The position numbers were made by a program, and so were the translations under genes. Under the pieces are notes generated by a model. It was not told the origin of the DNA. It saw only the letters and a program-made list of their open reading frames with translations, and ran no database searches. Below are positions 1 to 64,000 of a stretch of 64,000 nt of DNA, one piece after another. Within the stretch, counting starts at the first letter, position 1, and the number at the start of each line of letters is the position of its first letter. The DNA is from Owenia fusiformis (lineage: Eukaryota; Annelida; Polychaeta; Sabellida; Oweniidae): NCBI GenBank assembly GCA_903813345.2, contig CAIIXF020000008.1, positions 20,380,822 through 20,444,821 of the forward strand, in the 5' to 3' direction.

Positions 1-1112
1 TGTGTTTACTAAACTGCCTATCGGATGTTTTCCACGTAATATTTATTTTTTGCAGTAATTAAATTGTGGCATATAGCGTCGAGTTTCACAATTTTTCATC
101 AGATATGTCGACTGCTCCCCTTTTAAATAGTTTCATTTCGCTTTTTTTATTAAATAAGAGACAATCATTTGATGTAGCCATATCCAATCTGATTAACTTT
201 CAGCAACCCAATCAAAATCGTATAGTACAGGGTGTCTAATAAGTCTGTTCTCCCCCCTTAACTTTTTCAATTCAGAAATAATATAGGGTTGGTGTATGTC
301 ATATTAAAGGGAAATTAATTTGCTGATCACACAGTGTTAGATTTGGTATCTGGTCAGGGTCGGGCTTAAATTTTTCCCAATAAATAATGGTTGGTAATGC
401 TACTTATTTTACCCAATATTTGTGGTGAAAAGCAGATTTTTGGCCCTAAAACTTTTTGGGGCCTCAGATTTTCGGGGCCCACCAAAGGGGAAGGGGTAGG
501 CCCCTAGCTCCCTCTCCCATACAAATAGATATTGAACTTCCCATGAAAGGCCATTATTGGGATCATCATACGCTCTTATCAAGGCTGTAAAATATCTATC
601 CTAGTCAGACAGTATTAATTGTGATTCAACTCTAGATTCCAGAGTATCACCAGATCGACGTAACTATGATATTGTTTCATAAAAATTGATTAACGCAAAT
701 GGTTAATGACTTGTAAACAGTATTATTAAGATTAAGGTAATAAAGGCATGAGTAAATCAAAGATGAGTGCGTTTTATTTTAAGAAAATAATACAATAACA
801 AGTGGTTACATTTTACTCTATATGAGATCTTTTTCAATTTTTCAATATCCAGTCACCAGTTGCAATTGATGATAGCTTATAGTTTACAGGTTTCATAAAT
901 TAAAGGTAGAGTACGATGTGAACTTATTTCAAGGAGCTGGAATTTAAAGAAGACCTATATCATGTTTTTATCGCACACTTTATGATAATATATGGTTATA
1001 GAGATAATTATTAATGAATGAGCTGCTTAGACTGGTTAGTAGTTAGCCTCTGTGTTTAATTTTGGAATGATTACGTCATTTGTTTTGATGCTGCTTAGCA
1101 TTCGTTCATTTC
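1..1112. other. gene-free AT-rich flank
   Basis: No open frame with recognisable protein similarity is seen on either strand. The stretch reads as old non-coding sequence with short C-rich and G-rich patches near 450-520. Confidence 0.5.
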
Positions 1113-1435
1113 CTGTAAAACCAAGGAGGATTGGCTCCCAGGATCGACAATCGATATTTTCCAACAATGAAAACGTCGAAATGTCGTTATTTTCGGAAAT
1201 TATTACCGACTATAAGTTCAAAATAAACAGTCCAAAAGATTGGAACCAATATCTCGATCATTTCTTGTGAGTTTTGGAATTTTACGTTTAGGAATAAGAC
1301 CAAAATTCACCATTCAAATGTTGAAGTGAACAAAATGGCGGCTGTTTGAATTCAAATTTTGAATCACGACATTTCCATATATGGGACAGAATATCGATGT
1401 TGCACTCTGGGAGCCAATCCTCCTTGCTGTAAAAC
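1113..1435. mobile_element. Mutator-like MITE with 9-bp target duplication
   Basis: A 305-bp element (1122-1426) starts CAAGGAGGATTGGCTCCCAG and ends with its exact reverse complement. The inverted similarity continues imperfectly for about 45 more bases on each side. It is flanked on both sides by CTGTAAAAC (1113-1121 and 1427-1435), a perfect 9-bp direct repeat. Nine-bp duplications are typical of Mutator-superfamily insertions. The interior has no coding capacity, so the element is non-autonomous. The superfamily assignment is inferred from target-duplication length only. Confidence 0.75.
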
Positions 1436-2149
1436 GTAAAACACTTTTATAGTAACCATGGTAACTACAGGGTGACACAAAAGGTGCCACCCACATACAG
1501 ACCTTTTTGTCTGCAAGCATTTCAAATGTTTCCCGAGCACATTAAAACTATACCCAATCGAACAGCTCAACAAGAAGTTTCAGATGACGAGCCAAACTAC
1601 AAAATAAATTTAAGTAAGAGTACTTGGAGTCAAAATTCAGATTTGAAATGAGGTATTTTTCAATTTGGATGCTAAATAACTGTAGAATATGGTTTTTATG
1701 TCAGAATTCCGTGATATATGTCCTCATTTATAACGCTAATCCATATGGCATGATAGCCCGAGCCATCGGGCTTATACAGTATCTCAAAAGCTAAAGTGGA
1801 AATTGACAAGATCCCATCAACTACAATTACGTAAAACAAAACTTGACTTATATGCGAAATTAAGCCATAGGGAATGTAACATAACTAGACATGTAAATTG
1901 AACAAGTTCAATTTAAGACTCCAGATTTAAAACTTTTTTTAAGCTGAGTTATCCAAAATACTGTAAGCTGAGCCATTCAGAATAAGCTGAGTCATCTAGA
2001 ATATAGACATTTAGACAACTCTTAAGTAGGTTATCTTCGTCTCCATTGGCTTAACATGGGGATATCAAACAGAATTTGGGTCGAAATTTGGTTTGCAGAT
2101 TCGAATTTCTGAGAAAATTCTACGTTTGTGTCATAACTCATACATTAAA

Positions 2150-2862
2150 GGAGGAGGGAAATTAGTGCAACAGATTTTGGACAGTCATATGTTTGATTTT
2201 GGCCATTTCCTGGGGATTTAAACAGGTGCATATGTTAGGCAAATGCATAACCTCCAGGAAAATCACTTTTAGAGATGATAAAATAATTTTGACTTTGAGA
2301 CAGGGTAGATGCAAACAACCCATCCACATGTATTTTCTGAAATGTTTTCCTGATTTTCAACCCCTTCCATTCCTGCTTTTTTAATTTTTCTTACATCAAT
2401 ATGTTGTGTTTTGACACACAGTTAATCCCTTAAAAGGAATAAATGATTCCTTTTGGATAAAGTGGAAAACAATATTTCCCATGTGATTTTTCCCATAGGG
2501 AAAATCATTGCTTTCAGCTAAGTTTGGTCACCCATAATGGGTATCTTTAAAACCCCTGATGGAATCACTTATTCCTTTAAAGTGGTTAACTATGTGTCAA
2601 AACGCAACATATTGATGCAAGAAAAATTAAAAAAGCAGGGATGGAAGGGGTCGAAAATTAGGAAAATATTTCAGAAAAAAACATGTGGGTGGGTTGTTTG
2701 CATCTACCCTGTCTCAAAGTCGAAATTATTGTATCATCTCTAGAAATGATTTACCTGGAGGTAATGCATTGACCTAACATATGCAATTGTTTAAAACCTC
2801 AGAAAATGGCCAAAATCCAACATATGACTGTCCAAAATCTGTTGCGCTAATTTCCCTCCTCC
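2150..2862. mobile_element. 713-bp foldback element
   Basis: The left arm (from 2150, GGAGGAGGGAAATTAGTGCA) and the right arm (ending 2862 with the inverse) are near reverse complements over about 300 bp each. They share an imperfect TGACCTAACATATGC-like stretch and the segment GCAGGAATGGAAGGGG in opposite orientation. The element interrupts the ~475-bp repeat just after the CATAACTCATACATTAAA phrase. No clear target duplication was found. It has no coding potential. Confidence 0.75.
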
Positions 2863-3896
2863 TTTTGAGAACTTTTTGTGTTGACCTAATTTCCGGACGC
2901 CATTCCTCAAAATCGGTAAGAGTAATCAAAAAGACAGTTACAATAATGAAAGGACTGTCTTTAAGCTACATGATGAAAAAAAGATAAAGGAATAACGACG
3001 AATAGTGACAAAGATAATTGACATAACATGGGATATCAAAATACCAATTTTTTAATTTTTCAAAACGCCATTACTTCCAAACCGGGTGTCGGATTGAAAT
3101 TTGATTTGCAGATTCGGATTCCTGGGGAAACTCTACCCTTAATTCATAACTCATACGTTAAATTTGGAGAAACTTTCATGTTGACCTACTTTTCGGACAC
3201 TATATCTCAAAAGTGGGTCAAAATACTTTCTGACGGCAAAAGGCTAACACTATTAGCACACTCTTTGCTACCTGTATACAAAATTTTGAAGCAAATAATT
3301 AATGTGTAGTGTCAAAATCGCAAAAATAAGTTAAAACTATAAATTTGACCTAGATTTTGACCTAGGCATTTTGGTGTCCAAATTGTAAAGCTAGCTAGCT
3401 TTTGAGGTCCCTTTCTTTTATAGGCTTTCATTATGTAAAGCTGTACTCAGTCTATATCTCGTATTTTACACTTCAAAAAAATCTTTTTTCCCCTTGCCAT
3501 AACATGGGACACCAAATTTAGCGATTTTTGAGCTTTCAAAACGACATAACTTCCGAACCAAAAGTCGGATTGAAATTTGGATTGCAGATTTGGATTCCTG
3601 AGAAAATTCTACCCTTAATTCATAACTCATACGTTAAATTTGGAGAATTTTTTAGTTTGACCTACTTTTCGGACACCATATCTCAAAAGTGGGTCAAAAT
3701 GCTTTCTGACGGCAAAAGGCTAACACTATGAGCACACTCTTGGCTACATGTATACAAAATTTTGAAGAATATAATTAATCTGTAGTGTCAGAATCGCAAA
3801 AATAAGGAAAAACTTTGAATTTGACCTAGATTTTGACCTAGGCATTTTGGTGTCCAAATTTTTATGAAAAGAAGGTCTTGTGGTCCCTTTCTTTTA

Positions 3897-4745
3897 CACC
3901 CTATGCAGACAGAGCCTGTGGGAAATATTGGGTGCGGAGCAAATGAGCGGAGGGTGCGGAGCTAACGGTTATTTTTGAATTTAAATTTGGGATATTTCTG
4001 AAACTAAGCCGTTTTGGGACTTCAAATATACCAAGATATGTGTATTTGACACCAAATATCAATACAATTGTGAAAATAGTAGCGCAATTCATTCTATAGC
4101 GACGCAGTGTGCCTTAAACCTTTCCCAGACCTATATATTTTGAAATTATCCTTTTAATACTGAGTCCCCAGCATTCATAAAAAATGGTGTTCAAGGTGCA
4201 CTATCTATACAAATTATTTTTGGATCTTGGAAGCCAGGCAGTATCTGTGTGATTTTATAAAAATTCGGAAATTTTTTCAGATATGAGCCCCCTCTAAATA
4301 TTGGGTGCGGAGCAGCTCCATAAACGTAGCTCCGCACCCAATATTTAGAGGGGCTCATATCTGAAGAACATTTCCGAATTTTTATAAAATCACACAGATA
4401 CTGCCTGGCTTCCAAGATGCAAAAAAAATTTGCATGGGTAGTGTATCTTGAACACCATTTTTTATGAATGCTGGGGACGCAGTATTAAAAGGATAGTCTC
4501 AAAATATATAGGTCTGGGAAATGATTAAGGCATACTGCGTCGCTATAAAATGAATTGCACTACTATTTTCACAATTTTATTGATATTTGGTGTCAAATAC
4601 ACATATCTTGGTATATTTGAAGTCCCAAAACGGCTTAGTTTCAGAAATATCCCAATTTTGAATTCAAAAATGACCGTTAGCTCCGCACCCTCCGCTCATT
4701 TGCGCCGCACCCAATATTTCCCACAGGCTCTGTCTGCATAGGGTG
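3897..4745. mobile_element. 849-bp near-perfect palindrome, TTTTA target duplication
   Basis: The element begins CACCCTATGCAGACAGAGCC and ends with the reverse complement of that string. The two ~417-bp arms match almost throughout around a loop of about 15 bp near 4314-4328. It is flanked by TTTTA on both sides (3892-3896 and 4746-4750). The uninterrupted paralogous site lies in the same window at about 3412-3425, where one TTTTA runs straight into the TAGGCTTTCATTATG sequence that here follows the element. Transcription would give one long hairpin RNA. Confidence 0.9.
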
Positions 4746-5329
4746 TTTTATGGGCTTCCATTATGTTTAGCTGTGCTTAGTCTATATCTCGTATTTTACA
4801 CTTCAAAAAATATTTTTTACCATTGAATTAACATGGGGCACCAAATTTAGCGATTTTTGAATTTTCAAAACGCCATAACTTCTGAACCGGAAGTCAGATC
4901 GAAATTTGGTTTTCAGATTCGGAATCCTGAGAAAATTTCCTATAAGACTGATATCCTGGACATTGAATTCGGAGAATTTCTTTTTGGACCTCGTTTTCGG
5001 ACACTGATATCTCGAAATCGGTTTGAGATACCAAAAAACTAAATCGACCCTAGGTTTTCTACTTTTTTATGAGGAACACAATGAAAAAAACCCGGATCAA
5101 AAATATTGAAGGACGACCGAGATAATGGGAAAAAGTGACAAAGTACTGGATTTGACCTAGTTCTTGACCTTTGACCTAGATAAAAATTTGACCCAATTTC
5201 CCAGAAAGCCGGATACAGTCTTTAGTTAACCATGTAAGTCGGATTAAGTAAGCTGTTATAGTTAACGAGAAATTTGGTGAGGAGGAAGAAAAAAGAATAA
5301 TAATAATAAAGAAAACAGGCAAAAACAAT

Positions 5330-5356
5330 AGACTCCAGATTTTCAATCTGGAGTCT
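5330..5356. other. perfect 11-bp hairpin
   Basis: AGACTCCAGAT and ATCTGGAGTCT flank a 5-base loop. The hairpin lies in non-coding DNA between 5221 and 5608, where nothing else is seen. Its role is unknown; it may be the remnant of a small element. Confidence 0.5.
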
Positions 5357-5607
5357 AATTATTTCTAACATTTTATTCGGTATGTGTTGTAAGGTTGCTC
5401 TCAATTAAAATGAGACACGTGCATACGAAAAACATAACATATAAACACGGAAATGAAATCAAGTTCAAAAAATACAAGAATGAATGAACAAGACATCACA
5501 CAAATCAAAACCTCTATCCATCTACAGCAAGCCGCGAGCGCAAGGTTGGGTTTCACGACGTCATTGCAAACGGGTCCCATAAAGGATGTAACAAGAACGT
5601 AACTGAT

Positions 5608-5775
5608 CCGGGCAACTCATCCCCTAGACGACTCATCCCTTGGCAACTCATCCCCTAGACATATCATCCCCTGGTTGGACAACTCATCCCCTAGACAATT
5701 CATCCCCTGCACAACTCATCCCCTAGACAACTCATCCCCTGGACAACTCATCCCCTGGACGACTCATCCTTTGGC
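5608..5775. repeat. short tandem repeat, CAACTCATCCCCT unit
   Basis: About eleven imperfect copies of a 15-18-bp unit built on CAACTCATCCCCT are arranged head to tail. The array continues into an interspersed sequence (TTTGGCATATTTGAGTAAT and onward to about 6030) that has a second copy at 61.97-62.24 kb. The array is therefore the end of a dispersed element, not a local expansion. Confidence 0.75.
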
Positions 5776-6035
5776 ATATTTGAGTAATTTAATGTTACAT
5801 TATCAGTTCATAATTGATATTCAAATGATTTTTAAATGTTTTGGTTATGAATATTTCGAAGGTACGATTTTTCTTTTTTCCTTATTTCACGAGTTGTTAG
5901 CAGAATTCCCAAGACATTTTTATCATTTGTCTAAGAAAATCTGGAAAATTGTTAAAAAACTATGGTATTGTCAAGGAGATAATCAACCAATTAAACTCTG
6001 ATTTGTTTTATAAATATTTCATTTTAATTTCACTT
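5776..6035. repeat. interspersed repeat body, copy 1
   Basis: This copy shares an ordered set of phrases with 62050-62245: TTTGGCATATTTGAGTAAT, then a TTCATA...GATATT...AATGATTTT block, TCTGGAAAATTGTTA, and GAGATAATCAACCAATTAA. Both copies follow a CATCCC-type array and have the same orientation. No protein is recognisable. Confidence 0.65.
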
Positions 6036-6870
6036 TTGACATACAATTATATTACATTAACTGAAGAAGTCCCTTTGATGTCATAATAGGTTTGTTGTTC
6101 ATAGCTCAAATATTCTTTAATCCAATATGATATTTTTCACAGCATTCACCGATGAAGTTACTCAAGTTCACGTTTCCAAGTTATGCAGAAAGAAATATCG
6201 AGTCATGTAATATAAGGACAAAAGATGAGAGTTGTAATGGTACCGTTTGACTGTTTCATTTGTTTCAATAAAGTGAAAAATAATATTTTTTAATGATCCA
6301 AGGTGTATTTATTAAATATTTCTTTTCCAGAAACACTTCACATGTCGTATCCCGATGCTAAGTCATTTGTCCATGTGAAATCAGTGTCCATGTTAAATCA
6401 GTGCACCCTTGCGGAAATCCTCAATAGTAAGAATAGGGGTTCCACCATCGTATCTTGTTGAGGAACCCTTCAAGTACGAGATACAAACGGTTCCTATTCT
6501 GATCCCTTCGTTTCTCATCCATTCTTAGTTCTTATCCATAACTTAGATGCGTTAATGGTTATAAAGAAAACATTAATATGTATTTACAAAACGCAAGAAG
6601 TTTGGTTGAGTAACAAAAGACACACAAAGATTGTTTAAATGTCTAAATTACATATGAACCCGTTTGTAATCGCATGCTATACTATTTGGAAAAAATTTTC
6701 TCATCTGGTTTGACCCACATGGGAATAGACTTACAAATCACAATGATAGTATCTCAAAGATGCATATTAATAAGCACGGTGCTCTGAGATAGGCACTTGT
6801 TTACATGGTTCAGTGGGTGTATCTAGTCACTTGGGAGTGCTGTTCCATTGATAAACAAACGCAACACACA
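6036..6870. other. gene-free stretch
   Basis: No coding similarity, inverted repeat or tandem repeat stands out here. Confidence 0.4.
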
Positions 6871-7101
6871 TCACATGATAGACTAACTTGCAACTGTGTA
6901 TCACGTGATGAACTAACTTCTAACTGTGCATCACATGATAGACCAGCTTCTTACTGTGTAACACGTGATACACTAACTATGTATCACTATCACGTGATCC
7001 ACTAACTGTGTATTACGTGATGCGTTAACAACTACACATGTGTACCAGTAATCGCTAATTGTACCACGTGATGCACTAACTGTTTACTGCTTATCACGTG
7101 A
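6871..7101. repeat. ~30-bp tandem repeat of TCACGTGA-type E-boxes
   Basis: Nine palindromic or near-palindromic octamers occur in about 230 bp: TCACATGA at 6871 and 6931, TCACGTGA at 6901, 6990 and 7094, ACACGTGA at 6961, TTACGTGA at 7013, CCACGTGA at 7064, and a related CACATG near 7035. Most are followed by an ACTAAC-like phrase, so the array is a degenerate minisatellite of about 30 bp. TCACGTGA is the preferred site of bHLH-zip factors of the MITF/TFE/USF type. Whether any bind here is unknown. Confidence 0.7.
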
Positions 7102-7359
7102 TGCACTAATTGCTAACAGACACACTCGCTGAGTTTCTACTGGCATAGAAAGTTAAATAGCGCCCCCGAAGACCCCTTAGAAGAAATACATAAATTAGGT
7201 ATAATAAAGCCCAAAATGAAATATTTGTCTAAAATAATTATAAGTATCCATAAAAATGCCCCTTATTATCTAAAAAAGACTTTTCCTAATGTATTAATAC
7301 ATTTTAAAAAACAGGGATCTTCCTATATGGTAACATCGACTTTCTATATATAACTAGTC

Positions 7360-8250
7360 AAATAGCGCCCCTCCGCCATAAACCCAATGAGAAAATAATA
7401 TGGGAGGGGCGCTATTTGACGAGTTATATATAGGAAGACGATGTTCTCTAGATTTCGTTATTATAGACTAGGAAGAAGTGTCTTATTATAGCTCGTTAAT
7501 TATCGCCCCTCCTCCATAAACTCAATGAGTATTTAACATGGAGGGGCGCTATTTGACGAGTTATATATAGGAAGACGATGTTCCCTAAATTTCGTTATTA
7601 TAGACTAGGAAGAAGGCTCTTATTATAGCTCGTTAAATAGCGCCCCTCCGCCATAAACCCAATGAGAAAATAACATGGAGGGGCGCTATTTAACGAGTTA
7701 TATATAGGAAGACGATGTTCTCTAGATTTCGTTATTATAGACTAGGAAGAAGTGTCTTATTATAGCTCGTTAATTAGCGCCCCTCCTCCATAAACTCAAT
7801 GAGTATTTAACATGGAGGGGCGCTATTTGACGAGTTATATATAGGACGACGATGTTCCCTAAATTTCGTTATTATAGACTAGGAAGAAGGCTCTTATTAT
7901 AGCTCGTTAAATAGCGCCCCTCCGCCATAAACCCAATGAGAAAACAACATGGAGGGGCGCTATTTGACGAGTTATATATAGGAAGACGATGTTCTCTAGA
8001 TTTCGTTATTATAGACTAGGAAGAAGTGTCTTATTATAGCTCGTCAAATAGCGCCCCTCCGCCATAAACCCAATGAGAAAATAACATTGAGGGGCGCTAT
8101 TTGACGAGTTATATATAGGAAGACAATGTTCTCTAAATTTCGTTATTATAGACTAGGAAGAAGTGTCTTATTATAGCTCGTTAATTAGCGCCCCTTCGCC
8201 ATAAATCCAATGGGGAAATAACATGGAGGGGCGCTAATTAACGAGTTATA
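7360..8250. repeat. 137-bp palindromic satellite, array 1
   Basis: The GACGAGTTATATATAGG landmark falls at 7418, 7555, 7692, 7829, 7966, 8103 and 8240, exactly 137 bp apart. Each unit contains a stem of about 20 bp (TCGTCAAATAGCGCCCCTCC and its inverse) around a ~30-base loop. Two unit types alternate for much of the array. One has CCGCCATAAACCCAATGAG in the loop, the other CCTCCATAAACTCAATGAG, giving a 274-bp higher-order period. Confidence 0.9.
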
Positions 8251-8298
8251 TTATACTCTTATTATACAAATTTTATCGAATTTAAAACAAAAAATATA

Positions 8299-8324
8299 TA
8301 TTTTTTATTTATTTATTTATTTAT
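8299..8324. repeat. (TTTA)n microsatellite
   Basis: A run of TTTA units lies between the 137-bp and 46-bp arrays. Confidence 0.8.
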
Positions 8325-8439
8325 TACACACACTACAATGTAAGATTACATTCTAAAAGGGATTTATTTTGGGGCCTTATATAAAAAAGGGGCAAGGTAT
8401 TTTTGGGGGGAAAAATATAAAAAATGAAAAATATAAAAA

Positions 8440-8700
8440 AGGGGCGCTATTTAATAGCGCCCCTAACATTATGATATTACCATTGAGGGGCACTATTAAA
8501 TAGCACCCCTCAATTAATAATATTACATTATAGGGGCATTACTTAATAGCGCCCCTCACATTATGATATTAGCATTGAGGGGCACTATTTAATAGCACCC
8601 CTCAATTAATAATATTACATTATAGGGGCACTACTTAATAGCGCCCCTCACATTATAATATAACATTATAGTGCCCCTGCTTAGTAGCGCCTCCTACTTT
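8440..8700. repeat. 46-bp palindromic satellite
   Basis: Six units start at 8440, 8486, 8532, 8578, 8624 and 8670, exactly 46 bp apart. Each has a 25-bp palindrome (AGGGGCGCTATT, one central base, AATAGCGCCCCT, or the GCACTATT variant) plus a 21-bp AT-rich spacer. GCGC-type and GCAC-type palindromes alternate, as do two spacer types. Confidence 0.9.
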
Positions 8701-8859
8701 AATATAAAATAAACTTACATAGATACTTAATAGTGCCCCTTTACTTTCGTTATATAGATTAGGAAGAAGGCTATTATTAAAGCTCGTCAAATAGCGCCCC
8801 TCTGCCATAAACCTAATGAGAAAATTTTGAACAAAATACTCATCGGCAGGGCATCGGTG

Positions 8860-9470
8860 CTAAAAATCTGTGACTACGGCATTAGCAATGGAATTATACA
8901 CTAGATATATCAAGGCGAAGTTTGAGCAACTAAAACCTTGAGAATCAAGATGCAGTATTTAGTCCGATAAATGTTTGTAAATCTTATAACTTTGTAAATT
9001 CAATTATTAGCGTTATCAAAAACGTCCTAAAATATACCATTAGTTATCACACACGATCGTTCATTGTTGGGTTATAAATGCTGGAGAATATGACCTCTAA
9101 TATACGTAATAATAAAGACCGTGATTCTTCCCATGTCATTCTCCCATAACTGAAAATTTCCTTCATAAATTTAACTCAGAACTTATAAAAGTAAATTTTA
9201 TCCCTCTCAAATTCATTGATATATACATGTAAAATTAAATTATTTCGACTGAATCCCTCGTGTCCAGTGTATGAATACTTCATATAGTTTGCATAAAACA
9301 TCGTGCATCTAGTCACGTACACCAATTCATCAAACTGACCACCAGGCCATTAATTTTATATATATGTTGAACGTCCTACAATATTTTATATTATTATCAC
9401 TGATGAATAAAAATACAGATTTGAATTCTATGAAAATGTGTGACACAAAACATGTTATTGGCCAACATTT
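8860..9470. other. unrelated insert between the arrays
   Basis: About 600 bp of AT-rich sequence without satellite motif or coding signal separates the 46-bp array from array 2. It may be ordinary internal sequence of the element or a later insertion. Confidence 0.4.
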
Positions 9471-9995
9471 TTTATTATAGACTGGGAAGAAGGCTCTTAT
9501 TATAGCTCGTCAAATAGCGCCCCTCCGCCATAAATCCAATGGGAAAATAGCATGGAGGGGCGCTATTTGACGAGTTATATATAGGAAGACGATGTTCCCT
9601 CGATTTCGTTATTATAGACTAGGAAGAAGTGTCTTATTATAGCTCGTTAATTAGCGCCCCTCCTCCATAAACTCAATGAGTATTTAACATGGAGGGGCGC
9701 TATTTGACGAGTTATATATAGGACGACGATGTTCCCTAAATTTCGTTATTATAGACTAGGAAGAAGGCTCTTATTATAGCTCGTTAAATAGCGCCCCTCC
9801 GCCATAAACCCAATGAGAAAATAACATGGAGGGGCGCTATTTGACGAGTTATATATAGGAAGACGATGTTCTCTAGATTTCGTTATTATAGACGAGGAAG
9901 AAGTGTCTTATTATAGCTCGTCAAATAGCGCCCCTCCGCCATAAACCCAATGAGAAAATAACATTGAGGGGCGCTATTTGACGAGTTATATATAG
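9471..9995. repeat. 137-bp palindromic satellite, array 2
   Basis: The landmark GACGAGTTATATATAGG recurs at 9569, 9706, 9843 and 9980, again 137 bp apart. Units are the same two types as in array 1 and in the same orientation. Confidence 0.9.
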
Positions 9996-10203
9996 GAAGA
10001 AGATGATCCCGACTTTTTTTTATTATAGACTAGGAAGAAGTATATTAGATAGTAAGGTGCATTTTATATGAAATCATTTTAAATCTTTTTATGCCACAAT
10101 AGAAATTGTGCTGGCCTAGTTTTTGGGATTTGGGATTACTCATTAATACTTTTTTTGATTTTTTTCCAAGGGGTCTTCGGGGGCGCTATTTAACGAGTAT
10201 GCC

Positions 10204-13200
10204 CAATTTTATATGCAAACTTTTTAATTACTCTTTTTTTTAACATGTACTCGTTTACCAGTATTATCTTCATGGACTTCATACCTTGATTATATCCAAG
10301 TGTTACCAGGAAATAAAATGGACAATTTCGTCCATGATTAGGCAATGTCATCTATTTTAGCAAAATAATCTACCGATATTTTATCATTATCTTGCTTAAT
10401 TATTTCTTGAACGATACTTAAACTAAACACTTAAAAATAAATGGGGAAATTCTAGGATGTTAAATTAACCAATCCATTACAGTAGCTCTAGTAGCACTTT
10501 CTAGTAGGTTAAATAATTGCCTTTTCAGCAATCCAGGTTTTTAAAATCAGTTCGTCTTCATTGAATGAAGTGGATGCACAGCATCCCAAATAGTAAACCT
10601 AATTGCACAATGCACTAAATCTGCCACGGAAGCTAAGGGTTCCTTTAATATATAGTTTTTGCTTCTCTATAAAAGAGAGATCCTGAGAGCAAGTTGTTTT
10701 GCTAATTTATTCTTGCAAATTACGTTCTCGTAAAAAATCTAAAAAATAAATCCCTAAATCTTGACGTAGGGCTTATCATTTGGGAACAACTGGATACCAA
10801 GACATGATGCTATGGATAGGTACCATGCGACCGCACCGCGTGCCATCACGACAGCCACACGGGTTTTTTCTCGCTGCAAATCTGCCGTAGAATACATGAC
10901 TTATGACTGACTACTATAGATATGATAGAAAAATCTAACCTCGGTCATAGAGTTGCCATTGTCAAGAGATACTGAACTGAATGATGGCGGAAATGCCATT
11001 CAGATTTTCAAATTTTCAAGCTACATGTATAATTTGTTAATGTTTTTTCAACAAATTGTACAAAATTGCTATTTTCTTTTTTTCTGAGGGTGTGCGATCG
11101 CATCCATCGCACCCCCCCCCCCCTCCGTCGGACAAAAGTAGTTTTCTTGTATTAGTTTTCATGTCTCGGCTAAGCTTTTTACAAGAGTTGAAAAATCAGT
11201 TCTGCATTCATTAGAATGAAATGAATGCAAAGACGAGACTGAGTTATGGTTACGCTACATAGGACTAATTGTTGTACTTCTGAATCATTTTTCATACCAA
11301 GAATGAGTTGAAAGCAAAATTTGAAATTCAGTTAAAATCAAGAATACGAATTTCATTTTGAAATGGGCGAGACGACTTGGTTCAGACCCTACACGGACTC
11401 TTACCCGGCCCCAGTCCTACCCTACCATTTCTAATAGTTTTGAGTTGTACTACTAGGGTTGCTATTGCATTTTACTTTGACTTATCAGCTCAGATACTAT
11501 ACGTTATTGTTTGATTATCATTGTTTTGTAATTAACAGAACAATAACGTAGAGTGGTGCTTATAATTCTTCCATCTGCCATACTATTTTCATTATTTCAG
11601 GTTATTAATAGAATGATATTGATATCCAAAATGATATTTGCTACTTATACTTTGATAGATTTTCCAGATTCTACGTCATTAGATCAACCCACATAAAGGT
11701 TTGGAAACATTTGATCGCCGTGAATTGCATAAGCGAACCATTGTTTACTGCAATGCGACCCTATCTGACAATACTGGTATATTGGCAAAACTAAAATTAA
11801 AGTCATTATTACCAACATTCCCATAAATTATTTACATAAATGGCGATTATCCAAATTCAAGTTTAATATCAATTTGCATTTGTTGTCGTTGAGAACTTAA
11901 TGTTTGACAAAAAATATGTATATTATTTATTTTTTATGATCCCAATCAATATCAATTTTAAGAACCATAACTTGAAATGAGAAATTTGGATATCCATATT
12001 TATGAAGAGGGTGTATTTTATCCATAATTGCTACATAGGCATTTTAAGAACCACAACTTTAACTGAGAATTTTTTTTTAACGTGTCATTTTTGCCATGTA
12101 CAGTACACGTAACAGTATGTATAGGCCTACTATTAAATAAATAACCTTTATGCGCTGTACCAATTTAATAAAGTAAAATGTATCGTTCTGTTTTCCTCCA
12201 CCATTAGTAATGTAACAGCTAGCTGCATATCAATGAAATAAATAAAGGGGACTTACATAAGCATGCTACAGTATTTAATAAAACCTATGTCACTCCATCC
12301 CAATTGGTCGAATCCTCTCTTTCATCACATAATCTCAAATTCGCAACTACACTTTATTTTGCAAGTTATAAAAATACACAAAAAATAATATAAAAGTGCT
12401 TCCTTCGATTTGATAGAACGATATAAATATTCACTCACCAAGTACTGTTGACATTACACGGTAAATGTCACCCCCTTTGTCGAAGCATGTCGCATTCGTG
12501 AGACGGGGAAGTGGAATGCTGATCCTTATCAGACAAAGTACACAGTTTTTCACTTCCCGAAAGTGCTTACATAAGACGTTAAGGGTAAATGTCCTCGTAT
12601 TGTTTCAAATTCAGATATGTATCAATTGAACGTGACGAGTGCTTACGTACGCATAGATCTTTAATTGTTGTCCGTCCTGTTCCCTCTTTGCAGCATTGTC
12701 GTCTTGTACGCGATGTACCATCCAGCTCAATAATTGAATGATATTGTGCATGAGAGGTGCTGCCCTCTTTTTCATGTTGACTACACTAGTATATAATAAT
12801 AGTCTTACTGGTTAACCGATAACCATTATAGCACTTATCTTGTACCCTACGTATATTACACACGTGTGTATCATTTGAAGTGGATATCGTTTGTATTTTT
12901 TCTGTATGTTTGTTTGTCCCAAAGCATTATAATAAGAAATAATATGGTCATAACAAGATATTATATAACATCACGATCAATTAAAGTTCAATTTTACCAC
13001 CCATTCACAACTCAAAACATTCGTGCTTATTTATCCCCATGGAAAGTGGATTATGGAATTTGGGACGAATATTTTCGTATTCTAAAAGCCCAGATTGAAC
13101 ACGAACACACGAACATGAACAGGAAATAAGAAAATTCACATTTAATTGTTTCCAGTTGAAATACACTGAAAAAATATTCTTGGTATAGTCTCGAAAATCA

Positions 13201-13461
13201 TGAAGAAATGCCGATGTCATGTTACTGTGTGGTAGGTATGGATTCTTTCATCAGGCCAGATGAATGATAAAGTCCCACAAGTGGATAGCAACCTTAAGGT
13301 AGAACTTCACTTCACTGTCGATCGACTTTTTTATGATTCAGATTTTCTTGAAAAAATAAATATGAAAGATATACTGATGAATAACAAAATTGTGGACGGT
13401 TAAAAAGTCCGTCTGGTTGCGAACCCACCTTCTCGGGGTATAAAATTAAAAAAAACATTTA
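10204..13461. other. gene-free AT-rich stretch
   Basis: No supported gene is present. Near 11090-11130 a TGCGATCGCA palindrome precedes a C14 run, a motif that also occurs at 32.6 kb in a repeat. Around 12440-12620 on the minus strand an open frame ends at a donor-like GTGAGT, but it matches no known protein and was not annotated. Confidence 0.4.
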
Positions 13462-13605
13462 ATGCCTTGGTCACATTTGCTCCGATTTTTACTACGGCGC
13501 TCGGCCGATTGAGTATTTTGTTCAAAATTGAATTCAATATTGAACAAAACACTTGAGATCGGGTGGGCGCCGGCCGATTGATCGGAGCAAATGTGACCCA
13601 GGCAT
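13462..13605. mobile_element. 144-bp MITE
   Basis: The ends are inverted: ATGCCTTGGTCACATTTGCT, then CCGAT, faces ATCGGAGCAAATGTGACC followed by CAGGCAT. The interior has further self-complementarity, TTTTGTTCAAAATTGAATTC against GAATTCAATATTGAACAAAA. No coding capacity. Confidence 0.75.
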
Positions 13606-15896
13606 AAAAAGCACACAGAGTTTACACTCGCGGATTGGCCTAGTTCCTTTTTATATGGGTGTGAAAGCTCCCTCATTATTCGTTTTTTCGTTTAGTACTA
13701 TTTTGTTATAAATACCGAAGTTATGCAATCGGATACAACATCCCTTCACTGCACACACAACAGAATAACTAGTCAATAGAAAATGCATTTAGCCACTGGA
13801 CAATTTTAAACATTTTTGAACATTTTGCTCGTAAATATTTATTTTCAAGACCATGATATGATAATGCCCTTTGTCACAATGTCATCATACTATTTGCTTT
13901 TGAAGTTGCGTTATTAAAGGTTTTGTTTTTGGCATTAGGGATGCGCCAACTGACTGCGCAATGGACATTGAAGTTCTACCTTAACTCACTGGGTGAAAAT
14001 GGAACTATGGTATATTAATGTAGCCGGTCATCTGGCCCGAGTTTAACAAAAGTATGTCAAATTGCGTTCAAATGAATCCAAATGGTTGCAGTTATAACGA
14101 TATTGTGCAACATAAGTTGAACCATGCATGAAATGTCTGAATTTCCAAAATTGTGATTTTTACGACAAAATAGTGATTTCTCAAAAAAATGCTAAAATTA
14201 TTAGCATAATACTTCCATTAGATGGATATTAATGACATTTTCATAATTGCACACTGGCCTAAAAACCTACCCCTCTACACATACACGCCATCTTTATAAT
14301 ACAATCGTATTTATGGGTGGTCAAGAAACTCTGATTAGCCTGATTTATCAGAAACTTACATATATATTTTGAAGTATTTAAGATAACAAACAGGTTGGTT
14401 TTATCAACAAATAAACATAATTCAATTTATTTGTCAAATATATGCAAAAAATAGTAAACAGATTTGCGGACATCATTTGGATTATTAATAACAGCATTAG
14501 TTAAAACATTTACCTGGCGCATATTAACTAATTTATCGGATTCTTAACTTATGATTGTTTAATATATTTAAAATAAATACATATTATGGCAACTTCATGA
14601 ATTGAATTCCATCCATGTCTATAATCCGAAGCCGTTGTCAGATGACTTAATATTTACATAATTATTTCACACTGCGTTGCCTCAAGGCGAGACGAACTTG
14701 TCAACCTTTTTTGTTACCAAGAGCGACATCTTTTAACAGCTGAAAAACGTCATCACTTCGGCAAACGATATAAATTGTTCAAAGATTGCCTCAAGCCGAG
14801 TCCTCAATGTGTACAATAGGTTATAAATTTGTGATCAGAGATGTTTCGTGCATATACAGTATGCACTCATTTATCTCATTGTCATCGAATATTGATTAAG
14901 TCATTAGTTTATCTTATAAGACTATTATCATATGTACATTGATTTGTTTACACTTTTGTCCTCCTAGTCTGTTCGTCATTGAATTGTGCTAAGGTAAAAA
15001 TCAGTTGAAAGAGGGAATAGTATGCTTTTCATAAAAAGTACGATCACACTTTAATTATTCGCACTGCAACAATGGATTAAATCCAAACACAATATTCACC
15101 CCTTAAACCAGGGAGTTTTAGGACTACATGGCCACACACATAGTATAACTGTTTAAATAAATAACTGTCTGTTGAATTCAATTGTACATCTGGTTTTAAT
15201 CGGATCATAAAATATATGCGCCCCACGCATATGAGACATTGCAAGAGCATTCGATGTATTTTGGTTTTTCGTAATCATGTAGATCAGTCATTCGGTGTCA
15301 TGCAGGGAGACGTACTTAATCCTATTATATTTAATGGAATCCTCCATTAACGTTGAACTCATCATCTCCTCCCTTGTTTAACTTGGGCTGTAACAAAATA
15401 ATAACATGCTGTCAATGCTGTGTGTGGTATTCAATTCGCCTTCATAGGACGCCAAATATTTTTACATCACGTTAATGGTGCAAGTGATATCGGAAGTAAT
15501 TTGATTTAACTTTTATATAATATTTAATCTCTATTTATCTGTTGTTCAAACAAAGCAACAGTTTAACAATATACGTGCAATTTATTTCAGAAGGTTTAAT
15601 TATGCGAACTATTTTTCTTTTTTATTATATCTATAGGATCGAAGCAACAACATTTGGTTCCATTAAAACGGAAATTATAAGAACTTGTTATACTTCTTCC
15701 AATACTTTCGATTCCCTTCACAAATGGTATGGGTTTTAGGTCTGCATGTCATGTGAATGACTTGACAATAAAATGGTTCAAAGAGTCTGAGTTCCAAAAT
15801 ATGATACATCTAAGATTGTGCTCTTTTGTAAATATCGAAGTGAATAAATTGGAAACACGCGTTTGAGGCTGAATCCTATTTTTTGTCCCTCGAGTA
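13606..15896. other. gene-free stretch downstream of the ZP gene
   Basis: AT-rich, with no coding similarity. On the minus strand it would contain the 3' UTR of the ZP gene. Several TTTATT words (AATAAA on the minus strand) lie between 15530 and 15630 and are possible polyadenylation signals. Confidence 0.4.
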
Positions 15897-15920
15897 TCAG
15901 AGTCTAGTAACGAAGCTCTC
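15897..15920 (-). CDS. ZP gene exon 10, tentative (tail and stop)
   Basis: After a T-rich tract ending TTTAAAG, phase-0 reading gives ESFVTRL and stop TGA. It is the first in-phase acceptor with a short open tail downstream of exon 9. VTRL would fit a class I PDZ ligand. A seven-codon exon can arise by chance, so a terminal exon elsewhere remains possible. Confidence 0.3.
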   Translation of the reverse strand, partial: ESFVTRL

Positions 15921-18900
15921 CTTTAAAAAACCAAAACATACTTTTGGAAAGTGAACTCCGATTCGCTGAGAGTGGAATAGTAAAACATGTGGTTAACACA
16001 TCTTCATGCACTTGCTATAACTACTACTCACCCTTCTGATGCATTGGACAACAACAGCCACGACAATGACCAAGAAGAGGAGTCCAATCAGAGCGCCCAT
16101 GGCGAAGATAATGCCTGATTCCAAACACAGGGTATTCTCTGATGCTGAAACAACATGATAATTTTCATAAGTTTAAGACCCGACGCATGATAATATGAAT
16201 AACTTTGTGTAGTACTAAGTACATTACCCGGGTACATTAACATAAATACAATTTTATTTTATTCAATTAACTAAGACAGCGCATCATATGCTGATGTCAG
16301 ATGTACCAAAAAATTGTTGAAAGAGAACTGCATATTTACATTTTCCAATTTGATTTTGAGTGAATACCAATGTTTGTCTTGCTTTGTAAATTCATAACTA
16401 TCGTAACAACACGACATTTTGAAATTATATATGACTCCATTCTTCAACAATCAGAGCTAACAATAACCTAGGCCCGAGTTATTGTAAATCATGTTATTTA
16501 GTACTAAACATCATATTATTCAATACTGAACATTAAGATGAAAAAAGTACAGCTGCGTCTTCTATAGAGATCTATTTCTTTACTCAGAAAATTATTTGTT
16601 ATACTTACCAATGGCGTGACGGTTCCCATGGGCGTCATCTGCTTCTTGTATCACTACTCTTAAAGAAGTAGTTCGTTGCAATGTTTTGTCGGTCAATTCT
16701 GGTTCATCTGCCTGACGCCTGGCTCGTGATTCTGGTGCGTCTCGCTTCTTCCTTCCCAGGCCACCGTCGGAACCACTACAGGTTCCCTAGAAAATAATTT
16801 AATTAAATGAAACACTTACTAAAAGAAGTAATACATGTAGTCCCTGGTGACATTTCTAAGGTAGGTAGGCCAGGATGAGAAGGATTTATACTCAAAACGC
16901 CTTTGGTACAACTCGGTGACGTTTTCATATCTTCTTTCCTTAAAATCTCAAATGAAGTAATAACGATCCTTTGGTTCAGTGAGACAATCGTTTTTATCCA
17001 CCATTTGAGGAAGAATTCCAAAGTTCATTTTAAAGAATGAAAGACGTTGATCATCTGTGATGTTCTACTTGCTATGACATGATACTAGTAAGCTATATAT
17101 TGAGAAATGAAAAACTTACAGCGGCGCAAGAAGAGGCGTCACCAGCAGGGCACACTACAACTGAGCAGTGAAAGTAGACAGTCAGGGCATTGGAGAACTT
17201 GAAAGCTGGGAAGGTTGCCTTTATGTCGCTACCACTTGTTTCGAAGGCGCCAAAGAAATCAGTGTCTGAAGCACATCTGAAAAGAGTTTACAATATTTAT
17301 TATCGTTGGAAAGTTTGAGACGTGGAACTTTTGACATGACCAGAATGAAAATATGTAAAAACTAACTGAGAGATTGCCAAATATTTAAAAATGAAGATAT
17401 CCATTATTACCCAGATGCATCTGTGAGTGCAATCTGTGTAGCATCTGAGCTGTCGGACGTGGGAGTAGCATAGCACGTGTGTCCCTTAAATGATCCATAC
17501 GCCCCGCCTATAAAAAGGGATTTAAATATATTTTAAAAGATATTTTAAAAGTGTCATCTCCATAGATACATTTACATGGTCTAACAAGGTTCTACATCAT
17601 AAAATATCAAGGTGGACCAGTCGGGTATCAGTAAATCATATAGAGCCTTTTTGCTCAAAGTGGGTTAGACTACTTTATATATGTTGCCTTGATTTATGAC
17701 ATTACGTTTTTCCACATATCGCTAGACATTATTTTAATGTTATATCTAATCATTTATAATGAAATCATGTAACTTGTGCCTACTTTGATCATCGGTCAAA
17801 CTAAGTGTCAGAGACAACGATGTCCCAAGGTTAACTGCCCCAGATATAGCAGTGCCATCAGCGAGGGCAGATGTCATTGTTACAGTAGGGTCACCGGCTA
17901 TTGAGGAGTCATTTCCAGCGGCCGCGTTCGAAGACCTAGAAGTAAATATAACTGTATAATAGCAATATATGGTTATTCATTGTGGCGTGTACAATCTCTA
18001 TACCCTTGGAATAGAGAGTCTCTCACAAGCTTTAGATAAAGAGAGACTCTGATAAATCAGGATGAAGGTTGTTTGTTTCACCCTGAAAATGATTGATTCC
18101 ATAGATGTTTTTTGTTTACAGCATTGTGATTTTCTGGAGATTTGAAAATCATTATTCTGAATTAAGAAGGTAGCCCATCATTAGAAGTTAATCCCAGGGC
18201 TCAATGAATCGTGGATGCTTTTTATCACGAATGTCTTGTATTGAGTCTTTGAACAGAAATTGACATTTCATTTTATTTTAAATAATGACATATTATAGTT
18301 GATTAGAACTCGGAATGTGTAATGATTTTTTAGCCTATCCTGTACATATGTTTATCACTACCGTATTTTGGAAATTTTTGGTCTTTACCCATTCACGCCC
18401 GGTGATCGTGAATATGGGACGGAGGGGGGGGGAGCAGGCAATTTCTGCTAGGAAATTCAACAAATCTGGAAGATTTATTTTTTTAAGAAAAAGTTTACTA
18501 TTGAATTGCTAAATGGATAGGCGCACGGTATGGTAGAATATGTTAGGTTTTCTGGGATTTTTTCTGAAACGATACGCATCTAAGGTATGAGATCTATTAA
18601 AAAAGGCGCAAGGCCATCAACAGGGACAAATCAACGTTTTTGCTATAAATCAAGCAACAATGGACTGCACGACCTGTAATAAATACTTGTAAGTGATGTT
18701 ATCATAACTAAATTAATGTCATTGCTGAATTTATAAAATAAGTTTCCATACGTAAAATAAAAAATAATCGAATATAATTAAAATGGGACGGAGGGGGGAG
18801 GGGACGGAGGGGGGGAGTAATAATTCTATAAAGTGAAACAACTTCACACGAATTCTTGTATTTGAAAAATGAACTCATTAACTTAGTAAGAAACTGGATG

Positions 18901-21260
18901 ATATACCCCTGGAGACTGAAAAATGGGGACATTTGAAGTAAAAGGACTTAAAGTCGCGAAACATCTCTAATCATGTCTTATATACATATTGCTCCCCCCC
19001 CCCTCCGTCCCAAATTCATTATTTTCGATTATTTTTTATTTCACGTATGGAAACTTATTTTATAAATTCAGCAATGACATTAATTTAGTTATGATAACAT
19101 CACTTGCAAGTATTTATTACAGGTCGTCCAGACCATTGTTGCTTGATTTATAGCAAAAACGTTGATTTGTGCCTGTTGATGGCCTTGCGCCTTTTTTAAT
19201 AGATCTCATACCTTAGATGTGTATCGTTTCAGAAAAAATCCCAGAAAACCTAACATATTCTACCATACCGTGCGCCTATCCATTTAGCAATTCAATAGTA
19301 AACTTTTTCTAGAAAAAATAAATCTTCCAGATTTGTTGAATTTCCTAGCAGAAATTGCCTGCTCCCCCCTCCGTCCCATATTCACGATCACCGGGCGTGC
19401 CATTGGCACTTTTGTTTAGAATTTGCACAACAATGCAATATTGTTCAGTCAGAAAGAAGTTTCACTCTCTCTCTTATTTTAGCTTGATTTGAAAAATTCT
19501 TACGTGTCTCCAGTGAAGCCAGTACCATCTGAAGTCGAACCACTAAATGCATCCGCTGGATTACATGTTATGGTGAGGATTTCATCATCTGATGTTTCAA
19601 TACCAGTCGAAAGTTTGGGGACGATGATGACTGTTGTGTACACCCCATCCTGAAACAAGAACGACATTTTTTAAGCATCGCCAAAATTCTTTTTCTTTTT
19701 CATCGAAATCCCTTTAAAAATTGATTCACCCGTAATTATTGTACAAAAATCGTCATAAATGTTGAAATAAATGAAAAATTAAGGTTTTATTCAATTTTGA
19801 TATCACTGCTAACACATGCAAAAGTACATCACAGAATAAAACATTGTTGTAATTAACCTCTGACCATACAGCTAGGTGCATGTCAATAAGGTCAAAGTCC
19901 CCAGAATCTCTTGTACACTTGTATATAATTATTTGGAAACAGATGGAATACATTTTTAAATAATTCTGCTCTCTTTAGATAAAACTAAAAACCATACCGA
20001 GAGAGAAATATCACAATCCGTTAGTGTTGAATAAGTGACAGTGAAAGGACCTGTTCCGGTAACAGCACATCCGGCATCGTCCTTGTAGCCATACGCGTAT
20101 GGTGTGCCAGCCATACCAGCGTCTCTTGTCACAGAGACTACTAGGGATGTCGCTGAACATGTCGTAATAGAGGCTGAAATAAAAAATATTTTCACACTCT
20201 TTATATTAAATTACATAGGCCTACATCTACAAATTGGGTTATAACCTTCACATTTGAATATCTAATGAATGTTATTATTTTATAAGCATAGTTAAAAACG
20301 TCAGATTTTCATCACCACAGGTGATTTCTGTATTGACATATTCCATGGGAAATATATATCCTGTACCAAAGAATTTAACCACTGGTAGCAAAAGAGCTCT
20401 AGATCGATGTATTGCAAAACAGCCAGTTTATAAACAAAAAACTAGCCTACCTGAGCTGAGTGCTGCCCCGTTTCCACTGTGGATCTTTAAAATAAAAAGA
20501 TGGATTATTAACATTGCAAATTGACTCTTTGTGTCCGTGTTTTCCATGAAGGCAGTTTTGTAGGATATCTCAATGAAAAGTATTTCAGTATTGGCCAACC
20601 AACGTACCCTTGATAATTATTGACGATAACATTGCAAATTGACTTTTTGTGTCCGTATTTTCTATGAAGATAATTTGAGTATTGTGACCGATTCTTGCCA
20701 TAACTTTCCTATTACGGATTGATTGAAAAAAGCAGATGTGTACCGAGGATTATCTACAATTTGGATAAATCCTACAATTTCGAATTACGTACGAACATCT
20801 TTTCATGATGAAATATCAGAATATTTCTCAAAAGCAATATTTTTTAAAATGTCGACATAATACTTCTAAGTAAATAGTACGTACTATGACGAGAGAAAAA
20901 ATTCAAAAAAAAAATTCAAAATTCAAATGGAATTTGTAAAATATTTGATATTGAAAAAGAAAGGCATAAACACTCATTTGTCAATTACACAAATGCAACA
21001 GAATAAATACGCAAAAATTAATTAATTTTCCGAAAAAGAAATTTTATTTCAAAACTATGAAAGAGACTTTGAGAATAAATGCAAATCAGGTAGTATTAAA
21101 ACACAACTTTGTAATATGGAAACTGAGGAATTGTAAAACCTGTTTCAATTTAGTAATGTTTATCGAAAAATAATACTTTTAAGAACTATTAGTTTTCACT
21201 TAAAACACATACCTGCAAAACCAGAAGGACTGCTACAATTCCAGTCGTCCTCAAATACAT
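15897..21260 (-). CDS. ZP-domain transmembrane protein (gene span, 9 certain exons plus 1 tentative)
   Basis: The spliced product is about 374 residues. It has a signal peptide (1-16, hydrophobic GIVAVLLVLQ, cleavage inferred before about residue 25), a ZP module, a basic cleavage region, one membrane helix and a very short tail. The ZP-N half (about 28-140) has four cysteines. The ZP-C half (about 165-275) has six, with the diagnostic order HTCYATPT, SGCASDTDFF, VYFHCSVVVC and SSCAAGTC. Two dibasic furin-like sites follow (RKKR at 282-285, RARR at 291-294). The helix is at 341-362. ZP modules polymerise into extracellular matrices after cleavage at such a site; function beyond that is inferred. 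All nine internal junctions are GT-AG and phase-consistent (1101 nt = 367 codons). The specific ZP protein is not identifiable. An alternative would be an endoglin- or cuticlin-like family member. Confidence 0.87.
16032..16144 (-). CDS. ZP gene exon 9 (transmembrane helix)
   Basis: Encodes ASENTLCLESG and a 22-residue helix (IIFAMGALIGLLFLVIVVAV and VV), then QCIRR. The donor AGG/GTGAGT implies a further exon. Confidence 0.87.
16609..16786 (-). CDS. ZP gene exon 8 (last ZP cysteine, cleavage sites)
   Basis: Starts GTCSGSDGG with the last ZP-C cysteine. It then carries two basic sites, GRKKRDAPES and RARRQADEPE, followed by a hydrophobic-alternating segment TSLRVVIQEA that could act as the external hydrophobic patch. 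Confidence 0.88.
17120..17276 (-). CDS. ZP gene exon 7 (ZP-C core)
   Basis: Encodes GCASDTDFFGAFETSG, FPAFKFSNALTVYFHCSVVV and CPAGDASSCAA. This is the most conserved part of the domain and identifies the family. Phase 0 donor GTAAGT. Confidence 0.92.
17411..17507 (-). CDS. ZP gene exon 6 (ZP-C)
   Basis: Encodes GAYGSFKGHTCYATPTSDSS and the strand TQIALTDASG. The CxATPT element is a hallmark of ZP-C. The exon ends two bases into a glycine codon. Confidence 0.85.
17784..17935 (-). CDS. ZP gene exon 5 (linker and ZP-C start)
   Basis: Encodes a serine-rich linker, then VTMTSALADG and AVNLGTSLSLTLSL. The VxLGxxLxLxL strand marks the start of ZP-C. Confidence 0.85.
18394..19399. mobile_element. 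1-kb foldback element with CCATT target duplication
   Basis: Arms 18394-18818 and 18992-19399 are near-perfect reverse complements. The outer end is CACGCCCGGTGATCGTGAAT, and the flanks CCATT/CCATT (18389-18393 and 19400-19404) look like a 5-bp target duplication. Both arms contain GGGACGGAGGGGGG runs able to form G-quadruplexes. The element sits in ZP-gene intron 4. A diverged relative of one arm lies at about 39040-39240 in the bark gene. Confidence 0.88.
19504..19649 (-). CDS. ZP gene exon 4 (ZP-N, second half)
   Basis: Encodes DGVYTTVIIVPKL, then LTITCNPADAF with the fourth ZP-N cysteine. The donor is GTAAGA, and the exon ends two bases into a codon. Confidence 0.85.
19998..20173 (-). 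CDS. ZP gene exon 3 (ZP-N, first half)
   Basis: Encodes residues 28-86, including the first three ZP-N cysteines (ITTC, DAGC, LTDC) and the YAYGYKDDAGC turn. It has a good polypyrimidine acceptor and a GTATGG donor, phase 0. Confidence 0.85.
20451..20484 (-). CDS. ZP gene exon 2
   Basis: A 34-nt exon between TTTAAAG and GTAGGC encodes IHSGNGAALSS, completing the region around the expected signal cleavage site. It ends one base into a codon. Confidence 0.65.
20513..20680. repeat. 115-bp direct duplication in ZP intron 1
   Basis: The phrase AACATTGCAAATTGACT followed by TTTGTGTCCGT and ATGAAG occurs at about 20513 and 20628 in the same orientation with few differences. Confidence 0.6.
21213..21260 (-). 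CDS. ZP gene exon 1 (start, signal peptide)
   Basis: The ATG at 21258-21260 opens MYLRTTGIVAVLLVLQ, a signal-peptide core, and the exon ends CAG/GTATGT in phase 0. It is the only start that joins in frame to exon 2 and gives a secretory leader. Confidence 0.8.
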
Positions 21261-21457
21261 TCTGGTTTTTCCTTATTTATTATGCCAAAATTAAAAGTTG
21301 TCTATTCTTATTTCGAATTTATATATTTAACATTCCCTTTTCAACACAAACTAATTATGTTCGTCCAAGATTATAAAATTGTCTTCCTATGCCGGTCGGT
21401 TCTGTTCCGAGTTGCTTAATATGGCTTAACTATCTGACTGTTTTCACTGTCATTGCA

Positions 21458-21468
21458 TATATATATAC
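21458..21468 (-). promoter_or_regulatory. possible TATA element of the ZP gene
   Basis: A TATATATATA run lies about 200 bp upstream of the ZP start codon on the coding strand. No other core promoter element was recognised, and the transcription start is unknown. Confidence 0.25.
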
Positions 21469-22349
21469 GTTCTGGTCAGTTACATCTGATAATACCTCTT
21501 AAAATAAAAGGAAAAGGATGCGCTTTATGGGCGAGCTTTGCACGATGCTTATATGACTCATAAGGTAATCCTTAGTATTTAAAAGTTTTTGGTAATCGAG
21601 CGAAAGAATTACGTATATCATAAGTTTCACTCCATTATGTGATGATAAAAAGGTAAAGAATGTGATGGGGACGATCATTTAATACGTCAGTATACATTTC
21701 TAGATCTATAAGCTGTTGTATCATTCATTAGGTATTCACCTTACCGGACCCCACAACGTACTTATTAGAAAGTTCATATCTATCAGCCATGTCAGCTGAG
21801 AATCGCCCACCAGGACGAAAGACGTTTTTGAGGTGGGAGGGGGTGTGGGAAATGTGAAACTTCGTATGCGTCCTCTGTGTTTCTGGGTGCATATCAAGAG
21901 TGATTTTTTTGTCAGTTTACTGGGCGGGTGGCGGGTTACATCACCAAAATGTTTCGACTATCATTGATGGATTAATTTCAATTTTTTAGGAAAGCTCAGA
22001 ATCTGAAAGCTTTTAGGAATCGGTCGGTTTCCCTTTTCCGTTCCGACATCTTTGAAATTCAAGGTATCTTTAAAGGGATTAATATCTAAACCTGTAAGTT
22101 TGAGTGCATACTTTGTTTTCAGAATACTATTTTGCATTTTTCTTGCCTGTACGTTTCCCTCCAGTAGCAACTGACACCTTATCAACCAAGATGGCGAACA
22201 CAATTATTTAAGTAATAACGTACTTATTTATTAATACACAGACATCATTACATTTTCAAACGCTGTAATTATAGGCTTTAAGAAATATATGGATAATTAT
22301 ATAAAAGGGAATGATATCATTGTTGTTATCTTCAAAGTTAGATTCAGCG
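21469..22349. other. gene-free stretch upstream of the ZP gene
   Basis: No coding similarity or repeat was recognised here. It would include the upstream regulatory region of the ZP gene. Confidence 0.4.
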
Positions 22350-22398
22350 TTGGTCCAAGTTTGGTTGGTCTAAGTTTGGTTGGTCCAAGTTTGGTTGG
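22350..22398. repeat. 15-bp minisatellite, three units
   Basis: TTGGTCCAAGTTTGG, the same with one C-to-T change, then TTGGTCCAAGTTTGG again, in a short run. Confidence 0.8.
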
Positions 22399-23149
22399 TT
22401 CAGTTCTTTCAATCATAGCTGCTGCATCACAGTGTAGCCAGATCTTGAAGGATGCCCAAAATTATAAATATATTATATTCATACCAGAATATTTTTTCAG
22501 AAAACGTCGTTTTGTACATGTAGCCACCTAATTGACGGCAGAACGTCGGTTCATCGTTTCGCTAAAAATAAATAAGAACTAGTTGAAACTGATCAATTGT
22601 AAATGTTTGCCAACCTTGAATGTACAGAGTTCAATTACCATGTACTGTGTGCACAACTGGAACTGTTGTAATTGTTAAGTGAAAAGAATAAAATATTTTA
22701 ATAGATTTTTGTGGATAAAGCTGCTCATGAAATTCTTCTCCATTTAGACGTCATGCATTGTTGACTCAGTAAGGATGGCCAGCAATGGTCGGGAGAGGTT
22801 CAAGCACAGAGACCCCCCCCCGCGGCCAAAATATTTTAAAATCATGCAGTTTTTCACCATTTTGAGCACTTTTTCAAGTGATTTTCTGCCAAAGTGTGAG
22901 CCCCTCTGGAATTTGAAAAGCAAACATTCCCATTGGTAAAAGCTAAAAGCTAAATGAGAACAGCTCAAACTTTTATTGGTGAACTTCATGTTTATTGTAA
23001 ATTTAATTATGGGCAGTTATACACCCCCTGGGGTATCATAGCCTGTATAATGTTGTAATTTTTGTAATGAAAACTGAAATAAATTATTTTGAAATTGAAT
23101 TGAATTGAATTGAACTTCATGGGATTTCAACAATTTTTTTTATTCATAT

Positions 23150-24860
23150 TTTCATTAATTTGCTCTATAAATTCAGGGCCGTCAGATGGGGGGGGGGTGC
23201 GATGGGTGCGACCGCACCCCCCTTTGTCACCCCCCAAAAAAGATTTGAAAAAAATATTTTTTTTTTGTAATTTTTTTTTCATTGACTCATATACTTTGAA
23301 AGTACCCAGAAAGCACCAAATAGCATCTTAAAATTGTAAAATTTTCTAGGGGTATTGGCCACCCCTCACACCCCCCACAAAACAATGGAAACGTTCCAAA
23401 TTTATTTTAGTGTTTTGTCTCAGACACTTTTAAATTGCCCAGACATCGTCAAATAGCTCCTTGTTATAGTTAGTGTTTCTGGGGGACTTGCGCCCCCTCT
23501 TGCATCTTGCACTTGCATAGCCCCCCCCCCCCCCCTCTGGCGCCCCCCCCCCCCTTGACCCCCCCCCCCAAAAAAAAATTGTGATTTTCTCAAATTCTTT
23601 AATTGACTCATACACTTTGAAAGTGCCCAGAAAGCACCAAATAGCGTCGTAAAAATTTAAAATTTTCCAGGGGGAGTGGGCCACCCCTCACACCCAAAAC
23701 AAAACAATGGAAAAGTTCTGAATTTGTTTTATGTATTGTCTCAGACACTTTTAAATTGCCCAGACATCATCAAATAGCTCCTTGGAAGACTAACACTTAC
23801 TTGCCCTCTGGCATCCCCACTCCACCTCCCCCTCTGGCAGCCACCCCCCCCCCTTAAACCCCCCCCCCCCAAAAAAAAGAGATTTTTCAAATTTTCTTGG
23901 GAAATAGGCACTTTTAGGCACAGACACTTTTAAAGTGCCCAAACTTCATCGAATAGCACCTTGATATTGTAAATTTTGATATGGGGGACAAACACTTGCT
24001 CCCCCTCTGGCACCCCAGCCCCACCTCCCCCTCTGGCACCCCTCCCCCCCCCCCTTTGACACCCCCAAAATTTGAAAAAAATTGAGATTGTTTTTCAATG
24101 TTTTTATTGGCTAATACACTTTAAAAGTGCCCAGAAGCACCAAATATCATCTTTAAATTGTAAAATTTTCTAGGAGAGTTAGCCACCCTTAACATCCCCC
24201 ACAAAACAAAAGAAAATATTCTGAATTTCATGTATTGTCTCAGACATTTTTTAAGTGCCCAGACATCATCAAATAGCACCTTGATATGGTCAATGTTTCT
24301 GGGGGACAACCCCTTGCTCTCCTACTGGCACCCCACCCCACTTCACCCTCTCATTCTCTTTGACACCCCAAAAGAATTTGAAACTGAAAAATTCACATTT
24401 TTCTTATTGACTCATAACGCACAGGAGTACCAGATGGTTGCAAATTCGCTCCAAATACAACCAAATTTCAAAATTTTCCTGAGGGAGAACCCCCAGACCG
24501 CCCTGAATGCTAGGTTTTTTATTCACTCCACTCTTATTCCCGTGGTGGTGGCGTACTACTTAGAAACTTACACTTTGAAAGTGCCCAGAAAGCACCAAAT
24601 AGCATCTCAAAACTGTAAAATTTTCTAGGGGGAGTGGACCGCTCCTTATAACCCCCACAAAACAATTGGAACGTTCGGAAGTTGCATTTGTTAATATAGG
24701 GAGTAACTGACCCCCCCCCCCCTCTGTCTTACGTGATTTGATTTACGCGGCAAAAAAAAGACAATTTTATATTCTCTTTAGTAAGCTAAAAACCGCACCC
24801 CCCTTGGAGAAAAGTGTCTTACGGGCCTGTAAATACTATACTGTATACTATAAATGCACA
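23150..24860. repeat. degenerate C-rich tandem array, ~320-bp unit
   Basis: The phrase CACTTTGAAAGTGCCCAGAA with AGCACCAAATAGCATC recurs near 23290, 23615, 24120 and 24570. Each is followed by CACCCC-type blocks, CAAAACAATGGAA and a second phrase TCTCAGACACTTTTAAATTG. Runs of 8-16 C separate the blocks. Spacing is about 320 bp for the first two copies and irregular afterwards. Open frames here are chance products. A short TGCGATGGGTGCGACCGCAC motif opens the array. Confidence 0.75.
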
Positions 24861-25676
24861 ATTGCAATTAATTAAGAACAAATAGGACCTACAAAAATAT
24901 TGATTTCCAAAAATATTGATCAAAATCTATGGTTTTCAAAATTATAAGTGCTTATAAGTGATTATGGATTACGATACAAGGTCTGTCAAATCACATTCCT
25001 TTTTATAATTAGAAATAGGCACGAATAGTATCTATAAATGAATTTCTCATGAAATTGGCTCTTATCAAATATTCTCCTCCAGCTGTTATTGTATTCTGAA
25101 AAATTACACCAGTTGTTACATATTGTTATACCTAAAATCGTTTCTATGATATTTCTAAAGTTAGGGATGTTATTGCCAGATAAAAACCCAATAACAATAT
25201 GTTGATACCCAATATCAAATTTTAATTGTGTACAAGTTAATTCATTTATATTTCGTTTGAGAAGTCTGAATTTTAAAGATATTATAAAAGAATTCAGCTT
25301 TTTTTTTATTTTGTATATCTACAAAATGATTTTAATTATTTCAACAAATGAATTGTACGACTAGTAACCTAAATGCGTCGTAAAAAATAAGTGTATAGCT
25401 TTAATTTCACACGTACACATACGCTCGTAGCTACATAGGCAAGGTGTGTCAATTCCAACCAATCCACCGTTTTTCATATAACTTTTATATCACCAACCAC
25501 CGCATTCAAGGTTACTCTTTATGCTGTTGTCAAGGTGACAACTTGAGTCTATATTGAAATTGATGCTTTGCAAACTTGACCCTTGCAACATGTTTCATTG
25601 AAAATATGTACTTTTAGTGATTTCTTTTAAGTGACATGGTAGAGAATATTTAACAATGTGTGAAAAAAATAATTAA

Positions 25677-25802
25677 AGCCCAGGACTCAATGCATTGTGG
25701 CGTTGTTTCCTAAAATTAACACTCGATGCTGCGCATCTCGTGCACATTGGAAAGAAACACTTTCAAGGAATGGTCATTCCATATTGCACTGAGTCCAGGG
25801 CT
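25677..25802. mobile_element. 126-bp MITE, copy 1
   Basis: Ends AGCCCAGGACTCAATGCA and TGCACTGAGTCCAGGGCT are imperfect reverse complements (15 of 18 positions). No coding sequence. It occupies the same relative position as copy 2 in the duplicated block. Confidence 0.7.
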
Positions 25803-26066
25803 ATAATATTTAATTCACACATAGCTAGGTAAGGTGTGTCCGATTTCAGCCAATCCGAGCAGAATATTCACATAATGAACAGTGTGTGAAATATCATTAA
25901 CGCACTTGTTGTGTACAGTTGCTAAGCGATTGAGATTGGAATTGAGTTTTCCAATACTTGACCCTTGCAAAAGGTTTCATTGAAAATATGTTATTTTAGT
26001 GATTTTGTATCTTTTACATGTAGGTGATTTTATAGAAAATATTTTGCAATGGATGAAAAGAATTTA

Positions 26067-26215
26067 AGCCCAAGACTCAATGCATTGTGGCTGCTTCATT
26101 CCACTCAGATATTGTTTCCTAAACCTTGCATTCCCCCTGCGGGGTCATGCAAAGATTTGAAAACAACATCTTCGAGGAATAGTTCAGCACACAATGCACT
26201 TAGCCCAAGGCTTAA
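26067..26215. mobile_element. ~149-bp MITE, copy 2
   Basis: Ends AGCCCAAGACTCAATGCATT and ACAATGCACTTAGCCCAAGG are inverted and related to copy 1. The interior differs by insertion of a CTGCTTCATTCCACTCAGA segment. Confidence 0.65.
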
Positions 26216-26239
26216 ATCCTTAAATAAAAAATAAAAGAT

Positions 26240-27551
26240 TAGATTACGATCGAGACGTCGTAAACGATTTTTGGCTTATTCAAAGACATAACATTTTATA
26301 TTTATCTCTGGTTTAATACTTCGGTTAAGGTTTTAGGATTGGTACATGTACATTAGGGGGCGCTGCTTCATGTGCTCACGTTCATAAAAAGGGCTTCTCG
26401 TCTGGAGAAGCTTTTTGCCATATTTTTGCCAGGTCCTCTATCTTATATGTTTCTAATCAAACAGATACTACAGGCTGTGAATCTCATAATGTTTTTGAGA
26501 AGACCCTTCGGATTTTCCCTAAAGCTACTTTTGAGTTTTTGAGAAATGAAACAAATATTTTGCCAAATTCTGATTTACCGGTCCTTCTTCGTCGTATCTT
26601 CTACTCCAACAGATTACAGGCTGTGGATTGATCCTCCTGAATTTCAGCTGGAAAGCCACTTTGGAGTTTATGAGAAGTGAAACACTTCTGTTGAAATTAA
26701 CCTATATTTGCTTCTTAGAGTCTATTAGAAACGGTGTATCTATCTATTCCTAGACGACATGATAGACGCTATAAACAGAATGGTGAAGGGTTATGATATA
26801 ACCAGCCATGATAAAGGAGATTAAGAGAAGATGTAAGGAAATGTCTTACAGATTATTGGATTATGTAGTATTATTGATAATAAATGAATATTACGCTTGG
26901 TTCTTCCATGGATTCAAGAGAGATTCCCTCACATTTCCAAATCTAAAATGGAAATTTTACGTGATTTTTGCAAAATAAGAGGTGGAACAGAAAAGAATGG
27001 GAGGTTTTGGATCTGCTGTGTATTATCTTTCTAAAATAGAATAAGAATATTGAAAATAAGTAGGGCGTCTTCGGAATAATGCATGGAATAAAACATTGCA
27101 TATTGAAAGTTTGTTCTCGCATACCTTTGATGGAAAATCAATTCTGACAATTTGAATAATAGCCGATATTGAAAAAATACTACAATCGTCTGCTGCAGGA
27201 GTAAACAATAACTGAGATAAATATCAAGGATCAACAAAGTTTAGATCAGATGAACAACTATGAAAACACTGTGTGGACTTGAACAAAGACAATGATGTCG
27301 GACTGCTATGAACTTAATTTTGACCATTTTTCAAAATGAAATAAAAAGAAACTGGGATATTACAAAATACCACCACAGAGCCACAGATGCATGACATTTC
27401 TAAAGGCCATTCATTGTTTCCAGAATCAATATACTAAAATGGTTTAAATCTGAGAAATGAGAAATGTATTTAATTTTATTAAACAACAGAATGAATGGTA
27501 GTTAAAACAAGCTGCGTTATTTAGAATTGTGCAATAAGCAAGCATAAATGT
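26240..27551. other. upstream region of the glycosyltransferase gene
   Basis: No coding exon was recognised. A weak ~180-bp duplication (ACAGGCTGTGAATCTC and ACAGGCTGTGGATTGATC contexts near 26465 and 26615) is visible. An in-frame TAG at 27522 limits upstream extension of the downstream gene. Confidence 0.4.
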
Positions 27552-28937
27552 ATGAAGATGACAAAAGAACTCAGGCGATTCTTTATGTTTGCATCGAGCC
27601 TTGCGCTGATCATTCCTGGATTGGTATGGTACTTCTTTGGGATGTACTCGAATAGTGATATGTATTCGTCAACACGCACTAGATACAGGCCTAGTGTAAC
27701 TAAACACTGGGATGTTCCAGATGATTCTTCCACAAGTTTCATTTCAGTTAATGACACTGGTATTCCAGTTAAAGTTGAAGGAGTATTAAGATATGATGGA
27801 TCACCATCTGAGATATATGACAACAATAACATATCTAGTAGAAAATATACAAATGTAGCATTTACTGGGGTTATAAGTGATTTAATAGCAAAGTTGTTGT
27901 ATAACGTATCAACTGATCACCAAGATATTAACTCTTATGACACGACTGAAGAAGAATCCAGCGCGTATGACAACATTCGTGGAACGCAGACTCAAACTGA
28001 TAATTCCAAACGAGCGAAGAAAAGCTCCTTAATTGCTTCGAAGGAGCCAGAAGTGACTTTGGAAGATTTAGTAAGTGGAGCAGCTTCAAGACCAGATTTA
28101 GTTAGTGAAGCAACTTCAAGACCAGATAACTGCAAGTCATGTTTCCCAGAATCTTCCTATCTTTACATGCCTCCTGAGGTCTGTTCCACAACGTCACCAA
28201 AGTCCCCGTATGTGACACTTTTATTGCTGATCTTCACAACTCATGAAAACAAGGCGCATAGGGACACTTTAAGACGAACTTGGGCAAGTATCGCAGATAA
28301 AAACTCAGCCGAGGTACGATATGTCTTCTTGCTTGGGAAACACAAAGTCCGAACGCTGAATAAAAAGGCATTGGAAGAAGCTAAAAAGTATGGCGATATT
28401 GTGATTAAAGACTTCGATGAAGTTTACAGGAATTTAACATACAAAACAATAGCTGGATTCCAATGGGCGTCGAAATTTTGCTCAAATGCACAATATGTTA
28501 TGAAAACAGACGATGATATGTGGGTGAATACGCCTAAGATCCTAAAGGATTTAGAATCATGGGACATAAAGAATGAGGTTGTAGGGGACTGCTACCAAAC
28601 TGGGGTGCCAAATAGGGATAAGAAATCCAAGTGGTACGCTTCCTTTCGAGAATATCCTAGGTCAACATACCCAGGTTTTTGCTCGGGAACAGGTTACCTC
28701 TCCACCATGAAAGTTGTAAAAGATATTGTAAAAGTATCTCCAAATATTCCATATTTCTATCTCGAGGACGTCTATGTGGCGATATGTATACGAAAATTGG
28801 GTTATACGTTGAGGAAACATTATGGATTTCACAATGCCAAAGTGCTATTTGATCAATGTTTGTATCATGAAATCATCATCACTAGTCATTATGTTACGCT
28901 GGAAGAAGTGGAGGCAGCTTGGAACGCCATATGTTGA
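27552..28937 (+). CDS. beta-1,3-galactosyltransferase-like protein (GT31 family), intron-less
   Basis: Encodes 461 residues in one exon. The layout is type II Golgi: short basic N-terminus, signal-anchor helix (FMFASSLALIIPGLVWYFF, about 11-29), a long stem to about 195, then the GT31 catalytic domain. Family motifs appear in order: RRTWA (241-245), DFDEVYRNLTYKT, YVMKTDDDMWVN with the metal-binding DDD at 320-322, YPGFCSGTGYL, and EDVYVAIC with the acidic pair E405-D406. These enzymes transfer galactose or N-acetylglucosamine from the UDP-sugar in beta-1,3 linkage; donor and acceptor cannot be told from sequence. The usual EDVYVG glycine is alanine here. The stem holds a direct 10-residue repeat (DLVSGAASRP, DLVSEATSRP). 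The ATG at 27552 is chosen because TAG at 27522 closes the frame and the anchor follows at once. Confidence 0.94.
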   Translation: MKMTKELRRFFMFASSLALIIPGLVWYFFGMYSNSDMYSSTRTRYRPSVTKHWDVPDDSSTSFISVNDTGIPVKVEGVLRYDGSPSEIYDNNNISSRKYTNVAFTGVISDLIAKLLYNVSTDHQDINSYDTTEEESSAYDNIRGTQTQTDNSKRAKKSSLIASKEPEVTLEDLVSGAASRPDLVSEATSRPDNCKSCFPESSYLYMPPEVCSTTSPKSPYVTLLLLIFTTHENKAHRDTLRRTWASIADKNSAEVRYVFLLGKHKVRTLNKKALEEAKKYGDIVIKDFDEVYRNLTYKTIAGFQWASKFCSNAQYVMKTDDDMWVNTPKILKDLESWDIKNEVVGDCYQTGVPNRDKKSKWYASFREYPRSTYPGFCSGTGYLSTMKVVKDIVKVSPNIPYFYLEDVYVAICIRKLGYTLRKHYGFHNAKVLFDQCLYHEIIITSHYVTLEEVEAAWNAIC

Positions 28938-29680
28938 TATATAAACGCTGGGTTTGATGTCATTATTTGAAAGGATAACGGTTTAACATTTCATTTTGCA
29001 AGGTTGAACCCATATTTTAAGACATAAATCAAAAACCCATATACGTATTTCTATTATTTTGTATCATTCCTGTCTGGTTGTAAATTATTTACATAAAACC
29101 AACACTCATGAAATATTACACCAATGTATTCAAAACATTACAGAGAACCACGAGTTGTTTGTAAAATGAATCGGGGGAGTTTTTTCATGCATTTTGCTTG
29201 TGTTTTTCATCTGAAACATCAATACACTTTAAAACATTTTATTGACTATAAGATTGCACCATATAATCCCAAAAAAATATTTCTCAAATATTTCTCATTT
29301 TCAAGGATTATCTATGGATTAACAATCAGGTATTTTTATTTTTACAAATGTTTTTGAATAACATAAATGCTGTTTTAAATAGTTTCATGTATAGTGTACC
29401 ATCAATTTCTCAAATTGTGTAAATGGTCATCGTGGTAAGCCACGCCCTCTCCATCTCTATCCTTCTGGATGCAGCAGAGAGAGATGCTATGAGTATCAGA
29501 ATGGTAAATGGTACCTATTCCCTAGTCCCTAGAATTTTCTCTTTGGGGAATTTCCCATAGTAATCCAATGGTATAGTTCCAAGCAGATTTTGAGATAACA
29601 GGAAAGTTTATCATTAATACACACATTTTGGGTTGTATAAACCAAAACAACCCAATAAGGTGAAAAAACTCCCCCCAATT
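28938..29680. other. 3' flank of the glycosyltransferase gene
   Basis: AT-rich, probable 3' UTR and intergenic DNA. GGGGGAGTTTTTTCATG near 29174 is roughly inverse to GAAAAAACTCCCCCC near 29662. No gene was recognised. Confidence 0.4.
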
Positions 29681-30339
29681 CATGAAAACCCTCCCGATTC
29701 ATTGTACAGACACCTCAAGGTCTTCTTATCTCCTTTGGTTCCATAAGACACAGAGCCAAGCATCTGTGAAAGAGACCAATGAATGTACAGTTTGATGGTG
29801 CCCAGATCGAAATTGCCCCCAAAGTAGCTAGCTCTAGCTACCATGGCCCAGGAAGCTTGAACATGAAATAAATGCTAGGTTCAGTCGAACCACAACTATT
29901 TTACAAAATAATCATTGATTTCATCATCATCATGAATAAAATTGTGTCGTTCCAGCTGCTGAAATAAAACAAAGAATTAAGTAATAAAATACAACGTCAG
30001 ATACTGTACGTAATCGTTACAGTTTTCAAGCATAAATGCTAAATTAGAGCAACGGAAATAAGCGGCTTTACATTAATTTTTCGCCTGCACTTGAAAATCT
30101 TTTGAAATGATAGGATACCATAAGCATCTCTCGCGAATTCCTTCATCCACAGATTTGATAGATATGATATTGCAGACTTATAGTTATGCATGACCTGGAA
30201 CATCGTATTATGTCGACAATAAATATTCTTTAATTAATATTCACTGGTTATTTATAGTCTTTATTTAATAGGCCATATATGCAAGACGATATCGTTATTT
30301 CTATGGTGTAATAAGATTCAGAGATCGCAATAAAAATGC
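29681..30339. repeat. recent direct duplication, left copy
   Basis: About 659 bp match 30672-31319 with only scattered differences in the same orientation, starting CATGAAAACCCTCCCGATTC. The block contains GTAGCTAGCTCTAGCTACCATG and an AATAAA at 29867-29872, but no protein-coding frame. Confidence 0.9.
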
Positions 30340-30671
30340 CATCATCATACTAGTCTAGGCTCTTCGTTTTTTTTGTTCGAAACAATGAAGAAATCAAGCC
30401 ATTATGATTTGATGAATATATTGATTGTTTGAAATAAACAAAAACCACCCGAGCAAGTTTGTCGGTCACTTTTTGTCCCTGAAAATTATGTTTTGCCCCC
30501 ACCCCCAGGGGGTAGCAGGGAGTAAAAAATTATTTCAAGAAAAGCTTTTCATATAATAACATAAAATTAGTTGATTCAAGAAGTAAATACTGTATATCAG
30601 AAAGCGGTTTTAGTAAAATCAATAATTTAATTATCTAATGTTCAGTAATTAACAATATTGGTAACATGATT

Positions 30672-31319
30672 CACGAAAACCCTCCCGATTCATTGTACAG
30701 ACACATCAAGGTCTTCTTATCTCTTTTGGTTCCATAAGACACAGAGCCAAGCATCTGTGAAAGAGACCAATGAATGTACAGTTTGATGGTGCCAAGATCG
30801 AAATTGCCCCCAAAGTAGCTAGCTCTAGCTACCATGGCCCAGGAAGCTTGAACATGAAATAAATGCTAGGTTCAGTCGAACCACAACTATTTTACAAAAT
30901 AATCATTGATTTCATCATCATCATGAATATAATTGTGTCGTTCCAGCTGCTGGAATAAAACAAAGAATTAAGTAATAAAATACAACGTCAAATACTGTAC
31001 GTAATCGTTACAGTTTTCAAGCACAAATGCTAAATTAGAGCAACGGAAATAAGCGGCTTTACATTAATTTTTCGCCTGCACTTGAAAATCTTTTGAAATG
31101 ATAGGATATCATAAGCATCTCTCGCGAATTCCTTCATCCACAGATTTAATAGATATGATATTGCAGACTTATCGTTATGCATGACCTGGAACATCTTATG
31201 TCGACAATAAATATTCTTTAATTAATATTCACTGGTTATTTATAGTCTTTGTTCAATACCATATATGCAAGACGATATCGTTATTTCTATGGTGCAATAA
31301 GATTCAGAAATAAAAACGC
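30672..31319. repeat. recent direct duplication, right copy
   Basis: Matches 29681-30339 at an offset of about 991 bp. Small differences include loss of a few bases near 31192 and 31257. The ~330 bp between the copies contains a C-rich patch and no gene. Confidence 0.9.
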
Positions 31320-31519
31320 ACTACAATAAACAATACACTTTTTGACTCAGACTGAAACATCTCAGTAGTTCTCGCACTCCATGGCCAACAAAGTATTATT
31401 CAGACGGTAACATATAAAGACTGCAATTAGTTGAAATGATGTGTCTTGGAAGAAGCTAAATTCAACATGAAACTCGGTGCAAGGTCAACATTTGAACTGC
31501 ACATAATTTTGATATAAAA

Positions 31520-32550
31520 CTAAACACTCTTGAATCCATCTGTAATGACTGGAAACTTGAAATTAACATTGATAAAACAAAAATCATGAAATTCTGGAAA
31601 TGTGACAAAGTTCGTCAAGAACGGTTTCAAATAAATGGTAACCCTACTATCACACCAAACTAGTTCTCACTACGTTCTCGAAAACGGGCTTAAACTGTGC
31701 ACGAACGGATTTGACGTACTAAGAACCCACTAAAAACCGTATGGGATCTGTTTACAAACTTCATGAAACTACTAGAACGAGTAGGTCCTCCAGCATGCTC
31801 AAAATTTTCTGGTGATCGTCAAAACGTTGCCGAATCGGTTTTAAACTGTGTGCGAACTGAATGAACGTTGCTACAACGTTCTACGGTCTGTTTACGAACT
31901 TTATGGACTTTCCCGGACGGGGTATGTGATTTCGAATTTTGAATCGATTCAAAATTCGATGGCGACCATACCGTTCTGTAATCAGGTCATGATGACCTTC
32001 TAGACTAAGGGACAGTTTATACTACGTTGCACACCGACGTGATGCGACCTGAACGAACTGCGAATGAGATGGACGTATTGAAGACTGTTTATGAACGAAG
32101 TAGCTAATTATTTTAGACATATATCTCGACCGCAGCCAGATTGAGCCCGTTTTACGACATTTTCGTAGGACTGGCAAGAACGGGTAAGAACTAGTTTGGT
32201 GTGATAGGGGGTAAGAATATACAAAATGTTCAAAATTATACAATTTAGGAATTGTCTTGAGTGCTTCTGGATCTTTTAAACCGGCCCAGCAAGACATAAA
32301 AGAAAAGGCAAATAAAGCCATGTTTAAAGTTCAAATTGACAAGCGGCACAGAGATGAAATCTTCACTGAAATTGAAATTGTATGATCAACCTATCTAACC
32401 TACCCGTCCCTTTATACGTTTCGGAAATATGGTGTAATGATATTTATACCAAGCGTGACTGCCTAGCTAATCGAGATATTGAACAGAAATACGAAAGTGC
32501 TTCAATTGAAAACAGTCATATTCAGTTCCAAAAATGTGTTCTCAGGGTTC
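31520..32550 (+). pseudogene. broken LINE reverse transcriptase fragment
   Basis: Reading through a frameshift and a MITE insertion, the left part gives LEINIDKTKIMKFWK and FQINGNP. The right part gives LSASGSFKPAQQDIKEKANK and AMFKVQIDKR, then further on VSEIWCND and IQFQKCVLRVHR. These are the C-terminal reverse transcriptase landmarks of non-LTR retrotransposons: the DKTK segment, the YLGI-SxxGxF region (damaged here) and the LxFxKxxLxV helix. Stops and frameshifts are present, so it is inactive. The clade is not certain (Jockey/CR1-like or RTE-like). Confidence 0.75.
31647..32208. mobile_element. 562-bp MITE inside the LINE fragment
   Basis: The ends CTATCACACCAAACTAGTTC plus T and their exact inverse form 21-bp terminal inverted repeats. 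Self-complementarity is patchy inside (ACGAACGGA/TTTACGAAC-type segments). It splits the reverse transcriptase sequence between the QINGNP and VRIYKM segments. No clear target duplication. Confidence 0.8.
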
Positions 32551-32552
32551 AT

Positions 32553-33724
32553 AGGCTCTTTTCTTCCTTTATCATCACTGGTCATATTTTCATTGGTTAT
32601 GGGGGGGGGGTGCGATCGCACCATCGAACCCCCTCCTGGCTACGCCTATGACATTGTAAGACGATTTGAAAAACATGACAAATCAATCTTACTCTATTTT
32701 CAATAGTTCATATGTCGTGAATTGTTTTGATTATGATTTAAATCTGTAAATGGCTATCGTTACTTTAGTAGAGAGGTGACGTGTGTTAATTTACATGATG
32801 CAACGTGTACGATAGCCTTGCCCATGTCGGTATTTTTTTACTTATCTGTTTTTGAATTATTATAATAGAAATCAAGATAGTAAAAGAGAGTGTTATGCGG
32901 TAAACACGATACAAAAATATGTCATATTCCGCAACGAATATGGCATATTCACTTGCGGTGTATGACAGATTCACCTGCGGTATATGGCATACACACTAAC
33001 CAATGAGAACGTGATGTGGAAGTACGCAATTGTCAATTGCATCGATTGAACGAACAAGTAAAACGTTATAGATTATTATAATGATTATTGAATCAACAGT
33101 ACTGTGTATCGAATATATTACCTTATCAGAAGTATCAGTCACCAATCTCGCGTAATAAACTTACTCAATCAATCCAGGATTCATATATTAGTACTCGACG
33201 CACTAAATATATTGCTAATCCAGCGTATAGTTTTACATTTAGAGTCGATTCTCGCAACCAATCAAACCAACGCTTTCTGTATCACGTTTTCACCTGCGGT
33301 ATATGTCATATTCACCTGCGGTATATGGCATATTCCGCAAGTGAGTATGACATATTCCGCAGGTGAGTATCGGGTATTCACTGAAATCAATGTATCGCAT
33401 ATTCACTGCGGAATATCGCATACTCACTTGCGGAATATGCCATATACCGCAGGTGAGTATGGCATATTCACCTGTATCACAAATACCGCGCAACCATGAA
33501 TGTATGCCATATACCGCGTAACAAGAGACCGACTTGGGCAAGGCTGCGTGTACGATTTTGATTAGTTATCATAATTTAAGTTATCCCGATTTTCGACGAA
33601 ACGTCCACTGTAGTGTAAATTGTTACGTCTTACAATGTCGTAGGCGTAGCCAGGAGGGATAGCACCCCCCCCCCCCCATAACCAATGAAAATATGACCAC
33701 GACGATAGAGGAAGAAAAGAGCCT
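32553..33724. mobile_element. 1.17-kb inverted-repeat element
   Basis: The outer arms 32553-32672 and 33617-33724 are inverse: AGGCTCTTTTCTTCC, ATTTTCATTGGTTATGG, a G or C run, GGCTACGCCTA-type, then ACATTGTAAGACG. Further in, ACGATAGCCTTGCCCATGTC at about 32810 faces ACTTGGGCAAGGCTG at about 33532. A TATGCCATA-rich element (32892-33522) is nested inside. The outer arm contains TGCGATCGCACC. It begins where the LINE helix motif ends, which suggests insertion into the LINE. Confidence 0.75.
32892..33522. mobile_element. GTTACGCGG/TATGCCATA element, copy 1
   Basis: Bounded by GTTATGCGGTAAACACGATA and an inverse ending CCGCGTAAC. Within it, short self-complementary phrases such as GGTATATGGCATATTC and CCGCAGGTGAGTATG recur on both strands. 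Between the two groups of phrases lies about 250 bp of ordinary sequence. Related to 35384-36100. Confidence 0.75.
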
Positions 33725-34358
33725 TAAAATGCTTTTTTTTAAGCTTCTAGCTCAATTTTGAAGGATGTTACATACACTTTTGTAATTTCAAAACAAATCT
33801 TACGTTTTCTAACTGATCTAATTATGTTATATGTTCGTATTTTTCGTTTTTGGGGTACCCGTTTTTTCGACCGGGTACGGGTACCAAGTTTGAACCCAGC
33901 ATGGAGGATTTACTACCTGGTACCCGGTTTTTTCTACAAACCCATCTGGATTCCAAAAGTTTCACCATGCAAATAAATAAAGCTAAGCTACGATCACAGA
34001 AACTTGTATCACTATGATATGCTTAGATGCAGAGTCTCTATTATATAGCCTATAAGCCAGCATATCAAAACTATACCATATATTAAGGTGCTACCGGAGT
34101 TCCTGTGGCTACGATTGTCAACAACCAAAGTAAATGCTCTAACAACTGCGATATGGGTAATTTTAAAGAATACAGCTTCACTTAGAATGACTTAAACTTT
34201 GTCATCATCAAGAATTGGCTAGAGGGTCTAGAGACTCAGTAGGTTTTGTAGAGATTTTGGCGAAAATGGCCAAATTCCAGTCAAAATCCTCGGGACACAG
34301 GGCCTTTGTCTTAGATTTAGTCAATGATGCAACTCTTAGTAGAAGGTGTGCCATATCA
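33725..34358. other. gene-free stretch
   Basis: No coding similarity. A short self-complementary GGTACC-rich patch (GGGTACCCG, CCGGGTACGGGTACC, CTGGTACCCGG) lies at about 33855-33930. Confidence 0.4.
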
Positions 34359-37168
34359 CGGGTAGTATCTAAAGCCCCGCTATGATTTAGAAGTCGCGAG
34401 CAAATACCCGCTGAAATCGCGAGCAATTAAAAGAAAAGAAGGGTTATCTTTTGTTTACTTAAATTGTATGTTGTAAAAAGCGTTTTCATTTAATTTTACT
34501 CAATTATTACATGGTATTGATAGTAAAAAGCAACTCCTGCAAAAAAGGATCATGAGCTTATGTTCTGAGTTTTGTTATTCGATAATTGGAGAGAGAATGT
34601 ATCATCTTGAATCTTTATCTATATATTTCTATATTTTATAGCTGAAGAAGGTCATTGCCCTTCAGTTGAAATGGTCATAGTAATATGAAATGAAGGTATT
34701 GTGAGTTTCACTTCCTTAAGTTTCACAAAAAATTATATATTTCAAATTTAGCATATCCCTTGAGGCCCCGCTTCTACCATGAGCAATAAACTAAAGATCC
34801 CGCTGAAAACATGAGGAGGCCCCGCTGAAAACATGAGGAGGTCCCGCTGAAATCAGGAGCAAGTGGCTCTCTAAAATGGAGTGAAGACCGATTTGACTTT
34901 GCAAATCTGCCACGACTGTAGCCAACGTCATAAATATATATATTGATACTCTACAGAGCACATATATATCATTGTGATTGTTATTATCGGTTCGAGCAAC
35001 CCTCCCCCCTTACCAAAAGCTGGCTACGAGCATGATTCCAATAAAACCATTTCACTTAATGTATTTCGACCTGACTCCATCGAGAAATTACCAAGAGAAG
35101 ATTTAAATCCATTCCACGACTTTTGACAAGTTTCAAATAACTCGTTCTTCTTTGTATGCAATATATATTTATATTTCACTGAAGTTACATTATACTGTAG
35201 TTCAGTATATTACTACCTTAGAGGATTCAGCACCAATGGCGCACACGTTTGAAAAGGCAATTTATGGATCAACTGCTAGATGTAAGTAACAAAGGAGTAC
35301 ATCATCCGATTATGAGTCCGAAATTATAATAATCAAATAATTTCATCATTAACAATTAATCGTAGGATATGTTAAACGCACGTGTTACGCGGAAAACATG
35401 ATGCAAATATGTGTCATATTCTGCAATAAATATGGCATATTCACTTGCGGTGTATGACAGATTCAGCTGCAGTATATTGCATACCCACTAAGCAATGAGA
35501 ACACGATACGGAAGTACGCAATTGTCAATTGCATTGATTGAACAAACGGGTAATCATTGTGTCATTTTCACCTGTGGTATATGACATATTCGGCAAGTGA
35601 GTATGACATATTCTGCAGGTGACTATCAGGTATTCACTGAAATCAATGTATCGCATATTCACGGCGGAATATCGCATACTCACCTGCGGAATATGCCATA
35701 AACTGCAGGTGAGTATGGCATATACTGTATACCCGTATCACAAATACCACGCAACCATAAATGTATGCCATACTCCGCGTAACATCGTATCTGTTACGCG
35801 GAATATGGCATATATTCATGGTTGCGTGGTATTTGTGATACGGGTGTATATGCCATATTCAGCTGTGGTATATGGCGTATTCCGCAGGTGAGTATGGCAT
35901 ATTCCGTATTGAATATGTGATACATTGATTTCAGTAAATACCCCATGCTCGCAGAATATGTCATACTCACTTGCAGAATATGCCTTACACCGCAGGTGAG
36001 TATGCCATATACCGCAGGTGAGTCTGTCATACTCCACAAGTGAATATGCCATATTCATTGTGGAATATGACATATATTTGTATCGTGTTTACTGCGTAAC
36101 AATATGTCCAGGAAAATGGCTTATGCAGGACATACGATTTATATGTCCCGGATCCACGTTTGAGCGGGACATACGAAAAATATTTGCCCGGATATGGAAT
36201 ATATTCCCGGTTGATATGTCCCTGAAAATTATCAGGTATGGTATACAAATGGTCATTATTTTAATAAATATTTAAAAACAAAAACTTGAATGTTATTGTT
36301 AAATTATAAAAGTAGAACCTGAATTCTCATGGAGACTTTGTGGTTCTCCTTTCTCTCTAAATTTCATCTTCTTGCAACTTGGGGTGTCTTTGTTTAATAC
36401 AAGACTCATTACCCTGAACCTCAGGCTTCAATTAAGTTCATTCTTGAAATGATATCCACCTTTCTCCTATACATTTTGATATGGATGCAACTCTATAAAA
36501 TGTTTGACGAAATCTCTGGTGGCTTGAAGTTGGAATGGAAACATTAGAAACCTGGCCCTAGAATGAAACAGTATATATACAGTAATTATTAGAAATACTT
36601 AACTTGGTCTTACGTGTACGTTTATTTGAAGAACCTCAATATTTTATGTAATAGTAATGAGCTTTCCTCGTGATCGAAGCGGGTACTCGTGATATCTGCT
36701 CCTGTTTTCAGCGGGACCTCCTCATGTTTTCAGCGGGGCTTCCTCATAATTTCAGCGGGGCCACTGGCACACCTTCAATGATGTATTATACCCCCCACAG
36801 TGGATGTTTTTGAAAACAAACTTATCAATACATACAATGTTGGTCCAATATTCATAATGAGGTATGTATATCGTAGTTCGTGTCTCTATTTTAACCATAA
36901 AAGTAATATGTTAACAGTAAATTATGCAAACGTGCATATTGACGCCCGTTTCTTCCATGCCAGTAAAAATAGTTATCTTTCATGTCATTGTTTGTGAAGA
37001 TATACCTGTTCTGAAAGTATACCTTAAGTATCAAAGAACAGTAATGCGTATTCTCACCTTTTTTGGTCCATATTTCCAGATGAATTAAATAAAAAGGACT
37101 TTGCTCGTGATTTCAGCGGGAACTTGCTCGCGACCTCTCAATCATAACGGGGCTTTGGATACAACCCG
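34359..37168. mobile_element. 2.8-kb foldback element with CCCGCTGAAA subrepeats
   Basis: The outer ends are inverse: CGGGTAGTATCTAAAGCCCC at 34359 faces GGGGCTTTGGATACAACCCG ending at 37168. Each outer arm continues with GTCGCGAGCAA and CCCGCTGAAATC words. Inner arms (about 34755-34870 and 36665-36775) carry three or more units of CCCGCTGAAAACATGAGGAG in opposite orientation. The centre holds unrelated sequence and two copies of the GTTACGCGG element. Confidence 0.8.
35384..36100. mobile_element. GTTACGCGG/TATGCCATA element, tandem pair
   Basis: Two units, 35384-35783 and 35793-36100, lie end to end around a 9-bp spacer (CCGCGTAAC ATCGTATCT GTTACGCGG). Each carries GTTACGC-type ends and internal palindromic phrases of TATGNCATA with CCGCAGGTGAGTATG. 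Exact CAG/GTGAGT words occur on the plus strand at 35706, 35885, 35993 and 36015, and as inverse copies on the minus strand. Confidence 0.75.
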
Positions 37169-37683
37169 TGCATATAAAACCACAGCCTAAGGCCGATAGA
37201 AATTGTTTTTAAGTAAAGATGGCATGGTACTCGATCTGTGTAATTCTAGCAGTCTCCGAGCCTTTCGTCCAGTGCCATCCGTACCTCCTGTGCCTTACCT
37301 CAGGTAGTGAAGGTACGCAACGAACGAAATGAATTTTGAGAATGATTCTAGAGAAAATTGGATCCTATTGGTGCTGCCATCTTTATATCGGTCCAGAACA
37401 TACGATTAAAACTCAAATCAATTAAATTCTTTGTATCCGCAATTTACACCAAAAGTCACGTGACCATTCCGTTGAGGAAGTAAACAGGTGAGGTGAAATA
37501 TATTTGAACAAAACACACTTGTACAGCAGAGTTTTGACTCTCATTATGGATTTCAACGCTTAAGTTGGAACTACTATCGTCGAGGAATCTATTACAAAGG
37601 ATATATAGTAAGCTGGATCCAAACATAATGAATTAAATACACACCTGTAATCAGTGTCACCTGGAATAATTTTTTTGTAAAAG
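37169..37683. promoter_or_regulatory. upstream region of the bark homologue
   Basis: Contains the presumed promoter and 5' UTR. No TATA element was recognised. A short frame from ATG at 37219 (MAWYSICVILAVSEPF...) ends after 37 codons and is not connected to the gene by any certain splice; it may be an upstream reading frame. Confidence 0.3.
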
Positions 37684-37965
37684 ATGGCCCCAATTTCGAT
37701 GACTAATGGGCCTGGAAAGGTTCTGCTACTATTATTGATACAGTTGGTGGCTGTGAAATCTCAAGAACCAGGAGTAGAAGTTCAATTTCCACTCGATGGT
37801 GGCCTCATAGAATATGACCAAACTATTACAACAGAACATAGCCCTTACATTGTACGCAATGATATAATTGTGGCTGGAAGTGCCGTGCTAACAATTGACG
37901 CTGGAGTAGAAATGAGATTTAGCCCAGGTGTAGGAATGGTCATTAATGGGACACTCATAGCGAGG
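37684..37965 (+). CDS. bark: bark exon 1
   Basis: Residues 1-94. The ATG in AAGATGGCC opens a signal peptide (KVLLLLLIQLVAVKSQ). The exon ends with the first beta-helix entry motif (AVLTIDAGVEMRFSPGVGMV, INGTLIAR). Phase 0 donor GTAAGT. Confidence 0.92.
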
Positions 37966-40900
37966 GTAAGTTTAAAACTTTTTAGCATACTTCTCATAAT
38001 TAGCCGGCAGGGTGCCAAAACAAGAGCCCCTTGTTCTTACAGATAGTGGGGAGTTCTTATCTTGAGCATGGGTTGAGCCAGTAGTACATGTAAGGTCCTG
38101 ACAATGTCCCAATACATTGTGCGTATGGTATACTATATGGGAGAATTTTCCACATTAATAAATTTCTGAGTATTTTAGCACTTTAGTTGAATCCCCAATC
38201 GTATGGGTTCTTCGGCTCAGGACTCATAATTGTACTGGCATCAGATAAGTTCTGCTATAAGCTAATTATATACCTAGGTTTGCGTTAACGTCGTTTTTGT
38301 GTTGTTATGCAATTTAATTCATCTACCCTCAAAACTGCAACACATCTTACGTATCATGTACATGTACGCAAATATCATATTTCCTAAATGTACCGTTATA
38401 TACATATCAGGTTATGAAAGTAGAATCCCCATTCTATTACTTCATGGCTATTGGGCATGCTATTTTTAATGATCTTTAAGAAATGTCTAGACATACATCC
38501 ATACTGTTTCTTGACCACCAATAAGATAAATATCAAGGTTTTCAGGTTTTCAGGTTTTCTAAATCTACATCAGTTGATCGTTGCAGAATTCACTAATTTC
38601 ATTCAAAACTTAGCATTTTAACTTGGAGAACTTGGGGTAGTGGTTCATACATTTTTATTTTTGTGTACTCATTTCAAAAATATGTTTATAATTATTATTT
38701 ACTGCCATAAACACCGATATGACATTGTATGACACCAATATGACATAGTATTTGGATAGTGAATGGGTAAGACACTTTATGTACTTTACTATGCATCAAA
38801 TGCATACACTTATCATTTATCAAACATAACTAGGATAGTAATGAAAACCATACATTTAAGGAACATGCCAAAAGGGAATATTTCCTGAATCTGACAGCCT
38901 TCAATCAGAAAACTTGTACATTGAGTATCATAGAAGTGCAGTGTCCACTTACTCCCCCATATCACAATTACTACATTGTTTTAATTATTTTTTGTAACGT
39001 TTTGGTGTAACTCATTGAAAAAACAGCAACGACATACATTTCGTGATAATGACATCACCTAAGTATTTATTACAGGTTATGTACACTCCCTGTTGCTTGA
39101 TTTATTGCAAAAATATTGACACACTGATGATGTTGCGCCTTCTTAAATGGATCTCAGTGCATCACTTCAAAAAAAATTCATAGAATACCATTACAGATTT
39201 TACCATGCCATGCGGTGAAAACACATTTTTGTTTTGCCATATTGACTTGATTAATCCCACACCTGTAAGGTCTATAGAAATGTCAGATATCACAGGGTCA
39301 AGCTGAATTAGTCATCCTTTTTATTGAGAGATGATTCACTATTTTTTGAAGTTTATTGTGATCAAGAGCTTCAAATTGTAAAACTCCAAAATCAGATGAC
39401 TATATTATAAAGTATGTAATTGAATAATCATTTTTTTGTTTAAGAGTCCTTTAGAATGATGCCAACTTGAACATGTATATGTAATTCCAGGGTCGTCCAA
39501 ATCAACATATTTTACTAACTCGTGAAGGAATTCAGGGAAATGTTGAATGGCCAAAAGACATCCGGTTGGTCGAGGGGGAGTGGGGAACAGTGTGGAAGGG
39601 AAATCTCAACCTTCATCATCAAGGAAAATGGCGTCATGTCTGTACAGCAAACAGAAAGTAAGTATTCCAACAATCAAAGTTAATAATTATGTAATTAAAG
39701 GGGCTCAGTGCCTTAGATTGATCTGAAAATATTTCTAAAAATAAAACTATCTGTAGCTTGTAACATTACTAGATGTTGATACAAAAATATCTGTTTATAT
39801 GCTTCAGTTCAATAATTTACTAGATGTAGAAAGTGAATAAATCATTTTAGTATTAGGCTATCAAATAATACTTCTTTTTAAATCAAATATATTTAACAAG
39901 ATACATTCTAAAATAAATGGAAATTCAGTTTAACTAGAAATGATCACAATATCTGTATATTACTAGCATGAGTTGATAAATGAAAAATATACCACATACA
40001 AGCATTATACTGATAAGGCATGAATTAGTGTCCAAGGTTCACCACAACACATACTCTAGATAATACAATTTGTACAGTTTATTTTTTCTTAATCTGAAAG
40101 CAACAAAATGTTGATTTCTATTTTTCTGTCTAATTGTAACTTTTGCATACAGGTGCTTGTGGGCTATTGTCAGTGGATGGAACATTTTAGGGGTTAATTT
40201 TTGGGTTTAAAGTGAATATTTCACTGACAATAACATAAACTTAATTCCTAAATATTTGCTTTTGAATTGATAGAAACCATGGTCAAGAACCAATTTGTAA
40301 CAGACTCCTCTCTTTTAAGTGATAATACCTTAAAACCTGTATATTCTAATATTTTATATCCCTTAGCATTTCTGCAAATATCATGAATTTATATTATTAC
40401 ATTAGCCTATACATTTGTATCCGCTGCTATGTCAGTTTCTAATAATTTCAATGTCAAATTGTGGTTCTGTGGTTGAAGAATGCAAATTTTGTTTGTTTTA
40501 GATCTCAAATCTATTGCAATTTTAATCATTATTTTTATTTCATAGCTGGACCCAAATTGATGTGAATACAACCTGCCACCATCTTGGATTTCTGACCGGT
40601 AACTTCACATTTGAAGAGCTTGCTCGCAATGACACTGTTTACATGCAGTATGAGCAGCCTAACTGTACTGGATCTGAGGCCAATCTTTTCCAATGTCCTG
40701 GGGCAAGGAACATCAAACTTGGAGGAAGAATATGTGGTAAGAGGGCTTTACTGTAAACACCTCTCTTGTGAACACCTTTGTCTAGTGAACACCTATTGTC
40801 TGCACACTCCCTGAGCTCTAGTGAACACCTACCTACAATGAACATATTTTGTGGCTCCATTGGCGTTCACTGTACATAAGTTTTACTGTATACGAATTGT

Positions 40901-43900
40901 TATGTTCATGAAAGGGAAGGTGGGTAGTTTCAGTGTGGCCACTTTAAATATGTCCCTTTCTCAAGTCATTGGGACTAGTCTCTCATCCCACCTCCCACTA
41001 TCAATCAATCTTTTCTGATAAAATATTTCTTAAGATGAAGTGAGCATACTTTATGTCTCTATTTACAACAAAATATATTTTAATAAACTAAACAAAATTG
41101 AATGTCTTGTCACATTTCAGAAAACCAAGAGATAGTTGGCATAGAGTGTATAGGACTGGCTAATAATGTTGCCACCGATTTCTGGAAAGGTATCGAGTTT
41201 TGGAACTCAACTACGATCCGCCACGAGATTACACAAAGAAACATTTACAACGAGTCAGCATCAGTGATGGAGTATGTGGATATTCGTTACGCAGGAATGG
41301 AATATGATGATTACTTCAAGAGAATTAATAAAGAGGGTGTCAGGATCAGAAATCCTATTGCATCAGTACGTGCGGCACCAAGGGCCCCAAAGATGAACCA
41401 CGTTACTGTAAAATTTAGTGCATTAGATGGCATGAACCTTTCATCTGTTGTTACATCCTCTCAAGTAGACCATTCAGAGGTGTCTGAAAATAGAGGTAAT
41501 GCCTCAATTTCATTTGATCTACGGCAAATGCATACATTGGCTGTAGCTTCCCAAAATCGAGTGAAACATGCAGTTTAAAATATAGGGACAAGCACTTCAA
41601 TGTAGTTTTTCTATATCGATTTTGGGAAGCTACGTCCACTGTACATCCGCCGTAGAGCAAATTTAATTTAGGCTTCAATAGAATAATATGATGAATGATT
41701 TCTTAGTTTTGCAATAGAATTGGTTTATTTAATATAGGATTAGACCCACTTCCTTTTATAATGATCATTTAACTAAAGTCATGTTTCGTATAAATGTGAT
41801 TTTTATTGACTAATTAATTCTTTCCATTAAATTAACACTTTAATATATGACCCTGTCCATGAATACAGATGAAAAGTGAAATTTAGCATATTTGCATCCA
41901 GGTCATGGTTTAGTGGTGAGGTCTCGCATTGGCAGAGTACAAGTAAACGGTGGCAGTTTTCACCATAACTCTGGAGATGGAATCCGTGTAAAAATGATGG
42001 ATGAGAAATATTTTCTGTATGGACAGTATCATGAAGGGTTTTGTCGGGCAGCATCACTTCGAAGCCAGGCCTATCCAGTTCAGATTACTGGGGTCCCTGA
42101 TTTAAGTTCCCCATGCGTTAGGGTAAGACTTCAGATCTTTTCTATATGTGTTCAAGTGTAAGTGAAACACCTCTGGTACCCCAAAATAGTGTTCCACTTG
42201 GGAGGTGTTCCACTTACAGAGGTTCCATTTCACATAAAGTTAATCAGTAACAGAACTCAGATGTTGCACATAAAGAGGTATGGAGAGTATGCAGCCAAAA
42301 ATTGGAATCAATTCTAAGACATTTGGATCCTCTTCTGGGGATTTGTATCCTCTTCGTGGATTTGAATCCTCTTCTTTGGATTTGAATTACATGAGCTTCT
42401 AGTGTTGATTCACTAAATGATATAATATTCATTGGACTCCTTATTTTGTTTATGATCGTTAGAGATATGAAACACAACGTGGTCACATCCTCAGTTTGGT
42501 TGTCTTGGAGATGGACCGTGAAAACAGGGAGGATATAGAGGGATGGCTTGAGGTACGAGATGGGGAGTTCTCAACTGCTCGTCTCCTAATGCGTGTGAAG
42601 ATTCTTAATGGAACCATGCCTCAGGGAATAACAACATCTACTGAGTACATGTGGCTTCAATTCAGGTACTTGGAGCATTGTCTCAATAAAATTTTCACCT
42701 GGATTTCTTACAAGTTGCAACAGTATAACCAATGGTGATATACTGATTGTTCATTCAATATACTCTAGATTATCACGAAGACAAAATCCATTTTATGCTT
42801 TACAAAAAGTGTACTTAATACAAGGAGTAATTCATGTACATTGTTTGTCAGTTAGATTTCTATATGAGGTATTTTTTGCAGGTGGAAGGCCAAAAGTCAT
42901 TTAAACTGTGTGAAGCTGGAATCATGTTTGAAGTTCACAGTGCGTATTGAAAGCATTCCTACTTCTTCCACATCTGGACCTTATAAGGGACCAGGTAAGA
43001 TACACCATTATTGTCAGTATATCTGAAGATGAAATTTGACATCACACGGGTTAGTTAGATAGTTGGGAGAACAATTAATGGCAACTTTTTGACACTTTTT
43101 TAAGAAAAATGGTTTAAGCTGATGGTGATTTCTTTTTGCATTTTCCAAGCAAGATCATAATGGATTATCTTGTTCTTTTTTATGCCTCAATTATACGTCA
43201 TATACATTTGAGAATAACAGAAGTCTTCTGATAGCATTGACAGTCAATTTGACAAATGTAATATATTGATAACTTCATTAGTTAAAAGTTGTATTTAGAT
43301 GGTTCAGTTATTGTCAATGAACAAGACATGCATGACTAATTATACACCATTAATGTATAATATATTTATATGATTTTTCAGAAGCGGATGCTGAAATTAG
43401 AATCAATACCACCACAGCGCACAACAATACTGGACATGGGATATATGTAGAGAATGTGAGGAATTATGTATTTGTTAACCACTCTGTCGTCAGCGACAAT
43501 CAATACGAGGCAGGGCTACGTGTTTATGGAGGTGCGGGGGATGTCCATGTTAATCACAGCATCTTTGAACGCAATGAAGAGAGTGGAGTCAACATTACAT
43601 ACACTGGGGGATACAGGATTTTCAATCACTCGACTGTCAGCAATAACAAAGGAGATGGGATATATATAAGACTGAATGAGACAATGAAAGTTGAGAATCG
43701 GTCACGATTTGAGAAAATTCAACGAACTGAGATATTTCACTGTCGTATTGAGAATAACAATGGAATGGGCGTCATGGTTGGGAATTATTGCCTGACTCCA
43801 TCTATAGTTCACCATCGAATGCCAAACGAAGAAGTTAAAATTGATGAGATCGGATTGACAGTGATTAACGAGACAGATATACATGGTAATAGACTGCTGG

Positions 43901-46900
43901 GTATCGATTTCGAATCTTGTTGGAGGAGCGATTCGTCTAATGTCAACTTTACTGTTGGATACAGTCGTTTTTCAAACAATGGACGTCTGGCTATCAGAGG
44001 AGCTCCTATGCTTCATGTTGTTGGAAGAATTGGAAATAACACTTTCAGAGATCATACTGTAGGTGTACTCTTGTTAAACAATGGAGATGATCCAGTATGG
44101 CGTCGGATCTATCAAAATATGAATGTGAACTACTCTTTGAGCAGTAATATATTCGAACGTAACAGTGGACGGTATGTTGTGAATTTACAAATGACTAAAG
44201 AAAGTGGACAACAAGTTCTGGAGTTTAAACATAATTATTTAGATGGTAATACAATAAATCTGACATTTCCTGGGTTGAATGCAAGATCCAGGAGCAATGC
44301 GGTTGCCGTTGTTTCATCCAATAATGTCATCTTCCAAAACAATCACATGGTAAACCCGTCATCTTTATTTGAATTCTCAACACACTTGGTAGACCATACT
44401 CTCCAAGTCACAGTCAACAAGAACTGGTGGGGCACCACAGAGTATAGTCAGATTGCCGGACGTTTGTTCGACTACAACCATAGATACGATCTTGCACGCT
44501 TGGTGTACGACCCTGTTCTACTAACCAGTAACATATATGGCGATAAATACACTGACACATTTCCAAAATTCGAGGAAGAATTCCAAAGACCTGGCACTAT
44601 GATTATAGGTGGCCGATTAGGAGGGCAGTCGTGGAGTGGAGTGATAGGTGGTACATACACTGTTGATAAGGATATCCACATTGAGCGAGATGGTGCTATG
44701 AATTTGAAACCTGGTGTTACCTTACTATTTCCAAATTCAATAGGTATTCTAGTAGAAGGGGAGTTGATGACTCGAGATAGTCCTAATAGTCCTAGTTTGT
44801 TTACACTGGGAGAGGAGCCTGAGACATGGATTAACGACACTCATGTCCGTATTGGGCGGCAATGGGGAAGCAGTGAGGGACTACTTGAAGTTTACAAAGA
44901 TGGACAATGGGGAACTGTTTGTAATGTGGTAAGAGTTTCTTCAAAACTCAATTTAGTTCCTTAAATCTTATCAGTCTTGTCTTTGAATAAACTCAGCTCC
45001 ACCACATTCACTTAATACATTAAAATTCATGGGAAAATGTCTTGTAAACCATCATGATTCAATAAATGAAAATACTCCTTGTTGGGCTGTTAGGCAGATT
45101 TATTTCAGAATTGTTCAGAATGATTTCAGTCTATAAAATTTATGAGCCATTCAAATTGAATGAATACTGGCTACTCTGGATTTATTCATCACATATTCCC
45201 TTGCTTTTCATGATATTTAGATCTCAAGGATATATCCCAGAATATTGATCTTACATCCATATAATTTCCAATTCTAGGGCTGGAACATGGCTAATGCTGC
45301 CCTAGTGTGCCAGATGATGGGATACACGGTGCATCCAGATTCATGGCTGCCTCAGCAAACACAGCGGGGAGACCCAGGCCAGCCTATATGGCTGTCCAAT
45401 GTTTACTGCGACGAGATGGACTCCGATATCATGCAGTGTAGGGCAGACCAGCTGGAAGATCACTCCTGTGATCATTCCATGGACGTCAATGTGAAATGTG
45501 TCCCAGTAACATGGGCAGGTTAGTGGTGTAAAAAGATTTTACATGCCAATAATTCAGTTGTGTTGCATTTAGTCTTGCAGATATTTTTAATAATGCAATT
45601 TTTTAAAAATTCTTCAAATTAAATAGGGATTTTCAAGTTCTTATATACAGGAGGAAATATTTAAATATGCTCTGATCCATGCATATAAATAAGGGTTATG
45701 TACTTGGAGGTTTTGGATATGGGGTTTATCCAGAGGGAGATATGCATATCTACCTGAGGGACCGTAGGGACCGAAGGTAGATGTGCACATCTCACGAGGG
45801 ATGAACCCAATATCCAAACCGACCGTACATAACTGCTTTATCCTATACCAAGTAGAGTTTTCAGGGGCATATGGCCATTTCAATAGTACAAAGTGTAAAA
45901 ATAAAAAAATCATTCATATGCAAAGTCATTTAATTGCATTACCGGAAGCGGGAAGATATGCACCTAAGCGGGAGATATGGCGGGAGATATGGAGGTTCTG
46001 GATATGGAAACCTCAAAATCAGGATACGGGATATATCTTACCAACTTATCTCCCTAAAACTCTACTTGGCATAGGATAAATAAAATATATTTAGGCCTTA
46101 TCTTTATGTTATATATTTTTGTCTAAGTTTTGGGTTGTTTTGTCTCAGTTTAAGCACTAGTAGTCTTAGCATCATATTTTTATACCGCTCAACCTACATT
46201 ACGAAAAGTTTGTGCACTTCACACCATATTAGTTGTGATCATCACAATTTATATATTGCAGTTTATCAAATCATTATAGTAAGAATTACCGCTATGTATA
46301 TTTATAGCAATACATGTATTTCAATAACATGATCTCATAGTGGATTTATGCAGTCACCAAACAAATAAATACTTAATACATTGTATGGTTTATCTTTAGG
46401 TGTGAGAATAACAATGGCACAGGTTCAACGTCCCAGCATACTTCGTCATCTCACCATTGAAAAGTTTGGCTTACTTGACCCTGCAGTGGCCAAGTATGCC
46501 CCTGGGCTACAGGTAGACTACAATTTCCATACCCTAGAGCATCTCAAAATTAGACAGGGTAACTCAGCAGGAATGCAGATATTCCGGAACTTTCCATACG
46601 GAGCACATAGTGTTCAGCACTTAAATATTGAGAATAATATTGGAAGTGGACTAATCACTCGGAGTCCCTGGATTAAAGTTAAATTCTGTAATTTTATTGG
46701 GAATACCCGCGCTGGTCTGGAATATGATCCATCATTTAAAGAGCAGGACGCTTGGCAGGTTAGAAGCTGGATGAAGGACCCCATTTATATAGAGCGCTCC
46801 ACTAGTTCACTTTATGTACCTGGTATTAATCAGAATCAGGGTGGATTCAAGTATCTTTTTACTAGGCGAACATATGAACCAGATTTGTATGATTATTGGG

Positions 46901-49900
46901 TAGAGGTCCGCACAGACACATATCCAAAATTCATTTTGTCAGTTGAACTACTAGACTATAACCCAGACACACATATGGAGAATTTAACATTTTATGATAG
47001 TCAGCGAATTAATTACCTCACAGCTCGTAAATGGGAGGTTGAACGGGATCTGGTGGACTTCCCATTACTCTCCAGTGGCCCATATATTACTATTAACTGG
47101 AAGACTCATGGAATTGTCTCTGGCCGCCTGTCTATGATCATTCGCTCACGTAAGTAAATGAAACAATATTTTCACCAAGGATAGGGAACCATCATGAGCC
47201 TGTACTCCCATTATCTTGCATGTAAAAAATTCAGAAATTATGTGATATACAGTAACACTTATTCTCATTTTCACCTCAAATTTTCTAACCTGTACAATTT
47301 TCTCATTTTGGTAATAATTGTGACTTAAAGTCGTAAAACATGTTTCAGTTAGTTGTTCTGCATGGCCATTATCAAAAAGTAGTATAATTTTTCTGTTTTA
47401 AGGGCCATTACATTCTCGAAGGGTGTATCCAAATCTAGACGTTGAGAATTCTACGATGGCAGGAAACAACCAAGGAATAGTGACAAAACACTACAATAGT
47501 CCATCTAATGAATTCTATGATTTATTTATCCGATACTACTGGGAGGAAATTCGCATGTATGGTTTGACTATTAGAGACAATGTTGAAGATGCTATGTTTA
47601 TTCCGAGTATCACAAAGTATCACCAGTATTACATGCCTGATTGGCGTACGGAAGCGGCTGCCCCGGAGCGTTTGGCAGATATCTGGTACACCTTAGAAAG
47701 TTGTGAAATATTCAGGAATGGGAAAGGGATACATGCAGAGCACAATCATGTTGAGTTCACTAATAACGCATGGCATTGGGAAATTATGGCAGTTCATGTG
47801 TACAATAACAGGGAGGGTGGATACATCATAGAATTGCCAAAAATCAACAGCGACCAGATTGATCGATATGAATTCAGCAATCACACAGTGAATGTGAATG
47901 ACAGTATCTTTGAGAATAATGAGCGATTTGCATTTGTGGTCCATGGATTTTACTGCAATGGTACCCTGTATAATAACATATTTAGGAATAATGTGGCTCT
48001 CAAGGGAATTTTTACAATCTCTGGTATGGAGAAAGACCTTGAAGTAGAGTACAATTATTTCTATGACAACACAGGAAAATATGTTGTTCAGTATGACATC
48101 TCTAGTCATAACGATTATTCAGTGGGATGGTACTGGTATAACCCATATTTCATGTATAATGACTTGAAAAGGAACAAGCCTTTCTCTAATAGCAACCCTG
48201 ATAATATATACAGTCCTGAGAGTTACACAATGGCCGTCATAGGTGTGCAGAATATCACTGTTAACAGGAATTTATTCGGAAATAGCATGGCATTTGAGAT
48301 CGTTGCTGGGGTATCTTCATCTTCCCTCCTGAATTATTTAGATGTCAGGGAGAATTATTGGGGAACAAGGGATCAGATGGCCATCAGAAACAGACTGTTT
48401 GATTTTGATCATTGGAATAGTTTTGCGATTGCGGAGTATTATCCATATCTCATAGATAACAAATTTGATTCCTTGTTATCCACTGGAGGCAAGATTGAAG
48501 TTGAGTTAGATATTAATAAACCATTAGGAGGTCGTGTGAAAAAATCGTTAACATTGACCCGCAAATCTGTACCATATGTGGTTGTAGCAGACCTGACTGT
48601 CATGCCTGGTGCAATCCTGGCTCTTGAACCAGGAGTAAAGATCACATTTGCCCCTCACGTTGGAATCCTCGTCCTGGGTACCCTGGTTGCTAGGGGAGAT
48701 TTCCACCGTAGGATAGAATTTAGTCCTATGGAACCAGGAAGTGGGAGGATGAAACGACAATCGGGTGCTCCTACCTCACTTTCACATATGATTCGCTTAC
48801 ATGGAGGTGAAAGACCTAACGAGGGTTTTGTTGAGTTATTTAATAAAACAACTAACAGATGGAATATTGTTTGTGACCAAAACTGGAATGAAAAAACTGC
48901 AGAAGTGGCATGCCGTGATCTTGGATTCGAATCCCAAAATGTGCATATTAGACGAACCAAACACTATGATGCTTTTGTCCATGGATTCTATCCAACTATA
49001 TTCCGCAAGTATTTCTGGGAAAGTACATTTTTCTGTGACGGTACAGAAACGAGCCTTGATCAATGTAATAGAAAGATGAACTACCACCTAGCACAATGTA
49101 TCAACGACAGACAGTATGTGTTCATGAGATGCGAAGAAAGAAACTTACCGCAGGGCTACCAGTATTGGGGAAATATACGCTTCTCATCCTATCACTTTGA
49201 ATGGTATGTTCAATTGTTATGTTGCACAGAACAACGAACCTTTTTTACTAATCAAATAACTCGAATAATGCTGGAAATGTTAAAATGGAAATGTTGTAAA
49301 GCTGTATTGAGATAGTATTAGTTTCTTATTGTATTAACCTATGATGATTTGTAAGGTGTTCTGGCTCTGTTAAATTCCTCAATTTCTGGTTGTACTGTGA
49401 TCACACAATTATACTCAAATTATGTTGATGGATGTGTCATTCTGTGTTATGTATTACAGGTACAAAGAGGATGATGTTGAAGATTGTGACAAGTCAGGTG
49501 ACTGCACAAAGAATGACTGCTCTGTGCTGGAATATGTCACAATTACTGGTGCGGGGATGTTACATGGTGAAAAAGCTGCTGCTGTCCAAACAGCCTACCA
49601 GACCCCAGAGAGTAATCATGTGACCATACAGCAGTCACTGTGGAATGGCTATGATTTCATAGCCCCTCGTTGTCCCTACAGAGTGGCCCATAACCATCTG
49701 AATGATAACCTTGGGTATGCTGTTGGTGCACTCGTGCTGAATGGGGAAACAAGCGACCGGAGAGAATCTTCATTTTTTCCCTTGAGTATGAATAATCTAC
49801 CTTACAATACATATGGCCTTGTCCGTATATGCACATCTGAGAGGCGTATAGAAGTCCAAAACAGAGTGCTCTTGTACTACAAATATGACTTCCGTCCAGT

Positions 49901-52900
49901 GGATTGTGTGAAAGTCCTTAAGAGCAAGGCTAGAAACAAGCGTATTGCAATACGCTTCCTGCAGCTTAATGTATTCAATGATACATTTGACAAGAACAAT
50001 ATTGAAATATTCAATGGAGAGTACTTTGATAATACTGAACTCCTTGCTTCTATTGATGCTGGGAATCAACTCAAAATGGGACGGATGCGCTTCGAGTCCA
50101 GTGATGTAGTTGAGGTATGTATGGTTTTTTATTGCACTTTAAAAAAGTGTTATATTGTGGTTGTCTTGTGCTGATGGATGTACAGTTACATTGTAGAGTA
50201 GTCGCTGCATGCTGCTAACACTACTAGAACATTATAAACGCTCCAGCAGTAGTGGGAAAAATGGGATAAGAAAAAGGAATGGATGATGTTACAAATGGAT
50301 ATGCATTTTGTATGCACAATTGTATGTTTGATTAGCTAATAACACAACAGTGTTCTGAGGGAACAATGAGCAATACTGTACTCTCGACTAATATGCGAAT
50401 TTTGAGAAAACACAATTTCGCGGCTATAAAATTTCGCGAATTTTATTAAGTACACCTACTACTCTGTCATCTTGGTTAAGGACACATTGCACCTTAACCT
50501 CTATTTCATTATAATTTTTTAGGTTTATTTGATCTAAAGTCACTTTAACAGACATTGTTACTTAGTATCCCATTTATCGCCTAAAAACACTTGACAAACG
50601 TTTTAAAAAGCATGAAAAGCAATGGAGTCTCAGGTAATGAAAATTTTCACAAATCCCAAGGATTTGATTGACAATTTCGCGAAGATTAACTTTTGCGATT
50701 TTACCACATTGAAACTAAATCGCACACGCAAAATACCAGGAGTACAGTAATTTTTTTCATTGGGATATTTTGTGTCAAGCTTTAAGTCTAACATAAAAAC
50801 ATATTTTCTTTGTCAGTAGAAACATGAGATAACCAACTTGAATATACATGTTTCATATTGCTTCCTGTGTTAGAATGTTTTAATTTTTTGGTAGACTGAC
50901 AGATGGGGTCAGCGTTATGTGAGTGAGGCCATCTCTGTTCACATGCATGCTTCAGCTGCTCACGGCAACTATGGATTTATTGCAGAGGTGACATCTTTAC
51001 CACAGGCCGTTCCTGGAAACAGTAAGTAATAGACATCTTTTGATCCATCAGAGAAACCACAATATATTGGCTAGATTGATGATGTTATAGGTTGTACTTT
51101 TATAAAATTAGCAAAAAGTTAATACCATTTTTGAATAGGCAGTTTGCTACCTACAACCAATGACATCATCAATTCACCCAATAAGTTATAGTTTCCCTGA
51201 TGGATCAAAACATGGCACGATTTATCGGAAACGTCTATTCTACATGCAGATGCCACTTTAGATATCATGTATTTGACCGAGGCTTTGAATTTATAGATCA
51301 TGGTTATTATGTTAAATTCTCAGATGAGATGCGCTTAAAAATGTTAATACATTTTGAAATACTGCTGATGGCCTCGCACATCAACTTAAATAACCTACAA
51401 ATAATTTAAGACTGAAACAATGTGATAATGAAATAAAAAAATTCTTTATCAGTAAGAAGAAATTATTATATTCTTGTGTCAACCATTTAGCTATGTACAA
51501 CTGAACAATTAAAGTTGATAACACAGTGTAATAAAAAAACTTATTTCAGATGCTGAACATCGTCATGTCGTGTACAACACAACCATCACAAAGAACCAGC
51601 GTGGAGGCATCCACTATATGAACGTTGGTGAAATAACTCCATCTATGATCGTAGATAACTGTCGATTACAAAACAATGGGCTAGCCATGAGAAATCTCTC
51701 ATCAGAACCTGTCATATATGGATTTGTACAGAACTCAATTGGTTTCACAATTACGAATAATTATATGTCATTCAACAAAGGAGGAGTGAATATTGAGACT
51801 ACAACAGTGTCTGCTGGTTCTGCATTGTCTGCTAATATTTCCAATAATGTGATGAGCTTTAACACACATGGAGAAGTCCTCCATGTTATTGGTATGTATA
51901 TACATTTATCTAACTTTGACACTCTCGTGACTCTGTGTATCCATTAGTGGGCACTGGTTAGAATCATTGGTTGGGATATCTTTTCACTAATGAAATCTGT
52001 CATAATTGCTTTTGACAATTGAACACAATTCCTATTCCCAAATCAGGGTTATCGGCATATTTTATTCGGCTTCATTCAAATATTACTATTTTTGGCAAAA
52101 GGAGTCTGCAAAGGTGCCGCAAAAGCAATGAATGAAGAAATATAATCGGATTAGCTAATTAAGCAAATCCACCTAATTAAGCTAATTAGGCAAATTTAAT
52201 TAGCCTATAAAAGCTTATTCCTTAAAGTAAGGTTGAAATAACTCATTTAAATGGTAAATGCTTAACATACTTACAAAAAATGCTGGTCAGTTGTATTTAA
52301 ATACTAAACCTGATGAGGTGATAGGGGCTGGGTAGGTGGGTTTTTGCAATGCTGCTTGACGGTTTGCTGGCTCTAGCTAGTCTAACTGAAGTTCTAACAT
52401 AATTCTGTGCCTATGTTCTGATGCCTTCATCGCAAATTACCTATATAACTACATATTAGCTAATTGGTATACTGCAAGTAAATTCAAGCATGAATAAAAC
52501 TCTGCATATTGTAAGCTTAATTAACTAAAGGTCAGCATTGGGCACTGGCCTAAGAGAGATAAATAAAACTTAAAGGACCTGTCCAATTTTATATGCCATT
52601 TTAAGCAAAACAAGCTTAAGCTTTAAGGCACCAATTTCAAACTCCTTTTCAATGCTTTTAACTTCATTCAGTTCATAAATCAAATTATTTCATAATTTTC
52701 ATAAATATAAAATAAGGTGAATGAGGTATGTTGATAAAAACAATACTATATAACCATATTTATCCTATGCCAAGTAGAGTTTTTAGGGAGATAAGTTGGT
52801 AAGATATATCCTGTATCCTGATTTTGAGGTTTCCATATCCAGAACCTCCATATCTCCCACCATATCTCTCGCTTCGGTACATATCCTCCCGTTTCCGGGG

Positions 52901-55900
52901 CATATCTTCCCGCTTCCGGTAATGCAATAAAATGACTTTGCATATGAATGATTTGTTTATTTTTACACCTTGTACTATTGAAATGGCCATATGCCCCTGA
53001 AAACTCTACTTGGTATAGGATAAAGCAGTTATGTACAGTCGGTTTGGATATTCATCCCTCGTGAGATATGCACATAGACCTTTGGTCCCTCAGGTAGATA
53101 TGCATATCTCCCTCTGGATAAACCCCATATCCAAAACCTCCCAGTACATAACCCTTATATATCTCATTTTTTTGTATTCCAGGTCACCACTATCAGAGAT
53201 TCAATGTGTATGGAAACATGTTCTCCCACAATGATGTTGAATACAGGAACCTTACTGCCTTCTTTGGTGTCATTGTCAATGCTACAAGTAATACATTCTG
53301 GAACAATACAGCTGGTGTTATCGTCAACTCATCCTCAATTGAGACTGTGGAAGATCCCCATAGGTAAATCATTGAAGTTTACTTTTGAGATTTTGGAAGA
53401 TGGATCTCACTAAGTATCAGTAAAACATCAACTTTCCTCAATTGAGAATGTGGAAGAGCCCCATAGGTAAATCACTGATGTTTACTTTTGAGATTTTGGA
53501 AGGTGGATCTCACTAAGTATCAGTAAAACATCAACTTTCCTCAATTGAGAATGTGGAAGAGCCCCATAGGTAAATCACTGATGTTTACTTTTGAGATTTT
53601 GGAAGGTGGATCCCACTAAGTATTAGTAAAATATCAACTCATCCTCCATTGAGACTGTGGAAGATCCCCATAGGTAAATCATTGATGTTTACTTTTGAGA
53701 TTTTGGAAGATGGATCTCACTAAGTATCAGTAAAACATCAACTTTCCTCAATTGAGAATGTGGAAGATCCCCATAGGTAAATCATTAAAGTTTACTTTTG
53801 AGATTTTGGAAGGTGGATCTCACTAAGTATCAGTAAAACATCAACTTTCCTCAATTGAGAATGTGAAAGAGCCCCATAGGTAAATCACTGATGTTTACTT
53901 TTGAGATTTTGGAAGGTGGATCTCACTAAGTACCAGTAAAACATCAACTTTCCTCAATTGAGAATGTGGAAGAGCCCCATAGGTAAATCACTGATGTTTA
54001 CTTTTGAGATTTTGGAAGGTGGATCCCACTTAGTACTGGTAAGGCTGTGGTGCAATCTTTTGATAAAGTTGCAAAGATTCTCAAGGCCTTCGGGAAACTA
54101 TTGAGAAGATTGTATCTTTGGCTAGTATCGATATTGTTTACATAAGTGTTTGTAAGACTGCTAATATAGCTTTCAAAAAGTCCATATGTGCTCTGCTCGT
54201 CTAAAACACATATTATTGAAAAATGGCTATGACTACAGGTGAAAATTCAGTGAAATGTATCAAACTGCTAATGGAGCTATTGAAGCAACTGCATTTCTGC
54301 ACCTCCCATATTGTATATGAGAAATATATGAATGATACAAATACAAGAATGTGTGGCTCTATTTTAGATTCCAGTATAACTCCATGTACCGTAACAGAGC
54401 GCTTGGTCCATGGTTCCGTACTACTGTATATTGTGCCAGCTCCAGAGCAAGGCTGCACCATAACTACCTTGTAAACGAGATGAACTTTCATGAACTTGTC
54501 ACTGGGAATAGAACCAGGTAAAGGGCATTAAAATACTGTTTAAAAACCTTTATAATACTTGTAAGTATACTTGATTAGCAGTCTCCAACTTCTTTATGGA
54601 TGGAAGTCAGCGGTTGGTGTTCAGTGGTCAGTATCTGTAACAAATTGCAGGTTGTGACATTTTGCATGTTAAAGCCTCATATTAATGAGGATATTATCTG
54701 CACTATACTCTGGATAACGACTTTCAGGCAATACTGTCCAGATATTACCAAATGGGAGGAATGTGAGAAGAACTACCCCACGGTGGATGCATCCAACAAC
54801 TGGTGGGGACATCATCTGAGGGTGGCGGTTAGTGGACGCATATGGGAGAGGCAGGATGATGATAATCTAGTCAGGGTATGTTGTGTTATTGTTGCTGTCA
54901 TGTTATGACATTTTTTCTCACACAAGGAATACTTTTTACAAGGTGTTGGCTTACAAATCAATCATAGAACTCACTGAGCTGTTCAAAGATCCAAATATTG
55001 TTACTCAAGCCACCATCCAAATAAACTACACATTTTATTTGGAATACTCCACAATATTTAAAGGCAGAATCTGATCTATAGGGGGTGACAAAATGACAAG
55101 CAACATGTATAATTGACTTACCAATCTATTCCTTACAATATCAAATACAATATCTCCCAAAAGATTCACAATATGTTATAAATTGGTGAAGTTATTAATG
55201 ATTCAAAGTGTAAAAATGAGTAAAAAATGTTTCAATTCTCCCAAATAATAAGAATGGTAACCATTCTTATAGAAAAATAATACATTATTGTAAAAAACTT
55301 TAGTTTACCTGGAATAAAGTATGCACTTTTGTGATTTTTAGAAAATAGAAATGACAAGGAATGACATGAGCCAGAAATATTCTAAAATTGAAACAATTTT
55401 TTGCCTGCTCGCTATATCTGATTCTCTCTTTAAATGCATGCTTAGTATGATATGTATCTGATGGAAACAAAAAGATTCAAAACAGGAATTTCTCATATAC
55501 AGGTCCAGTTTGAGCCATTTTACTCAACAAATCAGAGTTTACTGGATGGTAGATGTTCCCCTGGGTGGACGTTACACAAGGAGCGCTGCTATAAGTACTT
55601 TGGTGGAGCCGTGCCCTGGGATGATGCACGGCTACATTGCGCTGTAAGTACAGGACAGAATACACATCATAGTGTGACAACTCAGTTGGCCTAACTCACA
55701 TTTTTGATTTTCTGATGTAACACCAAAGGTGAATGGTGACGTCTATGTTGCTTTCTCTTGAAAAAGTCCCAATTTTTGGTACAAGAATATTCAACCTACA
55801 TAATAGTATTGAAATATAGAATTCATAAAGTTTGTATTTTTTGTGTAAGGCTCGTGTGACAATTGAGGAGAAGAAGTGATAGACATACATGTTTATACAT

Positions 55901-57627
55901 ATTTTGTTCACCTTTAGATATTGAATTCTCTCATTACAGTAGAAAAAATAAGCATCTGTCTCAACAAAAGTAACTTCAATACATACAATATCTGTTTTTT
56001 GAGTTTGACTTAATTCTCCCTTTAATTGTTAAATGACCAAACTGCAAAATAATAGCCAATTCATTGTCTTAAACAGTTGTTATCATTAATTCATCAAACA
56101 AGTACAAAGGCTTACATTTTATTCAATTTCACATAAAATTTCAGCTCGAGGGCTCACAGATAGCCTGGGTGAAATACCGTGAAGAGTACCTGACGACCTT
56201 TATGAAGGACAGCCAATCATATTACTTCTACTGGAGGAGTGCCTGGGTGTCCAGGGATGATATATGGGCGGGAAGGTGTGCATCGCTACGTAACAATAGG
56301 GTGGAAAATGAGTTCTGCCACATTCTGCAGCCATTTATATGTGAAAAAGGTAAAAACCTGAATTGTTAATTGTTTGTTATTATGTCACTACCAGACAGAA
56401 GTGGTCCAACCTTTTTGGTGGATGATGTCCAGCAGTTGCCATTCAACAGTTAGCATTCCTCAGTCCATGTCTGTAATAAATTGCAGGTGGTGACATTTTG
56501 CATATTAATGCCTTGTAACCTCTTGTTGCTGGCTTCATGATCATGTGATCTCTGATTGGAATTATTGGCCTACTTTAGTTAGTTACTCTCCCTGACAAAC
56601 TGGTATTTTTCTTAAACCTAAATATTGCATGTTTATTTTAAATGTATTTATTTCTTGATTTATAATTTCAGATCCATACATTGCATCCCAGATGGATTGG
56701 CCTTTGGTTGGTGGTCTCATAGGGGGATTTGGATTCATCCTGATTGTTGTGATCATCCTACTTGCGCTGTGGTGCATCAAGTCCAAAGAGAGAAAGAAGC
56801 AGCATTTAGAACGGGCAAACTCTCTTAGGTCGTTACGTGGTAGTAGACAGAACATCAATGCTAGTAAAACTACACTCAACACTGTAGATCTAAGTAAATC
56901 TGAACCATATAGGAGATCACGTTCTAGACTTTATAGATCTAAGGATTCTTTAGGAACAAGTATGAACAGCATTGATATCATAGGTGCAACTATGGATGAA
57001 TCAAGTGATGTAGACACTATCAACAAAGCAAAGTTAGATGATGCAGCACGACAGGTTTCCGTAGAGTACCTACCAAAACAAAATGGCAGTAATCCTAGTG
57101 ATATTTATGCCCCGTCAACAAAGGTTGATAGCAACAGTTACTATGGTAGCGAATATGGCTCACAGGCTCAGTTTCCATATAGACTCGAAAATGAGATAGC
57201 AAATATCATGGCTAAGCCAATGTATGATAATGTCTTACAGAATAGATCCTATGACGAAAGAAGTATTGACCGCAGCCATTTACAATTAGAAATGTCACCT
57301 CCCCCTACCCCTATGCATCAGCAATCTGCCCCAATCACAGAGGAATCACCTCAATATAATGAACAGCCACCACAGTACACAAAACAACAGACACCTCCAC
57401 GACCAACTAAAACGAGACCCCCATCAGATGTCCCACCCCCAAGGCCAGATAGACGCCCTAGTGCAGACTTGATTGACTCCCCCTACCAGAATGTATCCAT
57501 GGACCCACAAGGTCACATGGTATTGCAACAGGGTCCCCCTAGACCTCCTAAGGGGGGAAGGTACAGTAGTGCAGACTCTCTGAATTCTACAGGGGAGAAA
57601 CCTAAACCTCGGGAAACTGCTATGTAA
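37684..57627 (+). CDS. bark: Protein bark beetle / Anakonda homologue (gene span, 20 coding exons)
   Basis: The spliced frame is 8796 nt, 2931 residues, with all 19 junctions GT-AG and in phase. Order: signal peptide (1-26); three modules, each with a beta-helix entry motif (about 58-94, 942-985, 1752-1790), an SRCR domain (about 120-225, 1005-1105, 1828-1935), beta-helix repeats rich in N and G, a CUB-like domain (about 408-505, 1278-1363, 2095-2222) and a closing NxWG motif (865, 1681, 2473); a C-type-lectin-like domain (2511-2612); a membrane helix (about 2625-2648); and a 283-residue tail. This is the triple-repeat plan of Drosophila Anakonda/Bark, which organises tricellular junctions of epithelia by recruiting Gliotactin. 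Drosophila Bark is of similar length. The tail is rich in S, R and proline (PPQY, PPRP, PPPRP) and ends RETAM. Orthology is strongly supported by architecture; function here is inferred. Confidence 0.95.
39040..39250. repeat. diverged arm of the 18.4-kb foldback family
   Basis: The sequence AAGTATTTATTACAGGTYRT followed by TGTTGCTTGATTTAT, GCAAAAA and TTGCGCCTT parallels the right arm at about 19105-19200 in order and orientation but with many changes. It lies in bark intron 1 (37966-39490), which otherwise shows nothing. Confidence 0.6.
39491..39657 (+). CDS. bark: bark exon 2
   Basis: Residues 95-150, start of SRCR 1: RLVEGEWGTVWKGNL and GKWRHVCTANR. The acceptor is TTCCAG, and the exon ends two bases into a codon. 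Confidence 0.9.
40546..40736 (+). CDS. bark: bark exon 3
   Basis: Residues 150-213, SRCR 1 centre: WTQIDVNTTCHHLGFLTG, NCTGSEANLFQCPG and RIC. Cysteine spacing fits SRCR. The donor lies inside GTGGTAAGAG. Confidence 0.92.
40741..40900. repeat. GTGAACACCT-rich patch in bark intron 3
   Basis: Four copies of (G/C)TGAACACCT-like words lie between a TTTACTGTAAACACCT and a GTTTTACTGTA end, suggesting a small degenerate element. Confidence 0.45.
41121..41495 (+). CDS. bark: bark exon 4
   Basis: Residues 214-338. It begins ENQEIVGIEC, closing SRCR 1, then beta-helix repeats (VMEYVDIRYAGME, MNHVTVKFSALDGMNL). The donor G/GTAATG is followed within about 10 bp by a hairpin element. Confidence 0.9.
41506..41664. 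mobile_element. 159-bp MITE beside the exon 4 donor
   Basis: TTTGATCTACGGC ... GTAGCTTCCCAAAATCGA faces TCGATTTTGGGAAGCTAC ... GCCGTAGAGCAAAT, giving arms of about 55 bp. The loop is about 45 bp. The 5' splice site lies at 41496. Confidence 0.8.
41902..42122 (+). CDS. bark: bark exon 5
   Basis: Residues 339-412, a beta-helix coil (GGSFHHNSGDGIRV) and then the linker to CUB 1 (VPDLSSPCVR). Phase 0 donor GTAAGA. Confidence 0.9.
42321..42388. repeat. GGATTTGAATCCTCTTC minisatellite
   Basis: Three to four imperfect copies of a 17-20-bp unit in bark intron 5. Confidence 0.7.
42463..42665 (+). CDS. bark: bark exon 6
   Basis: Residues 413-480, first half of CUB-like domain 1: HILSLVVLEMDRE, GWLEVRDGEF and TSTEYMWLQF, matching the CUB strand order. 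Confidence 0.9.
42882..42994 (+). CDS. bark: bark exon 7
   Basis: Residues 480-517, second half of CUB 1 (CVKLESCLKFTVRIESIP) and a short GP-rich linker. The acceptor is TTTTTTGCAG. Confidence 0.9.
43382..44928 (+). CDS. bark: bark exon 8
   Basis: Residues 518-1033. A long run of right-handed beta-helix coils (NHSVVSDNQYEAGLRV, NHSIFERNEESGVNI, NHSTVSNNKGDGIYI), then NWWGTTEYSQIAGRLFDYN. The second entry motif follows (MNLKPGVTLLFPNSIGILVE), then the start of SRCR 2 (GLLEVYKDGQWGTVCNV). Phase 0 donor GTAAGA. Confidence 0.95.
45278..45518 (+). CDS. bark: bark exon 9
   Basis: Residues 1034-1114, rest of SRCR 2: GWNMANAALVCQMMGY, IWLSNVYCDEMDSDIMQC and VNVKC. The canonical cysteine pattern makes this the clearest of the three SRCR domains. 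Confidence 0.94.
45693..46080 (+). mobile_element. two-hairpin element, copy A
   Basis: The first hairpin runs from GGGTTATGTACTTGGAGGTT to GACCGTACATAACTG around a core of GAGGGACC. The second runs from TATCCTATACCAAGTAGAGT to ACTCTACTTGGCATAGGATA. It lies in bark intron 9. An inverse copy is at 52757-53157, and a relative sharing only the first hairpin is at 59612-60092. Confidence 0.8.
46400..47149 (+). CDS. bark: bark exon 10
   Basis: Residues 1114-1364, beta-helix coils (LEHLKIRQGNSAGMQI, VQHLNIENNIGSGLI), then CUB-like domain 2 (VEVRTDTYPKFILSVELLDY, MENLTFYDSQ, PYITINWKT). It starts and ends in the same phase. Confidence 0.94.
47403..49203 (+). CDS. bark: bark exon 11
   Basis: Residues 1364-1964. 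Beta-helix coils, ENYWGTRDQMAIRNRLFDF, third entry motif (VMPGAILALEPGVKITFAPH), an RRIEF/RMKRQ linker, and SRCR 3 (GFVELFNKTTNRWNIVCDQN, KTAEVACRDLGF, FFCDGTETSLDQC, YVFMRC). The largest exon, with the donor inside TGGTATGT. Confidence 0.95.
49460..50114 (+). CDS. bark: bark exon 12
   Basis: Residues 1964-2182, beta-helix coils (SVLEYVTITGAGMLHG, SNHVTIQQSLWNGYDF), then most of CUB-like domain 3 (KRIAIRFLQLNVFND, NNIEIFNGEYFDN). Phase 0 donor GTATGT. Confidence 0.93.
50373..50752. mobile_element. possible MITE in bark intron 12
   Basis: TACTGTACTC at 50374 faces GAGTACAGTA at about 50741. Inside, TTTCGCGAATTTT-type words at both ends are inverse. The arms are short and imperfect. Confidence 0.5.
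50895..51021 (+). CDS. bark: bark exon 13
   Basis: Residues 2183-2225, last strands of CUB 3 (AISVHMHASAAHGNYGFIAE). The donor A/GTAAGT is followed 16 bp later by a hairpin MITE. Confidence 0.9.
51037..51211. mobile_element. 175-bp MITE beside the exon 13 donor
   Basis: TTTTGATCCATCAGAGAAAC faces GTTTCCCTGATGGATCAAAA approximately, with inner arms TTGATGATGTTA/TGACATCATCAA. A second copy is at 59033-59222. It begins 16 bp after the exon 13 donor (51022). Confidence 0.8.
51550..51891 (+). CDS. bark: bark exon 14
   Basis: Residues 2225-2339, beta-helix coils (YNTTITKNQRGGIHYM, IVDNCRLQNNGLAM, FTITNNYMSFNKGGVNI, ISNNVMSFNTHGEVLHV). Confidence 0.93.
51892..52756. other. bark intron 14, left part
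   Basis: AT-rich, with a small TAATTAGC-type palindromic patch at about 52150-52205. No exon was recognised. Confidence 0.4.
52757..53157 (-). mobile_element. two-hairpin element, copy B (inverse)
   Basis: Inverse copy of 45693-46080: it starts TTATCCTATGCCAAGTAGAG, with the GGGACC hairpin at the right end closing in CCAGTACATAACCC. Similarity to copy A is high along nearly the whole length. It ends about 25 bp before exon 15. Confidence 0.85.
53183..53363 (+). CDS. bark: bark exon 15
   Basis: Residues 2339-2399 (NVYGNMFSHNDVEY, NATSNTFWNNTAGVIV, SSSIETVEDPHR). The last ~29 nt and the donor AG/GTAAAT are the first unit of a 103-bp tandem repeat that fills the next 670 bp. Confidence 0.9.
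53335..54036 (+). repeat. 103-bp tandem repeat copying exon 15 end and donor
   Basis: Units start (TCAATTGAGA) at 53335, 53438, 53541, 53645, 53748, 53851 and 53954. The first contains the true last 29 nt of exon 15. Each later unit repeats this exon end, the AG/GTAAATC donor and about 74 bp of intron. Unit 4 keeps the exon-like GAGACTGTGGAAGATCCCCA spelling; the others have GAGAATGTG. Confidence 0.92.
54368..54517 (+). CDS. bark: bark exon 16
   Basis: Residues 2399-2449 (FQYNSMYRNRALGPWFRTTV, NYLVNEMNFHELVTGN). The acceptor TCTATTTTAG at 54367 is used because it keeps phase. The nearer TTCCAG would shift the frame. Confidence 0.88.
54590..54705. repeat. intronic repeat shared with 56405-56520
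   Basis: Both places read GTCAGCGGTTGG/GTCCAGCAGTTGCC-like text, then TGTCTGTAA or TATCTGTAA, AAATTGCAGGT and TGACATTTTGCAT in the same order. They lie in introns 16 and 19 of bark. Confidence 0.6.
54728..54875 (+). CDS. bark: bark exon 17
   Basis: Residues 2449-2498 with the third NNWWG motif (VDASNNWWGHHLRVAVSGRI). Phase 0 donor GTATGT. Confidence 0.92.
55503..55643 (+). CDS. bark: bark exon 18
   Basis: Residues 2499-2545, start of the C-type-lectin-like domain: CSPGWTLHKERCYKYFGGAV and WDDARLHCA, the classic WxxAxxxC helix. Confidence 0.94.
56145..56349 (+). CDS. bark: bark exon 19
   Basis: Residues 2546-2614, end of the lectin-like domain: FYWRSAWVSRDDIWAGRCAS and FCHILQPFICE. EPN/QPD and WND calcium-sugar motifs are absent, so sugar binding of the usual kind is unlikely. 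Confidence 0.93.
56672..57627 (+). CDS. bark: bark exon 20 (membrane helix, tail, stop)
   Basis: Residues 2614-2931. The membrane helix is LVGGLIGGFGFILIVVIILL plus ALW, followed by KSKERKK. The tail has RSRSRLYRSKDSLGTSMNS, several tyrosines (PSDIYAP, SPQYNEQPPQY, DSPYQN), PPxY and PxxP ligands, and the C-terminus KPRETAM. Stop TAA at 57625-57627. Confidence 0.95.
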
Positions 57628-59032
57628 CGAGAGTAGCCATAACAACATACATATTCAGGAGACAGAAATGTTGCTGAACATTAACACAGATGATACCATA
57701 GATACAGTTTGTGTCTTAATTTTGACTGACATCATCAACTTTTTATACTACCATGGTAACATGAGTTTAGATATGAGGAATAACCAATGGGCTGCTACTG
57801 TTTATATTATACAGTTCTGTCAGTTAATAAAGTATAGTACCTCATAAGATCTATCATGACAACCAAGTGAATATAATGCAAGCAAGGTAACACTTTTACT
57901 TAATAAAATCAAAAATGCCATTCAGTTGGTTTCAACATTCAAAATTGCCCTTTTCTAAGGAAAAGTGCTTCTGGGTCCTGACACAATTCAAAAGAACGAA
58001 GTCAAATCCAGACTGTTTGCTAATATTCCCCACTCAGGGTTTCTATTCCATGCCTCAATCATCAACCTCTGATCATATGATGTTCCAACATGCATTTCAT
58101 TCTTGCATTGATTCACACACATCTGCATGTAAATCAGAAAGATTTGTGATAGATAAGCACTTGACTGGTTTGTGATAATCTAAGGAAAGGTGAATTATGG
58201 AAAAAGTATCTTAAAGATGTAATTAATGAGCTCTTTGTGGTAAGTGTAATGACATGAATTGTCTGTAAATAGTTCTAAAGTGCCATAGGCTTGTTCAGTG
58301 TTTGTTTTATAGTTTATGTGTGCTCGCTATGGATGTGAAATATCAATTTTGTCAAAGAAGCAATTGTGATATAGTACAGTCCACATTGATCCTGACATCT
58401 TGTGGATGTCCATGTACATTGTAAAGCGCTGTAAATACAAAATACCACTTTCCAGACGATGTGAGGTTAAATATGTATTGTACTGTATAGGTTCATTACA
58501 GGCCTAGAATTATTTTAGTATAGATTTTGTATTGTATGCAGTTAAGCACAAATAATGCTGTAATGCTGCGCTTACCATGTTGCACTTACGCTAACATTGC
58601 AATGTATGGATAAGATTACATTTTATATGAAAAATTTAGATCATGTTTTTATTATTTAATTATTTTGAGCTGATCTAGGGTACAAACAACATTGTTACTT
58701 TAGGAACTATAACTTGACTATATCATTGAGATTTACTCAAATATCACCAAATAGATGTATATACTTTAATAATACTATAATTTAAAAACATTAAAAAATA
58801 TCATCTTTAGATTTTAGACTTATCATAAAGAATTTTTCTCATGTTTTGTGATTTTAGTTGTGTGACAGATTTGAATCTTGACACAAAAAGTTTTGACTGA
58901 TTATAAGTTCATCTTGCCATTTTTCAATTTATTGTATAGAATATGAAAAATACAAACATTCCACAGGAAAACAGCAAGGTTTTAGTATTACAGGTGCATT
59001 TATGCTTTGAGATATTGAATAAAAAGTAGACC
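57628..59032 (+). other. bark: probable 3' UTR of the bark homologue
   Basis: No coding signal. AATAAA words at 57826-57831 and 57902-57907 are early polyadenylation candidates. AATAAA at 61792-61797 would allow a much longer 3' UTR. Which is used cannot be told. Confidence 0.45.
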
Positions 59033-59222
59033 CTACCACCTTTTGGCATATCAAAGATATATTGGCTAAATTGGTGATGTCATTGGTTGTACATATCAAA
59101 ATAAGCATAAGTTAATTCAAGAAGTTTTATCTATTTTTGATTGGACAAATTGCAACTTACAGCCAATTACATCATCAATCTAGCCAATATAGCAGAGATT
59201 CTTGATGGATCAAGGGTGGCAG
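59033..59222. mobile_element. MITE, second copy of the 51.0-kb family
   Basis: ATATTGGCTAAATTGGTGAT faces ATCATCAATCTAGCCAATAT. The internal GTTGTAC and GCAACTTACAGCCAAT parts match 51037-51211 in the same order. Confidence 0.75.
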
Positions 59223-59611
59223 GGTTTATTGGAAAGGTGTATAGTGTATAAAAACAGAAGAAGTAAAAGGGTGATGCCTTATAATGATGTCCATCATGTG
59301 GTTTTATGAAATGGTTACTGTTAAGGATCTCATCATATTTTTATATAAGAAGTGATTCAGATCTCAGGTGACCCCAGATTTTATTCTTGACAATTTCTCA
59401 GAATCCGAGATCTATTAATCCCAATGTATTGTTTTCCTCAAATACAGTTACATGTATCATCATGCTCCATACTAGTTTTAGTAACTATGCCTGTCATTTC
59501 AATGAAGACTTGTATTCAGAAACTAGAACTATAAGGAAAATATGTCAATATAACATTGGTCTGGAATAACGCTACATTCCATGTACGTACACAGAGTTTA
59601 CAATAACATAT

Positions 59612-60092
59612 ATAGGGGTTATGCACTGGGAGGTTTTGGATCAGGGAATATCCCGAGGGATATACAATATATCTTCCCGAGGGACCGAAGGGACCGAGGG
59701 AAGATGTATTGTATATCCCAAGGGATATTCCATGTATCCAAACCGACCGTGCATAACTGGTGTATCTCATACTTGAGTGGGTTTAGGGTAGATATAACCC
59801 TTTCCACCTTTTTCAAATAACATTTTCGTAATATTCTTTTTGTTCAATACAATGAAATTGTAACATTTAAACTTAAAAAAAATTAAATTTTAAAATTAAA
59901 AAATTAAAACTTTTGATATTTAAACTTTTTTAAACTTTTGAAAAATTCCCGGGAGCGGGATGGATATATTATATCTGCCCGCATTTGGCCTGGAGCGGGA
60001 CATATACAATATATCCTGCCCGCTCCTCAGATACGATATATATTCCCGGGTGATATCTACCCCAAACCCACTCAAGTATGAGATACAGCAGG
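59612..60092 (+). mobile_element. two-hairpin element, copy C (different second hairpin)
   Basis: The first hairpin is related to copies A and B (GGGTTATGCACTGGGAGGTT to GACCGTGCATAACTG, core GAGGGACCGAAGGGACCG). The second hairpin is different: GTATCTCATACTTGAGTGGG faces CCCACTCAAGTATGAGATAC. Its interior has CCCGGGAGCGGGA and GGAGCGGGACATAT words that also occur at about 36150. Confidence 0.75.
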
Positions 60093-60530
60093 TTATATTT
60101 ATGATACATTCCCAATAGATGTCTACTGTGACTTGAAATATGTTCTAAGGCAGATATGTTTGTGTGAAGAAATAGCATTATACCAAAGTTACAAATACTA
60201 AAAATAGATCATATGTTTTTATTGTACTCTCATTTTATGAAACAGTCAGACAGCTTGTCAGAAATGATTGTTCCATAGATGTATGATGTATGAATTGTGC
60301 ACATGTACATTTATACATGTATGTAGTAAAACCCGTCCATTTGAATTCTGTTGGAACATCTTATGATCAGAGTTCAACTAAAACAGGTTTTACTGTGCGG
60401 TCAATTAGGACACTTGTATATACTGTATAAATCTATGGAGAGGACCAGGAAACTATTCATTGTACCATTCCAGTCTGAATTATTTTAAAATTGAGAAGAT
60501 TGTACCAAGTATGATTAAAATAATATATAT

Positions 60531-61482
60531 TGGGTATGATAATTGATATATTCAGATTGTGTTATTCTTCTGCATAGCCTGCGACATGTGTGTTGATATG
60601 AACAACATTTAATGTGTTCCCTTGTGTTGCGCCAACACTACGGGAAATTGTGACCATGGTGTATGTTTTGAAAATATTGCTTACTTTATCTTAAAAATGA
60701 CCTTTTTAAACATAAATCAATGTTTGCTAATGTATCTCATATACCATACCATAACATGAAATGTAGCAAATCTATTGATAATATCCAACTCATCAAATAG
60801 GATTGCTTTATTATGTCTATATGATTTGTATTCTCCAACATTCTGGTTAAATTAACATTGTTGATGCGCATCATTTGTTGAAAGCTTCACTAGAAAGTGT
60901 CCTAATAATACCATTTAAATGTCAGACAGTGAAAACATCAGACAACATATTTTTATTACTTATGTGTTGAATATAGGTTATACTGTCCAATATTTTGTAT
61001 CCTCCATTTACATTTCAACTATTAATATTTCAGTTATTCACACATCTGATTTCGAATTATTATTTTGATAAATGAAACTAATTCAAAGAAGTATTTAAAT
61101 GATTGTCAAATCATATGGACATAACGAAACAAACCTATTTTATGAGTAAAAAATACCAAACTACCCTCTTTTGGGAGCTGCTGGTCACACACATACTATA
61201 TTAACATGTGGAAATTATCAATGGACTTGCCACATTATAAATATATAGATATGTTGTCGGAGTTATATTAGCAAAGTTTGATTTTTTGTTTAAAAAAGTC
61301 ATCATTAAGCTATTTGTTGGAAAAAGTAAGCAATTATTTTCCATACATATACACTGTGGTCATGATTTCCCATTGTGTTGGCAACAAAATGGAATACATT
61401 AAATGTTGTTCATATCAACACACATGTTGCAGGCTATAGAAGTATAACAAAAATATGAATATATCAATTATCATAATGCCCA
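60531..61482. mobile_element. 950-bp foldback element
   Basis: The left arm (ATGATAATTGATATATTCA, then GTGTGTTGATATGAACAACA, TTAATGT, then GCTTACTTT) has its inverse in the right arm ending near 61482. Arms extend about 280 bp each with moderate divergence, around a ~390-bp centre. It lies in the possible long 3' UTR of bark. Confidence 0.75.
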
Positions 61483-61859
61483 TATGCTGTATTTACAACA
61501 GAAACATGCCGAAATATGCATTTCACTTTGTAAACTATTTTAACATGAAGGACTATTTTATATCTGTCTGTATCATTATTACACATGTACATTCCATATT
61601 TATCAGATTAACAAAACCAATAAACTGTATATTTAAGAGACAATATAATTATTTTGTATTAGAAATCTGCGATGATGTACAGTAATATAATGTAATGTAT
61701 GTATTTTAATTAGGGATATTTTTAAATGTGCAGCAAAGTTGCATTTTTATATTTCATCATTTTGTAAAATTAACAACCAAAATGTTTTGTAAATAAAATT
61801 TTTATATTTTAGCTTTACAAATATTTGTTGTCTGGTGTAATGGGAGCAGCCAGGATTTG

Positions 61860-62245
61860 TATAGATGACAGTTAGGTGAATATGGTGACAGGTCACCTCA
61901 ACCCCAAGTCAGCTCAACCCTGTAAAACTCAACCCCAGTAAAACTCAACCCCAAGTCAACTGGTAACCGAACAATTCATCCCTTAGACAACTCATCCCCG
62001 AGGCATTTCATCCCATGGACAACTCATTCTCTGAAGGACTCATCATTTGGCATGTTTGAGTAATATTATGTTATACGATCAATTCATATTTGATATTGAA
62101 ATGATTTTGAAATGTTTTGGTAAAATATGATCAGTTTTGAGTGAACAAAGACCTTCTGGAGGGGAAATCTGGAAAATTGTTATAAAACTATGAAATTGTC
62201 GAGGAGATAATCAACCAATTAATATGTGGTTTGTTTTGTAGATAT
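61860..62245. repeat. interspersed repeat, copy 2
   Basis: CTCAACCCC and ACAACTCATCCCC short repeats are followed by TTTGGCATGTTTGAGTAAT, GAAAATTGTTATAAAACTAT and GAGATAATCAACCAATTAAT. Same order and orientation as 5608-6035. Confidence 0.7.
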
Positions 62246-62249
62246 TTAC

Positions 62250-62430
62250 TTTTTATGTCCCCAGCACATAGTGTGGGGCCATATTGTCGGCCTAGGCGCG
62301 TCTGTCTGTCCGTCCGTACGTCCGGCAGTTTCCTCCAAAACCGCTACAGATATCACCTTCAAATTTTCAGGTATAACTTATGAGGGCATACAGATTTGGA
62401 TGAAAAAATTTCAACTCGGTGCCTAGTTCC
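62250..62430. repeat. GTCTGTCCGTCCGT-type interspersed repeat
   Basis: CCCCAGCACATAGTGTGGGG (a palindrome), then CTGTCTGTCCGTCCGTACGT, then GTATAACTTATGAGGGCATA. This style of repeat is dispersed in many marine invertebrate genomes; the family is not named here. Confidence 0.5.
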
Positions 62431-62467
62431 TAGTTACCGCGCGATTATACTTTGTATCATATTTGAA

Positions 62468-62585
62468 TGTAGTCTTGCTTAAAATACCCTGTACTCCCCC
62501 CCCCCCTTTATCCTTTTCTCTATATTGCCAGGTAAAGAGAGTGAAGGTGACGGGGGGGGGGGGGGGTCTTTGAGCAAGACTAATT
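62468..62585. mobile_element. 118-bp hairpin element with C and G runs
   Basis: AGTCTTGCTTAAA and a C13 run face a G14 run and TTTGAGCAAGACTA. The centre contains TTTCTCTATATTGCCAGGTA and AAAGAGAG. Confidence 0.6.
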
Positions 62586-62749
62586 TGAATGGTGTTTTTG
62601 AGTTTTCATACTTTAATCATTTAGTAGCTTTATAAATAATTTCAGGTGTACTTTGTTGTAAAAGCCTAGGCCTATGTTATTGTTAACAGTAGTCATATGC
62701 GATAATTTTGAAAAAAGAAATCAGCAAAAACTCACAATCACTTTTTTAT

Positions 62750-63390
62750 TGTTGGCCATTTTGGATTTTCCGTCCTAAAATCTTGTGTGTAAAGTCTTGT
62801 CTACGCGTTTTCAGGTCAACCATTTGGTAGATCAATTTCAAATTTTCAGGGATTATTATTAGTATGAGAATCTAGAACTGATTAGTCTTTTAGCATTCTG
62901 GGTAAATGTCAAGGCACCCATTTTGGATTTTCCGTCTTAAAATCTTGTCTGTAAAGTTTTGTCTACGCGTTTTCTGGTTAACTGTTTGACGGATCAATTT
63001 CAAATATTCAGGAATGATTCTTAGTATGAAAATCTAAAGCTGACTATTTTTGGATTTACCATCCTAAAATTGTGTTGGTGAAGTCTTGTCAACTCATTTT
63101 AGTATAACCATGCATTTGACGGATCAATTTCAAATTTTCAGGAATTTTTAGTATGAAAAATCTAGATCTGGTTAGTTTTTCGGCATTCTGCATAAATTTT
63201 AAGTTGGCCATTCTGACTTTTCCGTCCTAAATTCCTGTCTGTGAAGGCTTGTGTACCGATTTTCAGGATAACAGTTCGATTTCAAATTTTAAGGAATGAT
63301 TTATGATATGAAAATCTAGAACTAATTAGTTTTGGATTAACCGTCCTAAAATTGTGTTGGTGAAGACGCATTGAAACCATAGATATACAG
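62750..63390. repeat. degenerate tandem repeat, ~130-170-bp unit
   Basis: About five copies of ATTTTGGATTTTCCGTCCTA, AGTCTTGT and GGATCAATTTCAAATTTTCA with AGTATGAAAATCTAGA follow each other at irregular spacing. No coding capacity. Confidence 0.75.
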
Positions 63391-64000
63391 TGCTACGCTC
63401 TGTAATGCAGCAGATTTGAGTGACATTTTAAAAGAATGGTCCAAAAATTATCATGACGGATCCAGAAGCTTACAAGAGCACATTTCAAATCATGAAAAAA
63501 ATTTTCGCGGAAAAAAAATTGATACGGCCCATTTATGATAACATGGTTTAAAAGGCCTGCAAAATATTTGGGCCTAAATATTTTTTGGGCTAAACTAAGT
63601 TTTTTCTAGGCCCACCCAACTTGGATCCGCCAGTGTAGTCGGTAGCCTATTCTCAATAACTAGCAAAGCATGGTGCTTTAGTAATCACAAACCAATTTTA
63701 GCGATTTTTCTATTAAAAAAACCCTAGAAACGTAGCCTATGAAATGAATAATATATAAGTTGAGCCAGTAAGCTTTGTTCAACTTGTCTATGGATTTTGC
63801 ATGTCAGTAATGAAGGTCATCACTGAAAGGCTAGTTTTAGTGAAATACGCAGACGTGTTTTTTAAAACCGTTCAAGTTGAACCATATTTAAAAGAAATCT
63901 ACGTCCAATATTTGTATCCTTTCAATGCAAGCTCTTTTCAACCTTCGTGTATGGATTTTGTATGTCAATAAAGATGCACAAATAGTTGGGGTCAGAAATT
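63391..64000. other. gene-free end of window
   Basis: A diverged direct repeat of TTTCAACTT/TCAACCTT plus GTATGGATTTTGTATGTCA is visible at about 63778 and 63937. Nothing else was recognised. Confidence 0.4.

Follow-up and report, generated by a model that had tools for sequence, protein, structure and literature searches.

The window analyzed here, a 64-kb stretch of Owenia fusiformis DNA with a G+C content of 31 to 40% per 2 kb, contains a galactosyltransferase gene at 27552-28937 and, between 43.4 and 49.3 kb, beta-helix and SRCR domain coding stretches that are interrupted by non-coding DNA and that presumably resemble 'bark beetle', a gene content indicative of an animal. It also holds copies of a 16-bp-period minisatellite (CAACTCATCCCCTAGA) at 5610-6031 and 61891-62259 that, with their flanks, are 69% alike, a direct repeat of ~645 bp at 29678-30325 and 30669-31311 (97% identical, with a gap of 343 bp), a 103-bp tandem array at 53324-54042 (~7 copies, 94% matches), and a long inverted repeat at 2147-2865 whose arms are 83% identical along their entire length. 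The element studied here occupies positions 7142 to 10203, and its left end lies 25 bp beyond a 30-bp minisatellite (6870-7116) that contains the palindrome ATCACGTGAT.

The original prediction had placed the limits of this 3.06-kb unit correctly: GGCATA at 7142 is inverted to the TATGCC that ends at 10203, and the perfect part of the terminal inverted repeat is 27 nt long (Table 1). The longest stop-free stretch in the element is 69 codons, and a coding element was set aside on this basis. We found no second copy of it in the 64-kb window, where the next-best similarity, apart from a match to 13458-13609, had an E value of 0.014. When all starts from 7130 to 7161 were combined with all ends from 10186 to 10215, no exact target duplication of 5 to 12 bp was found. 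A duplication of 2 to 4 bp, either TTAA or TA, would fit the element ends, yet at one locus such a fit could equally be chance; TTAA is present at both tips, and the TA at 7146-7147 and 10198-10199 is too short for duplication to be judged from one copy. The TTAA at both tips would suit a piggyBac/Kolobok-like insertion. This candidate, though possible, was set aside because the likeness between the tip and the inner copies extends beyond TTAA (CTCG, at the right end), which favors a longer tip. A Helitron or Helentron carrier was also set aside, because those elements have subterminal repeats and a 3' palindrome, as given in an excerpt of PMC7492417, rather than a perfect 27-bp terminal inverted repeat.

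TABLE 1 Features of the inverted-repeat element, in window coordinates
Feature	Start	End	Strand	Remarks
Left terminus	7142	7178	+	GGCATA, then 27-bp perfect terminal inverted repeat (7152-7178); outer core 7155-7166
Left arm to inner core	7179	7371	+	Inner core 7360-7371; 7249-7343 pairs with right arm
First palindrome	7345	7432	+	Only palindrome with left-arm flank
Array 1, seven 137-bp palindromic units	7349	8253	+	TRF array 7349-8251
46-bp palindromic array, cores tip to tip	8440	8707	+	Five clear units and one degenerate
Half 137-bp unit	8753	8825	+	Ends inside loop
Non-array sequence interrupting array	8826	9470	.	First 60 bp match one half of a small palindromic repeat, 13458-13609
Array 2, four 137-bp palindromic units	9472	10041	+	Block copy of 7599-8145
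Right arm, outward from inner core	9968	10167	-	Inner core 9968-9979; unit spacer derives from ~9991-10047
Right terminus	10168	10203	-	Inverted 27-bp copy (10168-10194); outer core 10180-10191; TATGCC end

Terminal cores, palindromic arrays, and hairpin folding

With no more than one mismatch allowed, the 64-kb window contains 30 copies of the 12-bp terminal core, AAATAGCGCCCC, compared with 0.11 expected and a maximum of 1 in 100 shuffles, and every copy lies inside 7155-10191. The earlier claim that all hairpin units reuse the terminal core holds, and the accompanying count of at least 17 units with 137- and 46-bp periods is about right, with 16 clear units and 2 that are partial or degenerate. 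The description of the element as built almost wholly from palindromic satellites was overstated, since the arrays account for 1816 of 3062 bp (59%) and the stretch from 8826 to ~9470 is non-array sequence. The 137-bp periodicity is exact inside each block (TRF arrays 7349-8251 and 9472-10041). Complete 137-bp palindromes, with stems of 26 bp, number 11, and these are the only full 137-bp units in view, all at one locus.

In the 46-bp array, the cores are arranged opposite to those of the 137-bp units, tip to tip, with GGGGCGCTATTTAATAGCGCCCC in the first unit. This array looks as if two element ends had been joined through a common TTAA that lacks a base. The GCGC of the core is kept in 22 of 23 cores of the 137-bp units and in 4 of the 8 pattern-fitting cores of the 46-bp array, the other 4 reading GCAC or GTGC; the pattern used for this count did not detect those cores of the 46-bp array that had decayed further. 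This array may be the older of the two types. Exact tip and unit patterns had 0 matches in viral contigs, and the exact unit pattern had 0 matches in prokaryote contigs. A looser 15-base pattern matched once in each of 30 viral contigs, which we take as chance, and the letters of the core had no match in a text search of the literature.

The 137-bp unit at 7599-7735 folds as RNA with an energy of -57.4 kcal/mol, at a z score of -8.9 relative to shuffles (-7.1 as DNA), while the 46-bp unit at 8486-8531 by itself folds only mildly better than shuffles (DNA z score of -2.25, with 7/200 as good). To compare variation along the 137-bp unit, we used 9 of the 11 complete units, dropping the first and seventh because their flanks differ. 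Variable columns made up 4 of 54 in the two 14-bp cores plus 13 outward columns each and 20 of 83 elsewhere (Fisher P of 0.012), although these units are recent duplicates and the alignment columns are thus not independent. The strong fold of the 137-bp unit and the lower variation of its cores and outward columns could mean that the hairpins are retained for their transcripts, with the array yielding a long hairpin RNA or small RNAs. We consider this very unlikely, given the dependence among columns of recently duplicated units and the outcome of a covariation test on the 11 units (9 distinct), in which 66 of 500 shuffles scored equally high and both sides had changed in 1 of 26 pairs. Selection for the hairpin was set aside on the basis of these pairing statistics, which are within the shuffle range. 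Rfam gave 0 matches across the 64-kb window at gathering score, a result that also counts against a role in transcripts and on which a known structured RNA was set aside.

Inverted arms and the growth of the 137-bp array

The matching inverted ends of the original prediction are real as 27-bp termini, but the arms beyond these 27 bp, which reach ~220 to 235 bp inward, had been overlooked. In an inverted alignment of left 7249-7343 with right 10001-10070, 0 of 1000 shuffles were as good, whereas the pairing of the mid-arm (7195-7248 versus 10071-10151) was no better than chance (equaled by 497 of 1000 shuffles). Along their full length, the arms agree at 148 of 227 aligned positions, so that these are diverged arms of 220 to 235 bp. 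Each arm carries the core at its outer tip and again at its inner end, with a spacing of 205 bp on the left and 212 bp on the right, and the motif shared by tip and inner end is ~18 nt long. The locus combines the long inverted arms with internal repeats of foldback elements and the outer and inner direct repeats in ~220-bp arms of IR/DR elements.

The two inner cores of the arms join as a palindrome. The first palindrome has 43-nt inverted arms (7332-7374 and 7403-7445) that are 93% complementary, and its left flank is left-arm sequence, an inverted copy of the flank that follows the palindromes. When the left sides of all 12 palindromes were compared, the half unit included, only the first had the left-arm flank, and the other 11 had a flank derived from the right arm. 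The unit stretch that enters this variant flank matches the right arm as far as a junction at ~10047. Five aligned 92-nt stretches out of the 11 units agreed with the right arm in 75 to 76 of 92 columns, compared with 55 to 56 of 80 for the inverted left arm. Thus, the distribution of flanks and the match to the right arm indicate that the amplified segment consists of one central palindrome (~79 bp) and ~57 bp of right arm.

These units probably arose from a progenitor of ~500 bp, an inverted-repeat element with two arms of 220 to 235 bp, each of which would have had one terminal core at its outer tip and one at its inner end. At its center, the inner cores would have been fused as a palindrome with a loop of 27 to 28 nt. 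The central palindrome and the adjoining ~57 bp of right arm would then have been duplicated in tandem, probably by slippage, unequal exchange, or hairpin-prone replication. The reverse order, in which a free palindromic satellite existed first and was later captured by a transposon or by chance inverted ends, would attribute the shared core to spread of the satellite. A core common to two array types, of 137 and 46 bp, fits this order, and capture of a pre-existing repeat has been proposed for the Xenopus MITE miDNA4, as told in an excerpt of PMC12628747. We nonetheless hold capture to be unlikely, because the right-arm spacer and the left-arm flank on the first palindrome alone fit growth within the element.

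Two unit subtypes alternate in the 137-bp arrays, and 9476-10022 is a block copy of 7599-8145, with agreement at 528 of 547 positions; three shifted registers gave 494, 477, and 470. We place the alternation of subtypes and the block copying later than the first multiplication of units. The units at 7736 and 9613 are the same over all 137 nt, a kind of repeat that is prone to assembly errors, and near-identical units might have been miscounted or misordered during assembly. An artefact of this kind is highly improbable as the source of the pattern, since 19 of 547 positions distinguish the two blocks and the arms and first palindrome are independent of copy number.

Neighboring foldback elements

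An inverted-repeat scan of the window revealed several further foldback elements. The one at 3897-4745, which is 2.4 kb from the main element, has arms that are 93% identical, TTTTA on both sides, and the tip CACCCTATGC. We found an 18-bp motif at four places in this element, near the tips at 3923 and 4702 (one mismatch) and in the center at 4296 and 4329, and nowhere else in the window at up to 3 mismatches. The inner copies form one unamplified central palindrome, a design that supports the progenitor inferred for 7142-10203. The 5-bp duplication and CAC tip of this neighbor may point to Transib. A second foldback element, at 18394-19399, has ~400-bp arms that are 96% alike, flanking CCATT exactly at its ends, the tip CACGCCCGG, and the motif ATGGGACGGAGGGGGG both close to the tips and at the inner ends of the arms.

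The 3.2-kb unit at 32891-36101 has inverted ends (TGTTAYGCRGTAAACACG) and is packed with palindromic 22-bp repeats that resemble its subterminal sequence; two ends face one another near 35776-35800. It contains 22 of the 24 TATGNCATA sites and all 13 of the CGCARGTGA sites in the window, in both orientations, and these are related to its own tips. For the neighbors, duplications were sought over 25 x 25 end positions, a range in which off-end 5-bp matches are expected by chance (for example, in the element at 60535-61475). We accepted only those of 3897-4745 and 18394-19399, which are located at or no more than 1 base from the ends, and found no clear target duplication for 32891-36101.

The neighboring foldback families look unrelated to the 7142-10203 family by sequence, and the parallel between them is one of design. 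It could be that, in this genome, unrelated foldback families share one pathway, in which the inner binding sites of both arms fuse as a central palindrome, this hairpin-forming palindrome drives tandem amplification, and the terminal site seeds palindromic satellites, with 3897-4745 (unamplified), 7142-10203 (amplified), and 32891-36101 (palindromic 22-bp units) as examples or stages. We offer this as a tentative idea and are rather doubtful of it.

Relation to known transposons and satellites

A link from foldback element to satellite has been published for Tetris, a foldback transposon of Drosophila virilis (PMC4079207, seen as an excerpt, as are the other sources cited in this section). 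Like the element described here, Tetris is a non-autonomous inverted-repeat element, and its tandem units share 37 bp (~80%) with the outer terminal domain and seed satellites. In contrast, its ~220-bp repeats lie within both of its inverted repeats, whose length is up to 1.7 kb, whereas the repeats at 7142-10203 lie between arms of 220 to 235 bp and are palindromic. Tetris also makes target duplications of 8 to 10 bp (PMC4079207), of which none was found here. Galileo, of the P superfamily, likewise carries tandem copies inside long inverted repeats (PMC3688188, PMC4168063), and secondary sites in its tandem repeats are bound by the THAP domain of its transposase in gel shifts (PMC3688188). 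It differs in having arms of 0.5 to 1.2 kb and target duplications of 7 to 8 bp (PMC3688188, PMC4168063), a length of duplication that was not found among starts 7130-7161 and ends 10186-10215. The diverged arms of the present element are shorter than those of either Tetris or Galileo.

In arm length and layout, the element resembles the IR/DR elements of the Tc1/mariner group, including Sleeping Beauty (PMC7827188), in which each ~220-bp arm has one transposase site on the outside and another on the inside, and Bari1 (PMC3828361). At 7142-10203, however, the inner motif copies are fused as a palindrome and multiplied, and no transposase is visible. PMC12628747 reviews MITEs whose internal arrays are able to turn into satellites. 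Among such elements, Xstir and miDNA4 of Xenopus and pearl/DTC84 of bivalves resemble the present element as short inverted-repeat elements with a variable central tandem array, and DTC84 has a conserved palindrome close to the repeat junction (PMC12628747, PMC5139131). In these excerpts, unlike the case here, the arrays are not presented as palindromic repeats built up from the terminal motif of the element itself.

On balance, we interpret 7142-10203 as a non-autonomous, foldback-type DNA transposon, or a relic of one, in which fused inner motif copies were amplified in tandem, a reading to which we assign a probability of roughly 0.7. By analogy with Galileo and Sleeping Beauty, the terminal core is a putative binding site for a transposase that would be supplied in trans, and the inner core copies might be spare sites for that enzyme, enhance its action, or act as decoys. 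A transposon with its terminal sequence multiplied inside it, as originally proposed, is supported by the terminal inverted repeats, the 220- to 235-bp arms, and the internal palindromic cores, but neither a 5- to 12-bp duplication nor a second copy in the window accompanies them as a sign of movement. Several observations count against our interpretation: no target duplication of at least 5 bp was found, the window has a single copy and no visible partner transposase, the mid-arm does not pair above chance, and covariation lends no support to a maintained hairpin. So does the fact that a single amplification step does not explain the 46-bp array or the 8826-9470 insert.

The suggestion that the element bridges DNA transposons and satellites describes a known route rather than a new one, as it has been published for Tetris (PMC4079207), and the element is a further example of this route from mobile DNA to satellite, at one locus so far. 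A literature search for palindrome arrays in non-autonomous transposons had no match, and in the literature surveyed, which covered few subscription papers, a palindromic unit that is formed from the two inner copies of a terminal motif and has been multiplied in the space between the arms is not described. The birth of satellites from transposons has mostly been deduced from completed arrays. Here, the order of events is legible at one locus, from the ancestral flank on the first unit, the junction flank on the later ones, and a neighbor with the unamplified design. As a lone relic, the element would be no more than a curiosity within a known class; if copies with graded unit numbers exist elsewhere in the host, they would provide a test of fused transposase-binding sites as the seeds of palindromic satellites.
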